DNA from: Aliarcobacter lanthieri
GTDB taxonomy: Bacteria; Campylobacterota; Campylobacteria; Campylobacterales; Arcobacteraceae
Direction of reading: 5' to 3'
Assembly (NCBI RefSeq): GCF_013201625.1
Contig: NZ_CP053839.1
Span: 2,046,001 to 2,110,000 of the forward strand
DNA: 64,000 bases
The translations under genes were made by a program, and so were the position numbers. Of the stretch, positions 1-64,000 are shown one piece after another (position 1 is the stretch's first letter; each line of letters starts with the position of its first letter). Under the pieces are notes generated by a model. It saw nothing but the letters and a program-made list of their open reading frames with translations, had not been told where the DNA came from and did no database searches.

Positions 1-274
1 CTCTATATTTTTCACTCATTAAATGAATAAAAATATCCCCCATATCAACAACTGTCCAATTTTCATCTTCATCAACTCTTAAAAACTCTTCACCTTTTGG
101 TTTTAACTCTGTTTTTAAATTATCCAAAAGTGCAGATCCATGTCTTGGATTTAGTGTTGTTGCAATAACAACATAATCAACTAAATATTCTTTGTCAGTT
201 AAATCAAAAACTTCAATATCGACTGCTTTTTTATCATCTAAAATATTTTTAATATTTTCTACTCTACTACTCAA
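1..274 (-). CDS. rsfS: Ribosomal silencing factor RsfS (partial, C-terminus outside window)
   Basis: About 91 residues are readable on the minus strand from a TTG at 274 to the window edge; the C-terminal end lies outside. The reading contains VIATTLNPRHGSALLDNL followed by WTVVDMGDIFIHLMSEKYR, which matches the conserved core of the RsfS/Iojap family. These proteins bind ribosomal protein L14 and block subunit joining when nutrients are scarce. The TTG start overlaps the end of nadD by 8 bases, with a weak AAGG-type ribosome-binding site; no in-frame ATG exists near the start. nadD-rsfS pairing is a common bacterial arrangement, which supports the call. Confidence 0.85.
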   Translation of the reverse strand, partial: MSSRVENIKNILDDKKAVDIEVFDLTDKEYLVDYVVIATTLNPRHGSALLDNLKTELKPKGEEFLRVDEDENWTVVDMGDIFIHLMSEKYR

Positions 275-815
275 TTTTTCTACCTTTTTGTAAATTTAAT
301 ATATCTTCTTGTATTACTTCTGGAACAAAATTTAAATCAATTTGCTCTCTTAAATTTGTTGAACTAATATCAATATTTATATCTAAAATTTTAAAATCTT
401 CTATATTTTGATTAAATCCAACTCTTGTAACAACAACAAACTCTAACTCTCTTTTTAACTCTTCTATTTTATACCATTTATGAAGATTTCTTACATTATC
501 TTCACCAATTATAAAATATATTTTTGAAGGTTTATATAAAGATTTTATATAGTTAACTGTATCATAAGTATAACTTACTTTATCTCTTTTTATTTCATAG
601 TCACAAATTTCTACCTTCGTAAAATCTGCAAAAACCTTTTTTAATAATTCAAACCTAATTTTAGGTTCTAAATAAAAACTACTTTTAAAAGGATTCAAAT
701 ATGTTGGAACAACTATTAGTTTATCAATATCCAACTTTTTCAATGCAACTTCAACGATAGTTTTATGTGCTATATGAACGGGGTCAAAACTGCCACCAAA
801 AATTGCAATTCTCAA
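267..815 (-). CDS. nadD: Nicotinate-nucleotide adenylyltransferase NadD
   Basis: 182 residues, normal length for NadD. The N-terminus IAIFGGSFDPVHIAHK carries the GGxFDPxHxxH nucleotidyltransferase signature, and the C-terminal part has the ISSTNLR element of the ISSTxxR motif. It adenylylates nicotinate mononucleotide to deamido-NAD in NAD synthesis, in the cytoplasm. The start is TTG at 815 with AAGG about 10 bases upstream, chosen because the signature begins immediately after it. It overlaps the TTG start of rsfS, so the two are likely co-translated. Confidence 0.95.
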   Translation of the reverse strand: MRIAIFGGSFDPVHIAHKTIVEVALKKLDIDKLIVVPTYLNPFKSSFYLEPKIRFELLKKVFADFTKVEICDYEIKRDKVSYTYDTVNYIKSLYKPSKIYFIIGEDNVRNLHKWYKIEELKRELEFVVVTRVGFNQNIEDFKILDINIDISSTNLREQIDLNFVPEVIQEDILNLQKGRKIE

Positions 816-864
816 TTATTTAAAACCTTATATTTTATAATTAAATATTATATCATTATTTAAT

Positions 865-2793
865 TTAGTCTTTTATTTCATTAACAGCTCTATGAGCTTG
901 GTCTATTGCTGCATGCATATAAGCTTGCCAATCTGAATCTGAATTTGCAATAGTTATATTTCCAAAAGGCTTTCTAGCCTTTTTAATAATTTTTTCACTT
1001 TCTTCTTCATCATCAAATAAAGAATTTTCTGAATAAGCATAACAATGTCCCCATCTGTTTAATACTATTCCTAAAATATCTTTTTCGTGATTAAATCCAC
1101 TATCTCCTAACATATCTTGAAGTTGTTTTCTTATAATTTTTTCATGTTCTTCAAAACTCATAGTATATAATTTACTTCTACCTACTCTAGCTATTGATCT
1201 AGCATCCATTCCTTCAAAATCCAATCCATCTTGTGCTGCAAAAACTAAAGGAGAACAAGACATATGCAAACAAATTGGTTTATTTGGATCTCTTGGATGT
1301 CTATATACCCCAATATCTACTGGATAATCAAGTTTAACTCTAGCATAAGGCATCTTTGGTGAATAAAACTCATGAATTCCTAATTTCTTAAAAGTTTGCC
1401 AATTTTTTATAATAACTTTTGTATGAATTAAAGATGTTTTAACATTTTGAGATAAAGCATCTTTTTGTTCTGTAGGTAGTGTTGGGATGATATATGGAAT
1501 CATACTATTATAATTTGCCATAATAACATTTTTTGAATCTACTCGGTACATCTTCTGATCTACAGCATTCATATAAATAACTTTTGCACCTTTTTGTGTA
1601 TTTTCAACATTTATAACAGTACTTCTCAATCTTAATCTTACATTATTTGAATCAATATCTAATTTTGAATAATCAAATTTAGTATTTATAATACTATTCA
1701 TATCAGACATTCCACCAGCAGCAATATTTGGGATTAGTTTTTTTACCATTAATCTTGCTACACTAGAATTTCCATCAGGGAAATGATAAATATATGGTTC
1801 TTCCATTTCAGCTAAATCATCCCCCTCTATTGGATCTAATCCCATATTATCAAATCCTGGTAAATAACACATTCTAGCATCACTACAAGAAGTTGCATCT
1901 ATACCTAGAGCTAAGAAATCATCTGTTGAACCTTCAAAATATTTTATAGCTTCATCTGATAATTTAACTTTTTCTCTTAAAAAAGATTTATAATTTGTTT
2001 TATTAAGATATTCTTCTTTATCCTCTTTATTCATATTTTCTAAATAATCTTTCGGATTTTCAAAAAGTTCAATTAAATCATTTTTATCTTTTTGTGATAA
2101 TGGAAACTCATTTATAAAATCTTTAAGTGGTTTACCATTTAATCTATCTTTTGGAATATCATCACAAACAACCTGTCCTGGATTTCCATTTACTATCTTT
2201 TTTTCACCGAATATATCTTTTGAAAAATATACACCTCTACTAAGACCCAAATCAGGATAAAAATTTACATTAAATTTTTGTGCTAATTTATCTATGTCTA
2301 TATTTAAAGAATTAAGAAGTTTTATTACATTTTCTGAATATAAGTGCTTTGGTGATTGAAAACTTTCACTTCCCCCATATCCTAAAATCATTCCACCTTC
2401 AAATTCTATCTCATTTCTTCGGGCATGCCCTCCAAAATCATCATGGTTATCAAGAATTAAAATTTTTTTATCTCTTCCAAACTTTTCTTGATAAAAACAA
2501 GCTGCAGCTAATCCACTAAGTCCAGCTCCTACAATAACTAAATCATAACTCTCTACTTTTTTTACACTACTATAATCAAATTTTTGACCATCTCTCAACA
2601 TATGAGCAAACTCATATGCTTCATCTGTACTTCCTCTTAATCCTTGCCATTTTGGAGGATAATACTCTTTTAAATCTATTGCATCTTTTATACTTCTTTG
2701 ATCTTTTATTTCACCAGCTAAAAGCAAATCTAATGGAGTCATTCCAGCCATAATAGTTAATGCTACTCCATTTAAAAAATCTCTTCTATCCAT
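865..2793 (-). CDS. Tat-targeted FAD-dependent oxidoreductase, spermidine dehydrogenase-like
   Basis: 642 residues. The N-terminus MDRRDFLNGVALTIMAG has a twin arginine (R3-R4) followed by a hydrophobic stretch, suggesting Tat export of a folded flavoprotein. A dinucleotide-binding glycine motif GAGLSGL lies at residues 89-95, ending in an acidic residue region LILDNHDD typical of FAD binding. The stretch YYPPKWQGLRGS and the overall layout resemble the SpdH (spermidine dehydrogenase) group found in Pseudomonas. The substrate is inferred from family resemblance only; other amine or polyamine oxidation is possible. A strong ribosome-binding site (TAAGGAG) precedes the ATG. It stands alone between nadD and gap, which run in opposite directions. 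Confidence 0.7.
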   Translation of the reverse strand: MDRRDFLNGVALTIMAGMTPLDLLLAGEIKDQRSIKDAIDLKEYYPPKWQGLRGSTDEAYEFAHMLRDGQKFDYSSVKKVESYDLVIVGAGLSGLAAACFYQEKFGRDKKILILDNHDDFGGHARRNEIEFEGGMILGYGGSESFQSPKHLYSENVIKLLNSLNIDIDKLAQKFNVNFYPDLGLSRGVYFSKDIFGEKKIVNGNPGQVVCDDIPKDRLNGKPLKDFINEFPLSQKDKNDLIELFENPKDYLENMNKEDKEEYLNKTNYKSFLREKVKLSDEAIKYFEGSTDDFLALGIDATSCSDARMCYLPGFDNMGLDPIEGDDLAEMEEPYIYHFPDGNSSVARLMVKKLIPNIAAGGMSDMNSIINTKFDYSKLDIDSNNVRLRLRSTVINVENTQKGAKVIYMNAVDQKMYRVDSKNVIMANYNSMIPYIIPTLPTEQKDALSQNVKTSLIHTKVIIKNWQTFKKLGIHEFYSPKMPYARVKLDYPVDIGVYRHPRDPNKPICLHMSCSPLVFAAQDGLDFEGMDARSIARVGRSKLYTMSFEEHEKIIRKQLQDMLGDSGFNHEKDILGIVLNRWGHCYAYSENSLFDDEEESEKIIKKARKPFGNITIANSDSDWQAYMHAAIDQAHRAVNEIKD

Positions 2794-2942
2794 TTTATAA
2801 CTCCTTAATATTAAGTATAAAAATAGTGTGACTAATAATTAAATTTTTAAATTATTTTATACTTTTTATTTTACAATTAAATATTATTATAGCAACTTTT
2901 GGATAAAATATTTATCGTTTAGATTTTTAACAAAGGGTAAAA

Positions 2943-3941
2943 ATGGCTATTAAAGTTGCAATAAATGGTTTTGGAAGAATAGGAAGATGCGTAGCTAGAA
3001 TTATAGCTAACAGAGATGATATTGAATTAGTTGCTATAAATGATACAGCAACACCTGATATGCTAGAATATATTACAAAATATGATACGGTTCATGGAAC
3101 TTTTGATGGCGATGTAAAAGTTGAAGATGGGTATTTAAAAATGGGTAAAATCAAAGCTAAACTTTACTCAACAAGAGATGCTAAAGAACTAACTTTCACT
3201 AAAGAGTGTGGAGCAGAAGTTATTTTAGAGTGTACTGGTGCATATTTAACAAAAGAAAAATGTCAAGTTCATATAGACAATGGTGCTAAAAAAGTTGTAA
3301 TGAGTGCACCAGCAAAAGATGATACAAAAACTTATGTACTAGGCGTAAATGAAAATACTTATGCTGGAGAAAACATAGTTTCAAATGCTTCTTGTACTAC
3401 AAATTGTTTAGGACCAATAGCAAAAATCATTGATGATGCTTTCGGAATTGAAAAAGGTTTAATGACAACTATTCACTCTTATACAAATGACCAAAATATC
3501 TTAGATGTAAAACATAAATCAGATAAAAGAAGAGCAAGAGCTGGAGCTTCTAATATGATACCAACAAGTACTGGTGCAGCAAAAGCCATGAAGCTTATTA
3601 TGCCTCAACTTGAAGGAAAACTTCATGGTCAAAGTGTAAGAGTTCCAACTCCAAACGTTTCAATGGTAGATGTAAACTTTTTGGTTAAAAAAGATACTAC
3701 AAAAGAGGAAATAAATGCTTTATTTACTCAAAAATCAAAAGAGTTAGCAGGTATTGTAAGTGTTGATAATGATATGTTAGTATCTAGTGATATTATTGGT
3801 AATACAAATTCTACAATTGTTGCTTCAGATTTAACTCAAGTAATTGGTGGAAATATGATAAAAGTAATGAGTTGGTATGACAATGAATGGGGATATTCAG
3901 CTAGATTAGTTGACTTAGCTGTTTATGTAGCAAATAAATAA
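2943..3941 (+). CDS. gap: Type I glyceraldehyde-3-phosphate dehydrogenase
   Basis: 332 residues, full length. The NAD-binding motif INGFGRIGR is at residues 7-15; the catalytic Cys151 lies in [12 protein letters not shown] and the partner His178 in TTIHSY. The IND at about residue 32-34 suits NAD specificity. It interconverts glyceraldehyde 3-phosphate and 1,3-bisphosphoglycerate. It is the first gene of a plus-strand run gap-pgk-tpiA-fabI, the same order known from Campylobacter jejuni. In this lineage the enzyme mainly serves gluconeogenesis, which is family knowledge rather than something visible here. Confidence 0.97.
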
Positions 3942-3949
3942 GGCAAAAT

Positions 3950-5151
3950 ATGAAACTGCAAGAGATTAAAAATATAGATATTAGTGGTAAAAAAGTATTT
4001 ATAAGATGTGATTTTAATGTTCCTGTTGATGAGGATAATAATATTACAGATGATAGAAGAATAAGAAGTGCATTAAATACAATTAGATTTTGTATAGATA
4101 ATGATTGTTCAGTTATTTTAGCAAGCCATTTTGGAAGACCAAAAAGTGGTTTTGAAGATAAATATTCACTTGCTCCAATAGCAAAGAGATTACATATTCT
4201 ATTAAAACAAGATATTAAATTAGCTCCAAGTGTAGTTTGTAATGAAACTTTAAAAATGGCAAAAGAATTAAAAGCTGGTGAAATACTACTTTTAGAAAAT
4301 ATGAGATTTGAAGCTGGTGAAACAAAAAATGATGAAGAATTATCAAAAAAATTAGCTTCAATGGCTGAAATTTATATAAATGATGCTTTTGGAGTTTCAC
4401 ATAGAGCTCACTCTTCTGTTGAAGGAATAGCAAAATATTTTGATATGGATAGTAAAGCAGCTGGATTTTTACTAGCAAAAGAGATTAAATTTTTTCATCA
4501 TATAGTTGAAAACCCAAAAAGACCATTTGTTTCAATAGTTGGTGGTTCAAAGGTGTCTGGAAAACTTGAAGCTTTATATAATCTCGTTCCAAAAGTTGAT
4601 AAAATTATCATTGGTGGAGGAATGGCATTTACATTTTTAAAAGCATTAGGGTATGAAATTGGTAAATCTCTAGTTGAAGAAGATTTAATACCTGAAGCTT
4701 TAAAAATCATGGAACTTGCGAAACAAAAAGATACAAAATTATATTTACCAGTTGATATTGTTGCAGCTGAAGCTTTTGATGCAGAAGCAATAGCAAAAAT
4801 TGTAACTATACAAGAGATGCCAAAATCTTGGATGGGATTAGATATAGGTCCTGCAAGTGCACTTTTATTTAATGAAGCTTTAGCAGATGCAAATACTATT
4901 TTATGGAATGGACCAATGGGTGTTTATGAAATGGAAAAATTTGCAAAAGGTAGTACAAAAATATCTCATGCTGTGGCTAGTTCTTATGCAACAACAGTTG
5001 TTGGTGGTGGAGATACTGCTGACTTAGTAAGAATCACTGGTGATGAATCTGATATGACATTTATATCTACTGGGGGTGGAGCTTCTTTAGAATTAATAGA
5101 AGGAAAAATTTTACCAGGAGTTAAAGCATTAGTTATAGAGGAAGATAACTA

Positions 5152-5152
<1 letters not shown>
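3950..5152 (+). CDS. pgk: Phosphoglycerate kinase
   Basis: 400 residues, the usual size. The N-terminal substrate-binding signature RCDFNVPVD and HFGRPK, the hinge-region [17 protein letters not shown] and the C-terminal nucleotide-binding GGGDTADLV are all present. It transfers phosphate between 1,3-bisphosphoglycerate and ADP in the cytoplasm. It starts 8 bases after gap and its TAA stop shares one base with the ATG of tpiA (TAATG), so translation is probably coupled. Confidence 0.97.
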
Positions 5153-6686
<1,534 letters not shown>

Positions 6687-6711
6687 ATATTAGTTTTAAG
6701 AAGGAAGAAAG

Positions 6712-7920
6712 ATGAATATAGATTTTAAGACATTGGCAGAAAAATATCAAACACCATACTATGTATATGATTTTGATCATATTACAAAACAGTATGAAGA
6801 GTTAAAAAGCTCTTTTAGAGCAAGAAAATCTTTAATCGCTTATGCAGTAAAAGCTAATTCAAATTTAAGTGTAATAAAACATTTAGCAAACCTTGGAGCT
6901 GGAGCAGATTGTGTTAGTATTGGAGAAGTAAAAAGAGCTTTAAAGGTTGGAGTTCCTTCATATAAAATTATTTTTTCAGGTGTTGGGAAAAGTGATGATG
7001 AAATAAAACAAGCACTAGAACTTGATATTTTAATGATAAATATTGAAAGTGCTGCTGAATTAAATAGAGTTGAAGATATAGCTAAAAGTTTAGGAAAAAT
7101 TGCAAGAATTTCTATAAGAGTAAATCCAAATATTGATCCTAAAACTCATCCATATATTTCAACAGGACTTCACGAAAATAAATTTGGTGTAGATATTGAT
7201 ACAGCAAAAAGAATGTATATTCAGTGTAAAAATAGTGAATTTTTAGAGCCAACTGGTATTCATTGCCATATCGGTTCACAATTAACTCAACTTCAACCAA
7301 TCAAAGATGCAGTAAAAATAGTAGCTGAATTAGTAAAAAATCTACAAGCTATAAAAATAGATTTATCATTTATTGATGTTGGTGGAGGATTAGGGATTAT
7401 CTATGATGATGAAAAACTAATTGATACTTATGAATATGCACAATCAATTTTAGATGCTATGTTTGGACTTGATTTAACAATTATTTGTGAACCAGGAAGA
7501 TTTATAGTAGGAAATTCAGGAATTTTTGTAACAAAAGTTTTATATGAGAAAATAAATGGAAATAAAAGATTTGTTATTGTTGATGGAGCAATGAATGATT
7601 TAATAAGACCAGCTCTTTACAATGCTTATCATAAAATTGAAGTTTTAAATAACAATAAAGATTTTTGTGATTGTAACATAGTAGGGCCTGTTTGTGAAAG
7701 TGGAGATTTCTTTGCAAAAAATATTGAACTTCCAAAAACAGAACCAAATGATTTAGTAGCAATTTATAGTGCAGGAGCATATGGTTTTACAATGGCAAGT
7801 AACTATAATACAAGAGGAAGAGTAGCTGAAATTGCTATTGAAAATGGGGTAGATAGATTAATTAGAAGAAGAGAAACTTTTGAAGATTTAATAGCTTTAG
7901 AAGAAGAGTTTGTAAAATAA
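6712..7920 (+). CDS. lysA: Diaminopimelate decarboxylase
   Basis: 402 residues. The PLP-binding Lys47 is in AYAVKANSN, followed by the barrel motifs HIGSQ, VGGGLGI and CEPGR, and the C-terminal CESGD and AYGFTMASNYN that complete the active site across the dimer. It decarboxylates meso-diaminopimelate to lysine. A good ribosome-binding site (AAGGAAG) precedes the ATG after a 25-base gap from fabI. The lysA-pheA-hisC order that follows resembles that of Campylobacter jejuni. Confidence 0.96.
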   Translation: MNIDFKTLAEKYQTPYYVYDFDHITKQYEELKSSFRARKSLIAYAVKANSNLSVIKHLANLGAGADCVSIGEVKRALKVGVPSYKIIFSGVGKSDDEIKQALELDILMINIESAAELNRVEDIAKSLGKIARISIRVNPNIDPKTHPYISTGLHENKFGVDIDTAKRMYIQCKNSEFLEPTGIHCHIGSQLTQLQPIKDAVKIVAELVKNLQAIKIDLSFIDVGGGLGIIYDDEKLIDTYEYAQSILDAMFGLDLTIICEPGRFIVGNSGIFVTKVLYEKINGNKRFVIVDGAMNDLIRPALYNAYHKIEVLNNNKDFCDCNIVGPVCESGDFFAKNIELPKTEPNDLVAIYSAGAYGFTMASNYNTRGRVAEIAIENGVDRLIRRRETFEDLIALEEEFVK

Positions 7921-7931
7921 GGTAAATTTAT

Positions 7932-9011
7932 ATGTCAAATGAAGATGGATTATTGGAGCTTAGAAATCAATTAGATTCAATAGATAATAACATTCTTGAG
8001 TTATTAAACAAAAGAATGGAATTGGTTCATAAAGTTGGAGCTTTAAAAGCTAAAAGTGGTGGAGCCATTTATAGACCAGAAAGAGAAAAGTCTATTATTG
8101 ATAGGTTAGATAAAATAAACCAAGAAAAAAATGGTCTTTTAAATAGAAGTGCAATTGAAGCTTTATTTTTAGAAATTTTTGCAATTTCTAGAAATATTGA
8201 ACTACCTGAAAATATCGGTTATTTAGGCCCACAAGGAAGTTTTACACACCAAGCAGCAGAAGCTAGATTTGGTGCAATGAGTTCTTATGTTTCAATTAGT
8301 TCAATAAAAGGTATTTTCAAAGAACTAAATTCTAAAAAAATCAAATATGGTGTTGTTCCTATAGAAAATTCTTCAAATGGTATAGTAAATGATACAATAA
8401 ATGGTTTTAGCAACTTTAACTCAAAAATAGTTGCTGAAGTTATACTAAATATCCATCATACATTAGCTACAACTTGTGATAAAATAAATGATATAAAAAA
8501 AATTTATTCAAAAGATATAGCTTTTGATCAATGTAGAAAGTTTTTAACAAATTTTGGGCTTGATGAAGTAGAATTAATTCCAGTTGAATCTACAACAAAA
8601 GCTGCCAAATTAGCTGCTAATGAACCAAATAGTGCAGCTATTTGTGCTCATGTTGCAGCAAAACTTTATAATCTTCCAATTTTATTTGAGAATATAGAAG
8701 ATAAAGATAATAATAAAACAAGATTTTTTATCTTAAGTGATTTTGATAATGCTCCAAGTGGAAATGATAAAACTTCAATTTTAGTAAATTTTCCTGATGA
8801 ACAAGGTGTATTAGTAAAATTTTTAAATGATTTTAATGATGCAAATATAAACTTAACAAAAATAAAATCTCACATAGTTGAAGGGAACTCTATATTTTTT
8901 ATAGATTTTGATGGTCATCAAAATGATGAAAATGTTAAAAAAGTACTACAAAAACACAAAAGTAGTATTAAAATTTTAGGCTCTTATGTAAAAGAGATAA
9001 AAGATATATAA
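7932..9011 (+). CDS. pheA: Bifunctional chorismate mutase / prephenate dehydratase
   Basis: 359 residues. Residues 1-90 form an AroQ-type chorismate mutase helix bundle ([20 protein letters not shown]); the prephenate dehydratase begins at [14 protein letters not shown] (97-110) and ends with the catalytic NKTRF (261-265). An ACT domain follows from residue 281. It converts chorismate via prephenate to phenylpyruvate. The two ACT motifs that usually contact phenylalanine are altered: PGAL reads QGVL (291-294) and ESRP reads KSHI (312-315), so feedback control may be weak. It follows lysA by 11 bases. Confidence 0.95.
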
Positions 9012-9027
9012 AAACAAGGATAAAAAA

Positions 9028-10134
9028 ATGAAATTTAACAAAGTATTAAAAAACTTATCAACATATGAAGCAGGAAAACCTATAGAATTAGTTGTAAGAG
9101 AATATGGAATAGACCCTAAAGAAGTAGTAAAACTAGCTTCAAATGAAAACCCTTATGGAACAAGTCCAAAAGTTGTTAAAAAGATATCAAGTTTAGCAAA
9201 AAATATGTATTTATATCCAGACGATTCTATGTTTGAATTAAAAGAAGCATTAGCAAATAAATTTCAACTTAATAGTAAAAATGTAATTATAGGTTCAGGA
9301 AGTGACCAAATTTTAGAGTTTTGTATTCATGCAAAATGTAAAACTGGTTCAAATGTTCTTATGGCAAAAACAACTTTTGCAATGTATGAAATTTATGCAA
9401 AACAAGTTGGTGCAAAAATTATAAAAACAAAATCAAGCCAACATAATTTAAAAGAGTTTAGTAAACTTTATAAAAAACATGGTGCTGATGTAATATTTTT
9501 ATGTATTCCAAATAATCCTTTAGGAGAATGCTTAGATAAAAAAGATGTTTATAAATTTTTAGAATCTATAGATAAAAATACTTTAATTGTTGTTGATGGT
9601 GCATATCAAGAATATGCTTCTTTTAAAGATGAAAACAAAAGAATTTGTCCAAAAGATTTAATTAATACTTTTCCAAATGCTGTATATTTAGGAACTTTCT
9701 CGAAAGCCTATGCACTTGGAGGAATGAGAGTTGGTTATGGTTTTGCACAAGAAAAGATAATATCAACTTTTTATAAAATAAGAGCACCATTTAATATTAC
9801 AACTTTAAGTTTAGCTGCAGCTATAGAAGCGCTAAAAGATGAAGATTTTGTACAAGATTGTATTGCTAAGAATTTTGAAGAGATGAAAAGATATGAGGAT
9901 TACGCAAATCAAAAAGGTTTTGAATATATTCCTTCTTATACAAACTTTATCACTATAAAATTTGAAGAGAATTTAGTATCTAAAGTTGTGGCACAAAAAC
10001 TATTAGAAAAAGGTATGATTATAAGAGATTTAACAGGTTATGGAATGAATGCAATAAGAATAACTATTGGAACAAATGAACAAAATACAAAACTATTCAC
10101 ACTTTTAGATGAAGTTTTAGAAGAGTTAAAATAG
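9028..10134 (+). CDS. hisC: Histidinol-phosphate aminotransferase
   Basis: 368 residues, a fold-type I PLP aminotransferase. The PLP lysine is Lys226 in [17 protein letters not shown]; the N-terminus has [11 protein letters not shown] and the middle has CIPNNPLGE, all typical of HisC. It transaminates imidazole-acetol phosphate with glutamate in histidine synthesis. Being directly behind pheA, it may also transaminate phenylpyruvate, since HisC enzymes of this kind are often broad in substrate; that is inference. It lies 16 bases after pheA and 8 bases before dxs. Confidence 0.93.
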
Positions 10135-10142
10135 AGATTATT

Positions 10143-11951
10143 ATGGAAGTAAAAGGTAAATCACTAAAAGAGTTAGAACAAATTTCTCAAAATATTAGAG
10201 AAAGAATTATAGATGTTGTTTCAAGGAAAGGGGGCCATTTTTCATCAACTCTTGGTGCAGTGGAGCTAACACTTGGAATGCATTATGTTTTTGACATAAA
10301 TAGTGATCCTTTTATTTTTGATGTTTCTCATCAATGTTATCCTCATAAACTTCTTACAAATAGATGGGAAGAGTTTGAATCAATTAGACAATTTGGTGGA
10401 CTTTGTGGATTTACAAAACCAAATGAAAATAAAGCTGATTACTTTGTAGCTGGTCATAGTTCAACTTCTATCTCTTTAGCTGTTGGTGCTGCTAAATCAA
10501 TAAAATTAAAAAAAGAGTCAAGAGTTCCCGTTGTTATGATTGGTGATGGTTCTATGAGTGCGGGGATGGTATATGAAGCATTAAATGAATTAGGAGATTT
10601 AAAACTACCTGTTGTAATAATTTTAAATGACAATGAGATGAGTATTGCAAAACCAATTGGAGCGATATCAAAATATCTATCAAAACTTTTAGCTGGAAAA
10701 TTTTATCAAAGTTTTAAAACAAGTGTTGATAAATTTATACGAAATAATATGCCAGAAGGAACAACTTATTTAGCAAAGAGAGTTGAGAACTCTATTAAGT
10801 TAATTACTCCTGGAATTTTATTTGAAGAAATGGGAATCGATTATATTGGTCCAATAGATGGTCATGATATAGAAGAGATAATTGAGACTTTACAAATTGC
10901 TAAATCTATGAATAAACCAGTTATTGTTCATGCAAGAACAGTAAAAGGTAAAGGCTATAAAATAGCAGAAGGTCATCATGAGCACTGGCATGGAGTTGGA
11001 CCTTTTAACATTGAAGATGGAGAATTTATTAAAAAACCTTCTTCAAAAAGTGCTACTACAATATTTTCTGATGCTTTATTAAATCTTGCTATTGAACATG
11101 ATAATGTTGTTGGTATAACTGCAGCAATGCCAAGTGGAACAGGAATGGATAAATTAATAGATAAGTTTCCAGAACGATTTTGGGATGTAGCTATTGCTGA
11201 ACAACATGCAGTTACTTCTATGGCTGCTATGGCAAAAGAAGGATTTAAACCTTTTGTTACAATTTACTCTACTTTTTTACAAAGAGGATTTGATCAAATA
11301 ATACATGATGTCTGTATCATGGCTCTACCAGTAGTATTTGCTATGGATAGAGCAGGAATTGTTGGAAATGATGGAGAAACTCACCAAGGCGCTTTTGATA
11401 TAAGTTTTTTAAGATTTATTCCAAATATGATTTTATTTGCTCCAAGAGATAATAAAACTTTAGAACTTTCATTAGAATTTGCATATAACTTAGATAAACC
11501 TTGTGCTATTAGGTATCCAAGAGGCTCTTTTAAAGAGTTAGATTATGAATCTTCTAAATTTGAATTAGGAAAATCTGAGCTTTTAAAGAGTGGTAATTCA
11601 AATAAACTTTTTATTGGTTATGGTAATGGTGTATCAAAAGCTATTGAAGTTGAGAATCTACATGATGAAGATATTGCTATCTTAGATTTAAGATTTGTAA
11701 AACCATTGGATACATATACTTTACTTAATCTTTCTAAAAAATATGATAGTTGGTATATTTTTAGTGATTCACAAAAACAAGGTGGAGTTGCTAGTGCAAT
11801 TTTAGAATGTTTAAGTGAGAATAATATATCAGATGTAAGTATAAAATCTTTCGAATATGAAGATAATTTTATTGAACATGGAGATACTTTAAAAGTTGAA
11901 GAATCACTAGGTCTACTCCCATCACAATTAGTAAAACTAATTACAAAATAG
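10143..11951 (+). CDS. dxs: 1-deoxy-D-xylulose-5-phosphate synthase
   Basis: 602 residues. The thiamine-diphosphate motif GDGSMSAGMVYEALN begins at 134 and ends near N162 (LNDNEMS); the N-terminal GGHFSSTLGAVELT and the C-terminal transketolase domain (AEQHAVTSMAAMAKEG, YPRG) are typical. It condenses pyruvate with glyceraldehyde 3-phosphate, starting the MEP isoprenoid pathway that supplies UppS elsewhere in this window. It begins 8 bases after hisC and is the last gene of the plus-strand metabolic run. Confidence 0.95.
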   Translation: MEVKGKSLKELEQISQNIRERIIDVVSRKGGHFSSTLGAVELTLGMHYVFDINSDPFIFDVSHQCYPHKLLTNRWEEFESIRQFGGLCGFTKPNENKADYFVAGHSSTSISLAVGAAKSIKLKKESRVPVVMIGDGSMSAGMVYEALNELGDLKLPVVIILNDNEMSIAKPIGAISKYLSKLLAGKFYQSFKTSVDKFIRNNMPEGTTYLAKRVENSIKLITPGILFEEMGIDYIGPIDGHDIEEIIETLQIAKSMNKPVIVHARTVKGKGYKIAEGHHEHWHGVGPFNIEDGEFIKKPSSKSATTIFSDALLNLAIEHDNVVGITAAMPSGTGMDKLIDKFPERFWDVAIAEQHAVTSMAAMAKEGFKPFVTIYSTFLQRGFDQIIHDVCIMALPVVFAMDRAGIVGNDGETHQGAFDISFLRFIPNMILFAPRDNKTLELSLEFAYNLDKPCAIRYPRGSFKELDYESSKFELGKSELLKSGNSNKLFIGYGNGVSKAIEVENLHDEDIAILDLRFVKPLDTYTLLNLSKKYDSWYIFSDSQKQGGVASAILECLSENNISDVSIKSFEYEDNFIEHGDTLKVEESLGLLPSQLVKLITK

Positions 11952-11973
11952 GACAAAAAGTATCCTATATTAT

Positions 11974-11998
11974 AAGAAAAATTTATAATTTTCTTTTA
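11974..11998 (+). terminator. Possible weak intrinsic terminator after dxs
   Basis: A 7-bp AT-only stem (AAGAAAA / TTTTCTT) around an 8-base loop, followed by a short T-containing stretch. It sits 22 bases after the dxs stop, before the promoter region of the peroxidase gene. The stem has almost no G-C pairs, so termination would be weak. Confidence 0.3.
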
Positions 11999-12059
11999 AA
12001 AAATGTATATTTTTAACTTCCATTTAATAAATTTTATCCTATGATTATACAAATCATTT

Positions 12060-12065
12060 AGGAGG
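12060..12065 (+). promoter_or_regulatory. Full-consensus ribosome-binding site of the cytochrome c peroxidase gene
   Basis: AGGAGG lies 8 bases before the ATG at 12074. Most genes in this window carry only AAGG or AGGA, so this one stands out and suggests strong translation of the peroxidase. Confidence 0.75.
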
Positions 12066-12073
12066 ATTTTACT

Positions 12074-13099
12074 ATGAAATTAAAAATTTCTTTAGCGTTA
12101 CTTTTAGGTGCAAGTTCATTATTTGCAAACCAAGCTTTAATTCAAAAAGCTAAAAATGCAGGTTTAGAACCAATTCCTACTGAAAAAAAAGAATGGATGA
12201 AGTTGGTTGATACAGACAAAAACAACCCTATCACAGATGCAAAAATTGAACTTGGTAAAAAATTATATTTTGATCCAAGATTATCAAGAAGTAATCTAAT
12301 CTCATGTAATACATGTCATAACTTAGCTCTTGGTGGAGCAGATGGAGTTCCAGCTGCTATTGGACATGGTTGGACAGCAAATCCACACCATTTAAACTCT
12401 CCAACAGTTTATAACTCAGTATTTTTTAAAGCACAATTCTGGGATGGAAGAAGCCCTCACTTAGCTGATCAAGCTCAAGGTCCAATCCAAGCAGGTCCAG
12501 AAATGGCAGCACCTCCAGCACTTGTAGAAGATAGAATAAATTCTATTCCAGCTTATGTTGAAGAATTCAAAAATGCGTATGGTAAAGATGTAAAAGTTGA
12601 TTTTGAGAAAATCACTGAAACTATTGCACTATTTGAAAAAGTTCTTGTTACACCATCAAGATTTGATAAATTTTTAGAAGGTGATGCAAAAGCTCTTACA
12701 AAAGCTGAACAAGAAGGTCTTGATATATTCTTAAGTAAAGGATGTACAGCATGTCATACAGGAATTGCTCTTGGTGGAACTATGCAACCATTCCAAATTG
12801 CTAAACAATATCAATTTATCAATGTAGGTGATTTTACAGGTGATGAAAATGGTATGGTTAAAACACCTTCTTTAAGAAATATTACTGAGACAGCTCCATA
12901 TTTCCATAATGGTCAATTCTGGTCATTAAATGAAGCAGTTAAAGAAATGGGTTCTGTTCAATTAGGTATTAATATTAGTGATGTAGATGCTGCAAAAATA
13001 GTTACTTTCTTAAAAGCTTTAGAAGGTAAAAAACCAGATATTACATATCCAAAATTACCAGCTTCAACTGATAAAACTCCAAAACCAACTTTTGATTAA
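12074..13099 (+). CDS. Dihaem cytochrome c peroxidase
   Basis: 341 residues. A Sec signal peptide (cleavage likely after SLFA, residue 18) precedes two haem c sites: C78-N-T-C81-H82 and C224-T-A-C227-H228. The sequence around WDGRSPHLADQAQGPI and the C-terminal TPSLRNITETAPYFHNG match the bacterial CcpA/MauG-like peroxidase family. It reduces hydrogen peroxide in the periplasm with electrons from cytochrome c. It is monocistronic: a consensus ribosome-binding site in front and a strong hairpin terminator behind. Campylobacterota often have more than one such peroxidase, so no specific symbol is given. Confidence 0.93.
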   Translation: MKLKISLALLLGASSLFANQALIQKAKNAGLEPIPTEKKEWMKLVDTDKNNPITDAKIELGKKLYFDPRLSRSNLISCNTCHNLALGGADGVPAAIGHGWTANPHHLNSPTVYNSVFFKAQFWDGRSPHLADQAQGPIQAGPEMAAPPALVEDRINSIPAYVEEFKNAYGKDVKVDFEKITETIALFEKVLVTPSRFDKFLEGDAKALTKAEQEGLDIFLSKGCTACHTGIALGGTMQPFQIAKQYQFINVGDFTGDENGMVKTPSLRNITETAPYFHNGQFWSLNEAVKEMGSVQLGINISDVDAAKIVTFLKALEGKKPDITYPKLPASTDKTPKPTFD

Positions 13100-13122
13100 T
13101 TAAATCAAATAAGTTTTAAACT

Positions 13123-13151
13123 AATTCCCAAGCTATAAGCTTGGGAATTTT
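13123..13151. terminator. Bidirectional intrinsic terminator
   Basis: An 11-bp perfect stem (AATTCCCAAGC at 13123-13133, complement at 13139-13149) around the loop TATAA, with T-rich sequence on the plus strand side and AT-rich sequence on the other. It separates the convergent peroxidase gene (ends 13099) and the Maf gene (ends 13162) and can serve both. Confidence 0.85.
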
Positions 13152-13161
13152 ACTTACTTAA

Positions 13162-13707
13162 CTATAAGAATGGAATTAACTTCTCAATACTAAGACCCAT
13201 AGCTGTACTTTCTAAACCAATTACATTTTTTATATATGGCTTACAAAATCCTTCTACCATTATTGCTCCTGCTTTTCCAAAACACTCTTTACTATCTAAA
13301 TAATTTTGTAAATCTTTTTTATCAAATTCCTTAAAATTATAAGTTGTAATAGATATATCAATAAGCTCTACTTTTTTTGATTTATATATCATACAAGATA
13401 TTACACTTGTTTCATTTCCGCTTTGAAGTTCTAACATATACTTTGCATCTTCATAACTTTTTGCTTTTCTAAGTAATAATCCTTCACAAGTAACTACACT
13501 ATCAGCAACTAAAAGAGGCATATCTTCTACTCCATATTTTAAATAAAGTTCATCAAACTTCCCTTTTGTGGCAAGATAACAAAATTCTTTTGGATTTGTA
13601 GTTTTTATGCTATCTTCATCAAAACTACCTCCATTTTGTATAAAATCTATTTTAAAATCTCTTAAAATCTTTGCTCTTGTAGGTGAATTAGAACCGAGTC
13701 TTATCAA
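13162..13707 (-). CDS. maf: Maf-type nucleoside triphosphate pyrophosphatase
   Basis: 181 residues. The N-terminus IRLGSNSPTRAKIL matches the S-x-S/NxxR phosphate-binding start of Maf/YceF proteins, and LLVADSVVTC holds the conserved catalytic Asp of the (A)DTVV motif. Family members hydrolyse non-canonical or selected nucleoside triphosphates (dTTP, UTP or modified CTP) and were named for effects on septum formation. The start is a TTG at 13707 with AAGGA upstream. The substrate class cannot be decided by eye. It is unrelated to the flagellar Maf proteins at 57-61 kb. Confidence 0.85.
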   Translation of the reverse strand: MIRLGSNSPTRAKILRDFKIDFIQNGGSFDEDSIKTTNPKEFCYLATKGKFDELYLKYGVEDMPLLVADSVVTCEGLLLRKAKSYEDAKYMLELQSGNETSVISCMIYKSKKVELIDISITTYNFKEFDKKDLQNYLDSKECFGKAGAIMVEGFCKPYIKNVIGLESTAMGLSIEKLIPFL

Positions 13708-13780
13708 AATCTATCCTTTTTTATCTCAATTATACTAAGTTTTTATATAATACGATTTTAATATTTTATTAGGATTTATA

Positions 13781-15070
13781 ATGAATGTCGTCCAAAGAGT
13801 TTCTGGAGTTTTAATATTCTTTTCATTTATATTTACAATTTATGCATATTTTTTTCAAGAAAATATATTAATCTTAGCTATTAGCTTTATCTGGCTAGCT
13901 TCAATTTTATTGTTTTTTACTTTGGAGAAAAAAAACCTTATATATATACTTCTTTTTTGTAGTTTTATATCTTTTCTATATAGCTATATAAATGGATTTT
14001 ATATTGACTTTTTCAAAGCTTTAAGTGTAAATCAATATCTTCTTACACTTTTAATTGCTGTTGGATTTTTAAAACTTATTGCAACTCCAAGGAAAGAGAA
14101 AAATACAGAACTTCCAAAAGGTAAGAATTCTTTTTTGAAAACATATTTGAGTGTACATCTTTTTGGATCTGTTATCAATCTCTCTTCACTACTTCTAGTT
14201 GCTGATAAAATGTATAAAAAAGCACCTTTAAGTCCTTCTCAAATAGTATTATTAACTCGTTCTTTTGCTAGTGATGCTTATTGGTCTCCATTTTTTGTAG
14301 CATTTGCAGCAGCTATAACTTATGCTCCAAATCTACAAACTTATACAATAATATCTTTTGGACTATTCTTAGCTTTTTTTGCTTTTCTAATAACATATTT
14401 TGAAGTAATTGATACTAAGAAATTTAATTTAGATGATTTTTATGGTTATCCACTATCTTTACAAACATTATATTTACCATTAGTTTTAGCTTTTTTTGTA
14501 CTTTTAACTCATTATTTCTATGAAGATTTAAAAATAATAGTTTTAATATCTAGTTTTGCATTTTTAATGACTATTTTTATACTTCCAATAAAAAAAGGTT
14601 TTTTTGAAAGTTCTAAGATTTTGAAATTCTATATTTTAGATGAGTTACCAAAAATGAAAAGTGAAATATCTTTATTCCTAGTTGCTGGATTATTTGGAAT
14701 ATCTATGGGGTCAGTATTAATAGGATTAAACTTTACTCTACCTTTTGAAGTTTTTGATTATAAAGTAGCTTCAATACTACTTTTTATTTTTATAAGCCTA
14801 TCTTTTATAGGGATTCATCCTATTATTTCTATTTCAATTTTAGGAGACTTTTTTGTAGATGCAAATCATACTTTACTAGCTATGACATTTTTGATGTCTT
14901 GGGCAACAACAGTTTCAACTTCTCCAATATCAGGATTAAATCTTACAATGAGTTCAAGATACTCTTGTAGTGCAAAAGAGATTTTTAAATTAAATATTTT
15001 TTATGCTTTTAAAATGTATATTATTTGTGTGATTTGTCTTTTTATATTATCAAAATTTTTAGAGATTTAA
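13781..15070 (+). CDS. Polytopic inner-membrane protein of unknown function, transporter-like
   Basis: 429 residues with about eleven to twelve hydrophobic segments and short loops, so an integral inner-membrane protein. A central stretch VADKMYKKAPLSPSQIVLLT and a later STSPISGLNLTMSSRYS interrupt the hydrophobic runs with polar, serine/proline-rich residues, the kind of pattern seen at substrate sites of ion-coupled carriers. I do not recognise the family and give no substrate. It stands alone, divergent from the Maf gene (73-base gap) and convergent with the NlpC/P60 lipoprotein gene, with only 15 bases between their stops. Confidence 0.6.
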   Translation: MNVVQRVSGVLIFFSFIFTIYAYFFQENILILAISFIWLASILLFFTLEKKNLIYILLFCSFISFLYSYINGFYIDFFKALSVNQYLLTLLIAVGFLKLIATPRKEKNTELPKGKNSFLKTYLSVHLFGSVINLSSLLLVADKMYKKAPLSPSQIVLLTRSFASDAYWSPFFVAFAAAITYAPNLQTYTIISFGLFLAFFAFLITYFEVIDTKKFNLDDFYGYPLSLQTLYLPLVLAFFVLLTHYFYEDLKIIVLISSFAFLMTIFILPIKKGFFESSKILKFYILDELPKMKSEISLFLVAGLFGISMGSVLIGLNFTLPFEVFDYKVASILLFIFISLSFIGIHPIISISILGDFFVDANHTLLAMTFLMSWATTVSTSPISGLNLTMSSRYSCSAKEIFKLNIFYAFKMYIICVICLFILSKFLEI

Positions 15071-15085
15071 AGTAAAGTTTAGAGT

Positions 15086-15658
15086 TTATTTTAGAACTCT
15101 TTTTGCTGTCCAGTATCTATTTTTAAAATAAATATTATCAAGTTCAGAAATAGTTACTCCAATTTTTGTAGATGAGTGCATAAATTTTCCATCTTCAATA
15201 TATATACCAACATGATTTGTTCTTCCTGTTTTGAAAAATACTAAATCACCCATTTGTAAATCACTCTTTTTTATAGTTTGTCCTACTTGAGCTTGAGATC
15301 TTGTATCACGGGGTAACTGTAAATTAAATTTTTCTGCCAATGCTTTTTGTACAAATCCAGAACAATCAATCCCTTTTTTAGTATCTCCACCCAATCTATA
15401 TTTTACACCCTTCCATTCATCATAAAAGCTAAATAATTTATCATTTATCTTTTTATTTTTTGATATATAATTTGAGTATGTAATATCTTCTATAAAGTTA
15501 TGTGTTTTTAAGTGAGTTTGTTGATCTTTATCTGAGCTATAAATACTATTATTAGGGAATTTTGCCATATCTACAGTTTTTTGACTAGTTGTAGTAGCAC
15601 ATCCTGTGAATATAGATGAAAATATTACAATAGATAAAAAACTTTTCCTAAGCTTCAT
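15086..15658 (-). CDS. NlpC/P60-family cell-wall endopeptidase lipoprotein
   Basis: 190 residues. A lipoprotein signal ends in the lipobox IFTGC (Cys20). The C-terminal NlpC/P60 domain has the catalytic Cys99 in GIDCSGF, His149 in TNHVGIY and a third polar residue, His161 in MHSS. Such enzymes cut peptide stems of peptidoglycan, usually the D-Glu-diaminopimelate bond, and act in the periplasm while anchored to a membrane. It lies directly downstream of the giant adhesin gene on the same strand, but a strong terminator stands between them, so it is probably separately expressed. Confidence 0.88.
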   Translation of the reverse strand: MKLRKSFLSIVIFSSIFTGCATTTSQKTVDMAKFPNNSIYSSDKDQQTHLKTHNFIEDITYSNYISKNKKINDKLFSFYDEWKGVKYRLGGDTKKGIDCSGFVQKALAEKFNLQLPRDTRSQAQVGQTIKKSDLQMGDLVFFKTGRTNHVGIYIEDGKFMHSSTKIGVTISELDNIYFKNRYWTAKRVLK

Positions 15659-15750
15659 AATTTCCCTTTTATTTAAAATGACATTTTTGAGTATATAAAA
15701 AAAATCACTATTTTGTCAAGTAAATTTATCAATTTTTATTTAAAAATAAA

Positions 15751-15775
15751 AAAGGTAAGGAAATTCCTTACCTTT
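15751..15775 (-). terminator. Intrinsic terminator of the giant adhesin gene
   Basis: A perfect inverted repeat of up to 12 bp (AAAGGTAAGGAA and complement, tip of the stem forming the loop) lies 21 bases after the adhesin stop. On the minus strand it is followed by a long T-rich run (complement of 15742-15750), the classic intrinsic terminator layout. Confidence 0.88.
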
Positions 15776-15795
15776 AAAATATTTTGAAGAAGGAA

Positions 15796-18700
15796 TTAAT
15801 TTGTAATTCCATCAGAAATAGGTTGTTCAACTTTAACGTGAACAGTCTGATCTCCAATAATTCCACTATAAACATCAAATGTTTTATCACCATCAGTTAT
15901 AGATTGTTGTTTTTCCCAAACTTTTCCATCTTCATTTTTAAACTCTACTTTATCAAATTTATCTCCACTAATTTTGATAGTATTATCATCTCCACTTAAT
16001 TTTAAAACATCATCTAAAGTTAGACTTAGTTTATTCTCTTTATCATTAGTTAGATTTATTTCTTTCAAATCTTTTATAATACCTTTTAGATTTGATAAAT
16101 CAATATCTCCTTTACTATCAAAAGAAATAGTATCTTTTGTTACTATTGTTGTAGCACTATCTGTAAGTACTCCATCTTTATTCTTTTCATATGAAGTAGC
16201 TTCTGCTTGGATAGCATTTAATTCTATATCTGAAAAATCTTTCCCTTTTAAAGAAAGATTTGCTTCACCATTTGAATCTACTTTTACAATATAACTTCCA
16301 TCTTCATTTGAAATAATCTCTTGTCCATCACTACCAAATAATTTTGAACCATCAGGAATATTTTTCAATGTTATAATTGTATTTCCAACACTATCTTTTT
16401 TTAGAATTTCACTTCCATCTGTATCTGTAAGTTGTACATTCACTTTTATAGCATAGTCTTCTAAAGCAACTTTTGTAATATCTATAGCCAAATCTGGTGC
16501 ATCAGCAACTTCAATAACATTTATATGCATCTCTTTAATTTCACTATAAGCTCCTCTATCATCACTTACTTGAAATTTAAAAGTAACATCCTTATCACTA
16601 TTTTTAACTGTTTCATATACTAATTTATCTAAATCTTTAACTAAAATTTCTTTACCAGCAATAATTAGTTCACCATCATATTTTAAAACACCTTTTGTAG
16701 AATCTGGTAATGTAATTATTTTTATAGTTTCTATATCATCACCATCAATATCTTTATATGAATCAAAATCTTTTTTAGAAAAAGTATATGGAACATCTTC
16801 ATAAGCATTAACTTTTTCATTATCAATAGTAGGAATATGATTGTTAAAGCCTTTACCTATAATAACAGTACTTATTTTATCAGTTTTTCCATTTGGATCT
16901 TTAATTTCTATATCAAAATTAAGTTCTCTTTCATCTTCACTATTTTTTGTTGAGAATCTAATAGCCTCTAAGGCTTCTGCATAAGCTTCATGAGAAGCTT
17001 TCCCTATAAATTTAATGATTATTTGTCCATCTTTTTCTATTATTGTATATCCTATACCCTCTTTTAAATCTCCTACTATATTGATTTTATCTCCAGCTTT
17101 AGCATTTTTAAGAACAACTGTTGCTTCTGAAAGACTATCATCATCTACATCACTAAACTCTATATTTTTAAATAGTTTATTTGTTAAAGATTCTGATGGA
17201 GTAAATGTAACTGATATAACAAAATCATTATAATCATAATCTGTTTGGTCGTTATATAAAGGTGTATCTTCAAAACCAATTATTATACTATTTGGATTAT
17301 CAGATTTCAATGCAATAGTATGATCTTTTTTCTCTGTACTTAAAGATTCATCAGTATAATATACATCTTTTGCTGTTACAGAACTTTTACCACTTGTAAA
17401 TATAATTTGACCACTATCATCTCTTGCTAAACTATAATTAGATTCTCCTTTGTTTATAATTTTCATTATATCGTTATTATTCGCTCCATTAGGTATTAGG
17501 AAAAATCCTATTTCACCTGTAATAGCTTTTAAAGAAACATCATTTTCCATAGAACCATTAACAAAAATAATTTTTAAATTTCCAATTGTTCCATCTGGAT
17601 TTTTTTCATAATATCCTAATATACTCTTATATCCAGCATTTTTACCTTCATATTTAATTGATACATCAGTTTCAGTTTTTCCTATGTCCATTTTAAGAGT
17701 ATTATTCTCATTTCTAAATTGATAGCTATTTTTACCATCATTTTTTATTAAATCTTGTGCTGTTATATTTTCTGAAACATTATCTGACTGATAGTCATTA
17801 TATATTCCAGTTAATGTAACTCCATTTGTTTCAATATTTTCTATAATTGGAGCATCATTACTTCCTTGAATTTCAATAGTTAAAACAGCTTCTCCTTTTG
17901 GTGTTGTATAAGTAAAGTGTTCAGCTAATTTATCACCAATATTTAAAGAATCAACTTCAGTATTATCATCATTTATTTTATATTCAAAATCTCCTTTACT
18001 ATTAATAGTCAATGTACCATATTTACCTATTATCTCTGTATGACCACTAGATTTAACTGTTATTTCTTTTCCATCAAAAGTAACTTTTAAAATCTTACGA
18101 TTACTTGTCCCAAAGATATCATCATTTTTCAATACATTCCCTTTTGCAATTTGCCCATCATCTTTTTGTGAGGCAATATTTGCACTACCACTTTCAATAG
18201 CTATTGCTATATCATTTTTAAAAGTTGAACTACTAACATTTACTGTTACCGTTGCACCTGCTTGAATATCTTCAAATTGCTTTCCAGAATCAACTGTTGC
18301 AATTTCTACAATTTTATCAATTTCTATAGTATGACTTCCAGTTTTATCTACTTTTATAGGACTTGAACTTGAACTTATTTCACCTGCTGGAATAGTTATT
18401 TTTGCTCCATTACTTAATGTAATAGTTAATCCATCATGATTTTTTACTTCAAATCCATCTTTATTTCTTAAAGTAACTGTATAAGTAACACTACTTCCTT
18501 CATTTATGTCAGTGTTATTCGCTGTTACATCAACATATACTTTATTTATTGTATCTGTTACTACAACTGATACATCTTTTTGTACTTCAAGTTTTTCATA
18601 CTCATCTCCACCACTTTTTACTTCTGTTGTATAGTTTAATGTTTCTCCATCTTTATATACATCATCTTGATTTGGATTTATTACTTGATTACTTGAACCT

Positions 18701-21700
18701 GTAGTTTGACCTTTTGGAATTGTAATTGTTGATACTTCTTTTCCATTTGAATCTTTTACTGAAATTACTAAATCTTCTTTTGGAGTTTTATCTGCATCTA
18801 CTGTTGCTGTAAATACTATATTTTCTCCCTCTTTTACTGGATTTGCTGTAATTGTTACTGTTGTTGTATCTACATGATCTGCAAACTCTTTTGCTGTTGC
18901 ATTATTTACTGGATTTAAATCTTCAAATTTTGAGTTATTTGTTGAACTTAAATCTGTTGGTGCTGGTACATTTGTTACATCTTGGTAATAATCTTTTGAA
19001 GAATCTGCATAAGAAACTGTTGTTGAAGCTCCATTACTATTTGCTGGTACAGTAATTGTTATTGTCTCATTACCTACTTTGAATGTTACTGTCTCTTCTT
19101 CTTTTGTTGGATTTGCAAATGTTACTGTATATGTAATCTCTGCACTCTCTTCATCTCCACTTGCAACTGATGTTAATGTATAGTCTGTTGTATCTACATG
19201 ATCTGCAAACTCTTTTGCTGTTGCATTATTTACTGGATTTAAATCTTCAAATTTTGAGTTATTTGTTGAACTTAAATCTGTTGGTGCTGGTACATTTGTT
19301 ACATCTTGGTAATAATCTTTTGAAGAATCTGCATAAGAAACTGTTGTTGAAGCTCCATTACTATTTGCTGGTACAGTAATTGTTATTGTCTCATTACCTA
19401 CTTTGAATGTTACTGTCTCTTCTTCTTTTGTTGGATTTGCAAATGTTACTGTATATGTAATCTCTGCACTCTCTTCATCTCCACTTGCAACTGATGTTAA
19501 TGTATAGTCTGTTGTATCTACATGATCTGCAAACTCTTTTGCTGTTGCATTATTTACTGGATTTAAATCTTCAAATTTTGAGTTATTTGTTGAACTTAAA
19601 TCTGTTGGTGCTGGTACATTTGTTACATCTTGGTAATAATCTTTTGAAGAATCTGCATAAGAAACTGTTGTTGAAGCTCCATTACTATTTGCTGGTACAG
19701 TAATTGTTATTGTCTCATTACCTACTTTGAATGTTACTGTCTCTTCTTCTTTTGTTGGATTTGCAAATGTTACTGTATATGTAATCTCTGCACTCTCTTC
19801 ATCTCCACTTGCAACTGATGTTAATGTATAGTCTGTTGTATCTACATGATCTGCAAACTCTTTTGCTGTTGCATTATTTACTGGATTTAAATCTTCAAAT
19901 TTTGAGTTATTTGTTGAACTTAAATCTGTTGGTGCTGGTACATTTGTTACATCTTGGTAATAATCTTTTGAAGAATCTGCATAAGAAACTGTTGTTGAAG
20001 CTCCATTACTATTTGCTGGTACAGTAATTGTTATTGTCTCATTACCTACTTTGAATGTTACTGTCTCTTCTTCTTTTGTTGGATTTGCAAATGTTACTGT
20101 ATATGTAATCTCTGCACTCTCTTCATCTCCACTTGCAACTGATGTTAATGTATAGTCTGTTGTATCTACATGATCTGCAAACTCTTTTGCTGTTGCATTA
20201 TTTACTGGATTTAAATCTTCAAATTTTGAGTTATTTGTTGAACTTAAATCTGTTGGTGCTGGTACATTTGTTACATCTTGGTAATAATCTTTTGAAGAAT
20301 CTGCATAAGAAACTGTTGTTGAAGCTCCATTACTATTTGCTGGTACAGTAATTGTTATTGTCTCATTACCTACTTTGAATGTTACTGTCTCTTCTTCTTT
20401 TGTTGGATTTGCAAATGTTACTGTATATGTAATCTCTGCACTCTCTTCATCTCCACTTGCAACTGATGTTAATGTATAGTCTGTTGTATCTACATGATCT
20501 GCAAACTCTTTTGCTGTTGCATTATTTACTGGATTTAAATCTTCAAATTTTGAGTTATTTGTTGAACTTAAATCTGTTGGTGCTGGTACATTTGTTACAT
20601 CTTGGTAATAATCTTTTGAAGAATCTGCATAAGAAACTGTTGTTGAAGCTCCATTACTATTTGCTGGTACAGTAATTGTTATTGTCTCATTACCTACTTT
20701 GAATGTTACTGTCTCTTCTTCTTTTGTTGGATTTGCAAATGTTACTGTATATGTAATCTCTGCACTCTCTTCATCTCCACTTGCAACTGATGTTAATGTA
20801 TAGTCTGTTGTATCTACATGATCTGCAAACTCTTTTGCTGTTGCATTATTTACTGGATTTAAATCTTCAAATTTTGAGTTATTTGTTGAACTTAAATCTG
20901 TTGGTGCTGGTACATTTGTTACATCTTGGTAATAATCTTTTGAAGAATCTGCATAAGAAACTGTTGTTGAAGCTCCATTACTATTTGCTGGTACAGTAAT
21001 TGTTATTGTCTCATTACCTACTTTGAATGTTACTGTCTCTTCTTCTTTTGTTGGATTTGCAAATGTTACTGTATATGTAATCTCTGCACTCTCTTCATCT
21101 CCACTTGCAACTGATGTTAATGTATAGTCTGTTGTATCTACATGATCTGCAAACTCTTTTGCTGTTGCATTATTTACTGGATTTAAATCTTCAAATTTTG
21201 AGTTATTTGTTGAACTTAAATCTGTTGGTGCTGGTACATTTGTTACATCTTGGTAATAATCTTTTGAAGAATCTGCATAAGAAACTGTTGTTGAAGCTCC
21301 ATTACTATTTGCTGGTACAGTAATTGTTATTGTCTCATTACCTACTTTGAATGTTACTGTCTCTTCTTCTTTTGTTGGATTTGCAAATGTTACTGTATAT
21401 GTAATCTCTGCACTCTCTTCATCTCCACTTGCAACTGATGTTAATGTATAGTCTGTTGTATCTACATGATCTGCAAACTCTTTTGCTGTTGCATTATTTA
21501 CTGGATTTAAATCTTCAAATTTTGAGTTATTTGTTGAACTTAAATCTGTTGGTGCTGGTACATTTGTTACATCTTGGTAATAATCTTTTGAAGAATCTGC
21601 ATAAGAAACTGTTGTTGAAGCTCCATTACTATTTGCTGGTACAGTAATTGTTATTGTCTCATTACCTACTTTGAATGTTACTGTCTCTTCTTCTTTTGTT

Positions 21701-24700
21701 GGATTTGCAAATGTTACTGTATATGTAATCTCTGCACTCTCTTCATCTCCACTTGCAACTGATGTTAATGTATAGTCTGTTGTATCTACATGATCTGCAA
21801 ACTCTTTTGCTGTTGCATTATTTACTGGATTTAAATCTTCAAATTTTGAGTTATTTGTTGAACTTAAATCTGTTGGTGCTGGTACATTTGTTACATCTTG
21901 GTAATAATCTTTTGAAGAATCTGCATAAGAAACTGTTGTTGAAGCTCCATTACTATTTGCTGGTACAGTAATTGTTATTGTCTCATTACCTACTTTGAAT
22001 GTTACTGTCTCTTCTTCTTTTGTTGGATTTGCAAATGTTACTGTATATGTAATCTCTGCACTCTCTTCATCTCCACTTGCAACTGATGTTAATGTATAGT
22101 CTGTTGTATCTACATGATCTGCAAACTCTTTTGCTGTTGCATTATTTACTGGATTTAAATCTTCAAATTTTGAGTTATTTGTTGAACTTAAATCTGTTGG
22201 TGCTGGTACATTTGTTACATCTTGGTAATAATCTTTTGAAGAATCTGCATAAGAAACTGTTGTTGAAGCTCCATTACTATTTGCTGGTACAGTAATTGTT
22301 ATTGTCTCATTACCTACTTTGAATGTTACTGTCTCTTCTTCTTTTGTTGGATTTGCAAATGTTACTGTATATGTAATCTCTGCACTCTCTTCATCTCCAC
22401 TTGCAACTGATGTTAATGTATAGTCTGTTGTATCTACATGATCTGCAAACTCTTTTGCTGTTGCATTATTTACTGGATTTAAATCTTCAAATTTTGAGTT
22501 ATTTGTTGAACTTAAATCTGTTGGTGCTGGTACATTTGTTACATCTTGGTAATAATCTTTTGAAGAATCTGCATAAGAAACTGTTGTTGAAGCTCCATTA
22601 CTATTTGCTGGTACAGTAATTGTTATTGTCTCATTACCTACTTTGAATGTTACTGTCTCTTCTTCTTTTGTTGGATTTGCAAATGTTACTGTATATGTAA
22701 TCTCTGCACTCTCTTCATCTCCACTTGCAACTGATGTTAATGTATAGTCTGTTGTATCTACATGATCTGCAAACTCTTTTGCTGTTGCATTATTTACTGG
22801 ATTTAAATCTTCAAATTTTGAGTTATTTGTTGAACTTAAATCTGTTGGTGCTGGTACATTTGTTACATCTTGGTAATAATCTTTTGAAGAATCTGCATAA
22901 GAAACTGTTGTTGAAGCTCCATTACTATTTGCTGGTACAGTAATTGTTATTGTCTCATTACCTACTTTGAATGTTACTGTCTCTTCTTCTTTTGTTGGAT
23001 TTGCAAATGTTACTGTATATGTAATCTCTGCACTCTCTTCATCTCCACTTGCAACTGATGTTAATGTATAGTCTGTTGTATCTACATGATCTGCAAACTC
23101 TTTTGCTGTTGCATTATTTACTGGATTTAAATCTTCAAATTTTGAGTTATTTGTTGAACTTAAATCTGTTGGTGCTGGTACATTTGTTACATCTTGGTAA
23201 TAATCTTTTGAAGAATCTGCATAAGAAACTGTTGTTGAAGCTCCATTACTATTTGCTGGTACAGTAATTGTTATTGTCTCATTACCTACTTTGAATGTTA
23301 CTGTCTCTTCTTCTTTTGTTGGATTTGCAAATGTTACTGTATATGTAATCTCTGCACTCTCTTCATCTCCACTTGCAACTGATGTTAATGTATAGTCTGT
23401 TGTATCTACATGATCTGCAAACTCTTTTGCTGTTGCATTATTTACTGGATTTAAATCTTCAAATTTTGAGTTATTTGTTGAACTTAAATCTGTTGGTGCT
23501 GGTACATTTGTTACATCTTGGTAATAATCTTTTGAAGAATCTGCATAAGAAACTGTTGTTGAAGCTCCATTACTATTTGCTGGTACAGTAATTGTTATTG
23601 TCTCATTACCTACTTTGAATGTTACTGTCTCTTCTTCTTTTGTTGGATTTGCAAATGTTACTGTATATGTAATCTCTGCACTCTCTTCATCTCCACTTGC
23701 AACTGATGTTAATGTATAGTCTGTTGTATCTACATGATCTGCAAACTCTTTTGCTGTTGCATTATTTACTGGATTTAAATCTTCAAATTTTGAGTTATTT
23801 GTTGAACTTAAATCTGTTGGTGCTGGTACATTTGTTACATCTTGGTAATAATCTTTTGAAGAATCTGCATAAGAAACTGTTGTTGAAGCTCCATTACTAT
23901 TTGCTGGTACAGTAATTGTTATTGTCTCATTACCTACTTTGAATGTTACTGTCTCTTCTTCTTTTGTTGGATTTGCAAATGTTACTGTATATGTAATCTC
24001 TGCACTCTCTTCATCTCCACTTGCAACTGATGTTAATGTATAGTCTGTTGTATCTACATGATCTGCAAACTCTTTTGCTGTTGCATTATTTACTGGATTT
24101 AAATCTTCAAATTTTGAGTTATTTGTTGAACTTAAATCTGTTGGTGCTGGTACATTTGTTACATCTTGGTAATAATCTTTTGAAGAATCTGCATAAGAAA
24201 CTGTTGTTGAAGCTCCATTACTATTTGCTGGTACAGTAATTGTTATTGTCTCATTACCTACTTTGAATGTTACTGTCTCTTCTTCTTTTGTTGGATTTGC
24301 AAATGTTACTGTATATGTAATCTCTGCACTCTCTTCATCTCCACTTGCAACTGATGTTAATGTATAGTCTGTTGTATCTACATGATCTGCAAACTCTTTT
24401 GCTGTTGCATTATTTACTGGATTTAAATCTTCAAATTTTGAGTTATTTGTTGAACTTAAATCTGTTGGTGCTGGTACATTTGTTACATCTTGGTAATAAT
24501 CTTTTGAAGAATCTGCATAAGAAACTGTTGTTGAAGCTCCATTACTATTTGCTGGTACAGTAATTGTTATTGTCTCATTACCTACTTTGAATGTTACTGT
24601 CTCTTCTTCTTTTGTTGGATTTGCAAATGTTACTGTATATGTAATCTCTGCACTCTCTTCATCTCCACTTGCAACTGATGTTAATGTATAGTCTGTTGTA

Positions 24701-27700
24701 TCTACATGATCTGCAAACTCTTTTGCTGTTGCATTATTTACTGGATTTAAATCTTCAAATTTTGAGTTATTTGTTGAACTTAAATCTGTTGGTGCTGGTA
24801 CATTTGTTACATCTTGGTAATAATCTTTTGAAGAATCTGCATAAGAAACTGTTGTTGAAGCTCCATTACTATTTGCTGGTACAGTAATTGTTATTGTCTC
24901 ATTACCTACTTTGAATGTTACTGTCTCTTCTTCTTTTGTTGGATTTGCAAATGTTACTGTATATGTAATCTCTGCACTCTCTTCATCTCCACTTGCAACT
25001 GATGTTAATGTATAGTCTGTTGTATCTACATGATCTGCAAACTCTTTTGCTGTTGCATTATTTACTGGATTTAAATCTTCAAATTTTGAGTTATTTGTTG
25101 AACTTAAATCTGTTGGTGCTGGTACATTTGTTACATCTTGGTAATAATCTTTTGAAGAATCTGCATAAGAAACTGTTGTTGAAGCTCCATTACTATTTGC
25201 TGGTACAGTAATTGTTATTGTCTCATTACCTACTTTGAATGTTACTGTCTCTTCTTCTTTTGTTGGATTTGCAAATGTTACTGTATATGTAATCTCTGCA
25301 CTCTCTTCATCTCCACTTGCAACTGATGTTAATGTATAGTCTGTTGTATCTACATGATCTGCAAACTCTTTTGCTGTTGCATTATTTACTGGATTTAAAT
25401 CTTCAAATTTTGAGTTATTTGTTGAACTTAAATCTGTTGGTGCTGGTACATTTGTTACATCTTGGTAATAATCTTTTGAAGAATCTGCATAAGAAACTGT
25501 TGTTGAAGCTCCATTACTATTTGCTGGTACAGTAATTGTTATTGTCTCATTACCTACTTTGAATGTTACTGTCTCTTCTTCTTTTGTTGGATTTGCAAAT
25601 GTTACTGTATATGTAATCTCTGCACTCTCTTCATCTCCACTTGCAACTGATGTTAATGTATAGTCTGTTGTATCTACATGATCTGCAAACTCTTTTGCTG
25701 TTGCATTATTTACTGGATTTAAATCTTCAAATTTTGAGTTATTTGTTGAACTTAAATCTGTTGGTGCTGGTACATTTGTTACATCTTGGTAATAATCTTT
25801 TGAAGAATCTGCATAAGAAACTGTTGTTGAAGCTCCATTACTATTTGCTGGTACAGTAATTGTTATTGTCTCATTACCTACTTTGAATGTTACTGTCTCT
25901 TCTTCTTTTGTTGGATTTGCAAATGTTACTGTATATGTAATCTCTGCACTCTCTTCATCTCCACTTGCAACTGATGTTAATGTATAGTCTGTTGTATCTA
26001 CATGATCTGCAAACTCTTTTGCTGTTGCATTATTTACTGGATTTAAATCTTCAAATTTTGAGTTATTTGTTGAACTTAAATCTGTTGGTGCTGGTACATT
26101 TGTTACATCTTGGTAATAATCTTTTGAAGAATCTGCATAAGAAACTGTTGTTGAAGCTCCATTACTATTTGCTGGTACAGTAATTGTTATTGTCTCATTA
26201 CCTACTTTGAATGTTACTGTCTCTTCTTCTTTTGTTGGATTTGCAAATGTTACTGTATATGTAATCTCTGCACTCTCTTCATCTCCACTTGCAACTGATG
26301 TTAATGTATAGTCTGTTGTATCTACATGATCTGCAAACTCTTTTGCTGTTGCATTATTTACTGGATTTAAATCTTCAAATTTTGAGTTATTTGTTGAACT
26401 TAAATCTGTTGGTGCTGGTACATTTGTTACATCTTGGTAATAATCTTTTGAAGAATCTGCATAAGAAACTGTTGTTGAAGCTCCATTACTATTTGCTGGT
26501 ACAGTAATTGTTATTGTCTCATTACCTACTTTGAATGTTACTGTCTCTTCTTCTTTTGTTGGATTTGCAAATGTTACTGTATATGTAATCTCTGCACTCT
26601 CTTCATCTCCACTTGCAACTGATGTTAATGTATAGTCTGTTGTATCTACATGATCTGCAAACTCTTTTGCTGTTGCATTATTTACTGGATTTAAATCTTC
26701 AAATTTTGAGTTATTTGTTGAACTTAAATCTGTTGGTGCTGGTACATTTGTTACATCTTGGTAATAATCTTTTGAAGAATCTGCATAAGAAACTGTTGTT
26801 GAAGCTCCATTACTATTTGCTGGTACAGTAATTGTTATTGTCTCATTACCTACTTTGAATGTTACTGTCTCTTCTTCTTTTGTTGGATTTGCAAATGTTA
26901 CTGTATATGTAATCTCTGCACTCTCTTCATCTCCACTTGCAACTGATGTTAATGTATAGTCTGTTGTATCTACATGATCTGCAAACTCTTTTGCTGTTGC
27001 ATTATTTACTGGATTTAAATCTTCAAATTTTGAGTTATTTGTTGAACTTAAATCTGTTGGTGCTGGTACATTTGTTACATCTTGGTAATAATCTTTTGAA
27101 GAATCTGCATAAGAAACTGTTGTTGAAGCTCCATTACTATTTGCTGGTACAGTAATTGTTATTGTCTCATTACCTACTTTGAATGTTACTGTCTCTTCTT
27201 CTTTTGTTGGATTTGCAAATGTTACTGTATATGTAATCTCTGCACTCTCTTCATCTCCACTTGCAACTGATGTTAATGTATAGTCTGTTGTATCTACATG
27301 ATCTGCAAACTCTTTTGCTGTTGCATTATTTACTGGATTTAAATCTTCAAATTTTGAGTTATTTGTTGAACTTAAATCTGTTGGTGCTGGTACATTTGTT
27401 ACATCTTGGTAATAATCTTTTGAAGAATCTGCATAAGAAACTGTTGTTGAAGCTCCATTACTATTTGCTGGTACAGTAATTGTTATTGTCTCATTACCTA
27501 CTTTGAATGTTACTGTCTCTTCTTCTTTTGTTGGATTTGCAAATGTTACTGTATATGTAATCTCTGCACTCTCTTCATCTCCACTTGCAACTGATGTTAA
27601 TGTATAGTCTGTTGTATCTACATGATCTGCAAACTCTTTTGCTGTTGCATTATTTACTGGATTTAAATCTTCAAATTTTGAGTTATTTGTTGAACTTAAA

Positions 27701-30606
27701 TCTGTTGGTGCTGGTACATTTGTTACATCTTGGTAATAATCTTTTGAAGAATCTGCATAAGAAACTGTTGTTGAAGCTCCATTACTATTTGCTGGTACAG
27801 TAATTGTTATTGTCTCATTACCTACTTTGAATGTTACTGTCTCTTCTTCTTTTGTTGGATTTGCAAATGTTACTGTATATGTAATCTCTGCACTCTCTTC
27901 ATCTCCACTTGCAACTGATGTTAATGTATAGTCTGTTGTATCTACATGATCTGCAAACTCTTTTGCTGTTGCATTATTTACTGGATTTAAATCTTCAAAT
28001 TTTGAGTTATTTGTTGAACTTAAATCTGTTGGTGCTGGTACATTTGTTACATCTTGGTAATAATCTTTTGAAGAATCTGCATAAGAAACTGTTGTTGAAG
28101 CTCCATTACTATTTGCTGGTACAGTAATTGTTATTGTCTCATTACCTACTTTGAATGTTACTGTCTCTTCTTCTTTTGTTGGATTTGCAAATGTTACTGT
28201 ATATGTAATCTCTGCACTCTCTTCATCTCCACTTGCAACTGATGTTAATGTATAGTCTGTTGTATCTACATGATCTGCAAACTCTTTTGCTGTTGCATTA
28301 TTTACTGGATTTAAATCTTCAAATTTTGAGTTATTTGTTGAACTTAAATCTGTTGGTGCTGGTACATTTGTTACATCTTGGTAATAATCTTTTGAAGAAT
28401 CTGCATAAGAAACTGTTGTTGAAGCTCCATTACTATTTGCTGGTACAGTAATTGTTATTGTCTCATTACCTACTTTGAATGTTACTGTCTCTTCTTCTTT
28501 TGTTGGATTTGCAAATGTTACTGTATATGTAATCTCTGCACTCTCTTCATCTCCACTTGCAACTGATGTTAATGTATAGTCTGTTGTATCTACATGATCT
28601 GCAAACTCTTTTGCTGTTGCATTATTTACTGGATTTAAATCTTCAAATTTTGAGTTATTTGTTGAACTTAAATCTGTTGGTGCTGGTACATTTGTTACAT
28701 CTTGGTAATAATCTTTTGAAGAATCTGCATAAGAAACTGTTGTTGAAGCTCCATTACTATTTGCTGGTACAGTAATTGTTATTGTCTCATTACCTACTTT
28801 GAATGTTACTGTCTCTTCTTCTTTTGTTGGATTTGCAAATGTTACTGTATATGTAATCTCTGCACTCTCTTCATCTCCACTTGCAACTGATGTTAATGTA
28901 TAGTCTGTTGTATCTACATGATCTGCAAACTCTTTTGCTGTTGCATTATTTACTGGATTTAAATCTTCAAATTTTGAGTTATTTGTTGAACTTAAATCTG
29001 TTGGTGCTGGTACATTTGTTACATCTTGGTAATAATCTTTTGAAGAATCTGCATAAGAAACTGTTGTTGAAGCTCCATTACTATTTGCTGGTACAGTAAT
29101 TGTTATTGTCTCATTACCTACTTTGAATGTTACTGTCTCTTCTTCTTTTGTTGGATTTGCAAATGTTACTGTATATGTAATCTCTGCACTCTCTTCATCT
29201 CCACTTGCAACTGATGTTAATGTATAGTCTGTTGTATCTACATGATCTGCAAACTCTTTTGCTGTTGCATTATTTACTGGATTTAAATCTTCAAATTTTG
29301 AGTTATTTGTTGAACTTAAATCTGTTGGTGCTGGTACATTTGTTACATCTTGGTAATAATCTTTTGAAGAATCTGCATAAGAAACTGTTGTTGAAGCTCC
29401 ATTACTATTTGCTGGTACAGTAATTGTTATTGTCTCATTACCTACTTTGAATGTTACTGTCTCTTCTTCTTTTGTTGGATTTGCAAATGTTACTGTATAT
29501 GTAATCTCTGCACTCTCTTCATCTCCACTTGCAACTGATGTTAATGTATAGTCTGTTGTATCTACATGATCTGCAAACTCTTTTGCTGTTGCATTATTTA
29601 CTGGATTTAAATCTTCAAATTTTGAGTTATTTGTTGAACTTAAATCTGTTGGTGCTGGTACATTTGTTACATCTTGGTAATAATCTTTTGAAGAATCTGC
29701 ATAAGAAACTGTTGTTGAAGCTCCATTACTATTTGCTGGTACAGTAATTGTTATTGTCTCATTACCTACTTTGAATGTTACTGTCTCTTCTTCTTTTGTT
29801 GGATTTGCAAATGTTACTGTATATGTAATCTCTGCACTCTCTTCATCTCCACTTGCAACTGATGTTAATGTATAGTCTGTTGTATCTACATGATCTGCAA
29901 ACTCTTTTGCTGTTGCATTATTTACTGGATTTAAATCTTCAAATTTTGAGTTATTTGTTGAACTTAAATCTGTTGGTGCTGGTACATTTGTTACATCTTG
30001 GTAATAATCTTTTGAAGAATCTGCATAAGAAACTGTTGTTGAAGCTCCATTACTATTTGCTGGTACAGTAATTGTTATTGTCTCATTACCTACTTTGAAT
30101 GTTACTGTCTCTTCTTCTTTTGTTGGATTTGCAAATGTTACTGTATATGTAATCTCTGCACTCTCTTCATCTCCACTTGCAACTGATGTTAATGTATAGT
30201 CTGTTGTATCTACATGATCTGCAAACTCTTTTGCTGTTGCATTATTTACTGGATTTAAATCTTCAAATTTTGAGTTATTTGTTGAACTTAAATCTGTTGG
30301 TGCTGGTACATTTGTTACATCTTGGTAATAATCTTTTGAAGAATCTGCATAAGAAACTGTTGTTGAAGCTCCATTACTATTTGCTGGTACAGTAATTGTT
30401 ATTGTCTCATTACCTACTTTGAATGTTACTGTCTCTTCTTCTTTTGTTGGATTTGCAAATGTTACTGTATATGTAATCTCTGCACTCTCTTCATCTCCAC
30501 TTGCAACTGATGTTAATGTATAGTCTGTTGTATCTACATGATCTGCAAACTCTTTTGCTGTTGCATTATTTACTGGATTTAAATCTTCAAATTTTGAGTT
30601 ATTTTC
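15796..30606 (-). CDS. Giant Ig-like-repeat adhesin, type I secreted (5'-truncated at a breakpoint)
   Basis: An uninterrupted minus-strand frame of 4,936 codons plus stop; I checked the unique part for stops and the repeat is 324 bp, so it stays in frame. Order from the broken N-terminal end: about 3,915 residues of 108-residue Ig-like repeats (each begins near LTSVASGDEESAEITYTVTF), about 240 residues of divergent Ig-like sequence, a VCBS domain (ending GSNDAPI), a DUF4114-like domain (GFEDTPL then DYNDFVISV), cadherin-like domains, and a C-terminal block INLTNDKENKLSLTLDDVLK typical of type I secreted adhesins. No RTX nonapeptides and no cysteine were seen in the repeats. The start codon, export anchor and any LapG cleavage site are missing: an in-frame TAA lies at 30607-30609 inside the neighbouring transporter gene. 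Likely role is surface attachment or biofilm formation. No type I secretion genes are in the window. Confidence 0.85.
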   Translation of the reverse strand, partial: ENNSKFEDLNPVNNATAKEFADHVDTTDYTLTSVASGDEESAEITYTVTFANPTKEEETVTFKVGNETITITVPANSNGASTTVSYADSSKDYYQDVTNVPAPTDLSSTNNSKFEDLNPVNNATAKEFADHVDTTDYTLTSVASGDEESAEITYTVTFANPTKEEETVTFKVGNETITITVPANSNGASTTVSYADSSKDYYQDVTNVPAPTDLSSTNNSKFEDLNPVNNATAKEFADHVDTTDYTLTSVASGDEESAEITYTVTFANPTKEEETVTFKVGNETITITVPANSNGASTTVSYADSSKDYYQDVTNVPAPTDLSSTNNSKFEDLNPVNNATAKEFADHVDTTDYTLTSVASGDEESAEITYTVTFANPTKEEETVTFKVGNETITITVPANSNGASTTVSYADSSKDYYQDVTNVPAPTDLSSTNNSKFEDLNPVNNATAKEFADHVDTTDYTLTSVASGDEESAEITYTVTFANPTKEEETVTFKVGNETITITVPANSNGASTTVSYADSSKDYYQDVTNVPAPTDLSSTNNSKFEDLNPVNNATAKEFADHVDTTDYTLTSVASGDEESAEITYTVTFANPTKEEETVTFKVGNETITITVPANSNGASTTVSYADSSKDYYQDVTNVPAPTDLSSTNNSKFEDLNPVNNATAKEFADHVDTTDYTLTSVASGDEESAEITYTVTFANPTKEEETVTFKVGNETITITVPANSNGASTTVSYADSSKDYYQDVTNVPAPTDLSSTNNSKFEDLNPVNNATAKEFADHVDTTDYTLTSVASGDEESAEITYTVTFANPTKEEETVTFKVGNETITITVPANSNGASTTVSYADSSKDYYQDVTNVPAPTDLSSTNNSKFEDLNPVNNATAKEFADHVDTTDYTLTSVASGDEESAEITYTVTFANPTKEEETVTFKVGNETITITVPANSNGASTTVSYADSSKDYYQDVTNVPAPTDLSSTNNSKFEDLNPVNNATAKEFADHVDTTDYTLTSVASGDEESAEITYTVTFANPTKEEETVTFKVGNETITITVPANSNGASTTVSYADSSKDYYQDVTNVPAPTDLSSTNNSKFEDLNPVNNATAKEFADHVDTTDYTLTSVASGDEESAEITYTVTFANPTKEEETVTFKVGNETITITVPANSNGASTTVSYADSSKDYYQDVTNVPAPTDLSSTNNSKFEDLNPVNNATAKEFADHVDTTDYTLTSVASGDEESAEITYTVTFANPTKEEETVTFKVGNETITITVPANSNGASTTVSYADSSKDYYQDVTNVPAPTDLSSTNNSKFEDLNPVNNATAKEFADHVDTTDYTLTSVASGDEESAEITYTVTFANPTKEEETVTFKVGNETITITVPANSNGASTTVSYADSSKDYYQDVTNVPAPTDLSSTNNSKFEDLNPVNNATAKEFADHVDTTDYTLTSVASGDEESAEITYTVTFANPTKEEETVTFKVGNETITITVPANSNGASTTVSYADSSKDYYQDVTNVPAPTDLSSTNNSKFEDLNPVNNATAKEFADHVDTTDYTLTSVASGDEESAEITYTVTFANPTKEEETVTFKVGNETITITVPANSNGASTTVSYADSSKDYYQDVTNVPAPTDLSSTNNSKFEDLNPVNNATAKEFADHVDTTDYTLTSVASGDEESAEITYTVTFANPTKEEETVTFKVGNETITITVPANSNGASTTVSYADSSKDYYQDVTNVPAPTDLSSTNNSKFEDLNPVNNATAKEFADHVDTTDYTLTSVASGDEESAEITYTVTFANPTKEEETVTFKVGNETITITVPANSNGASTTVSYADSSKDYYQDVTNVPAPTDLSSTNNSKFEDLNPVNNATAKEFADHVDTTDYTLTSVASGDEESAEITYTVTFANPTKEEETVTFKVGNETITITVPANSNGASTTVSYADSSKDYYQDVTNVPAPTDLSSTNNSKFEDLNPVNNATAKEFADHVDTTDYTLTSVASGDEESAEITYTVTFANPTKEEETVTFKVGNETITITVPANSNGASTTVSYADSSKDYYQDVTNVPAPTDLSSTNNSKFEDLNPVNNATAKEFADHVDTTDYTLTSVASGDEESAEITYTVTFANPTKEEETVTFKVGNETITITVPANSNGASTTVSYADSSKDYYQDVTNVPAPTDLSSTNNSKFEDLNPVNNATAKEFADHVDTTDYTLTSVASGDEESAEITYTVTFANPTKEEETVTFKVGNETITITVPANSNGASTTVSYADSSKDYYQDVTNVPAPTDLSSTNNSKFEDLNPVNNATAKEFADHVDTTDYTLTSVASGDEESAEITYTVTFANPTKEEETVTFKVGNETITITVPANSNGASTTVSYADSSKDYYQDVTNVPAPTDLSSTNNSKFEDLNPVNNATAKEFADHVDTTDYTLTSVASGDEESAEITYTVTFANPTKEEETVTFKVGNETITITVPANSNGASTTVSYADSSKDYYQDVTNVPAPTDLSSTNNSKFEDLNPVNNATAKEFADHVDTTDYTLTSVASGDEESAEITYTVTFANPTKEEETVTFKVGNETITITVPANSNGASTTVSYADSSKDYYQDVTNVPAPTDLSSTNNSKFEDLNPVNNATAKEFADHVDTTDYTLTSVASGDEESAEITYTVTFANPTKEEETVTFKVGNETITITVPANSNGASTTVSYADSSKDYYQDVTNVPAPTDLSSTNNSKFEDLNPVNNATAKEFADHVDTTDYTLTSVASGDEESAEITYTVTFANPTKEEETVTFKVGNETITITVPANSNGASTTVSYADSSKDYYQDVTNVPAPTDLSSTNNSKFEDLNPVNNATAKEFADHVDTTDYTLTSVASGDEESAEITYTVTFANPTKEEETVTFKVGNETITITVPANSNGASTTVSYADSSKDYYQDVTNVPAPTDLSSTNNSKFEDLNPVNNATAKEFADHVDTTDYTLTSVASGDEESAEITYTVTFANPTKEEETVTFKVGNETITITVPANSNGASTTVSYADSSKDYYQDVTNVPAPTDLSSTNNSKFEDLNPVNNATAKEFADHVDTTDYTLTSVASGDEESAEITYTVTFANPTKEEETVTFKVGNETITITVPANSNGASTTVSYADSSKDYYQDVTNVPAPTDLSSTNNSKFEDLNPVNNATAKEFADHVDTTDYTLTSVASGDEESAEITYTVTFANPTKEEETVTFKVGNETITITVPANSNGASTTVSYADSSKDYYQDVTNVPAPTDLSSTNNSKFEDLNPVNNATAKEFADHVDTTDYTLTSVASGDEESAEITYTVTFANPTKEEETVTFKVGNETITITVPANSNGASTTVSYADSSKDYYQDVTNVPAPTDLSSTNNSKFEDLNPVNNATAKEFADHVDTTDYTLTSVASGDEESAEITYTVTFANPTKEEETVTFKVGNETITITVPANSNGASTTVSYADSSKDYYQDVTNVPAPTDLSSTNNSKFEDLNPVNNATAKEFADHVDTTDYTLTSVASGDEESAEITYTVTFANPTKEEETVTFKVGNETITITVPANSNGASTTVSYADSSKDYYQDVTNVPAPTDLSSTNNSKFEDLNPVNNATAKEFADHVDTTDYTLTSVASGDEESAEITYTVTFANPTKEEETVTFKVGNETITITVPANSNGASTTVSYADSSKDYYQDVTNVPAPTDLSSTNNSKFEDLNPVNNATAKEFADHVDTTDYTLTSVASGDEESAEITYTVTFANPTKEEETVTFKVGNETITITVPANSNGASTTVSYADSSKDYYQDVTNVPAPTDLSSTNNSKFEDLNPVNNATAKEFADHVDTTDYTLTSVASGDEESAEITYTVTFANPTKEEETVTFKVGNETITITVPANSNGASTTVSYADSSKDYYQDVTNVPAPTDLSSTNNSKFEDLNPVNNATAKEFADHVDTTTVTITANPVKEGENIVFTATVDADKTPKEDLVISVKDSNGKEVSTITIPKGQTTGSSNQVINPNQDDVYKDGETLNYTTEVKSGGDEYEKLEVQKDVSVVVTDTINKVYVDVTANNTDINEGSSVTYTVTLRNKDGFEVKNHDGLTITLSNGAKITIPAGEISSSSSPIKVDKTGSHTIEIDKIVEIATVDSGKQFEDIQAGATVTVNVSSSTFKNDIAIAIESGSANIASQKDDGQIAKGNVLKNDDIFGTSNRKILKVTFDGKEITVKSSGHTEIIGKYGTLTINSKGDFEYKINDDNTEVDSLNIGDKLAEHFTYTTPKGEAVLTIEIQGSNDAPIIENIETNGVTLTGIYNDYQSDNVSENITAQDLIKNDGKNSYQFRNENNTLKMDIGKTETDVSIKYEGKNAGYKSILGYYEKNPDGTIGNLKIIFVNGSMENDVSLKAITGEIGFFLIPNGANNNDIMKIINKGESNYSLARDDSGQIIFTSGKSSVTAKDVYYTDESLSTEKKDHTIALKSDNPNSIIIGFEDTPLYNDQTDYDYNDFVISVTFTPSESLTNKLFKNIEFSDVDDDSLSEATVVLKNAKAGDKINIVGDLKEGIGYTIIEKDGQIIIKFIGKASHEAYAEALEAIRFSTKNSEDERELNFDIEIKDPNGKTDKISTVIIGKGFNNHIPTIDNEKVNAYEDVPYTFSKKDFDSYKDIDGDDIETIKIITLPDSTKGVLKYDGELIIAGKEILVKDLDKLVYETVKNSDKDVTFKFQVSDDRGAYSEIKEMHINVIEVADAPDLAIDITKVALEDYAIKVNVQLTDTDGSEILKKDSVGNTIITLKNIPDGSKLFGSDGQEIISNEDGSYIVKVDSNGEANLSLKGKDFSDIELNAIQAEATSYEKNKDGVLTDSATTIVTKDTISFDSKGDIDLSNLKGIIKDLKEINLTNDKENKLSLTLDDVLKLSGDDNTIKISGDKFDKVEFKNEDGKVWEKQQSITDGDKTFDVYSGIIGDQTVHVKVEQPISDGITN
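18862..30604 (-). repeat. 36.2 tandem copies of a 324-bp unit
   Basis: The period is exactly 324 bp, beginning at 18862 (the base before it breaks the period) and ending at 30604 in the middle of a unit. Every copy I compared is identical in DNA as well as protein, for example the 60-base rows starting at 19201, 20821, 22441, 24061, 25681, 27301 and 28921. The unit encodes 108 residues of an Ig-like adhesin domain, rich in Thr, Val, Asn, Asp and Glu. On the plus strand each unit also shows a leucine-rich 72-codon open frame, a composition artefact of the repeat. Confidence 0.97.
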
Positions 30607-30610
30607 TTAG
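30598..30610. other. Breakpoint: repeat array joined to transporter coding sequence
   Basis: Sequence matches the 324-bp unit through 30604 and departs at 30605. From 30601 the plus-strand frame reads IFLAVVIGLIIEPVPAALIG, the N-terminal region of a DASS transporter, in frame with its body. The adhesin loses its 5' end and the transporter loses roughly its first 50 codons at the same point. Since the two genes are divergent, one deletion (or one assembly skip) of the block between them explains both losses. Confidence 0.85.
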
Positions 30611-31899
30611 CTGTTGTTATTGGACTTATTATTGAACCAGTTCCAGCAGCCTTAATAGGATTTTCTGGTGTTTCATTAATAGCAGCTCTTGGTTTAATGG
30701 GAAATGCAAAAGTAAGTATAAATTGGGCATTATCAGGATTTGGTAATAGCGTAATATGGTTAATTTTTGCTGCATTTATGTTTGCATTAGGTTATAAAAA
30801 AACAGGTTTAGGAAGAAGAGTATCTTTAATTATGGTTAAATATATGGGGAAAAGTACTCTAGGATTAGGATATGCTGTTGCATTTTCTGATTTAGTACTA
30901 GCTCCATTTATGCCATCTAATACGGCTAGAAGTGGTGGAAGTGTTTATCCTGTTGCTATTAATATTCCACATATTTTCAACTCTTATCCAGATAATGAAC
31001 CAAGAAAAATTGGTGCTTATATATCTTGGGTTGCAATAGCTACAACTTGTGTAACAAGTTCTATGTTTTTAACTGCACTTGCTCCAAATTTATTAGCTGT
31101 TGATTTAATAACTAAAAGTACTGGACATGCAATTACATGGATGGAATGGGCTAAAATAATGATTCCTCTTATGGTTCCATTGTTTATATTAACTCCTTGG
31201 CTTACTTATGTTATATACCCACCTACTCAAAAGAAATCTCCAGAAGCTCCAGCTTGGGCAGCTGAAGAACTAAAAAAATTAGGTGGTATAACTTTTAAAG
31301 AGTATCTAATGGCAGGACTTGCAACAGTTGCATTAGTTCTTTGGATTTTTGGTAAAGAAGTTGGGATTGATGCAACTACAACAGCTATTTGTGTAGTTTC
31401 AGTTATGGTTTTATCAGGAGTTATCTCTTGGGATGATTTATTAGGAGAAAAAGCTGCATTTAATGTATTTATCTGGTTTGCTACTTTAGTTGCATTAGCT
31501 GATGGATTAAAAAAAGTTGGAATTTTAGATTATATTGGACAAAATTCTGAAGCTATGTTAGCAGGTTTAAGTCCTACAGCACTTATTATTGCTTTACTTT
31601 TCTTATTTTATATATTACACTATTTCTTTGCTAGTACAACTGCACATGTTACTGCTTTAGTACCTTTATTTATGGTTATAGCAGTACAATTTTTACCAGC
31701 AGAATCAATCCTTACTTTCACAATTTTACTTGCAGGAAGTTTAGGTGTTATGGGAATAATAACTCCTTATGGTTGTGGTCCTTGTCCGATTTGGTATGGA
31801 GCTGGTTATATTTCACAAGCTAAATGGTGGGCACTAGGTGCTATATTTGGATTACTATATTTCCTAGTTATTATATTAGGTGTATTCATCTTTATATAA
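30601..31899 (+). CDS. DASS-family anion (dicarboxylate/citrate-type) transporter, 5'-truncated
   Basis: 432 codons are in frame from the breakpoint; the first ATG is at 30697 (400 residues). The family usually has about 470-490 residues, so roughly the first 50, including the first membrane segment, are missing. The SNT signature PSNTARSGG and a second half-site ASTTAHVTALVPLF identify a divalent-anion:sodium symporter of the SLC13/CitT type, which moves C4-dicarboxylates, 2-oxoglutarate or citrate. About eleven membrane segments remain. An in-frame TGA at 30595 blocks upstream extension and no start codon or ribosome-binding site suits 30601, so as written it is probably not functional. A strong terminator follows. 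Confidence 0.85.
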   Translation: MFLAVVIGLIIEPVPAALIGFSGVSLIAALGLMGNAKVSINWALSGFGNSVIWLIFAAFMFALGYKKTGLGRRVSLIMVKYMGKSTLGLGYAVAFSDLVLAPFMPSNTARSGGSVYPVAINIPHIFNSYPDNEPRKIGAYISWVAIATTCVTSSMFLTALAPNLLAVDLITKSTGHAITWMEWAKIMIPLMVPLFILTPWLTYVIYPPTQKKSPEAPAWAAEELKKLGGITFKEYLMAGLATVALVLWIFGKEVGIDATTTAICVVSVMVLSGVISWDDLLGEKAAFNVFIWFATLVALADGLKKVGILDYIGQNSEAMLAGLSPTALIIALLFLFYILHYFFASTTAHVTALVPLFMVIAVQFLPAESILTFTILLAGSLGVMGIITPYGCGPCPIWYGAGYISQAKWWALGAIFGLLYFLVIILGVFIFI

Positions 31900-31900
31900 A

Positions 31901-31927
31901 TTAAAAGAGAGTTATTCTCTCTTTTAA
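31901..31927. terminator. Bidirectional intrinsic terminator
   Basis: An 11-bp stem TTAAAAGAGAG (31901-31911) with its complement at 31917-31927, loop TTATT. It begins 2 bases after the transporter stop and overlaps the stop of the convergent TauE/SafE gene; A/T runs flank both sides, so it can stop transcription from either direction. Confidence 0.85.
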
Positions 31928-32670
31928 AATAATGTTTGATAAATCAAAGCAATAGCCATAACAAATAAAAACCCTTTTATTACTTTATTATAATTATCCT
32001 CTTTTATTTTATTTTTTAAATTTAATCCAATTATAATACACATTAAAACTATTAGTAAGTTATATAAAGATATTTCTAAAATCTCTGGTGTAAAAGAACC
32101 ATGATATGTAAAAAGTATAACTTGAATAATTTTACCAAACATAAAACATAAATTTGAAGATTGAATTATCTCTTTCTTTGAGTGTTTTGACTCTAAAGCA
32201 TAAATTATCAAAACAAGTGCCATAACATTTGTAAGTCCACCTATAATTCCTGCACTAAGACCAAAAACTATTGTAGAAAGTTTTGGTTTTTGTACAACCC
32301 AAGGCATAGAGAAAGAAAATTTTTGACTAAAAAGATAAAATAAAATTGATATTGCTAAAAGAAACTTAAATATTTCAGAATTACTATATATTAATATTTG
32401 TGTACCTATTGCACTTCCAATCATAGCAAAAATAGCTAATGGATAGAATCTTTTTACTGCTTGTAAAAAATTCTTTTCAAATAGTAAAGCACTAATATTT
32501 AATAAAAGAGTAGGAATGGCAACATATATAACTGCTGTTTTCATATCTGTAACCATAGCTAATATTGGAGTTGCTATCATTGGAAAGCCAAAACCAATAG
32601 TTGCTTGAACTAGGCTTGATAAGAATATCACAATAGAAGCAAAAATTAAAAATTCTGTAGTAAATTCCAT
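31924..32670 (-). CDS. TauE/SafE (TSUP) family membrane exporter
   Basis: 248 residues with about eight hydrophobic segments arranged as two similar halves, each starting with a glycine-rich stretch (QATIGFGFPMIATPIL; GLSAGIIGGLTNVMA), the pattern of the TSUP family. Members export sulfite, sulfonates or related sulfur anions across the inner membrane; the substrate here is unknown. It is last in a minus-strand group trx-dsbD-tauE that shares a link to sulfur or thiol chemistry, though that link is inference. The ribosome-binding site lies inside a small hairpin (see 32677-32693). Confidence 0.8.
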   Translation of the reverse strand: MEFTTEFLIFASIVIFLSSLVQATIGFGFPMIATPILAMVTDMKTAVIYVAIPTLLLNISALLFEKNFLQAVKRFYPLAIFAMIGSAIGTQILIYSNSEIFKFLLAISILFYLFSQKFSFSMPWVVQKPKLSTIVFGLSAGIIGGLTNVMALVLIIYALESKHSKKEIIQSSNLCFMFGKIIQVILFTYHGSFTPEILEISLYNLLIVLMCIIIGLNLKNKIKEDNYNKVIKGFLFVMAIALIYQTLF

Positions 32671-32676
32671 ATAATG

Positions 32677-32693
32677 ACTCCTAAAAAAGGAGT
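32677..32693 (-). promoter_or_regulatory. Hairpin covering the ribosome-binding site of the TauE/SafE gene
   Basis: On the minus strand ACTCCT, a five-T loop and AGGAGT form a perfect 6-bp stem, and the second arm is the Shine-Dalgarno sequence, 6 bases from the ATG at 32670. The stem may limit translation of the exporter or act as a weak terminator for dsbD. No T-run follows the stem. Confidence 0.5.
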
Positions 32694-32712
32694 TATTATA
32701 TATAAATTTTAT

Positions 32713-34473
32713 TTAATTAGGGAAGTTTTTATCTACTATTTGTAAAAACTCTTTTGGATTCTTATATCCTACAATCTTGGCGCTTTTTACTTCATTTTTA
32801 TCTTTATTCCAAAAAATCAAAGCTGGTGGTCCAACAACTCCAAATTTTTTTTGTAAAACCTTATCATCATCACTATTTTGTGTAACATCTACTTTTAAAA
32901 GAGTAAAGTTTTTAAGTTTTTCTACTACTTGACTATCTTTAAATGTAATTTCATCTAACTCTTTACAAGATACACACCAAGAAGCCCAAAAGTCTAAAAT
33001 TACTGGTTTAGAAGATTTTTTAAGGGCATCTTCAAGTTCAACTATATTTTTTATATATGTAAACTTTAGTTCATCCTTTTGTATCATAGCTACACCACTT
33101 GTAAATTTATCTAGTGGTTTTAGTGGATTTATAGCGCCACTTACAGCTCCTACAAATAAAATTACTCCTAAAATAGTTATTACTTTAGATATAAGTTTTA
33201 AGATAATATGAGTATAAATTTTTAGATATATTCCTATCCCTAAAAATAATAATGCCCATAAATACATAGTAATAGTAGGATTTATAACTCTATCAAGAAG
33301 CCAAATAGCAACTCCCAACATAATTATTCCAAATATTTTTGTAACACTCTCCATCCAACCACCTGGCTTTGGCATAAATTTACCTGCACCAAGTCCTATT
33401 AATAAAAGTGGGACTCCCATTCCTAAACTCATAAAGAATAGTGCCATACCACCTAAAATAGCATCTCCTGTTTGTCCGATATAAACTAAAGCACCTGCAA
33501 GTGGTGGAGCTACACAAGGTCCAACTATTAAAGCTGATAAGAACCCCATAATTGCAATACCTAAAATACCTTGTTGTTCTTTTCCATCAGTTGTTTGATT
33601 TATTTTATTTTGTAAAGATGTTGGTAATCTTAATTCAAAGTATCCAAACATAGAAAAAGCAAGAGCTACAAAAATTAAAGCAAAAGTTGTTAGAACATAA
33701 GGATTTTGTAAACTAGCTTGTAAATTTGCTCCAAAAAGTCCTGCTACAACTCCAGCAATAGTATATGCCATACTCATAGCTAAAACATAAACTAATGACA
33801 TAAAGAAGCCTTTTTTAGCACTCATTGTCTCATTTTGTGAAGCTTTCACAATAATCGATGAAAGAATTGGAATCATAGGAAAAACACAAGGAGTAAATGA
33901 TAAAAGAAGCCCAAATCCAAAGAATGTAGCTAAAACTAAAAGTGTACTAGAATCCTTAAAAGCTTGTGCAATACTATCTGTCTCACTAATATTTTCAGTT
34001 GTCACAATCTCATCAATTTTCACTTCATTTTGAGTCATAAGTTCATCTTCTACTATTGAATCAAAGAAAATTACCTTTTTTTCACTCATAGGAGCATAAC
34101 AAAGCCCAGCTTTTGAACAACCTTGAAACTTAAATTCTATCTCATATTTATTTGAATCAATTTTTTCTTTTAGTAATTTATATGGAATATTCAAATCCAA
34201 ATTATCAAAATGGACTATAAAGCCATCATATTCTACTGGTTTTGGAAGATTTATATTACTTAAAAGTTCTATTTTCTTTGGTTTAGTAATGTTTATTTGT
34301 AATTTATCATCATACAAATAGATATCTTTTCCTAATTCTAATTTAATATTTAAACTATCTTCATGTTGTATAAATTTTACTTGAAAGGCCTCTTCAGGTT
34401 CTAAAACTTTATTTCCTAATTCAATAGAAAATGAGTAAATAAATAAAGTTACAAGTAGTAGCAATTTTTTCAT
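32713..34473 (-). CDS. dsbD: Thiol:disulfide interchange protein DsbD
   Basis: 586 residues, full length with three parts. A signal peptide is followed by a periplasmic alpha domain with Cys119 and Cys125 (GCSKAGLCYAP); then eight membrane segments with the paired cysteines in FTPCVFPMIPI and GPCVAPPLAG; then a thioredoxin-like gamma domain with WASWCVSCKE. It carries electrons from cytoplasmic thioredoxin to periplasmic reductases for cytochrome c assembly and disulfide repair. It follows the small periplasmic thioredoxin gene by 9 bases, which is a natural electron acceptor candidate. Confidence 0.95.
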   Translation of the reverse strand: MKKLLLLVTLFIYSFSIELGNKVLEPEEAFQVKFIQHEDSLNIKLELGKDIYLYDDKLQINITKPKKIELLSNINLPKPVEYDGFIVHFDNLDLNIPYKLLKEKIDSNKYEIEFKFQGCSKAGLCYAPMSEKKVIFFDSIVEDELMTQNEVKIDEIVTTENISETDSIAQAFKDSSTLLVLATFFGFGLLLSFTPCVFPMIPILSSIIVKASQNETMSAKKGFFMSLVYVLAMSMAYTIAGVVAGLFGANLQASLQNPYVLTTFALIFVALAFSMFGYFELRLPTSLQNKINQTTDGKEQQGILGIAIMGFLSALIVGPCVAPPLAGALVYIGQTGDAILGGMALFFMSLGMGVPLLLIGLGAGKFMPKPGGWMESVTKIFGIIMLGVAIWLLDRVINPTITMYLWALLFLGIGIYLKIYTHIILKLISKVITILGVILFVGAVSGAINPLKPLDKFTSGVAMIQKDELKFTYIKNIVELEDALKKSSKPVILDFWASWCVSCKELDEITFKDSQVVEKLKNFTLLKVDVTQNSDDDKVLQKKFGVVGPPALIFWNKDKNEVKSAKIVGYKNPKEFLQIVDKNFPN

Positions 34474-34482
34474 TTTATATCC

Positions 34483-34845
34483 TTAGTTAAAATCTACTTG
34501 TGAACTTTTTAAAAGTTCCTCAGTAGTTTGAATTCCTACATATCTTTTTATTGGCTCTCCATTTTTAAAATATATCAATGTTGGAAGTTGTTTTACTCTA
34601 TACATTTTTGCTAAGATTAAATCATTGTCAATATTTACTTTAAAAATTTCAATATTATCAGATTTTTGTATTTCAAAATCTTCTAAATTATTTGCTAGAA
34701 TTTTGCAAGGTGGACACCAAGGAGCATAAAAATCTATAATAACATTTTTACCTCTAATTTTCTCAGCAAAATTATCCTCTGTTAGTTCTTCATAAGACAA
34801 TAAAGAAGTTATTAAAAATAGTGTTAATAAAAATATTTTTCTCAT
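34483..34845 (-). CDS. Periplasmic thioredoxin-fold protein
   Basis: 120 residues. An N-terminal hydrophobic signal (MRKIFLLTLFLITSLLSY) precedes a thioredoxin fold with active site WCPPC (Cys44, Cys47) in DFYAPWCPPCKIL and the cis-proline in KQLPTLIYF. The CPPC pair suggests a reductant close to thioredoxin rather than a DsbA-type oxidase. It lies just upstream of dsbD in the same unit, so it probably receives electrons from DsbD in the periplasm. It could equally be an anchored cytochrome-maturation thioredoxin. Confidence 0.85.
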   Translation of the reverse strand: MRKIFLLTLFLITSLLSYEELTEDNFAEKIRGKNVIIDFYAPWCPPCKILANNLEDFEIQKSDNIEIFKVNIDNDLILAKMYRVKQLPTLIYFKNGEPIKRYVGIQTTEELLKSSQVDFN

Positions 34846-34946
34846 CTTTTTCCTTAATTTTTTATTATTATATATTATATGTAAGATTAGTAAACAATTT
34901 ATTTAAAATAACTTAACAATATTTATATATTATAACTATTTCTTAT

Positions 34947-35879
34947 TTATGCTCCTATACTATCTTTTTTTATTTTTCTTTTTACAGGATTAATAGGGCA
35001 ATTAGGTTTAATATTTTTTTCAACATAATCCATAATCTTTAAAGCAACATTAATACCTGTTGATTTTTCTATTCCTTCTAAACCTGGACTTGAATTTACT
35101 TCCATAACTAAAGGCCCTCTATTTGAATTTATCATATCAACGCCACATACACCAAGTCCCATTGCTTTTGCTGCTGCTAATGCTGTTGATTTTTCTTTTC
35201 TACTTAATTTATATATAACAGCTTTTCCACCTTGATGAAGATTAGATCTAAAATCACCATCTGCACCTTGTCTTTTCATAGCAGCAACAACTTCACCATC
35301 TACAACAAGAACTCTAATATCACTACCATTTGCCTCTTCTATATATTCTTGTACAAATAAATTTACATCCATTCCATAAAAAGCATCAAGAACCGATTTA
35401 GCAGCTTTTTTACTATCAACAAGTACAACTCCTACTCCTTGAGTTCCTTCTAAAATTTTTAATACCAATGGAGTACCACCACTTAATGCTATAACATCTT
35501 TTGCACTTGATTTATTTGATGCGAAAACTGTTCTTGGTAGATCAACACCATTTTTTGATAACACTTGAAGGCTTCTAAGCTTATCTCTACTTCTTGTAAG
35601 AGCTAGATTTCCAGTTGTTGAAAATACATCTTGCATTTCAAAGTGTCTTACCATTGCTGCTCCAAAAAATGTTCTACTAGCTCCAATTCTAGGAATTATT
35701 GCATCTGGAACTTTTAAAACTTCTCCCTCATAATTAACAACTAACTCATTTTTCATAATTTCAATAGTACATTTTAAATAATCTAAGACTCTTACTTCCC
35801 AACCTTTATTTAATGCCTCTTCATATAATCTTTTTGTTGAATACAAATTCTCATTTCTTGATAAAATATATACTAACAT
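34947..35879 (-). CDS. rimK: RimK-type ATP-grasp ligase (ribosomal protein S6 glutamate ligase family)
   Basis: 310 residues. ATP-grasp features include TPLVLKILEGTQGVGVVLVDS (the glycine-rich lid region), QEYIEEANGSDIRVLVVDGE, and the metal-binding VMEVNSSPGLEGIE near the C-terminus. RimK adds glutamate residues to the C-terminus of ribosomal protein S6 and tunes translation. The neighbouring RimB-like protease gene, 9 bases upstream and on the same strand, is the known partner, which strengthens the assignment. Confidence 0.92.
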   Translation of the reverse strand: MLVYILSRNENLYSTKRLYEEALNKGWEVRVLDYLKCTIEIMKNELVVNYEGEVLKVPDAIIPRIGASRTFFGAAMVRHFEMQDVFSTTGNLALTRSRDKLRSLQVLSKNGVDLPRTVFASNKSSAKDVIALSGGTPLVLKILEGTQGVGVVLVDSKKAAKSVLDAFYGMDVNLFVQEYIEEANGSDIRVLVVDGEVVAAMKRQGADGDFRSNLHQGGKAVIYKLSRKEKSTALAAAKAMGLGVCGVDMINSNRGPLVMEVNSSPGLEGIEKSTGINVALKIMDYVEKNIKPNCPINPVKRKIKKDSIGA

Positions 35880-35888
35880 TACTTATCC

Positions 35889-36314
35889 TTAAATATTTTT
35901 ACTTGCTAAATTTTCTTTTGAAACATCTACTAAAAAACGATTTACTAAAAATTTTCTTCCAATTAACATTGGATATTTCATATCTTTTCTATTTGTTAAA
36001 GATATAACTGTTTTATATCTTTTACCATAAAAAAGTATTGAAACTTGAATAAAAACTCGAAGTTCGGAAGCCCCATTTGAACTTTTTACAATTTTCTGTT
36101 TATAGATTGGAAGTTTTATTTTTCTACCATGATAGGAAGGATGAATTTTATCTAATAATTTGAAATGAACAAACCCATCATTATCAATAGAAATATCATC
36201 ACAATGTAGAGAATTTGAATAAGCTCCTGTATCTATTTTAGCATCTAAACCAAAAAGATCTAAATCTAAAATATCAACAAGTTCTTTTCGTCCTATTATT
36301 TTAAGTTGTGACAT
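35889..36314 (-). CDS. rimB: RimB-like retropepsin-type aspartic protease
   Basis: 141 residues, the usual size of the former DUF785 / ATP-dependent zinc protease family. The motif KIDTGAYSNSLH contains the DTGA/S active-site Asp of retropepsin-like proteases, and MLIGRKFL matches the flap/C-terminal conserved region. In Pseudomonas, RimB cooperates with RimK to adjust S6 glutamylation; the same role is inferred here because rimK follows directly. No RimA gene is seen nearby. An ATG start preceded by a TAAAGGGG-like ribosome-binding site is used. Confidence 0.82.
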   Translation of the reverse strand: MSQLKIIGRKELVDILDLDLFGLDAKIDTGAYSNSLHCDDISIDNDGFVHFKLLDKIHPSYHGRKIKLPIYKQKIVKSSNGASELRVFIQVSILFYGKRYKTVISLTNRKDMKYPMLIGRKFLVNRFLVDVSKENLASKNI

Positions 36315-36356
36315 AATTACCCCTTTAAATATGAGTAATTATATCACATAAAAGTA

Positions 36357-36581
36357 TTATTTTTTAGACTCTTTTGCGTATTGTAAAGCTAAAATTAGTT
36401 CATCAATATTTTCATAAGGAATATGTGCTTTCCATTGTACATCTTCACCATTTAAAGCTATACCAATGCTTACTATATCAGCCGTATCTTTTCCATAAGG
36501 CTCAGTTACATTTGAAACTGTAATTTTACCTTGTTTTGTTCCTGCTAAATCAAACTCTTTTAATTTTGTAACTATTGTCAT
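36357..36581 (-). CDS. Conserved-looking small hypothetical protein
   Basis: 74 residues, acidic, soluble, without cysteine, signal peptide or membrane segment. A short beta-rich N-terminal part (KQGKITVSNVTEPYGKDTAD) precedes the helix-like tail NIDELILALQYAKESKK. A good GGAG ribosome-binding site lies before the ATG, and codon use matches its neighbours, so it is very likely real. I do not recognise a family. It sits between the c-di-GMP phosphodiesterase gene and rimB on the same strand. Confidence 0.65.
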   Translation of the reverse strand: MTIVTKLKEFDLAGTKQGKITVSNVTEPYGKDTADIVSIGIALNGEDVQWKAHIPYENIDELILALQYAKESKK

Positions 36582-36641
36582 TTTGATCTCCTTTAAATTG
36601 ATATGTAAATTTTACACTAAATTACTTTTTTTTTAATTAAT

Positions 36642-38018
36642 CTATTCAAAATTAATTTGAGGTTGTCCTAAATAGTAACCTTGAAACTCATCAACATCCA
36701 TCTTTATTAAAATATTAAATATTTCTTCATTATGTACATATTCTGCAATAGTTTTTATATTTAAAGTTTTACTAAAGGCTATTATTGATTTTACAATTTC
36801 ATAAGAATTTTTATCTATGTCTATATTTTTTATTAAACTCCCATCAATTTTTAAATAATCAGGTTTTATTCTAAGAATTCTCAAAAAGTTTGAATATCCA
36901 CTTCCAAAATCATCAATAGCTATTTTGATACCTTGCTTTTTGTATTTTAAAACAAATTCTTCTAAAAAATTATAATCACTTAAACTTTCAGTTTCTAGTA
37001 TTTCAAATACAACTCTACTTTTATCTTCTTTACTTAAAATATTCATCATCTCATCTAAGTAATCAATAAAATCATAATTTAGAATATCTTTAAAACTCAA
37101 ATTTATAGTAATTTGTTTATTGGTTTTTAAAAGATTTTCAAAACTTTTTGAGACAATTATTTTTGATAATTCTAAATATTGCTTTGTTTTAAATGATATT
37201 CCTAAAAATTTATCAGGAGTTATAAAAATAGCCTCACTATCTTCATTAAATTCTTCAATTCTCATCAAAGTTTCATATTTTATAATATTTTTATTTTGAT
37301 CTGTAATTGGTTGATAAAAAGGAATAACCCTATTTTCTTCAACAGCTTTTTTAATTTTTTCTCTCCAATATAAACTTTGTATAATTAACTCTTTTGAATC
37401 TAGTTCATTATTGTAAACAAAATAGCTTTGATTTAAAGATTTTGCTTTTTTCAAAGCCATAGCAGATGTTATTAAAGGCTCTTCTTGGAATATTGATATA
37501 CCCATAGTCATAGAAACAATAATATCAGATTTTAATTCATCTATATATATTTTTTTATTTAAAAAAGTTTGGTTTAATTTCTCTATTAATAAAAATATAT
37601 CATTAAATGGCATATTTTTTGCATTTACAAGAGCGAATATATCTCCACTTAATCTATATGCAATTACATCATAGCTATTTTCAAATTCCTTTAATATATT
37701 TGCAACTTCTACTAAAACTAATTCTGCATTAATAAAGCCATAAAGTTCATTTAAATCTTCAAAAGAATCTAAATCAAGTAAGACAGTAACTACACTATCT
37801 TTATCTTTAATATAATCTTCTAAAGCTTTTCTATTTTTTAAATTTGTAAGTTCATCATTGTAAAGTCTATCTTCTACCTCTTTTTTTACATCTTCAACAA
37901 TTTTTTGACAAACCTTTTTTGTATTTATAATACTTCTTATATATAGTAAGAAAAAAGAGATAGAAAGTATTATTAATATAATTTCTAATATATTAATATG
38001 TTGCAATTCTTTGTCCAA
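36642..38018 (-). CDS. Membrane-anchored GGDEF-EAL protein, likely c-di-GMP phosphodiesterase
   Basis: 458 residues. One membrane segment (about residues 8-30), then a GGDEF domain (DELTNLKNRKALEDYI) whose active-site motif is degenerate, SGDIF at 124-128, then an EAL domain. The EAL domain keeps its catalytic set: ETL at 249-251, N in TINLS, E in FEILET, DDFGSGYS, K in LKIDGSLI, and E in AEYV. This predicts hydrolysis of c-di-GMP with a regulatory or dead cyclase half. It overlaps the end of psd by 26 bases. It lacks the periplasmic sensor domain expected of LapD. Confidence 0.88.
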   Translation of the reverse strand: MDKELQHINILEIILIILSISFFLLYIRSIINTKKVCQKIVEDVKKEVEDRLYNDELTNLKNRKALEDYIKDKDSVVTVLLDLDSFEDLNELYGFINAELVLVEVANILKEFENSYDVIAYRLSGDIFALVNAKNMPFNDIFLLIEKLNQTFLNKKIYIDELKSDIIVSMTMGISIFQEEPLITSAMALKKAKSLNQSYFVYNNELDSKELIIQSLYWREKIKKAVEENRVIPFYQPITDQNKNIIKYETLMRIEEFNEDSEAIFITPDKFLGISFKTKQYLELSKIIVSKSFENLLKTNKQITINLSFKDILNYDFIDYLDEMMNILSKEDKSRVVFEILETESLSDYNFLEEFVLKYKKQGIKIAIDDFGSGYSNFLRILRIKPDYLKIDGSLIKNIDIDKNSYEIVKSIIAFSKTLNIKTIAEYVHNEEIFNILIKMDVDEFQGYYLGQPQINFE

Positions 38019-38796
38019 ATTTAATATTTTGGTTTAATAAATTTTCTAATGTTACAAAATCTTTTTCCCAAATCATAACAACTGTTGAACCCATTTTAAA
38101 ATATCCTAAACATTCAGCTTTTGAAATCTCTATATTATCATAAGTATAAACTTTTATCTCTTTTGTATCTTTATTTGTTTCAACTTGTGGTTCAAATGTA
38201 AATACCATTTGCCCTACATTTAAAGCTCCAACAAATACCATAAAAAATGTTTTTCCTTCACTTTCACACTCTAGAATAACTCTTTCATTTTGAACAAAAA
38301 GTTCAAACTCTTTATTTAGATATTTTAAATTTACTGGATATAATTTTCCAGGAACATGAATAAGTTTTTTAAGTTTAAAATCAATTGGAGCGTGATATCT
38401 ATGATAATCTTTTGGAGATAAATAGAAATTCATAAAATTTCCATCATCAATTTTGTCATAGCTATCACTACAATAATAAGTTAGAAGTTCTTCAACACTA
38501 TATGCCATACCTTTTATTTGTAATGCTGTATCATTTTCTAATTTACCACATTCAGTAATTAAACTATCTGTTGGAGATATAAAAATGTTTTTATTATTAT
38601 CAATTTCCCTATCTATTATAAACTCTCGAGTAAAAAGTTCATTTAAAGATTTGTAATGTTTTGCATTTTTAAATTCTCGCATATCCAACTTCATAAACCT
38701 TGCATAGCTTTTATTTATTATCTTTTGAATAGGCTTTGGAAACTCTTTTTTAGCAAATTTTCCAAAATACTGTGAAATAAGATTAGTTATGTGCAT
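37993..38796 (-). CDS. psd: Phosphatidylserine decarboxylase proenzyme
   Basis: 267 residues. The C-terminal FKMGSTVVMIW contains the Gly-Ser self-cleavage site that generates the pyruvoyl group, and DYHRYHAPIDF is the conserved central motif. It makes phosphatidylethanolamine from phosphatidylserine in the inner membrane. Its 3' end overlaps the start of the GGDEF-EAL gene, so the two are co-transcribed; the biological reason for that pairing is not evident. A divergent small gene begins 74 bases away. Confidence 0.94.
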   Translation of the reverse strand: MHITNLISQYFGKFAKKEFPKPIQKIINKSYARFMKLDMREFKNAKHYKSLNELFTREFIIDREIDNNKNIFISPTDSLITECGKLENDTALQIKGMAYSVEELLTYYCSDSYDKIDDGNFMNFYLSPKDYHRYHAPIDFKLKKLIHVPGKLYPVNLKYLNKEFELFVQNERVILECESEGKTFFMVFVGALNVGQMVFTFEPQVETNKDTKEIKVYTYDNIEISKAECLGYFKMGSTVVMIWEKDFVTLENLLNQNIKFGQRIATY

Positions 38797-38870
38797 TATA
38801 TTCCTTTGTGAAGTTTTAATTAAATATTTTAACTTTTTTTTGCTAGACTTTTGCTTTTAAAAGGATTTTT

Positions 38871-39113
38871 ATGTTTAAAATAGTAATACAAGACAGATGT
38901 GAATGTTTTATAAAAAGTGACTTAGAAAATAATCTTGAATTTTCTTCAAAAGATGATGCTTTAACAAAAGCTATTGAGATGAAAAATATTATGAATAGAT
39001 CTTTTTGTAAAAAACACTCTTTTGAACTTCAAGAGATGTTTAATAATTTTATAATCAAATTTTATAAAGAAGAACAAAAAACTTATTGTTGTGGAAATGG
39101 TTGTTGTATGTAA
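38871..39113 (+). CDS. Small cysteine-rich protein with CC-x3-CC tail
   Basis: 80 residues, lysine-rich, soluble. Seven cysteines: C10, C12, C46, C73, C74, C78 and C79; the last eight residues are CCGNGCCM. Paired cysteines near the C-terminus suggest metal binding (zinc, copper or an iron-sulfur cluster) or redox function, but I recognise no family. An AAAAGG ribosome-binding site precedes the ATG. It is monocistronic, divergent from psd, and the codons of its cysteine tail form part of its own terminator hairpin. Confidence 0.65.
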   Translation: MFKIVIQDRCECFIKSDLENNLEFSSKDDALTKAIEMKNIMNRSFCKKHSFELQEMFNNFIIKFYKEEQKTYCCGNGCCM

Positions 39114-39119
39114 CAACCA
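39098..39119 (+). terminator. Intrinsic terminator overlapping the 3' end of the cysteine-rich gene
   Basis: An 8-bp stem TGGTTGTT (39098-39105) with its complement at 39112-39119 and loop GTATGT, followed by TTTTAATTGATTTT. The left arm encodes Gly-Cys-Cys near the protein's end and the stop codon lies in the loop and right arm. Confidence 0.6.
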
Positions 39120-39121
39120 TT

Positions 39122-40231
39122 TTAATTGATTTTAGGTAAAAGAATATACATCTTTCCTTTTTCTTTCATTCTTCCAGCATAATGATATGCATCATTCCCA
39201 AAGCCCCAAAAAAAATCTGCTCTTATTTCACCTTTTATAGCTCCACCAACATCAGCAGCAACCATAAGTTGATTTATAGATTCTTTTGTAATAGGATTTT
39301 GAGTATTTAAAAAAACTGGTATTCCAAGTTGAATATAGCTTCTATCAACTGCAATATTTCTTTTTGGAGTTAAAACAGTATTTAAAGCTCCTGTTGCACC
39401 TTGACTTGAAACTTGAAAGAATACATAACTTTCATTTAAATTTAAAATATCATCAATTTTTGAAGGATTTTTAAGCAAGGCTTCTTTTATTGTTTGAACT
39501 GATATATCTTCTCTTAAGATTATCTCATTATCTATAAAATATTTTCCTATACTTGTATATGGCCTTCCATTTTGTCCTGCATATCCAATATTAATTATTT
39601 CACCCGTATCAAGCTGTATCTTTCCACTTCCTTGAACTTGTAAAAAGAATAAATCAATTTTATCATCAACATAAGCTATTGCTTCAAGATTTTTATTATT
39701 TGGATTAGATTCTATATCTTTTCTAGTATCATAAGGAACTATTTTTTTACCTACAATTTTTCCTATTGATTTATAACCTTTTAAATTTGTACTATCTGAA
39801 TTTATAAGATTTTTTGGCATTTTGTAAACTGGATATTTAAATCTTGAAGTTTTTTTTAGACTCCCATATAAAAGAGGTTCATAATAACCAGTTATAATAC
39901 CTTCATCATTTGAATTATTATCATAAAGTTTATAAGGAATAAAATTTGATACAAAAAACATTGCTCCATCATTTGTATATTGAGCTTTTTCACAAACAGT
40001 TTTTAACTCTTCAAATCTTTTAGATTTTTGACAATCTTTTTTAAATACTTCTAAAGCATAATTTAAATCATCTTCAAAAAAACCTTTAATTTGAGCAAAA
40101 GACACTCTTTCCATTCTCTCTTTTTGAGTTACTTTTTCTACAACTTCTAAAGGTTTTATCTCATTTTTTTTAGTTGCACAAGAAGTAAATAAAACAGTTG
40201 TAATGATTAAAAAAATTAGATTTTTTTGCAT
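39122..40231 (-). CDS. mltA: Membrane-bound lytic murein transglycosylase A (lipoprotein)
   Basis: 369 residues. A lipoprotein signal ends in the lipobox FTSC (Cys18). The MltA barrel follows (EGIITGYYEPLLYGS), and the C-terminal 3D domain contains MVAADVGGAIKGEIRADFFWG with the catalytic Asp residues of the family. It cleaves peptidoglycan between N-acetylmuramic acid and N-acetylglucosamine, forming the anhydro product, from the outer membrane inner face. It begins 10 bases after dnaK on the same strand, so it may be co-transcribed with the heat-shock operon. Confidence 0.93.
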   Translation of the reverse strand: MQKNLIFLIITTVLFTSCATKKNEIKPLEVVEKVTQKERMERVSFAQIKGFFEDDLNYALEVFKKDCQKSKRFEELKTVCEKAQYTNDGAMFFVSNFIPYKLYDNNSNDEGIITGYYEPLLYGSLKKTSRFKYPVYKMPKNLINSDSTNLKGYKSIGKIVGKKIVPYDTRKDIESNPNNKNLEAIAYVDDKIDLFFLQVQGSGKIQLDTGEIINIGYAGQNGRPYTSIGKYFIDNEIILREDISVQTIKEALLKNPSKIDDILNLNESYVFFQVSSQGATGALNTVLTPKRNIAVDRSYIQLGIPVFLNTQNPITKESINQLMVAADVGGAIKGEIRADFFWGFGNDAYHYAGRMKEKGKMYILLPKIN

Positions 40232-40241
40232 GAAGTAGAGC

Positions 40242-42128
40242 TTACTCTACTTCTGCATCGATAACATCATCGTCATCTTTTTTTGCTTTTTGGTTTGCTT
40301 GACCTTGTTGGTTTTGTTCACCTTCTTTTTTATACATAGCTTCTGCTAATTTATGAGATTTTTCAGTTAAAACTTTTAATTTATCTTCAATTTGCTCTTT
40401 AGTAGAATTTTCATCTTTTAAAACTTCTTCAAGTTCAGCTGCTGCATCAATAATAGCTTTTTTCTCATCTTCAGAAATTACATTTTCATTCTCTTCTAAC
40501 GTTTTTCTAGTAGTATGTAACATAGCATCTGCTTGATTTCTTATCTCAATAACTTCTTTTTTCTTAGCATCTGCTTCTTTATTTGCTTCTGCTTCTTGCA
40601 CCATTTTTTCAATCTCTGCATCACTTAATCCAGAACTTCCAGAAATAGTAATTTTATTTTCTTTTCCTGTTCCTTTATCTTTTGCAGATACATTTAAAAC
40701 ACCATTTGCATCAATATCAAATGTTACTTCAATTTGAGGAACACCTCTTGGAGCTGCTGGAATATCTGAAAGTTCAAACATACCTAAAGATTTGTTATCT
40801 CTTGCAAATTCTCTCTCACCTTGAGAAACATGAATAGAAACTGCTGGTTGATTATCATCAGCTGTTGAGAAAACTTGAGATTTTTTAACAGGAATTGTTG
40901 TTCCTTTTTCAATAAGTTTTGTCATAACTCCACCTAACGTTTCAATTCCAAGAGAAAGTGGTGTAACATCAAGTAAAAGAACATCTTTAACATCACCTCT
41001 TAAAACTCCAGCTTGTACAGCTGCACCAGCTGCTACAACTTCATCAGGATTTACACCTTTATTTAAATCTTTTCCAAAAAATTCTCTTACAACTTGATTT
41101 GCTTTTGGTAATCTTGTACTTCCACCAACCATAATAATCTCATCAATATCACCTTTATCAAGATTTGCTTCTTTTAAAGCAACTTTAATATGAGATAAAG
41201 TTTCATCTATTAAATCTTCCGTCATAGACTCAAATTTTGCTCTAGTTAAAGATTTTACTAAGTGAATAGGTCCTGCATTTCCCATAGAAATAAATGGTAA
41301 GTTAATCTCTGTTGATTCAGCACTACTTAACTCTTTTTTAGCATTTTCAGCTGCATCTTTCAATCTTTGAAGGGCCATTTTATCATTTTTGATATCAAAT
41401 CCATTTTCATCTTTGAACTCTTTTGCTAACCAATCAATAATTCTATTATCAAAGTCATCCCCACCTAAGAAAGCATTTCCATCAGTAGAAAGAACTTCAA
41501 ATGTTCCATCACCAATTTCTAAAACTGTAACGTCAAAAGTTCCTCCACCTAAATCGTAAACTAAAACTTTTTCTTCACCTTTTTTATCCAAACCATAAGC
41601 TAAAGATGCTGCTGTTGGCTCATTGATAATTCTAAGTACATTTAATCCTGCAATTGTTCCTGCTTCTTGTGTTGCTTTTCTTTGTGCATCATTAAAGTAT
41701 GCAGGTACAGTTATAACAGCATCTGTAACTTTTGCTCCTAAATACTCTTCAGCATCAGCTTTTAATTTTCCTAAAATTTTTGCAGAAATTTCTTGAGGAG
41801 TGTATACTTTTCCAGCAATTTCAACTGCAGCAGCTCCATTTCTATCTACTATTTTATATCCAACTTTTGATTGTGCTTCTTTAGCATTTTCTTCATTCAT
41901 CATTAAACCCATAATTCTTTTAATAGAATATATCGTTTTCTCTGGGTTTGTAATAGCTTGTCTTTTAGCTGGATCTCCTACTAAAACTTCCCCTTTGTCA
42001 GTATATGCAACGATTGATGGAGTTGTATTTTTCCCTTCTTTATTTGGGATAATTTTTGCTTCACCATTTTCATAAACTGCTACACAAGAGTTTGTTGTTC
42101 CTAAATCTATTCCTATAACTTTACTCAT
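40242..42128 (-). CDS. dnaK: Chaperone protein DnaK (Hsp70)
   Basis: 628 residues. The ATPase domain shows [14 protein letters not shown] at the N-terminus, [19 protein letters not shown] and the adenosine motif [11 protein letters not shown]; the substrate-binding domain begins after [20 protein letters not shown]; the C-terminal tail ends in [10 protein letters not shown]. It binds and refolds unfolded proteins with GrpE and a DnaJ partner. It is the third gene of hrcA-grpE-dnaK, with a 66-base gap behind grpE in which no clear promoter was seen. Confidence 0.98.
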
Positions 42129-42194
42129 TTTAAATCCTTTTATTATAAAATTTTATTTCTTATCTAATTAGTTTATTGACATTACGGTCATCTA

Positions 42195-42782
42195 TTAATT
42201 TGCTATTGATACCATAGATGGACGAAGAAGTCTATCTTTTAATAGATATCCCTTTTGTAACTCACTTACAATTTGTCCAGTGGTATGATCTTCACTATCT
42301 ACTTGCATCACTGCATTATGAACATTTGGGTCAAACTCACCATCAGTATCAACTTTTGTAATATTATGTTTTTCAAAAGTTGTTAAAAAACTTTTTATAG
42401 TAAGTTCAATTCCTTCTTTTAGTTTTGGAAGTAATTCTTCTGCACTTAAATCTGCATTAGCTGATTTTAAAGCCATTTCTAAAGTATCAAGAGGAATTAA
42501 TAAATCTTTTGCAAATTTTTCACTTGCATAATCTATCGCTTGATATTTTTCTCTCTCTAATCTTTTTTTAATATTCTCAAAATCAGCATGAACTCTTAAA
42601 AACTTTTCTTCACTTTGTTTTAACTCTTCTTCAAGTCTAGTAACAACATCATCAAAACTTTCTTCTTTAGTTTCAGTTTCTTGACTAGCATCATTTTCAC
42701 AACATTGAGTATCTTCACAACTCTCTTCTTCATTCCTCTGCTCTTGTGATTTTAAAATCTCTTCTTTAATTTCTTCACTCAT
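42195..42782 (-). CDS. grpE: Nucleotide exchange factor GrpE
   Basis: 195 residues. A long acidic, Glu-rich coiled-coil N-terminal region (residues 1-60) precedes ADFENIKKRLEREK and the C-terminal beta domain with FDPNVHNAVMQVDSEDHTTGQIVSELQKGY. It releases ADP from DnaK. It starts 9 bases after hrcA and belongs to the HrcA-controlled operon. Confidence 0.96.
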   Translation of the reverse strand: MSEEIKEEILKSQEQRNEEESCEDTQCCENDASQETETKEESFDDVVTRLEEELKQSEEKFLRVHADFENIKKRLEREKYQAIDYASEKFAKDLLIPLDTLEMALKSANADLSAEELLPKLKEGIELTIKSFLTTFEKHNITKVDTDGEFDPNVHNAVMQVDSEDHTTGQIVSELQKGYLLKDRLLRPSMVSIAN

Positions 42783-42791
42783 TATATACTC

Positions 42792-43583
42792 CTAAAATTG
42801 TATAATTTTTTCAAAAAAATATTCATAATCTTTTGATAACTCACCAACAACCAACATTTTAACGTCTTCGTTATTGATTTTGCAAAATTTACAAATTCCA
42901 ATATAGTTTTGTGGTAAGAATCTATCAAAGTATAACCCTTCTTGAAGATCATCTATAATATATCCTTTCAAAAATCTATCAATTGTAAACTCATCAAAAT
43001 CATAGTTCAATGCCAAAGATAAAAACTCTTTGTAGTTAAAAATCTCAAAATTGTCACTTTGTAAACTTTGATTTATACTATTATATAACTCGAATGCTCC
43101 AACATCTTTTGAGATTTTTAAAATATCTTTTAATTCAAAGTTTAAAAAATCTTTTAAAAATCTACTTAAAGCTTCACTGTATCTGATACTTACTGCAAAA
43201 GTTGAAAATTCTAAAATCATATATCTATTTTCTACATTTATTATATTTCTTAAAATATCTTGCTTCTCTTTTTTTAGAAACACTGTTAATCCAATTTTAG
43301 AACTAAAATATTCTAAAGATTTTATATTTATACCACTCAAATTAAAATCTAATTTTCCACTCCAATATTGTCTTAAAGCTTCATTTGAAGGTGTTCTTCC
43401 ACTACTTATATGTTCTTGAACTAAATATCCTTCATCTCCCAATTTCTTAAAATAACCTCTAATTGTAGCTGGAGAATATGATAAATCATACATAGATTTT
43501 AATTGTGTTGAACCAATTGGCTCTAAATGTTCTATATATGCTTTGATAATAGATTGTAATAAGAACTCTTTTTTATCTATCAT
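42792..43583 (-). CDS. hrcA: Heat-inducible transcription repressor HrcA
   Basis: 263 residues, shorter than the Bacillus type (about 340) but normal for Campylobacterota. The N-terminal winged helix is visible in YSPATIRGYFKKLGDEGYLVQEHISSGRTPS, the best-conserved HrcA signature. The C-terminal effector part is poorly conserved, as usual. HrcA binds CIRCE operators and is kept active by GroEL. A CIRCE-like element lies directly upstream of this gene (43606-43632), so it represses its own operon. Confidence 0.93.
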   Translation of the reverse strand: MIDKKEFLLQSIIKAYIEHLEPIGSTQLKSMYDLSYSPATIRGYFKKLGDEGYLVQEHISSGRTPSNEALRQYWSGKLDFNLSGINIKSLEYFSSKIGLTVFLKKEKQDILRNIINVENRYMILEFSTFAVSIRYSEALSRFLKDFLNFELKDILKISKDVGAFELYNSINQSLQSDNFEIFNYKEFLSLALNYDFDEFTIDRFLKGYIIDDLQEGLYFDRFLPQNYIGICKFCKINNEDVKMLVVGELSKDYEYFFEKIIQF

Positions 43584-43605
43584 AAATTATAACCATTTCA
43601 TAAAT

Positions 43606-43632
43606 TTAGCACTCTATATCTCAAACTGCTAA
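43606..43632 (-). promoter_or_regulatory. CIRCE operator (HrcA-binding site)
   Basis: TTAGCACTC, nine spacer bases, then AACTGCTAA. The left arm matches the CIRCE consensus exactly and the right arm at 7 of 9 positions, with the canonical N9 spacing. It overlaps the expected transcription start just downstream of the -10 box, so bound HrcA would block initiation. Confidence 0.88.
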
Positions 43633-43635
43633 AGA

Positions 43636-43665
43636 ATTATAACTTATTGAGTCAATATTTGTCAA
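43636..43665 (-). promoter_or_regulatory. Sigma-70 promoter of hrcA-grpE-dnaK
   Basis: On the minus strand a perfect -35 TTGACA (complement of 43660-43665) and a perfect -10 TATAAT (complement of 43636-43641) are separated by 18 bases. A start site just downstream would fall inside the CIRCE element. This is the best promoter visible in the window. Confidence 0.85.
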
Positions 43666-43666
43666 G
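43646..43666 (-). promoter_or_regulatory. HAIR-like element, possible HspR-binding site
   Basis: Minus strand reads CTTGACA, seven bases, ACTCAAT, against the HspR consensus CTTGAGT-N7-ACTCAAG: 11 of 14 positions match with exact spacing. It covers the -35 box. HspR itself is not encoded in the window, so binding is inferred from the site alone. Confidence 0.5.
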
Positions 43667-43696
43667 TGTTTTTAAATACTTTTAAAAAAATATTTA

Positions 43697-44347
43697 TTAT
43701 TCATCTAATTTGTAAACTCTATTTAGAATTTTTTCCCATTTATTGTCATTTTGCCAATCAATAATTGCTTTTTGTGTAAACTTATCTTTTGAAAATTGAT
43801 ATGAATCTATTTCATTAAAAGCAACAATAGGAGTTAAATCAGTTCTTTTTGAAAAAGGAAGAACTTTAAAACTAAGATTATCTAAAACTAAAGCGGATCT
43901 ATTTTTGTCTTTTAAATATAGTAAAACCATATGTTTCCCAGGGCTTCCTTCTACACTTACAATTGCAAGATATAAATCTTCTTTTTTTACTCCTAACTCT
44001 AAAAGAGTAAAATATTTAGCTATAACATAATCTTCACAATCTCCAAATCCTTTAAAAAAGAACTCTTTAGGAGTCATCCAATAATCATCAATTCCTGAAC
44101 TTTTACTATCAAATTCAGGTAAAGTTCTATTAATAAAAAAGTTTGTTTGTGATAATTTTTTATCTATATCAAAATTTTTAGCTTTTACTTTAAATTCCTT
44201 ATATTTTTCTAATCTTTTTAAAATAGCTGTTTTTTGTTTTGAGCTATTTATAAATTTTATATCTTTTTCATTTAATTTAAATTCATAAGCAAATAAATTT
44301 ATACTAAATATAAAAAAGATAATAAACTTCAAAAATATATTAATCAT
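43697..44347 (-). CDS. LapG-like periplasmic cysteine protease (transglutaminase-like, C93 type)
   Basis: 216 residues with an N-terminal signal peptide (hydrophobic residues 4-20). The catalytic triad of bacterial transglutaminase-like cysteine proteases is in place: Cys104 in GFGDCEDYV, His139 in KHMVLLY and Asp156 in LVLDNL; WMTPKEFF just before is also typical. LapG enzymes cut giant type I secreted adhesins near their N-terminus and detach cells from surfaces; LapD holds LapG inactive when c-di-GMP is high. The partner adhesin candidate is at 15.8-30.6 kb. The gene overlaps the esterase gene upstream by 8 bases. No LapD was recognised here. Confidence 0.85.
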   Translation of the reverse strand: MINIFLKFIIFFIFSINLFAYEFKLNEKDIKFINSSKQKTAILKRLEKYKEFKVKAKNFDIDKKLSQTNFFINRTLPEFDSKSSGIDDYWMTPKEFFFKGFGDCEDYVIAKYFTLLELGVKKEDLYLAIVSVEGSPGKHMVLLYLKDKNRSALVLDNLSFKVLPFSKRTDLTPIVAFNEIDSYQFSKDKFTQKAIIDWQNDNKWEKILNRVYKLDE

Positions 44348-45209
44348 ATATTTTTAATGCTTGATTTAATGCAGGGAATAAAGCCTCAAGATGAGTAGCA
44401 TTTGATATATTAAAAATCTTTATTTGTAGATTTTTAGTATTTTCTAAATTTGAAGCAAATATCTCAACATCTTTTGGATTTTTATCTTTATTTTCTATTT
44501 CACCTACACTCAAAATTAATTTTGTTGGATTTTTAAACTCTATTTTTTTATTTTCTATATCTTTTAATATAGCAAAATCATTCCACCATATAGATGGACT
44601 AGCTGATACAAAATTTTGAAAATCATTTGGATGATTTAAAAAAGCATATAAAGTAAAAAGACCACCATAAGAGTGCCCAAATAAAGTTTGTTTATTTTTA
44701 TCAATTAAATAATTTTTTTCAATAATTGGCTTTAATTGATTTTGTAAGAAACTATAAAAAGTTTCTGCTCCACCTTGAATATATTGTGAACTCCCACGAT
44801 TTTCTGGAGCCTTTAGTTCTCCTTCATATGGTGGAGTATAATCAAAACTTCTTGCTTCTATATCAAAAAGTTCTCCTGAAGCATAGCCTATTGATACTAT
44901 CAAAGGAGGTGTCTTTTTAGTACGATATGACATATTATCTATAGCTTGAGCCATAACTGAAGCATAAGGGAAAGTTGCATTCCCATCTAAAATATATAAC
45001 ACAGGATAACCATCTTTTGGTGCTACTGTTTTTGGTTTATAAACTTGTACTAAATAGTTTTGTTTATGAAATTTAGATTCTAAAGTAAACTCTTGATTTT
45101 GCTCTGCTCCAATTAAATCAATACCTTTTTGTATATTAATTTCAGAGTTTGCAAATAAAAAAACGTTTAAAAAAGCTATATAAGTAAATATTTTTAATAA
45201 ATTCTTCAT
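44340..45209 (-). CDS. Exported alpha/beta-hydrolase, esterase D / Fes-like family
   Basis: 289 residues with a signal peptide (residues 1-20). The nucleophile serine lies in FGHSYGGLFTLYAF, and the motifs YPVLYILDGNATFPY and VSIGYASGELFDIEARSFDYTPP match the putative-esterase family that includes IroE/BesA-type siderophore esterases. The catalytic His is probably in ATHLEALFPAL near the C-terminus. Hydrolysis of ferric siderophores in the periplasm is possible, but no siderophore genes are nearby, so the substrate is uncertain. It lies between truA and the LapG-like gene. Confidence 0.8.
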   Translation of the reverse strand: MKNLLKIFTYIAFLNVFLFANSEINIQKGIDLIGAEQNQEFTLESKFHKQNYLVQVYKPKTVAPKDGYPVLYILDGNATFPYASVMAQAIDNMSYRTKKTPPLIVSIGYASGELFDIEARSFDYTPPYEGELKAPENRGSSQYIQGGAETFYSFLQNQLKPIIEKNYLIDKNKQTLFGHSYGGLFTLYAFLNHPNDFQNFVSASPSIWWNDFAILKDIENKKIEFKNPTKLILSVGEIENKDKNPKDVEIFASNLENTKNLQIKIFNISNATHLEALFPALNQALKIYD

Positions 45210-45218
45210 TTCTATCCT

Positions 45219-45941
45219 TTAATATTTTATTTGTGCAAGATACAAACCATTTGCACTAGCAGGAGTTTTAAATATATGTTTCTTACAATTTAATTGATTT
45301 TTTAAATCTTCTATTGTTAATTTTTTTTCATTAATAGAAAGTAAAAAACCAACCATAAGTCTAATTTGACTTCTTAGATATGAATTTGCTGTAAATTTAA
45401 AAATATAAATATTTTTATATTTATAAAACTTTGTATCAAAAATTTCTCTTTTTGTGTTCTCTTTATCACTTCCTGTTTTATGAAAGAACTTAAAATCATA
45501 AACTCCTATAAACTCTTTTATCGCACTTTTTAGAAGTTCTTCATCTACATTTTTTACATAAGTCATATATTTTGCATTAAAAGGTGTTGTAGGTTTTGTA
45601 GTAATTATATATCTATAAACTCTTTTTTTTGCACTAAATCTTGAGTGAAAATCATCACTTACTTTTGATATTTTTAAAATTTTTATAGAACTTGGAAGCC
45701 TTCTATTTAAAATATCTTTTAATTTAAAAAAGTTATCAAAATATTCTGGAATAAAACAATTAAAAACTTGTTTTGTAGCGTGAACATCTTTATCTGTTCT
45801 TCCACTAAAAATAATCTTTGTATCAATACTAAAAGTTTTAAAAATTTTTAAAAGTTCATCTTCAACTGTATTTTGATTTGGTTGCTTTTGACTTCCAAAG
45901 TATAAACTTCCATCATAAGAACAAATAAATTTCAAATTCAA
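45219..45941 (-). CDS. truA: tRNA pseudouridine(38-40) synthase TruA
   Basis: 240 residues. The catalytic Asp52 is in SGRTDKDVHA, the TruA signature, and the C-terminal YLRSQIRLMVGFLL is also conserved. It converts uridines 38-40 of the anticodon arm to pseudouridine. It follows lptF by a single base and belongs to the block uppS-A24 peptidase-lptF-truA, conserved in Campylobacter. Confidence 0.94.
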   Translation of the reverse strand: MNLKFICSYDGSLYFGSQKQPNQNTVEDELLKIFKTFSIDTKIIFSGRTDKDVHATKQVFNCFIPEYFDNFFKLKDILNRRLPSSIKILKISKVSDDFHSRFSAKKRVYRYIITTKPTTPFNAKYMTYVKNVDEELLKSAIKEFIGVYDFKFFHKTGSDKENTKREIFDTKFYKYKNIYIFKFTANSYLRSQIRLMVGFLLSINEKKLTIEDLKNQLNCKKHIFKTPASANGLYLAQIKY

Positions 45942-45942
45942 A

Positions 45943-46962
45943 TCAATACTCTTTTTTTATTGTCTTACTGTATAAAATATAACTTGAAAATAACCAAATA
46001 GAAGGAATAATATAAAGTGAATGTAATAAAAATCTATCTCCAATATATTTTATAAATATATAATATATAACTACTGTAATAATAGAATAAATTACTGTTC
46101 TATTTTTATCATATCTTGGATTAAAATATCCATAGATTATAACTAAAAATATAGATATTAAAGGAAATATCGAAGTTAGTATAAAGAATATAAAAGAATC
46201 ATTATCCAAATTATATTTTAAACTTAAAATCCAATAATTAAAACTAGTTGTAAAAGAATTAATCTGGTTATCCTTTATAACTTCATTAATATACATTTCA
46301 TCATAATTTATCTGATTTAAAGAATCTTTTTCTAGTATAAAGATTTTTCCATCTAATAATTTAAAGATCAAATAGCCATCATTATCTAAAAAAGCTTCCT
46401 TCGCAATAATAAATTGTTCATTCTCATTATTATTACTTGCTTTTAATAATTTAACATCTTTAAAAATATTATTTTCCTTAGAATTTATAAAAATAAGCCA
46501 TTCTCCAAATTTTTGACCAAATTCACTTTCTCTTATATTAAAATTTGCTTCAGCCTTTTTTACATTAATAAATTCATTCATTGAATATTTTGTTTTAGGA
46601 ATTAAACCTAATGTTAAAATCAGAGAAGTTATAGATACAAAAATTGTGATAGGTAAAAATGATTTTATAATTCTTATTGGTCCAACTCCAAAAGATGTAA
46701 TCACAGTAAGTTCATACTCACCTGATAACTTTGAAATACTTATTGATAGTGATATAAAAAAAGATATAGGAAATGTAAAAAGTAAAATTTGAGGAATAGT
46801 ATAACTGTAAAGTTCAAATAACTCAAAAAAATTTATTGTAATAACTGATGTTAAAGATACAATTCTTACTAAAAAAACAACCGATGTTATAAAAAACAAC
46901 CCTAAAAATATTGGGAAAAAAGTAAGTGATAGTTGCGAATATAAATAATTATTTAATCTCAA
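45943..46962 (-). CDS. lptF: LptF/LptG-family lipopolysaccharide export permease
   Basis: 339 residues with six membrane segments in two groups of three, separated by a periplasmic beta-jellyroll region (about residues 130-230), the YjgP/YjgQ layout. ISISKLSGEYELTVITSFGVG is the conserved cytoplasmic coupling region for the ATPase LptB. It moves lipopolysaccharide from the inner membrane toward the outer membrane. The start is a TTG overlapping the TGA stop of the upstream gene (TTGA). LptF rather than LptG is chosen on general resemblance and synteny. Confidence 0.82.
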   Translation of the reverse strand: MRLNNYLYSQLSLTFFPIFLGLFFITSVVFLVRIVSLTSVITINFFELFELYSYTIPQILLFTFPISFFISLSISISKLSGEYELTVITSFGVGPIRIIKSFLPITIFVSITSLILTLGLIPKTKYSMNEFINVKKAEANFNIRESEFGQKFGEWLIFINSKENNIFKDVKLLKASNNNENEQFIIAKEAFLDNDGYLIFKLLDGKIFILEKDSLNQINYDEMYINEVIKDNQINSFTTSFNYWILSLKYNLDNDSFIFFILTSIFPLISIFLVIIYGYFNPRYDKNRTVIYSIITVVIYYIFIKYIGDRFLLHSLYIIPSIWLFSSYILYSKTIKKEY

Positions 46963-47531
46963 TAAAAATCCTTCAAATAGCTAAAAATATTTAAAAAAAA
47001 CTCTAAAAAAAATGCAAATACTAAAGATGGAATAAATGGAATCTCATTGTCTTTTTTCATTATTCTTATATAAATTATATGTATTATACCAATAATTGCA
47101 CTTAAGAATATAGTAAAAATTGCTTCTTGTAATCCTAAAATAACTCCTATTGATGCAATTAATGGTATATCCCCTTCACCTAAAGCAGTTTTTGTTTTTA
47201 AACTCTCATCATTTAAAATCTTTGATTTTATATTTTGTATATAAAAAGTAACTAAAAAATTTAGTAAAACCATAGCACCACTTAAAAGTAAAGCATTTTG
47301 GAAAGATGTTATAAAATCAAATTTTGTTATAAAAAATGATAAAACTAAAACAACTAAAAGTAAATAATCAGGAACCGCCTTATATTTTAAGTCATATGAA
47401 CAAAGAACTAATAGAATATAAAAAAATATTGAATATTGAATAAATACAATCCCTAAATGAAATTTAGAAAATAGTAATATTATTACAAAAAAAGATGAAA
47501 TTATTACTTTTAAACTTTTATAATGCTCCAA
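46959..47531 (-). CDS. A24-family prepilin peptidase (short form)
   Basis: 190 residues and about six membrane segments. The two catalytic aspartates are D47 in CSYDLKYKAVPDYLL and D121 in the GxGD motif ALGEGDIPL. The N-terminal cytoplasmic methyltransferase domain with its CxxC pairs is absent, so it may process prepilins without methylating them. It corresponds by position to the peptidase next to uppS in Campylobacter jejuni. It overlaps uppS by 14 bases and lptF by 4 bases. No pilin or type II secretion genes are in this window. Confidence 0.85.
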   Translation of the reverse strand: MEHYKSLKVIISSFFVIILLFSKFHLGIVFIQYSIFFYILLVLCSYDLKYKAVPDYLLLVVLVLSFFITKFDFITSFQNALLLSGAMVLLNFLVTFYIQNIKSKILNDESLKTKTALGEGDIPLIASIGVILGLQEAIFTIFLSAIIGIIHIIYIRIMKKDNEIPFIPSLVFAFFLEFFLNIFSYLKDFY

Positions 47532-48204
47532 ATCTTCTTTGCCTTTTTTTAAAATCTTCTAGTATAAGTTCAAGTTCATTACTATTAAAATCTGGCCATA
47601 ATGTATTTGTAAAAAATAACTCTGCATAAGCATTTTGCCATAGTAAATAATTTGAAAGCCTTATTTCACCACTTGTACGAATAAGTAAATCAACATTACT
47701 AAATCCTGCTGTATCAAGACAAGATTCAAAATTTTCTTCTGTTATTTCTAATTTTTTTTCATTTAACTTTTTTATTGCTCTAACTATTTCATCTTTTGAT
47801 CCATAATTTAAAGCTAAAACTTGAGTTAAATTTTTATTATTCAAAGTTTTTTCTTCAACTTCTTTTATAGTCTTTTGTAATGAGTTTGAAAATTTACTTA
47901 AATCTCCAATAGCTTTAAATCTAATTTCATTTTTCATTAAAGTTTCTAATTCATTTTTTAAAAACTTTTCTAAAAGTTTCATCAAATACTCAACTTCAAG
48001 TTTTGGTCTATTCCAGTTTTCAGTAGAAAAAGCATATAAAGTAAGATACTTTATACCAACTTTTGTACAATAAGTTGTAATTTCTCTTACAACTTTTGCT
48101 CCTTCTTCATGTCCTGCTGTTCTTTTAAGCCCTCGTTGTTTAGCCCATCTTCCATTTCCATCCATTATTATGGCTATGTGTTCTGGTTTTCCTTCTTCAA
48201 CCAT
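47518..48204 (-). CDS. uppS: Isoprenyl transferase (undecaprenyl diphosphate synthase)
   Basis: 228 residues. The catalytic Asp15 is in AIIMDGNGRWAK; further conserved elements are LYAFSTENWNRP and the C-terminal LLIRTSGEIRLSNYLLWQNAYAE. Normally the tail motif reads GGExRxSNFLLWQ; here SGEIRLSNYLLWQ is a close variant. It makes the C55 lipid carrier for peptidoglycan and O-glycans. Its ATG shares a base with the coaBC stop (TAATG). Confidence 0.95.
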   Translation of the reverse strand: MVEEGKPEHIAIIMDGNGRWAKQRGLKRTAGHEEGAKVVREITTYCTKVGIKYLTLYAFSTENWNRPKLEVEYLMKLLEKFLKNELETLMKNEIRFKAIGDLSKFSNSLQKTIKEVEEKTLNNKNLTQVLALNYGSKDEIVRAIKKLNEKKLEITEENFESCLDTAGFSNVDLLIRTSGEIRLSNYLLWQNAYAELFFTNTLWPDFNSNELELILEDFKKRQRRFGAL

Positions 48205-49412
48205 TATTTAAACTCTTTTTCTAAACTATTTAAAATTTCTAAAGATATCTCTAATTTCTCACCAGTAAAATTAAAAATTTTATCTTTTAAAATAAGTTCT
48301 ATTATATTATCATCACTTCCAAATGTATTATTTTCATCTAAAATATTTAAACAAACAGCATCAAGATTCTTGTTTTTTAACATATTTTGTGCATTAATTT
48401 TTGCATTTTCTTTATCCATCTCTGCTTTAAATCCAATAGAAAAAATATCTTTTTTATCTATATTCATTAAAATATCAATATTCTGAACTAAATTTAAACT
48501 AAAACTTTCACCTAAACTCTCTTTTTTTAGTTTTCCTTTAAAAGTTTTTTCAGGAATATAATCGCTAACAGCAGCAACCATAAATAAAAAACTCTTCTTT
48601 AATCTTTTTTGATTTAATTTTTCATTAAGATTTAAAAACATACTCTGTGAACTATCAACAATTTTCAAATCTACATTTAATGGTAATTTTTCATATCCTC
48701 TTGTAGATATCAAACTAACATCTGCTCCTAAATAATATAATGCAGTTGCTAATCTTGTAGCCATTTTACCACTTGAAAAGTTTGAAATATATCTTACATC
48801 ATCAATTCTTTCAAGTGTTCCTCCTCCACTTAAAACAACTTTTCTATCTTCCCAATAAGATTTCTTTAAAAGTTCTCTTACTGTTTCATGAAAAATTTCT
48901 ATTGGATCAGCCATAGCTCCATTCCCAATATCTTTACAAACTAGCTCTTTTGTTTGAGTTTGTAAAATTTTAAAACCTAAGGCTTTTAAAGCTTCAATAT
49001 TATTTTTTGTAATTGAGTTTTCAATCATATTTGTATTTGCAGCAGGTGATAAAATAATAGTTTTTTTACAAGCAAGAACTGTTTGTAAAAGTAAATTATC
49101 AGCCAAACCACAAGCTATTTTATTTATAGTATTTGCACTAATTGGAGCAATTACAAAAATATCTGCCCATTTTGTAATATCTATATGATTATAATCTTTG
49201 TTTTTATCCCAACTTTCAGTATTTTCATCTAAAATATTATTTTGTGAAATAGCTTCAAAAGTAATAGGATTTATAAATTTTTTAGCACCATTAGTCATTA
49301 AAACTCGTACATTTGCACCAGCTTTAATGTAAAATCTTATCAGTTCTAAACTTTTGTAAATTGCAATAGAACCAGTAACTGCCAAAAGTATATTTTTATT
49401 TTTTAAAAGCAT
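48204..49412 (-). CDS. coaBC: Bifunctional phosphopantothenoylcysteine decarboxylase / phosphopantothenate-cysteine ligase
   Basis: 402 residues, two domains. The N-terminal flavin-dependent CoaC has LAVTGSIAIYKSLELI, the active His in NHIDITKWADIFVIAPISANT and the Cys in ELVCKDIGNGAMADP. The CoaB half begins at GGGTLERIDDVRYISNFSSGKM and carries AAVSDYIPE and a Lys-rich loop. It performs two steps of coenzyme A synthesis from phosphopantothenate. It overlaps glmU and uppS by one base each (TAATG), so the three are coupled. Confidence 0.94.
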   Translation of the reverse strand: MLLKNKNILLAVTGSIAIYKSLELIRFYIKAGANVRVLMTNGAKKFINPITFEAISQNNILDENTESWDKNKDYNHIDITKWADIFVIAPISANTINKIACGLADNLLLQTVLACKKTIILSPAANTNMIENSITKNNIEALKALGFKILQTQTKELVCKDIGNGAMADPIEIFHETVRELLKKSYWEDRKVVLSGGGTLERIDDVRYISNFSSGKMATRLATALYYLGADVSLISTRGYEKLPLNVDLKIVDSSQSMFLNLNEKLNQKRLKKSFLFMVAAVSDYIPEKTFKGKLKKESLGESFSLNLVQNIDILMNIDKKDIFSIGFKAEMDKENAKINAQNMLKNKNLDAVCLNILDENNTFGSDDNIIELILKDKIFNFTGEKLEISLEILNSLEKEFK

Positions 49413-50710
49413 TATTTTTTCTTACTTTCAAAATGTTTATAGAAGTAACCATCTATAACTCTTTCTTTTACTCTAGTTACGTAAAGTTCACCTTTTTTTA
49501 TATCATTTGTTACAGTTGTTCCTGCTCCAATTATTACATCATCTTCAACTGTTATTGGAGCAACAAATTGTGTATCACTTCCTACAAAAACATTTTTACC
49601 TATAATTGTTTGATGTTTTTTTACTCCATCGTAGTTACAAGTTATTGTTCCACAACCAATATTTGTTCCTTCATCAATAAAACAATCTCCAAGATAACTT
49701 AAATGTCCAGCTTTAACTCCTGTTAAAACTGCTTTTTTTGTTTCTACAAAATTTCCAATATGAGTAGACATTATCTTACTATCAGGGCGAATTCTTGCCA
49801 TTGGTCCAATATCACTATTTTCAACTAAAGAGTTTTCTACAATACTATTAGTTTTTATATGTGAATTTATAATCTTTGAGTTTCCTAAAATTGTTACACC
49901 ATTTTCAATTATACTTTCGCCCTCTATTTGAACACCCTCTTCTATATATATAGTATCAGGTAATCTCATAATAACTCCAGATTTCATAAACTCTTTTTTT
50001 ATTCTATTTTGATGTATTACTTCAGCATCTGAAAGTTCTACTTTAGAGTTAACTCCTTTAAAATTCTCTTCATTAACAATTAAAGGTTTTAAAACTTTAT
50101 TTTGCTTTATTGCTATTTCTACTAAATCAGTTATGTAAAACTCTTTTTGTGCATTATTATTATTTAATTTTGGTAAATTTTCAAGTAAAAACTTTGTTTC
50201 AAATTGATAAATACCAGCATTAGCTGTTGTAATTTGAAGTTCATCAATACTTGCATCTTTTTGTTCAACTATTTTTTTTACAGTTCCATTCTCAATAATA
50301 ACTCTTCCATATCCATCAGCACTTTTTAATTCTAAAACAGACATTACAATAGTAGCATCAATATCAAATTTATGTAATTCATTTGCTTGTATTAATGGCA
50401 TATCTCCATTTAAAACCAAAACTTTATTATATTTTGGAATGATGCCCATAACTGCACCACCTGTTCCAGGATAATTTAAATGATCTTGTATCACGAAACT
50501 TATATTTGAAAAATATTTTTCCATTTCAGATTTTACTCTTTCAAACTGATGATATAAAACAACTGTTACATCATCACTAAGTTTTAAAGCCTCTTTTATA
50601 GAATAATAAAGCATTGGTTTGCCAGAAATCTTATGTAAAACTTTAGGAAGTTCTGATTTCATTCTCGTTCCAGCACCAGCAGCTAATATAATTATTGATT
50701 TTTTATTCAT
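49412..50710 (-). CDS. glmU: Bifunctional N-acetylglucosamine-1-phosphate uridyltransferase / acetyltransferase
   Basis: 432 residues. The N-terminal nucleotidyltransferase has ILAAGAGTRMKSELPKVLHKI and LVLNGDMPLI; the C-terminal left-handed beta helix shows hexapeptide repeats and the acetyl-transfer region NFVETKKAVLTGVKAGHLSYLGD. It makes UDP-GlcNAc for peptidoglycan and lipopolysaccharide. It follows the ankyrin-repeat gene by 11 bases and is coupled to coaBC. Confidence 0.95.
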   Translation of the reverse strand: MNKKSIIILAAGAGTRMKSELPKVLHKISGKPMLYYSIKEALKLSDDVTVVLYHQFERVKSEMEKYFSNISFVIQDHLNYPGTGGAVMGIIPKYNKVLVLNGDMPLIQANELHKFDIDATIVMSVLELKSADGYGRVIIENGTVKKIVEQKDASIDELQITTANAGIYQFETKFLLENLPKLNNNNAQKEFYITDLVEIAIKQNKVLKPLIVNEENFKGVNSKVELSDAEVIHQNRIKKEFMKSGVIMRLPDTIYIEEGVQIEGESIIENGVTILGNSKIINSHIKTNSIVENSLVENSDIGPMARIRPDSKIMSTHIGNFVETKKAVLTGVKAGHLSYLGDCFIDEGTNIGCGTITCNYDGVKKHQTIIGKNVFVGSDTQFVAPITVEDDVIIGAGTTVTNDIKKGELYVTRVKERVIDGYFYKHFESKKK

Positions 50711-50721
50711 TTTTAACCTTT

Positions 50722-52659
50722 TTAAGCTAAAGCTTCATTTATTTCTTTTTTTAAATTTGTAACAACTTCAATCAAAGCATTTCTCATTTTATGATCACTA
50801 ATATCATCAGCAACTAAAAATTTATCTAAACCTTTTTCTTTAGTTTTAAAAAACTGTGCAACTTTTTTATTTTTAGGATTATTATTATACATCAAAATAC
50901 CAGAGGAAATCAGTGTAACTACAAGTCTTGTATGTCCTAAAATAGCAGCATAATTCAAGATATTAAATCCACTATTATCAGGTAAATTCATATCAGCTCC
51001 AGCAGAAATTAACCATCTTGCTATTTGATAATTTCCTTTCCATTGTGTATGATGCAGTGCTGTTCTACCATGACTATCTTTTAAATTTAAATTTGCTTTT
51101 TTAACCATAAGCTTTTCAACAACTACTAAATCATCAGCAATAACGGCTTTATGAATTACTGTTTTACCATCTTTATATTGTACATCAAGATTTACTTTAT
51201 ATTTTAAAAAGTTCTGTAAACGTTTTACAAAATAGGCTTTTAGTGTTCTATCTTCTATTTTTAAACCTTCTTCAATCATATACATCAAAGGGGTATACCC
51301 ATCATAATCAATACAATTTACATCTATTCCATATTCAACTAAAATATCAAGAATTTCAAAACTATCGTAATCAACTAATTCAAATACAAGATTTCTACCA
51401 TTTACTTTTCTATGATTTATATCAGCACCATTTGCTAATGCTTTTTTTAATAAAATATCAAATTCACCATCATCTTTTAAATATTCATCTAAACTTGGAT
51501 TTCTTTCTTTATCACCTTTTGATATTAAAATTAAATCTATTAGGTTTTCAACTAAACTTTTTGCAAATTTATCTCTTTGATTAAGATTTCCACCTTTTGA
51601 TATAAGAAACTCTGTTATCCTGCTATTTGAATACCCTTTTAAAAACTCTTTATGTACTAAATTTCTACCATTTTCATCTAAGATATTTATACTTGCTCCA
51701 AAATTTATTAAAAATTCTGCTGTATTTAAATTTCTTTTTTCTATCTCTTTTTGAACTAATGTTCTACCAGATTTATCTAAATTATCAATTTTAAATCCAC
51801 CATTAATAATCTGTGATGCTAACGAGAAATAGTCATCTTTAGAAGAAATTAAAATATATCTTTTATCATCTAAGTCTTTATCATATTTTTGTAATGTAGT
51901 TATATAAAATATCTCATCAATTATATTTTTTTCTCTATAATCAACAATATTTAAGTCTATTTTTCTACTTATTAAATGCTTTAAAATTATTTGATTTTTT
52001 TCACCTTGTAAAATAGTATTAAAAAGTACATTTTGTCCATACTTATCAATTATATTAACATTTATTCCACTCGATATCAAAGTTAATGCAATTCTCAAAT
52101 CATCTTTTAAAACTGCTCTAAATAGTGCAGTTTGTCCATCTTTATCTACAACATTTATATCTTTTATATTTTCAATTACCCTTTTTAGAAGTTCAATATT
52201 ACCATTTGTAACTGCATCAAAAAGTACTGTTTCTCCATCATTGTCTTTTATATCAAAATCTAAATTATAATTTAAAAGTATTTGAAAAACTTTTTCATTT
52301 CCTAAAAGTACATTATCTTGTAAGATAGTTCTACCTTTAGAATTTTTTCTATTTGCATCAAAACCATTATCAAGCAAAAATTTAATCATCATAAAATCAT
52401 ATTTTTCACAAGCTTCGCTTAATACAGTTTTTCCTAAATTATCTTCCTTGTAAATATTAATCCCTAAATCTAGTAAAACTTTAATAGCATTAAATTTCTT
52501 TTTATAAACTAATTCAAAAAGGATTGTTCTTCCTTTATCATCAGTAAAATTTATATCTACACCCTTTTTTATATATTTCTTAAGTTTATTTATATCAATT
52601 TTATTTGACATTAATTCTTGAGAAAAGCTATCTTCATCAGCTTTAAAAAAACTCAGCAC
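50722..52659 (-). CDS. Large ankyrin-repeat protein
   Basis: 645 residues built almost wholly of ankyrin-type repeats of about 33 residues. Recurrent pattern: D-x-x-G-R/Q-T/N-x-L/V-x-x-A/E near each turn, for example INFTDDKGRTILFELV, VNVIDKYGQNVLFNTI-like and LNLKDSHGRTALHHTQ elements. No signal peptide or membrane segment, so probably a cytoplasmic protein-binding scaffold. Some mid repeats (residues 230-330) are degenerate. Function is unknown. It lies 57 bases after the helicase gene and 11 bases before glmU on the same strand. Confidence 0.85.
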   Translation of the reverse strand: MLSFFKADEDSFSQELMSNKIDINKLKKYIKKGVDINFTDDKGRTILFELVYKKKFNAIKVLLDLGINIYKEDNLGKTVLSEACEKYDFMMIKFLLDNGFDANRKNSKGRTILQDNVLLGNEKVFQILLNYNLDFDIKDNDGETVLFDAVTNGNIELLKRVIENIKDINVVDKDGQTALFRAVLKDDLRIALTLISSGINVNIIDKYGQNVLFNTILQGEKNQIILKHLISRKIDLNIVDYREKNIIDEIFYITTLQKYDKDLDDKRYILISSKDDYFSLASQIINGGFKIDNLDKSGRTLVQKEIEKRNLNTAEFLINFGASINILDENGRNLVHKEFLKGYSNSRITEFLISKGGNLNQRDKFAKSLVENLIDLILISKGDKERNPSLDEYLKDDGEFDILLKKALANGADINHRKVNGRNLVFELVDYDSFEILDILVEYGIDVNCIDYDGYTPLMYMIEEGLKIEDRTLKAYFVKRLQNFLKYKVNLDVQYKDGKTVIHKAVIADDLVVVEKLMVKKANLNLKDSHGRTALHHTQWKGNYQIARWLISAGADMNLPDNSGFNILNYAAILGHTRLVVTLISSGILMYNNNPKNKKVAQFFKTKEKGLDKFLVADDISDHKMRNALIEVVTNLKKEINEALA

Positions 52660-52716
52660 TAAATTTCCTTATTTTTTTCATTTACAAAATAGTCTTCTAT
52701 TCTAACTAAAAAATTA

Positions 52717-54294
52717 TTAAAATCTTTTTTTATCCCTCTTATAAGTTCTATCTCTTTTATTGAAAACTTTATCTTGTTTTTTAGCTCTTTCTTTATACTT
52801 TGGTTTATCTTCAAAATTCTTTTCATCTATTAAAACACCTTCTTTTAAAGACTGTTCTATAAAACTATTAAAATAATTTCTTAAAATATATGCTTTCTCA
52901 TGATCTGGAAAAAGTTCTGGAAATTTATATGAAAGCCAAAGATAAAGAGATATTTTTTTTACCTCATCTTCTACTAAAAGTAAATCTTTTTGAGTTATTG
53001 CTTTTTTAGGTAAAGTAATTGATGGTTTATAATGATTTACCTTTTTTTTAATAACACTTGCAATATATGAAGTATATGCTTGTAAAATAATAGTAGATTT
53101 TGCAGTAATTGGCGCTTGAGATAAAAGATATTTTTCCTCTAAACTCAAACCATCTTTGCTATCAACAATTCTTGAAGCTTCAAGCATACCTGAAAGATTT
53201 GCTGCTTCAAAAGGACCATTAAACTTCATATTTAAGGCAAAAAAGTTTAAAACTTTTCCTAGAGATTTTGTCTTTAGATGCATTGAAAGATTTTCAAGTT
53301 GGAAGTTATTTATTTTCACTTTAAATGGTGGTTTTATTGTTTTTATAGGAGCTTTAAATTCCTCTTTTATATATTCTAAAACATCTCTTCTTGTGGCACC
53401 TAAATATCCTGCTTCAAATATTCCAAATCTTCCAGCACGACCGGCTATTTGAACTATTTCATTTACACTAATTTTTCTTTTTCTTACCCCATCAAATTTT
53501 GTATCTGTAGTAAATAATATTGTTTTAATAGGAAGATTTAAGCCCATACTTATAGCATCTGTAGCTATTAGGATTTGGCTTTCTCCTTGTCTAAATCTTC
53601 TAGCTTCATCTCTACGTACTTCAGGAGATAAATTACCATAAATTACTGAAACAGAATATCTTTTTTGTAATTTTTGCTTTAATTTCAAAACATCACTTCT
53701 TGAAAATGCTATCAAAGCTGTTCCATCATCAAGTTTTTCTAAAGATGTCCATTTTTCTAAAACTTTTAGTTCATTTTTTCTTTTATGTTTTACAATTTTT
53801 AAATCTTCTCCTAGATATTGAGCTATTTTCTTTACAGCTTCAAGAGCATTTACACTTCCAGTCATAATAACTTTTTTTGCAGGAACTCCAATAATTGCAT
53901 TTACCCAAGCCCAACCTCTATCATCATCTTCAAGCATTTGAACTTCATCAATAACTGCAACATCAACTTCCAAATCAAAATCCAACATTTCAATAGTTGA
54001 ACAAACATGTGCAGCATCTTCATTTAATTGTTGTTCTTCTCCTGTTATAAGAGAAGCCTCAATATTTGATTCTTTTAAATCTTCATATCCTTCAAGTGCT
54101 AAAAGCCTAAGTGGAGCTAAGTATAACCCACTATTTGCTTCTTTTAATTTCAATAAAGCATTGTATGTCTTTCCACTATTTGTAGGGCCTACATAAAACT
54201 CTAATTTTCTATTTAAACTTCTTGCTAGTGGATAAAGTGATTTTAAATCACAATTTAATAGACTCTGTATTTGTTCTTGCCAATTTTCTTTCAT
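52717..54294 (-). CDS. Suv3-like DExH RNA helicase
   Basis: 525 residues. Walker A GPTNSGKT at 36-43, DEVQ (motif II) at about 116-119, then LIAFSRSDVLKLKQKL, the motif V region ILIATDAISMGLNLPI and motif VI QIAGRAGRFG. The specific wording around these motifs (LYLAPLRLLALE, HVCSTIEMLD, GWAWVNAIIGVPAKKVIMTGS) matches mitochondrial SUPV3L1/Suv3 rather than generic DEAD-box proteins. Those enzymes unwind RNA for degradation. The C-terminal 40 residues are very basic (KERAKKQDKVFNKRDRTYKR), a likely RNA-binding tail. A partner nuclease is not visible here. Confidence 0.85.
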   Translation of the reverse strand: MKENWQEQIQSLLNCDLKSLYPLARSLNRKLEFYVGPTNSGKTYNALLKLKEANSGLYLAPLRLLALEGYEDLKESNIEASLITGEEQQLNEDAAHVCSTIEMLDFDLEVDVAVIDEVQMLEDDDRGWAWVNAIIGVPAKKVIMTGSVNALEAVKKIAQYLGEDLKIVKHKRKNELKVLEKWTSLEKLDDGTALIAFSRSDVLKLKQKLQKRYSVSVIYGNLSPEVRRDEARRFRQGESQILIATDAISMGLNLPIKTILFTTDTKFDGVRKRKISVNEIVQIAGRAGRFGIFEAGYLGATRRDVLEYIKEEFKAPIKTIKPPFKVKINNFQLENLSMHLKTKSLGKVLNFFALNMKFNGPFEAANLSGMLEASRIVDSKDGLSLEEKYLLSQAPITAKSTIILQAYTSYIASVIKKKVNHYKPSITLPKKAITQKDLLLVEDEVKKISLYLWLSYKFPELFPDHEKAYILRNYFNSFIEQSLKEGVLIDEKNFEDKPKYKERAKKQDKVFNKRDRTYKRDKKRF

Positions 54295-54381
54295 AATTCT
54301 TCTTTTTTAAAATTCATAAATTATATCTACTTTTACCAATATTTCCATATAATACTTATTTTAATAAAGGATTTAATTTTA

Positions 54382-55512
54382 ATGAACTGTAAATATTTTG
54401 GGACTTGTGCTTCCTGTACACTATATGACAAAACTTACGATGAACAACTAAATTATAAAATTCAAAGAGAAAAAAAACGATTTGAAAACTTTACAAATAT
54501 TGAGTTTGATATCATTAAAAGTAGTGAAAAAAACTTTAGAAATCGTGCTGAATTTAGAGTTTGGTGGGAAAAAGATGAAAATAGTCAAAAAGATATTTTA
54601 TCTTTTGCTATGAATGATTTTAATAAAGATATTTTAAAGATAGATTCCTGTTCTATTGTAAGTTCTGATATATCAAACCTTATGCCAAAACTTTTAATAG
54701 AGCTTGAAAAAGATATGTTATTGTCTTTTAGACTTTTTGCTATTGAATTTTTAAATAGTTCTACTCATGACATGCTTGTAACTTTGATTTATCATAAAAA
54801 ACTTGAAAGTGATTGGTGTGAATTATCAAAAAAAATAGAAAATAAACTAAATATAAAAATAATTGGTAGAAGTAGAAAACAAAAAATTGTTTTAAGTGAT
54901 GATTTTATAAATGAAACTTTAACCATAGAAAATCAAGAGTTTAAATTTGCATATGAAGAAAATGGATTCACTCAACCAAATACGAATGTAAATATACAAA
55001 TGATTGAATGGGTTTTAAAAAATACACAAAGTTCAACTAAAGATTTATGTGAACTTTATTGCGGGGGTGGAAATTTTACAATTCCACTATCAAAAAAATT
55101 CAACAAAGTTTTAGCGACAGAAATATCAAAAACATCTATCAAATCAGCTTTAAGAAATTGTAAGTTAAATAATATAGAAAATATTGAGTTTATTAGAATG
55201 AGTGCAGAAGAATTTGTAGAAGCACTAGCAGAAAAAAGACCATTTAATAGATTAAAAAATATTAATTTAAAAGCATATGACTTTAATACTATATTTATGG
55301 ATCCACCAAGAAGTGGATTAGATGATACTACTAGAAATCTAGCAAAAGAATTTGAAAATATAATATATATTTCATGTAATCCAGAAACTTTACATAGAGA
55401 TTTACAAGAATTAGTAAAAACTCATAAAATAGTAAAATTTGCATTGTTTGATCAATTTGCATTCACTGAACATATTGAAAGTGGTGTAATTTTAAAAAAA
55501 ATTGAAAACTAA
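54382..55512 (+). CDS. trmA: tRNA (uracil-5-)-methyltransferase TrmA
   Basis: 376 residues from the ATG at 54382, which has AAAGG 11 bases upstream; the frame is open further upstream (to 54271) but that stretch is hydrophobic, overlaps the divergent helicase start and is not family-like. Conserved parts are ELYCGGGNFTIPL (SAM binding), LATEISKTSIKSA, FMDPPRSGLDD and the catalytic Cys in ISCNPETL, followed by FALFDQFAFTEHIESG, which matches TrmA rather than RlmC/RlmD. It makes ribothymidine 54 in tRNA. Three N-terminal cysteines (C3, C9, C12) resemble an iron-sulfur site, which classical TrmA lacks. Confidence 0.88.
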   Translation: MNCKYFGTCASCTLYDKTYDEQLNYKIQREKKRFENFTNIEFDIIKSSEKNFRNRAEFRVWWEKDENSQKDILSFAMNDFNKDILKIDSCSIVSSDISNLMPKLLIELEKDMLLSFRLFAIEFLNSSTHDMLVTLIYHKKLESDWCELSKKIENKLNIKIIGRSRKQKIVLSDDFINETLTIENQEFKFAYEENGFTQPNTNVNIQMIEWVLKNTQSSTKDLCELYCGGGNFTIPLSKKFNKVLATEISKTSIKSALRNCKLNNIENIEFIRMSAEEFVEALAEKRPFNRLKNINLKAYDFNTIFMDPPRSGLDDTTRNLAKEFENIIYISCNPETLHRDLQELVKTHKIVKFALFDQFAFTEHIESGVILKKIEN

Positions 55513-55544
55513 TTTATTTTTTAATCTAAATTTAAGAAAAGTTA

Positions 55545-55550
55545 TATAAT
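55545..55550 (+). promoter_or_regulatory. Possible -10 box of the first flagellin gene
   Basis: TATAAT lies 160 bases before the flagellin ATG, behind an AT-rich stretch with periodic T-runs as seen in Campylobacterota sigma-70 promoters, and with no clear -35. A start about 7 bases on would give a leader of about 150 nt. No convincing sigma-28 (GCCGATAA-type) or sigma-54 (GG-N10-GC) promoter was found. Confidence 0.4.
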
Positions 55551-55569
55551 AATTCAATTATAAATTTAG

Positions 55570-55680
55570 GGTTGGATGCAATCCGAAGAGTCAAAAGGTT
55601 TTTTTGATACTCTATGCTTGAATCTTTTTCAAAGAGACAAGAAGGTTTTAGGCTGTGAAATCTTTATAAAAGATTTAGCA
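55570..55680 (+). ncRNA. Structured 5' leader of the first flagellin mRNA
   Basis: Consecutive stem-loops can be drawn: TTGGAT/ATCCGA (55572-55577 with 55581-55586), GAGT-CAAAA/TTTTG-AT-ACTC (55588-55612, two-base bulge), a weaker TTGAA/TTCAA (55618-55632), and GCT-AAATCTT/AAGATTT-AGC (55652-55679, three-base bulge). Two similar half-sites, GAGTCAAAAGGTTTT and GAGACAAGAAGGTTTT, recur at 55588 and 55634. No known riboswitch class was recognised. The second flagellin gene lacks this leader. A post-transcriptional control element, for example a CsrA target, is an inference. Confidence 0.45.
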
Positions 55681-55709
55681 AACTATTTAACAATATAAAA
55701 GGAAATAAA

Positions 55710-56561
55710 ATGAGAATTAATACAAACGTTTCATCTTTAACAGCTCAAGAAGCAGCAACAAACACAAATAACAGTATAAAAAATTCACTAGAAAAACTTT
55801 CTACTGGTTTAAAAATCAATAAAGCTTCAGATGATGCTTCTGGTCTTGCTATTGCAGATAAACTTAGAACTCAAGTTACATCTATAAATCAAGGTATTGC
55901 AAATGGTAACTCTGCTGTAACTTTACTACAAATTGCTGATAAATCTATGGATGAGCAATCTAAAATTCTAGATACAGTTAAATCTAAACTTATCCAAGCA
56001 AATACTGCTACTACTTCAACAGCAGGTAGAGGAGCTATTTCTAAAGATATTAGTAAACTTTTACAACAACTTGATAATATTGCAAAACAAGTAAACTACA
56101 ATGGTTTACAACTTTTACAAGCAGATAGAACTTCTGGTGCTAGTGCAAGTGTTGCTCATAGCTTCCAAGTTGGGGAAAAATCTGATGATACAATATCTAT
56201 GAAAGCTATTCAAGCAAATACTGCTGGATTAGGGTTAACTGCTCTTAGAAACTTAGACTCAACTGGAACTATCAGTGCAGCTACTGCTGGTACATCACAA
56301 GCAACAGTTGATGCTGCTATTACTACATTAAATGCATATAGAGGAGACGTAGGTTCTACTCAAAATCAAGTTGAGTCTGCTGTAAGAAACCTTATGACTC
56401 AGTCAACAAATATTAAAGCTGCTGAAGCTATCATCAGAGATGTTGATTATGCTCAAGAATCTGCAAACTTTAATAAATTGAATATCATTTCTCAAGCTGG
56501 TTCATATGCTATCAGCCAAGCAAATGCTACTCAACAAAATGTATTAAGACTTTTACAATAA
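55710..56561 (+). CDS. flaA: Flagellin (first copy)
   Basis: 283 residues, consisting only of the conserved N-terminal (RINTNVSSLTAQEAATNTNN, LSTGLKINKASDDASGLAIA) and C-terminal (ESANFNKLNIISQAGSYAIS, QNVLRLLQ) D0/D1 parts plus a short middle. The hypervariable D2/D3 domains of larger flagellins are absent, as in known Arcobacter flagellins. It is the filament subunit, exported by the flagellar type III system. AAGGA lies before the ATG. A long structured leader precedes it and a strong terminator follows. It differs from the second copy at only a small number of residues, mostly in positions 145-200. Confidence 0.96.
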   Translation: MRINTNVSSLTAQEAATNTNNSIKNSLEKLSTGLKINKASDDASGLAIADKLRTQVTSINQGIANGNSAVTLLQIADKSMDEQSKILDTVKSKLIQANTATTSTAGRGAISKDISKLLQQLDNIAKQVNYNGLQLLQADRTSGASASVAHSFQVGEKSDDTISMKAIQANTAGLGLTALRNLDSTGTISAATAGTSQATVDAAITTLNAYRGDVGSTQNQVESAVRNLMTQSTNIKAAEAIIRDVDYAQESANFNKLNIISQAGSYAISQANATQQNVLRLLQ

Positions 56562-56595
56562 TTTAAGTCTTAATTTAGCATTCTCTTTTATTAAA

Positions 56596-56620
56596 AAGAA
56601 GAGGAATTTTTCCTCTTCTT
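56596..56620 (+). terminator. Intrinsic terminator between the flagellin genes
   Basis: An 11-bp stem AAGAAGAGGAA (56596-56606), three-T loop, complement at 56610-56620, then TATTTATTCT. It lies 35 bases after the first flagellin stop and separates its transcript from the second flagellin. Confidence 0.88.
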
Positions 56621-56735
56621 TATTTATTCTATAAAAATTTATTCAATTTAAACTAATTTTATGAATTACTTTGTAATAATAGCCTAAATAATTTATATGT
56701 ACTTATGTTACATAAATTAAAAACAAGGACTATTT

Positions 56736-57587
56736 ATGAGAATAAATACAAATGTATCTTCACTTACAGCTCAAGAAGCGGCAACGAATACAAATAATAG
56801 TATAAAAAATTCACTAGAAAAACTAAGTACAGGATTAAAAATCAATAAAGCTAGCGATGATGCTTCTGGTCTTGCTATTGCAGATAAACTTAGAACTCAA
56901 GTTACATCTATAAATCAAGGTGTTGCTAACGGTAATTCTGCTGTAACTTTACTACAAATTGCTGATAAATCTATGGATGAACAATCTAAAATTCTAGATA
57001 CAGTTAAATCTAAACTTATCCAAGCAAATACTGCTACTACTTCAACAGCAGGTAGAGCATCTATTTCTAAAGATATTAGTAAATTATTAGAGCAACTTGA
57101 TAATATTGCAAAACAAGTAAACTACAATGGTTTACAACTTTTACAAGCAGATAGAACTTCTGGAGCTGCAGCTACTGCTGGACATAGTTTCCAAGTTGGA
57201 GAAAAATCTGATGATATGATATCTATGAAATCTATCAGAGCAAATACAACTGGATTAGGCTTAACTGCTCTTAGAAATCTAGATCAAACTGGAACTATAT
57301 CTGTAGCTACTGCTGGAAGTTCACAAGAAACTGTTGATGCTGCTATTACTACATTAAATACATATAGAGGAGATGTAGGTTCAACTCAAAATCAAATAGA
57401 AAGTGCAGTAAGAAATCTACTTACTCAATCTACAAATATTAAAGCTGCTGAAGCTATCATCAGAGATGTTGATTATGCTCAAGAATCTGCAAACTTTAAT
57501 AAATTGAACATTATTTCTCAAGCTGGTTCATTTGCAATCAGCCAAGCTAATTCTGTTTCTCAAAATGTTCTTAGACTACTTCAATAG
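56736..57587 (+). CDS. flaB: Flagellin (second copy)
   Basis: 283 residues, about 90 percent or more identical to the first copy and equal in length. The same D0/D1 motifs are present; differences cluster around residues 145-205 (for example SGAAATAGHSFQ against SGASASVAHSFQ). AAGGA precedes the ATG. The 5' region is a plain AT-rich stretch of about 110 bases after the terminator without the structured leader of the first copy, so the two genes are probably regulated differently. Long identical DNA blocks between the copies suggest gene conversion. Confidence 0.95.
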   Translation: MRINTNVSSLTAQEAATNTNNSIKNSLEKLSTGLKINKASDDASGLAIADKLRTQVTSINQGVANGNSAVTLLQIADKSMDEQSKILDTVKSKLIQANTATTSTAGRASISKDISKLLEQLDNIAKQVNYNGLQLLQADRTSGAAATAGHSFQVGEKSDDMISMKSIRANTTGLGLTALRNLDQTGTISVATAGSSQETVDAAITTLNTYRGDVGSTQNQIESAVRNLLTQSTNIKAAEAIIRDVDYAQESANFNKLNIISQAGSFAISQANSVSQNVLRLLQ

Positions 57588-57622
57588 TCTAAGAAATATT
57601 ATATACCTACTTATTAAAATAG

Positions 57623-59638
57623 TTATATAATTTTATTTATACAAAAGATATAATCGTTTATTAAATTCTCAACTTGTGTAGTGAAAATATCCTTTATTTT
57701 CTCTACCTTTTTATACTCTTGGTTTAATCTTGAATCATTAAAATGATAATTTAAATATGGAATAACCATCTCATAATAATTATGTAAAACTTTATATAAA
57801 ATTAAAATATCATTATCTTTAATATTTTGCAAGAAATCTAATATTATAGAGTTCAAATCTATATAATTTTTAAAATCATATTCCTTGATAGCATTTAATT
57901 GTTCTTTTAAATTTTGTTGTAAAAAATTTATCTCATCTATAAAAGATTTTTTTCGACTTTCAGCTAAACTATCTTTTGAAAACTTTTTTAAATTATTTTG
58001 TAAATCAAAATATTTTATATCTATAGTTTTAAAACTTTTTATATCTACTTCTTCTAAATTTAAAGGTATTGTACCTTCAAAATATGCGCCATGCTTCGAT
58101 AAATTATATATTGTTGTTGATTCATTTTTCAAGATAAGTTTTTGTTCTATATCTTTTATAGAACTATAAAAAAGTTCTATTGTTTTTACCTCTTTTTCAA
58201 AATTTCCTTTTACTGTAACTAAACTTTTTCTACTAAAAGATTTCTCTTTATTATTAATATCAACTTTTGATACTCCAGATCCAGCACTATTTGAGTGCGT
58301 ATCTCCAGTTTTTTGATTTAAAGCTAAATCTAATCCAATTAAATAAATATTTTTTATATTTAATTGCAGTAAAATATCTAAAGTTACTTCACCTATACTG
58401 TGTCCATCAAAAGCATAATTATTTTTAAAAAATGATTCATAAATTTCAAATATGAAAAGATTCTTTTTATTTAGTTTTTTTAATATTTTTTCATTTGTGA
58501 TAGCTGATGCAAAAAAAATTGTATGTTTAGAAGATTTTTCTAAAATTTCATTTGAAAATTGAACTCTTTCTAACCATTTTTGTTCATCCAAAGTTGTAAC
58601 TAAATCTACTCTTATACCTTTATTTAAAAGTTTATTATAAACAGAACCAATAGTAACTATAAAGAATTTATCCTGATTATTATAAATCCAATCTATATTT
58701 TCATCCAAAGAAGGACCTGCTGCTAAATATAAAACTGGAGTATCTTTTAAAATCTTTAATTCTTCTTTTAATCTATCAAAAAGTAAAAAATCATAACTCT
58801 CTTTTATACAATTTGTTGTTTTATTTACATAGACATATAATCTTCTTAAGAAATCATATTTTGTAGCTTTCATTGTATTTAATAAAGATACCAAAGTATA
58901 GTAATACTTGTCTACATTCGTATTTATATCTATAAATTTTATTAGATAGTTATCAAATCTTCCTATATTTAAAAATAGTGATATTTTTTTCTCAACATCG
59001 AATGTATCATCCATAATTGAAAAGATTACTCCACTATTTTTTGCTAAAATTGTATAATCTACTGTAAAAAGTGAAAGTCTAAAGATCTCAAGATTTGATT
59101 CGAATACCATATATAAAGAAGCATCTATTTTTTGTGCAATTGCTGGAATATGTCGCCCTAAAAAAGTACCAAAAAATATAAATTTTTCTATCTTTTTATA
59201 TTTTTTTGTTTTATTATCCAAAAAATCATTTAAAGTAATTGAATACTCATGCAAATAGCTTTGAAGTAAAGAGCCGAATTCACCTTTAAATTCAAAATTT
59301 ATATCTATTGTAGGAGAATTTTTATACTCAAAAAAACCTTCTATACTTGAAAAAGACTTAGTATTTTCAAAATCTATCTTTTCTAGCAAGTCACTATTTA
59401 TTTTTCTAGGATTCTTTCCATAGATATACTGGTTTGTTTGAGTATCTAAAATATCAAAATCACCATTTTCCATAATAAATTCTAAAGCATATCTCTCTAC
59501 ATAAGTACCTTCTTCTATCATTTTTGATAGATTCTCAATTCTATGATAGAGTTCATTATCATATTCACTCAAAAACGCTAAATTTGCTAAAAATGTAGTT
59601 GTAAGTGCATTTTGTAGTTGAATTTGTGCTTCTGTCAT
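57623..59638 (-). CDS. Flagellin-modifying glycosyltransferase, Maf/DUF115 family (copy 1)
   Basis: 671 residues. The central MAF domain has LAAGPSLDEN at 306-314 and IYLIGLDLALNQKTGDTHS further on; the N-terminal part has FFGTFLGRHIPAIAQK and FESNLEIFRLSLF, shared with the second copy downstream. Motility accessory factors transfer nonulosonic acids (pseudaminic or legionaminic) onto flagellin in the cytoplasm before export. It is convergent with the second flagellin gene (35-base gap) and divergent from the second copy. Which sugar it transfers cannot be read from sequence. Confidence 0.88.
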   Translation of the reverse strand: MTEAQIQLQNALTTTFLANLAFLSEYDNELYHRIENLSKMIEEGTYVERYALEFIMENGDFDILDTQTNQYIYGKNPRKINSDLLEKIDFENTKSFSSIEGFFEYKNSPTIDINFEFKGEFGSLLQSYLHEYSITLNDFLDNKTKKYKKIEKFIFFGTFLGRHIPAIAQKIDASLYMVFESNLEIFRLSLFTVDYTILAKNSGVIFSIMDDTFDVEKKISLFLNIGRFDNYLIKFIDINTNVDKYYYTLVSLLNTMKATKYDFLRRLYVYVNKTTNCIKESYDFLLFDRLKEELKILKDTPVLYLAAGPSLDENIDWIYNNQDKFFIVTIGSVYNKLLNKGIRVDLVTTLDEQKWLERVQFSNEILEKSSKHTIFFASAITNEKILKKLNKKNLFIFEIYESFFKNNYAFDGHSIGEVTLDILLQLNIKNIYLIGLDLALNQKTGDTHSNSAGSGVSKVDINNKEKSFSRKSLVTVKGNFEKEVKTIELFYSSIKDIEQKLILKNESTTIYNLSKHGAYFEGTIPLNLEEVDIKSFKTIDIKYFDLQNNLKKFSKDSLAESRKKSFIDEINFLQQNLKEQLNAIKEYDFKNYIDLNSIILDFLQNIKDNDILILYKVLHNYYEMVIPYLNYHFNDSRLNQEYKKVEKIKDIFTTQVENLINDYIFCINKII

Positions 59639-59678
59639 AAATAACCTTTTTATAATATTGCTTTTATTATACTACTAA

Positions 59679-61550
59679 ATGGATAAAGCAAAGCAAATAG
59701 AAGAATTACAAAAAACTCTTAATATAATTTATTTAAATAATATTAATTTTTTAAAAATACATCATTCACAATTATATAAAAAGATAATTGATTTTGAAAA
59801 AAGTAATAAAGAAAAATATTCTTTAGAGTTTATAGATGATGAATTTAAATTAATAGATTTACAAAAGAATCAAAACCTATATAATATTGAACCTTTTTAT
59901 GATTCACTTAATAGAATTAATAGTTTTGAATTTAGCAATGCTTTTACACTTATAAAACTTGAGAATATAGAAAAAAGAAACTACTATGAAAATGAGTTAA
60001 ATAGCTCTTTATATCTAAATGAATATATACAAAATTTTGGAAATATAAATATAGAAATCAATAAATTTATTTTTATTGGAACATTACTTGGTGTACATAT
60101 AAACGATTTCCATAAACACTTCAATGCAAAAGTATATTTGATAATTGAACCAAATCTAGAAATATTTAGACTTTCACTTTTTTTATGTGATTATGAAAGT
60201 ATATCAAAAGAGTCAAAACTATTTTTTGCTATAGATGAAAATAAATTAAACATAAAAAAACTTACAAATGAATTTCTAGAGTATAAATTTGAATTAAATA
60301 ATCTAATACATTTTGAATTAATAAATGAAGATTATAATTCAATACTCAATGATTTGAACTCTTATCTTACAGAAAATTCTCAAATGAGATATCCATTTAG
60401 TGAATTTATAATAAGTTTAAAAAGAGGATATAAATACTTTTTTGAAGAAGAAAGAAATATTATAAATCTTTCAAAAAAATATAACTTTTTAGAAAATAAA
60501 AAGATTTTATTCTTGGGAGCTGGAGTATCTTTAGCAAAAAATTTAGAATGGATATACCTAAATCAAGAAAAATTCATAATAGTTGCTTCAAGTGCAGTTT
60601 TAAAGCATCTTAGAATTTTAAATATTATTCCAGATATTATTTTAGTTATTGATGGGCAAAAAGATGTAATGCTAGAACAATTTAATACAGATGAATTAAT
60701 GTATAAAAACTCTATTGTCTTAGCATCAATAAAACTAGATTATGAACTTTTTAGTACAAAATTAAAAGATACAAATATCTACTTTTTACAAAATGCTCTT
60801 GAACTTTTTTCTGGTTTTGGATTTTTAAGTGGAGTTACAGTTGGAGATTTAGGAGTTGATATTTTAGCAAAACTCGGAAGTAGTGAAATTTATCTTTTAG
60901 GAATAGATGCTTCAATTGATAGTAAAAATGGAAAAACTCATATAGGAACTCATAAATCTTCAAGAAAAGTAAACTTAAATGTAGAAAATTGTGGAGATTT
61001 TAAAACAGATATCATTTATGTAAAAGGAAATTTACAAGCCCAAGTTCCTACTTTTAGAGAATATATCGATATGATAGATAGTCTTGAAGAAATAATAAGT
61101 ATTCATCCTAAGACTAAAATATATAATTTAGGTTCAGGAGCATACTTTAAAGGTTCATTTCCTTTAAAACTAGATCATCTTAATTTTGAGAATATATCTA
61201 AAGAATTATTTAAAATTGAGTTTTTAAATAATTTAAATAATATCTCAAAAAGTAATTTAGCTAGTATAGATAAAAATGAAATAAATAAAGAGCAAGAAGT
61301 GTTAAAAAAGCTAAATGATTTGGATAAAAATACTTTTTATAAAGAGTTTAAAGTAATTTTTGAGAACTATCCACAATCTATGATTTGTAATATTTTTAAT
61401 AGATTTTTTAAACTAGTTTTACCATATCACAATATTTTAAAAAATCAAGATATTGCAAATAAAATTTTAGAAAAACAAATTGATGAAGTTTTGAATGCTT
61501 TTAATACTATATTTGATAAAATAGATATAAATTTTATAAGAGGTAACTAA
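59679..61550 (+). CDS. Flagellin-modifying glycosyltransferase, Maf/DUF115 family (copy 2)
   Basis: 623 residues, clearly a diverged paralogue of copy 1: shared elements are FIGTLLGVHINDFHKHF, EPNLEIFRLSLF, and EIYLLGIDASIDSKNGKTH. The nucleotide-sugar loop reads LGAGVSLAKNLEW where copy 1 has LAAGPSLDENIDW, so the conserved GPS is GVS and specificity may differ. No clear ribosome-binding site precedes the ATG, and the divergent gap to copy 1 is only 40 bases, so shared or leaderless promoters are possible. It overlaps the next gene by one base (TAATG). Confidence 0.85.
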   Translation: MDKAKQIEELQKTLNIIYLNNINFLKIHHSQLYKKIIDFEKSNKEKYSLEFIDDEFKLIDLQKNQNLYNIEPFYDSLNRINSFEFSNAFTLIKLENIEKRNYYENELNSSLYLNEYIQNFGNINIEINKFIFIGTLLGVHINDFHKHFNAKVYLIIEPNLEIFRLSLFLCDYESISKESKLFFAIDENKLNIKKLTNEFLEYKFELNNLIHFELINEDYNSILNDLNSYLTENSQMRYPFSEFIISLKRGYKYFFEEERNIINLSKKYNFLENKKILFLGAGVSLAKNLEWIYLNQEKFIIVASSAVLKHLRILNIIPDIILVIDGQKDVMLEQFNTDELMYKNSIVLASIKLDYELFSTKLKDTNIYFLQNALELFSGFGFLSGVTVGDLGVDILAKLGSSEIYLLGIDASIDSKNGKTHIGTHKSSRKVNLNVENCGDFKTDIIYVKGNLQAQVPTFREYIDMIDSLEEIISIHPKTKIYNLGSGAYFKGSFPLKLDHLNFENISKELFKIEFLNNLNNISKSNLASIDKNEINKEQEVLKKLNDLDKNTFYKEFKVIFENYPQSMICNIFNRFFKLVLPYHNILKNQDIANKILEKQIDEVLNAFNTIFDKIDINFIRGN

Positions 61551-62515
61551 TGACTAGTCCTATACAACCTAATAAAACTTATGGAGTACTTCATACAGAA
61601 AGTTTTTTTTCTTTTTTAGGTTTTGCAAAAAAAATAGGTAGTGATGAACCTCAAAAAATAGATGTTTATTTAGATAATAAACTAATAGATACAATAGAAG
61701 CAAATGAGTTTATACAAAAAATTGATGATATGTATGATGTAGAAAATCAAGCTTTTACTTATAATTTACCTAATGAGTATATTGGGGGGAAAGCTACTAT
61801 TTCTTTTAAAAATCACAATTCAGGTGAAGAACTTTTAAACTCTCCTTATACTTTGATAGATAAAAATCATGAAAAATTTAATGAAGCAAAATTTATAAAT
61901 AGTTTAAATGAACCAATAAGTGAAGAACTTAAAAGTATGTATAAACCAAATAGTATAGGGTTTTTGGCTACTAAAGAGAATTTAGAAGATGTGGAGTTCG
62001 TTAGGCATATAAAAGAGTTGATGAAAAGATTTCCTGAATTTGAGTTTAATGGATTTTGTTTTGATGAAGAACAGACAAAAAATTTAAAAAATACTTTTAA
62101 GGTATCAAAAAATACTTTCTTTATAACTATATCAACAATAGGAGATATTCTTAAAAATTGTTTAATTTGGATTTCATCAAATAATAATATATCTTTAGAA
62201 ATTAGAAAGAAAATTAATTTTTCTATTTTTATCAACTTTGAAGTAAAAAATTTATCAATTCAAGAATATGAGTTTAAATATAAAAACTCATTTAATAGGT
62301 TTTATAAAAACCCTCAGAAATTTGGAGTTGATGGGAATGACTCTTTTTTTGGAGATGCTTATAATAAATTAATACAATCATTTGAAAAAAACTTTATCTT
62401 AGATATAAATTCAAATTATTTTGAATTTAGTTCATTTAAACAAGTTGAACTTGCTTTAAAATATAAAGAGTTCATCCCAGCTATAAAAAATTTATCTTCT
62501 TTACTTAATGATTAA
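61550..62515 (+). CDS. Unknown protein of the flagellin-glycan locus
   Basis: 321 residues, soluble, no signal peptide or membrane segment. An N-terminal beta-rich part (about 1-110: YGVLHTESFFSFLGFAKKIG, KIDVYLDNKLIDTIEAN, GGKATISF) looks like a sugar- or protein-binding module. The rest has FPEFEFNGFCFDEEQ and TFFITISTIGDILKNCLIW. I recognise no family. It is translationally coupled to the upstream Maf gene and lies 2 bases before the WecF-like gene, so it very likely works with them in glycan transfer or synthesis. Confidence 0.7.
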   Translation: MTSPIQPNKTYGVLHTESFFSFLGFAKKIGSDEPQKIDVYLDNKLIDTIEANEFIQKIDDMYDVENQAFTYNLPNEYIGGKATISFKNHNSGEELLNSPYTLIDKNHEKFNEAKFINSLNEPISEELKSMYKPNSIGFLATKENLEDVEFVRHIKELMKRFPEFEFNGFCFDEEQTKNLKNTFKVSKNTFFITISTIGDILKNCLIWISSNNNISLEIRKKINFSIFINFEVKNLSIQEYEFKYKNSFNRFYKNPQKFGVDGNDSFFGDAYNKLIQSFEKNFILDINSNYFEFSSFKQVELALKYKEFIPAIKNLSSLLND

Positions 62516-62517
62516 CT

Positions 62518-63516
62518 ATGAAATATTTACATATTATGATTTTAGATAAATTTTTGGCTCCTTTTATAAATTTTATGGATAAATATTTTGGAAGAGAAGA
62601 TCATTATTATGTATTTATTACTAGTGAAAAGTATAATTATGGTCTAAAAAAAGAGCATAATGTTGAATTTCTCCATAATGATGATGATATTTTTACAACT
62701 TTAGTTCAATATATGAATGAAGCTAAAAAAATAGTTTTACATGGATTATGGAGAGAAAAAGTCAATTTAATCTTAAAAGAGAATCCATTATTATTGAAAA
62801 AATGTTTTTGGATAATGTGGGGAGGAGATTTTTATTTCCCTGAAAAACAATCTGAATTACAAAAATATGTGATAAAAAATGTTCCTTATTTAGTAACAGG
62901 GACGAAGGGTGAAGTTGATTATGTTAGAAATAATTACAATGCAAAAGGTAAACATATTGAAGCCTTTGTATATACAAGTAATTTATTTAAAAATATAAAA
63001 TCAAGACCTAAAATTGATAATAAAACTAGAATTTTAATAGGTAATTCTTCAACAGAAACTAACCAACATTTTAAAGTATTTAATAAATTAGAAATTTATA
63101 AAAATGAGAATATTGAAATTTTTGTTCCATTATCTTATGGTGATTTTAAATATGGAATGCAGGTTATGAAAATAGGATATAAAATCTTTGGGGATAAATT
63201 TAAACCAATTATTGATTTTATGAATGAACAAGATTACTATAAATTTTTAAGTACAATTGATATTGGAATTTTTAATCACAATAGGCAACAAGGTATGGGG
63301 AATATTATTACTTTACTTGGTATGGGGAAAAAAGTTTATATGAATCCTGAAGTTACAACTTACGAAATGTTTCTATATAATGATATTATTGTAAATGATA
63401 TAAATAATTTTATACTTGATACAACAGATATTAGTTTAAATACTAATAATATTTATAATGTTGAAAGAGTTTTTTCTACAAAAAATTTTATTACTCAATT
63501 AAAACAATTTCTTTAA
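62518..63516 (+). CDS. WecF-like (4-acetamido-4,6-dideoxygalactose transferase family) glycosyltransferase
   Basis: 332 residues. The family pattern is visible: VLHGLWREKVNLIL, FWIMWGGDFYFPE, ILIGNSSTETNQHF, VPLSYGDFKYG and a C-terminal IGIFNHNRQQGMGNIITLLGMGKKVY. WecF transfers TDP-Fuc4NAc to a lipid intermediate of enterobacterial common antigen; here the substrate is unknown and the context suggests a sugar for flagellin or a surface polymer. It follows the unknown protein by 2 bases and precedes an aldolase gene by 11 bases. Confidence 0.82.
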   Translation: MKYLHIMILDKFLAPFINFMDKYFGREDHYYVFITSEKYNYGLKKEHNVEFLHNDDDIFTTLVQYMNEAKKIVLHGLWREKVNLILKENPLLLKKCFWIMWGGDFYFPEKQSELQKYVIKNVPYLVTGTKGEVDYVRNNYNAKGKHIEAFVYTSNLFKNIKSRPKIDNKTRILIGNSSTETNQHFKVFNKLEIYKNENIEIFVPLSYGDFKYGMQVMKIGYKIFGDKFKPIIDFMNEQDYYKFLSTIDIGIFNHNRQQGMGNIITLLGMGKKVYMNPEVTTYEMFLYNDIIVNDINNFILDTTDISLNTNNIYNVERVFSTKNFITQLKQFL

Positions 63517-63527
63517 GGTTACTAAAT

Positions 63528-64000
63528 ATGTTTGGAATAGAAGATAAATTATATGAGCAGCTTTGTAAACTAAAAAATGAATACAATCTTCAAGGGATTA
63601 AAGCAGAATTTGAAGCAGAAGGTTCTTCATTTAGGGATTTAATGCGACTTAGAAGACTCACATCAAAAGCTGGAATAAAACTTTTTTTAAAAATTGGTGG
63701 AGTAGAAGCTATTCGAGATATAAAAGATTCTTTAGAAATTGATGTAGATGGATTAATAGCTCCAATGGTTGAGAGTAAATTTGGGGCAAAAAAATTTTAT
63801 GATAGTCTTACAAAAATTTATGGAAATCATAAAATCCATACTACTTTGAATCTTGAAACTAAAAATGCTATAGAACAACTTGAAAATATTCTGGAATTTG
63901 CGAATGGAAGATTTGATAATATCACTATAGGACGTTCAGATTTAACATCTTCTTATTTTGATAAAAATATAAAACCTGATAGTGAGTTTACTTTTAAACT
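63528..64000 (+). CDS. HpcH/HpaI-type aldolase or citrate-lyase-like protein (partial)
   Basis: 157 codons are readable from the ATG at 63528 (TAAGG 9 bases upstream) to the window end without a stop; the C-terminus is outside. The sequence has AEFEAEGSSFRDLMRLRRLT, LFLKIGGVEAIRDIKD, VDGLIAPMVESKFGAKKFYD and a later TIGRSDLTSSY, consistent with the barrel of HpcH/HpaI aldolases, which cleave or form 2-keto acids with a metal ion. In this locus a role in making a modified sugar or 2-keto sugar acid for flagellin is plausible but inferred. Confidence 0.72.
   Translation, partial: MFGIEDKLYEQLCKLKNEYNLQGIKAEFEAEGSSFRDLMRLRRLTSKAGIKLFLKIGGVEAIRDIKDSLEIDVDGLIAPMVESKFGAKKFYDSLTKIYGNHKIHTTLNLETKNAIEQLENILEFANGRFDNITIGRSDLTSSYFDKNIKPDSEFTFK

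Follow-up and report, generated by a model that had tools for sequence, protein, structure and literature searches.

The window, a 64,000-nucleotide stretch of the Aliarcobacter lanthieri genome, carries on its minus strand (43697-44347) a gene for a LapG-like protease of 216 amino acids, which we refer to as LapG2. The protein scored 50.5 bits against Pfam Peptidase_C93 (cut-off 27) and 111.6 bits against the NCBIfam LapG model, far under the equivalog cut-off of 320. Since the LapD-adjacent LapG of the same genome also falls under this cut-off with 176.3 bits, the cut-off mirrors the distance from the seed set. The top structure matches in a phmmer search were the LapG structures of Pseudomonas fluorescens (4u65, E 2e-23) and Legionella pneumophila (4fgo, E 6e-23), both of which are labelled LapD-linked from the literature. 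An AF2 model with a mean pLDDT of 89.9 likewise gave 4fgo as the top Foldseek match (E 2.6e-12), with 4u65 also among the leading fold matches.

The catalytic and calcium-binding residues were examined by alignment with known LapG proteins. The codon of the catalytic C104 (44036-44038, minus strand) lies in a D-C-E-D calcium/catalytic motif and aligns to LapG C135, which is invariant in all 78 proteins compared. H139 (43931-43933, minus strand), also invariant, corresponds to position 170 when P. fluorescens LapG is numbered with C135 as the anchor, and D156 (43880-43882, minus strand) corresponds to D187, found in 32 of 32 orphans, the term used here for C93 proteins whose genes do not adjoin LapD. 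The calcium-motif residues D80, D103, E105 and D106 are present in LapG2, and the equivalents of the triad and calcium residues were found in 28 to 32 of the 32 orphans. The hydrophobic N-terminus, MINIFLKFIIFFIFSINLFA, was judged by eye to be a signal peptide of approximately residues 1-20 (44288-44347, minus strand), where the AF2 model has a helix at residues 2-19; it reads as a signal for export to the periplasm. The initial annotation had taken C104/H139/D156 and the signal peptide as fitting the LapG family, and the residues are exactly as it stated, in agreement with the C93 and LapG profiles and the two structures. The matches and the alignment confirm LapG2 as a C93 protease, apparently exported, whose triad and calcium motif are complete, and its predicted fold resembles that of LapG. 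The dN/dS values of about 0.15-0.32 against seven relatives, together with orthologues in six other genomes of the genus, indicate a conserved gene under purifying selection and not a chance open reading frame. By this gene, the closest named relative is Aliarcobacter vitoriensis (82% identity) in a scan of named genomes that returned three loci.

The gene order around LapG2 is glmU-coaBC-uppS-(46959-47531)-lptF-truA, followed by a putative esterase, LapG2 and then hrcA-grpE-dnaK. The esterase gene (44340-45209, minus strand; Pfam Esterase, 75 bits) overlaps the start of LapG2 by 8 bases; in several relatives it does not separate truA from LapG2. The upstream neighbour kept in the subclade of the window is truA (45219-45941, minus strand), and the conserved downstream neighbour is hrcA (42792-43583, minus strand), which has its own promoter, TTGACA-18-TATAAT, at 43665-43636. 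The region upstream of hrcA (43584-43696) combines this perfect sigma-70-type promoter with a CIRCE-like inverted repeat, TTAGCACTC...AACTGCTAA, indicating that the heat-shock operon begins independently right after LapG2. An orthologue lies between hrcA and truA in six other genomes of the same genus, so that seven genomes of the window's subclade have it there; in the sister subclade the orphan is at a different conserved site. The placement at the end of a housekeeping operon, which had been noted as unusual, is therefore real but conserved in this one subclade only, with Lap operons or other sites elsewhere.

The window also contains the C-terminal part of a giant adhesin (15796-30606, minus strand), consisting of a repeat array with LapA, DUF4114 and VCBS domains. 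The array has 36 identical repeats of 324 bp (108 amino acids) at 18924-30587 on the minus strand. The frame is open for 4936 codons and has no start codon (ATG, GTG or TTG) before 18132, because the identical repeats contain none. As assembled, it has neither an N-terminal retention module nor a di-alanine site. The array is fused to a gene for a DASS anion symporter without its N-terminus (30598-31899, plus strand), whose profile match begins at position 34 of 472 and which is 400 amino acids long from its first ATG, against 468 in genome G005. The switch from one gene to the other occurs within a few bases at 30598-30606, with about 3 shared bases in the region 30587-30610. Both genes are broken in the assembly and the N-termini are missing from both. 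A. vitoriensis has at this place an adhesin N-terminus with METAAGDVTEQ, an SGNH-type protein and a full DASS gene, and G005 an adhesin N-terminus with METAAGDPTQQ, cob-type genes and a full DASS gene; the intact adhesins of both have the retention module and TAAG. CobS of the G005 locus has no match in the A. lanthieri genome, and the A. vitoriensis gene order suggests that the cob genes were never at the adhesin site in the nearer relatives. The fusion may reflect a genuine deletion, or else the assembly went wrong at the long perfect repeat. We considered two other accounts and rejected both: the segment 30697-31899 is not an insertion-sequence transposase that interrupted the adhesin gene but the DASS symporter, and the missing N-terminus is not elsewhere in the genome, where a retention_LapA search gave only a second adhesin (L087, below) and an unrelated frame of 449 amino acids.

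A GGDEF-EAL protein is encoded at 36642-38018 on the minus strand, with an EAL match of 182 bits; its motifs ETLMR and DDFGSG are intact, and its GGDEF motif has degenerated to SGDIF. These motifs make it a probable c-di-GMP phosphodiesterase, and nothing links it to LapG2.

A search of the whole 2.28-Mb genome, a single contig, found two C93 genes, LapG2 and a LapG at L003:9520-10119, the latter scoring 176.3 bits against NCBIfam LapG. It is directly upstream of LapD (L003:10116-11996), the pair spanning L003:9520-11996. LapD matched PF16448 with 88.9 bits and had NCBIfam LapD as its top match (233.9 bits); it reads as having degenerate GGDEF and EAL domains, and the GW loop motif is present, but GWxQ reads GWNV. 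A LapB/C/E-type secretion operon at L088:6220-12371 encodes an LssB-type ATPase (858 bits, cut-off 693) and HlyD-type and TolC-type proteins; with a LuxR-type gene this LapE/LapB/LapC-type operon spans L088:6220-14047. An intact giant adhesin of 3267 amino acids at L087:7840-17643 has a retention-module-like N-terminus, with a retention_LapA match of E 1.7e-5 that is under the curated cut-off, and a TAAG site in DDIETAAGDVTEQ. The LapG cleavage site is [T/A/P]AAG (PMC13090378). Two candidate assignments were rejected: the window gene is not the only or canonical LapG of the genome, since the second C93 gene adjoins LapD, and a partial C93/LapD-like match at 615 kb is not a second LapD, being only a domain end in a frame of 285 amino acids.

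These matches support the conclusion that A. lanthieri carries a Lap-type system of LapG-LapD, LapB/C/E and a TAAG adhesin, entirely outside the window. Several proposals of the initial annotation can be judged by these results. It had suggested a Lap-type switch in the organism and looked to LapD and a LapB/C/E-type secretion system as its marks; both were found, at L003:10116-11996 and L088:6220-12371, but the protease of the window is an orphan paralogue and not the LapD-paired LapG. A giant adhesin and a c-di-GMP phosphodiesterase do lie in the same 64 kb as it had claimed, the latter plausibly so, but the adhesin is a C-terminal part only and the phosphodiesterase is unlinked to the protease. 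It had further proposed to look for an intact adhesin N-terminus with a di-alanine LapG site. The retention module is absent from the window adhesin as assembled, which for that gene counts against the proposed switch, whereas TAAG is present in the intact L087 adhesin and also in the same-place adhesins of A. vitoriensis and G005.

The distribution of C93 genes follows that of LapD closely. The same 25 of 41 relatives carry both. Within the genus, a single orphan C93 occurs in each of the 22 genomes that have a Lap system, and three genomes without C93 (G008, G019 and G023) are also without LapD and without a LapB match over the cut-off. In a sample of the phylum, C93 was found in 82 of 298 genomes, and LapD was present in 88 of the 89 C93-bearing genomes tested. 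The one other genome, G261, has no detectable LapD and a lone orphan C93, and beside the orphan is an adhesin stub of 619 amino acids (L235:17047-19541, plus strand). We rejected G261 as a natural LapD-free LapG2 system because its adhesin is a stub; its intact orphan is apparently a relic of a deleted Lap locus. Several Campylobacterota with LapG-LapD carry no orphan. Many genomes of genus g10 have a single C93, and the singles examined there (G129, G076 and G198) are LapD-adjacent, indicating that LapG2 is dispensable.

A tree was constructed for 78 C93 proteins, a selected set whose neighbourhoods had been read. It included 46 LapD-linked proteins (44 adjacent to LapD here plus the two LapGs of solved structure) and 32 orphans. 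One branch splits the two classes with support of 95/88 and occurs in 98% of the bootstrap trees. After the addition of five gammaproteobacterial and three alphaproteobacterial relatives, the orphan clade had support of 100/95. The tree is unrooted and has long branches (for example G162, G155 and G265), so the deepest members are uncertain. LapD is adjacent to the orphan at none of the 32 loci examined, while LapGs of the LapD type always adjoin it; among the proteins scanned, orphans scored 84-125 bits against NCBIfam LapG versus 176-229 bits for the LapD-adjacent relatives. By its position in this tree, the protease of the window is an orphan paralogue in a LapD-free, phylum-wide clade and not a LapD-paired LapG. 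The C93 proteins of alphaproteobacterial plasmids (Ensifer canadensis L255, Aminobacter L256 and Bosea L254) resemble LapG2 in that their genes lie close to those for type I secretion and that the stretch read holds no LapD, but they are longer and group apart from the campylobacterotal orphans, in a clade of their own (100/99). A VCBS adhesin gene lies near the Ensifer gene. In the sister subclade, L105:2129-4357 (minus strand) and similar loci of the same genus encode a long form of LapD of about 740-750 amino acids, in which about 100 inserted residues interrupt the LapD_MoxY_N domain and which pairs with its own LapG type.

The residues that face LapD were compared between the two classes in P. 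fluorescens numbering. D111, D134, C135, E136, H170 and D187 are kept in 32 of 32 orphans. V205, Y206, Y176 and A169 of P. fluorescens LapG were cross-linked to LapD, and the pocket for the LapD tryptophan is formed by strand beta-4 and the motifs preceding it (PMC4359373). In the orphans, V205 and Y206 are mostly changed, as is A169; Y160 is kept in 1 of 32, A196 in none (L or F instead), and L213 is changed. LapG2 of the window has K, L, I and V at 169, 176, 205 and 206, and some orphans keep F or Y at 176 or 206. The orphans have lost nine of the 61 positions that show class conservation among LapD-linked proteins; three cross-link sites could be tested, and two of them are among the nine (Fisher p = 0.054). 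Y108, a non-interface residue that did not cross-link, is also among the losses. These changes do no more than suggest a loss of LapD docking in the orphans. The LapD-docking sheet of LapG also binds the targeting helix of the substrate (PMC13090378), and the changes could instead mean a different substrate.

The loci of orphans in other genomes were inspected for links to adhesins. The order in G138 and G273 is lapE-lapG-lapD-lapB-lapC-luxR-adhesin-lapG2, and that in G033, G113 and G197 is lapE-lapG-lapD-lapB-lapC-x-luxR-lapG2. The orphan is directly downstream of a gene for a large T1SS-type adhesin in G138, G273, G210 and G155. The adhesins of G138, G273 and G210 have TAAG, and that of G155 has no TAAG within its first 230-300 residues. 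The presence of orphans in the Lap loci of other families ties LapG2 to adhesin biology and indicates that the housekeeping placement is derived. The retention-like N-termini of G029 and G034, genomes without C93 and LapD, show no TAAG. Retention-like adhesins without the AAG motif also occur at L061, L073 and L245:9503-14020 (minus strand), one of them beside lapB/lapC, although their genomes have LapG and LapD; such adhesins might stay anchored for good or be cleaved at another site. A protein of about 1120 amino acids with transglutaminase-like and DUF2126 amidoligase parts is encoded immediately after the adhesin-LapG2 pair, at L193:4615-7977 (plus strand) and L209:4623-7994 (plus strand).

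We propose that LapG2 is an accessory adhesin protease, a second LapG-type enzyme that would work beside LapG-LapD and outside canonical LapD control, and we give this reading a probability of about one half. LapG2 would cut LapA-type adhesins at or near the TAAG site of the retention module, and the cutting may help to release or trim them. It would not be held by LapD in the canonical way, and its timing may depend on expression, on calcium or on some other partner instead of on c-di-GMP through LapD. In the lineage of the window, lapG2 would have left the adhesin genes and come to lie between hrcA and truA. Evidence for this proposal comes from the co-occurrence of C93 and LapD, the clade split, the residue losses, the links to Lap operons and the TAAG adhesins. 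Against it count the nine-position loss that includes Y108, the docking sheet shared with the substrate, the stub in G261 and the genomes with LapG-LapD that have no orphan. LapG2 shares with the LapGs of P. fluorescens and L. pneumophila (PF06035 / NF045674) the fold, the Cys-His-Asp triad, the calcium residues, an apparent periplasmic export and a genome with LapD, LapB/C/E and TAAG adhesins. It is unlike them in forming a separate clade, in never being adjacent to lapD, in its changed LapD-facing residues and in its lower NCBIfam LapG score.

Somewhat unlikely, in our estimate, is that LapG2 is a second LapG under the same LapD, diverged in sequence but obeying the same c-di-GMP switch, perhaps with the adhesins divided between the two proteases. 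The near-complete co-occurrence of LapD with C93 agrees with such an arrangement, as do the orphans that keep F or Y at 176 or 206 and the observation that the output domain of a foreign LapD is still bound by LapG orthologues sharing about 30-40% identity (PMC4359373). The strict split in gene adjacency speaks against it, together with the changes at the LapD-facing A169, V205 and Y206 and at the nearby A196 and L213.

It is less probable still that LapG2 answers to a different membrane receptor, which would give adhesin release two c-di-GMP (or other) inputs. The model for this is DvhG of Desulfovibrio vulgaris, whose pocket for the LapD tryptophan is apparently occluded and which is held to be regulated by the HD-GYP/dCache receptor DvhD in a LapD-like but molecularly distinct manner (PMC13090378). 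DvhG is, like LapG2, a C93 protein with a conserved triad and calcium site and a LapD-tryptophan pocket thought to be altered, and the changes in LapG2 are near the same face. Compared by description, DvhG is anchored in the membrane and has a long linker, and its gene adjoins that of DvhD, whereas LapG2 is short, has a signal peptide only and has no receptor gene adjacent. In the window its neighbours are hrcA and the esterase, with no HD-GYP/dCache receptor gene beside it, and no receptor gene was found beside the orphans whose neighbours were read or scanned.

Improbable, finally, is that LapG2 has left adhesin processing for another envelope target, as in the capsule control by the Caulobacter BTLCP HvyA, which is a non-adhesin role within the wider family (PMC4241560): in the clade of the window no T1SS or adhesin gene is linked to LapG2, and its substrate-binding side could be altered, but the genus-wide co-occurrence with LapD and LapB, their joint absence from three genomes and the orphans directly downstream of adhesin genes in G138, G273, G210 and G155 argue against it. 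HvyA resembles LapG2 as an exported C93 protein with conserved calcium-binding residues and no LapD control described; it differs in lying in a capsule export locus, in controlling capsulation and in having no adhesin link.

The proposal of an accessory adhesin protease can be extended, tentatively and with more doubt than confidence, to the phylum: many Campylobacterota may run a two-protease system, in which a LapD-sequestered LapG is accompanied by an ancient sister without the LapD docking face that would release the same adhesins independently of LapD. A full-text literature search, with subscription papers and preprints outside its scope, gave no report of Campylobacterota having two LapG lineages. 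Lap-type detachment has been understood as the work of a single protease governed by a single c-di-GMP receptor. The existence of a conserved, LapD-unlinked sister of LapG that shares its genomes, and at times an operon, with the LapD-type enzyme raises the question of how the adhesin is held if the second protease is not sequestered. If the two-protease reading is true, the cell would have a second way to detach.
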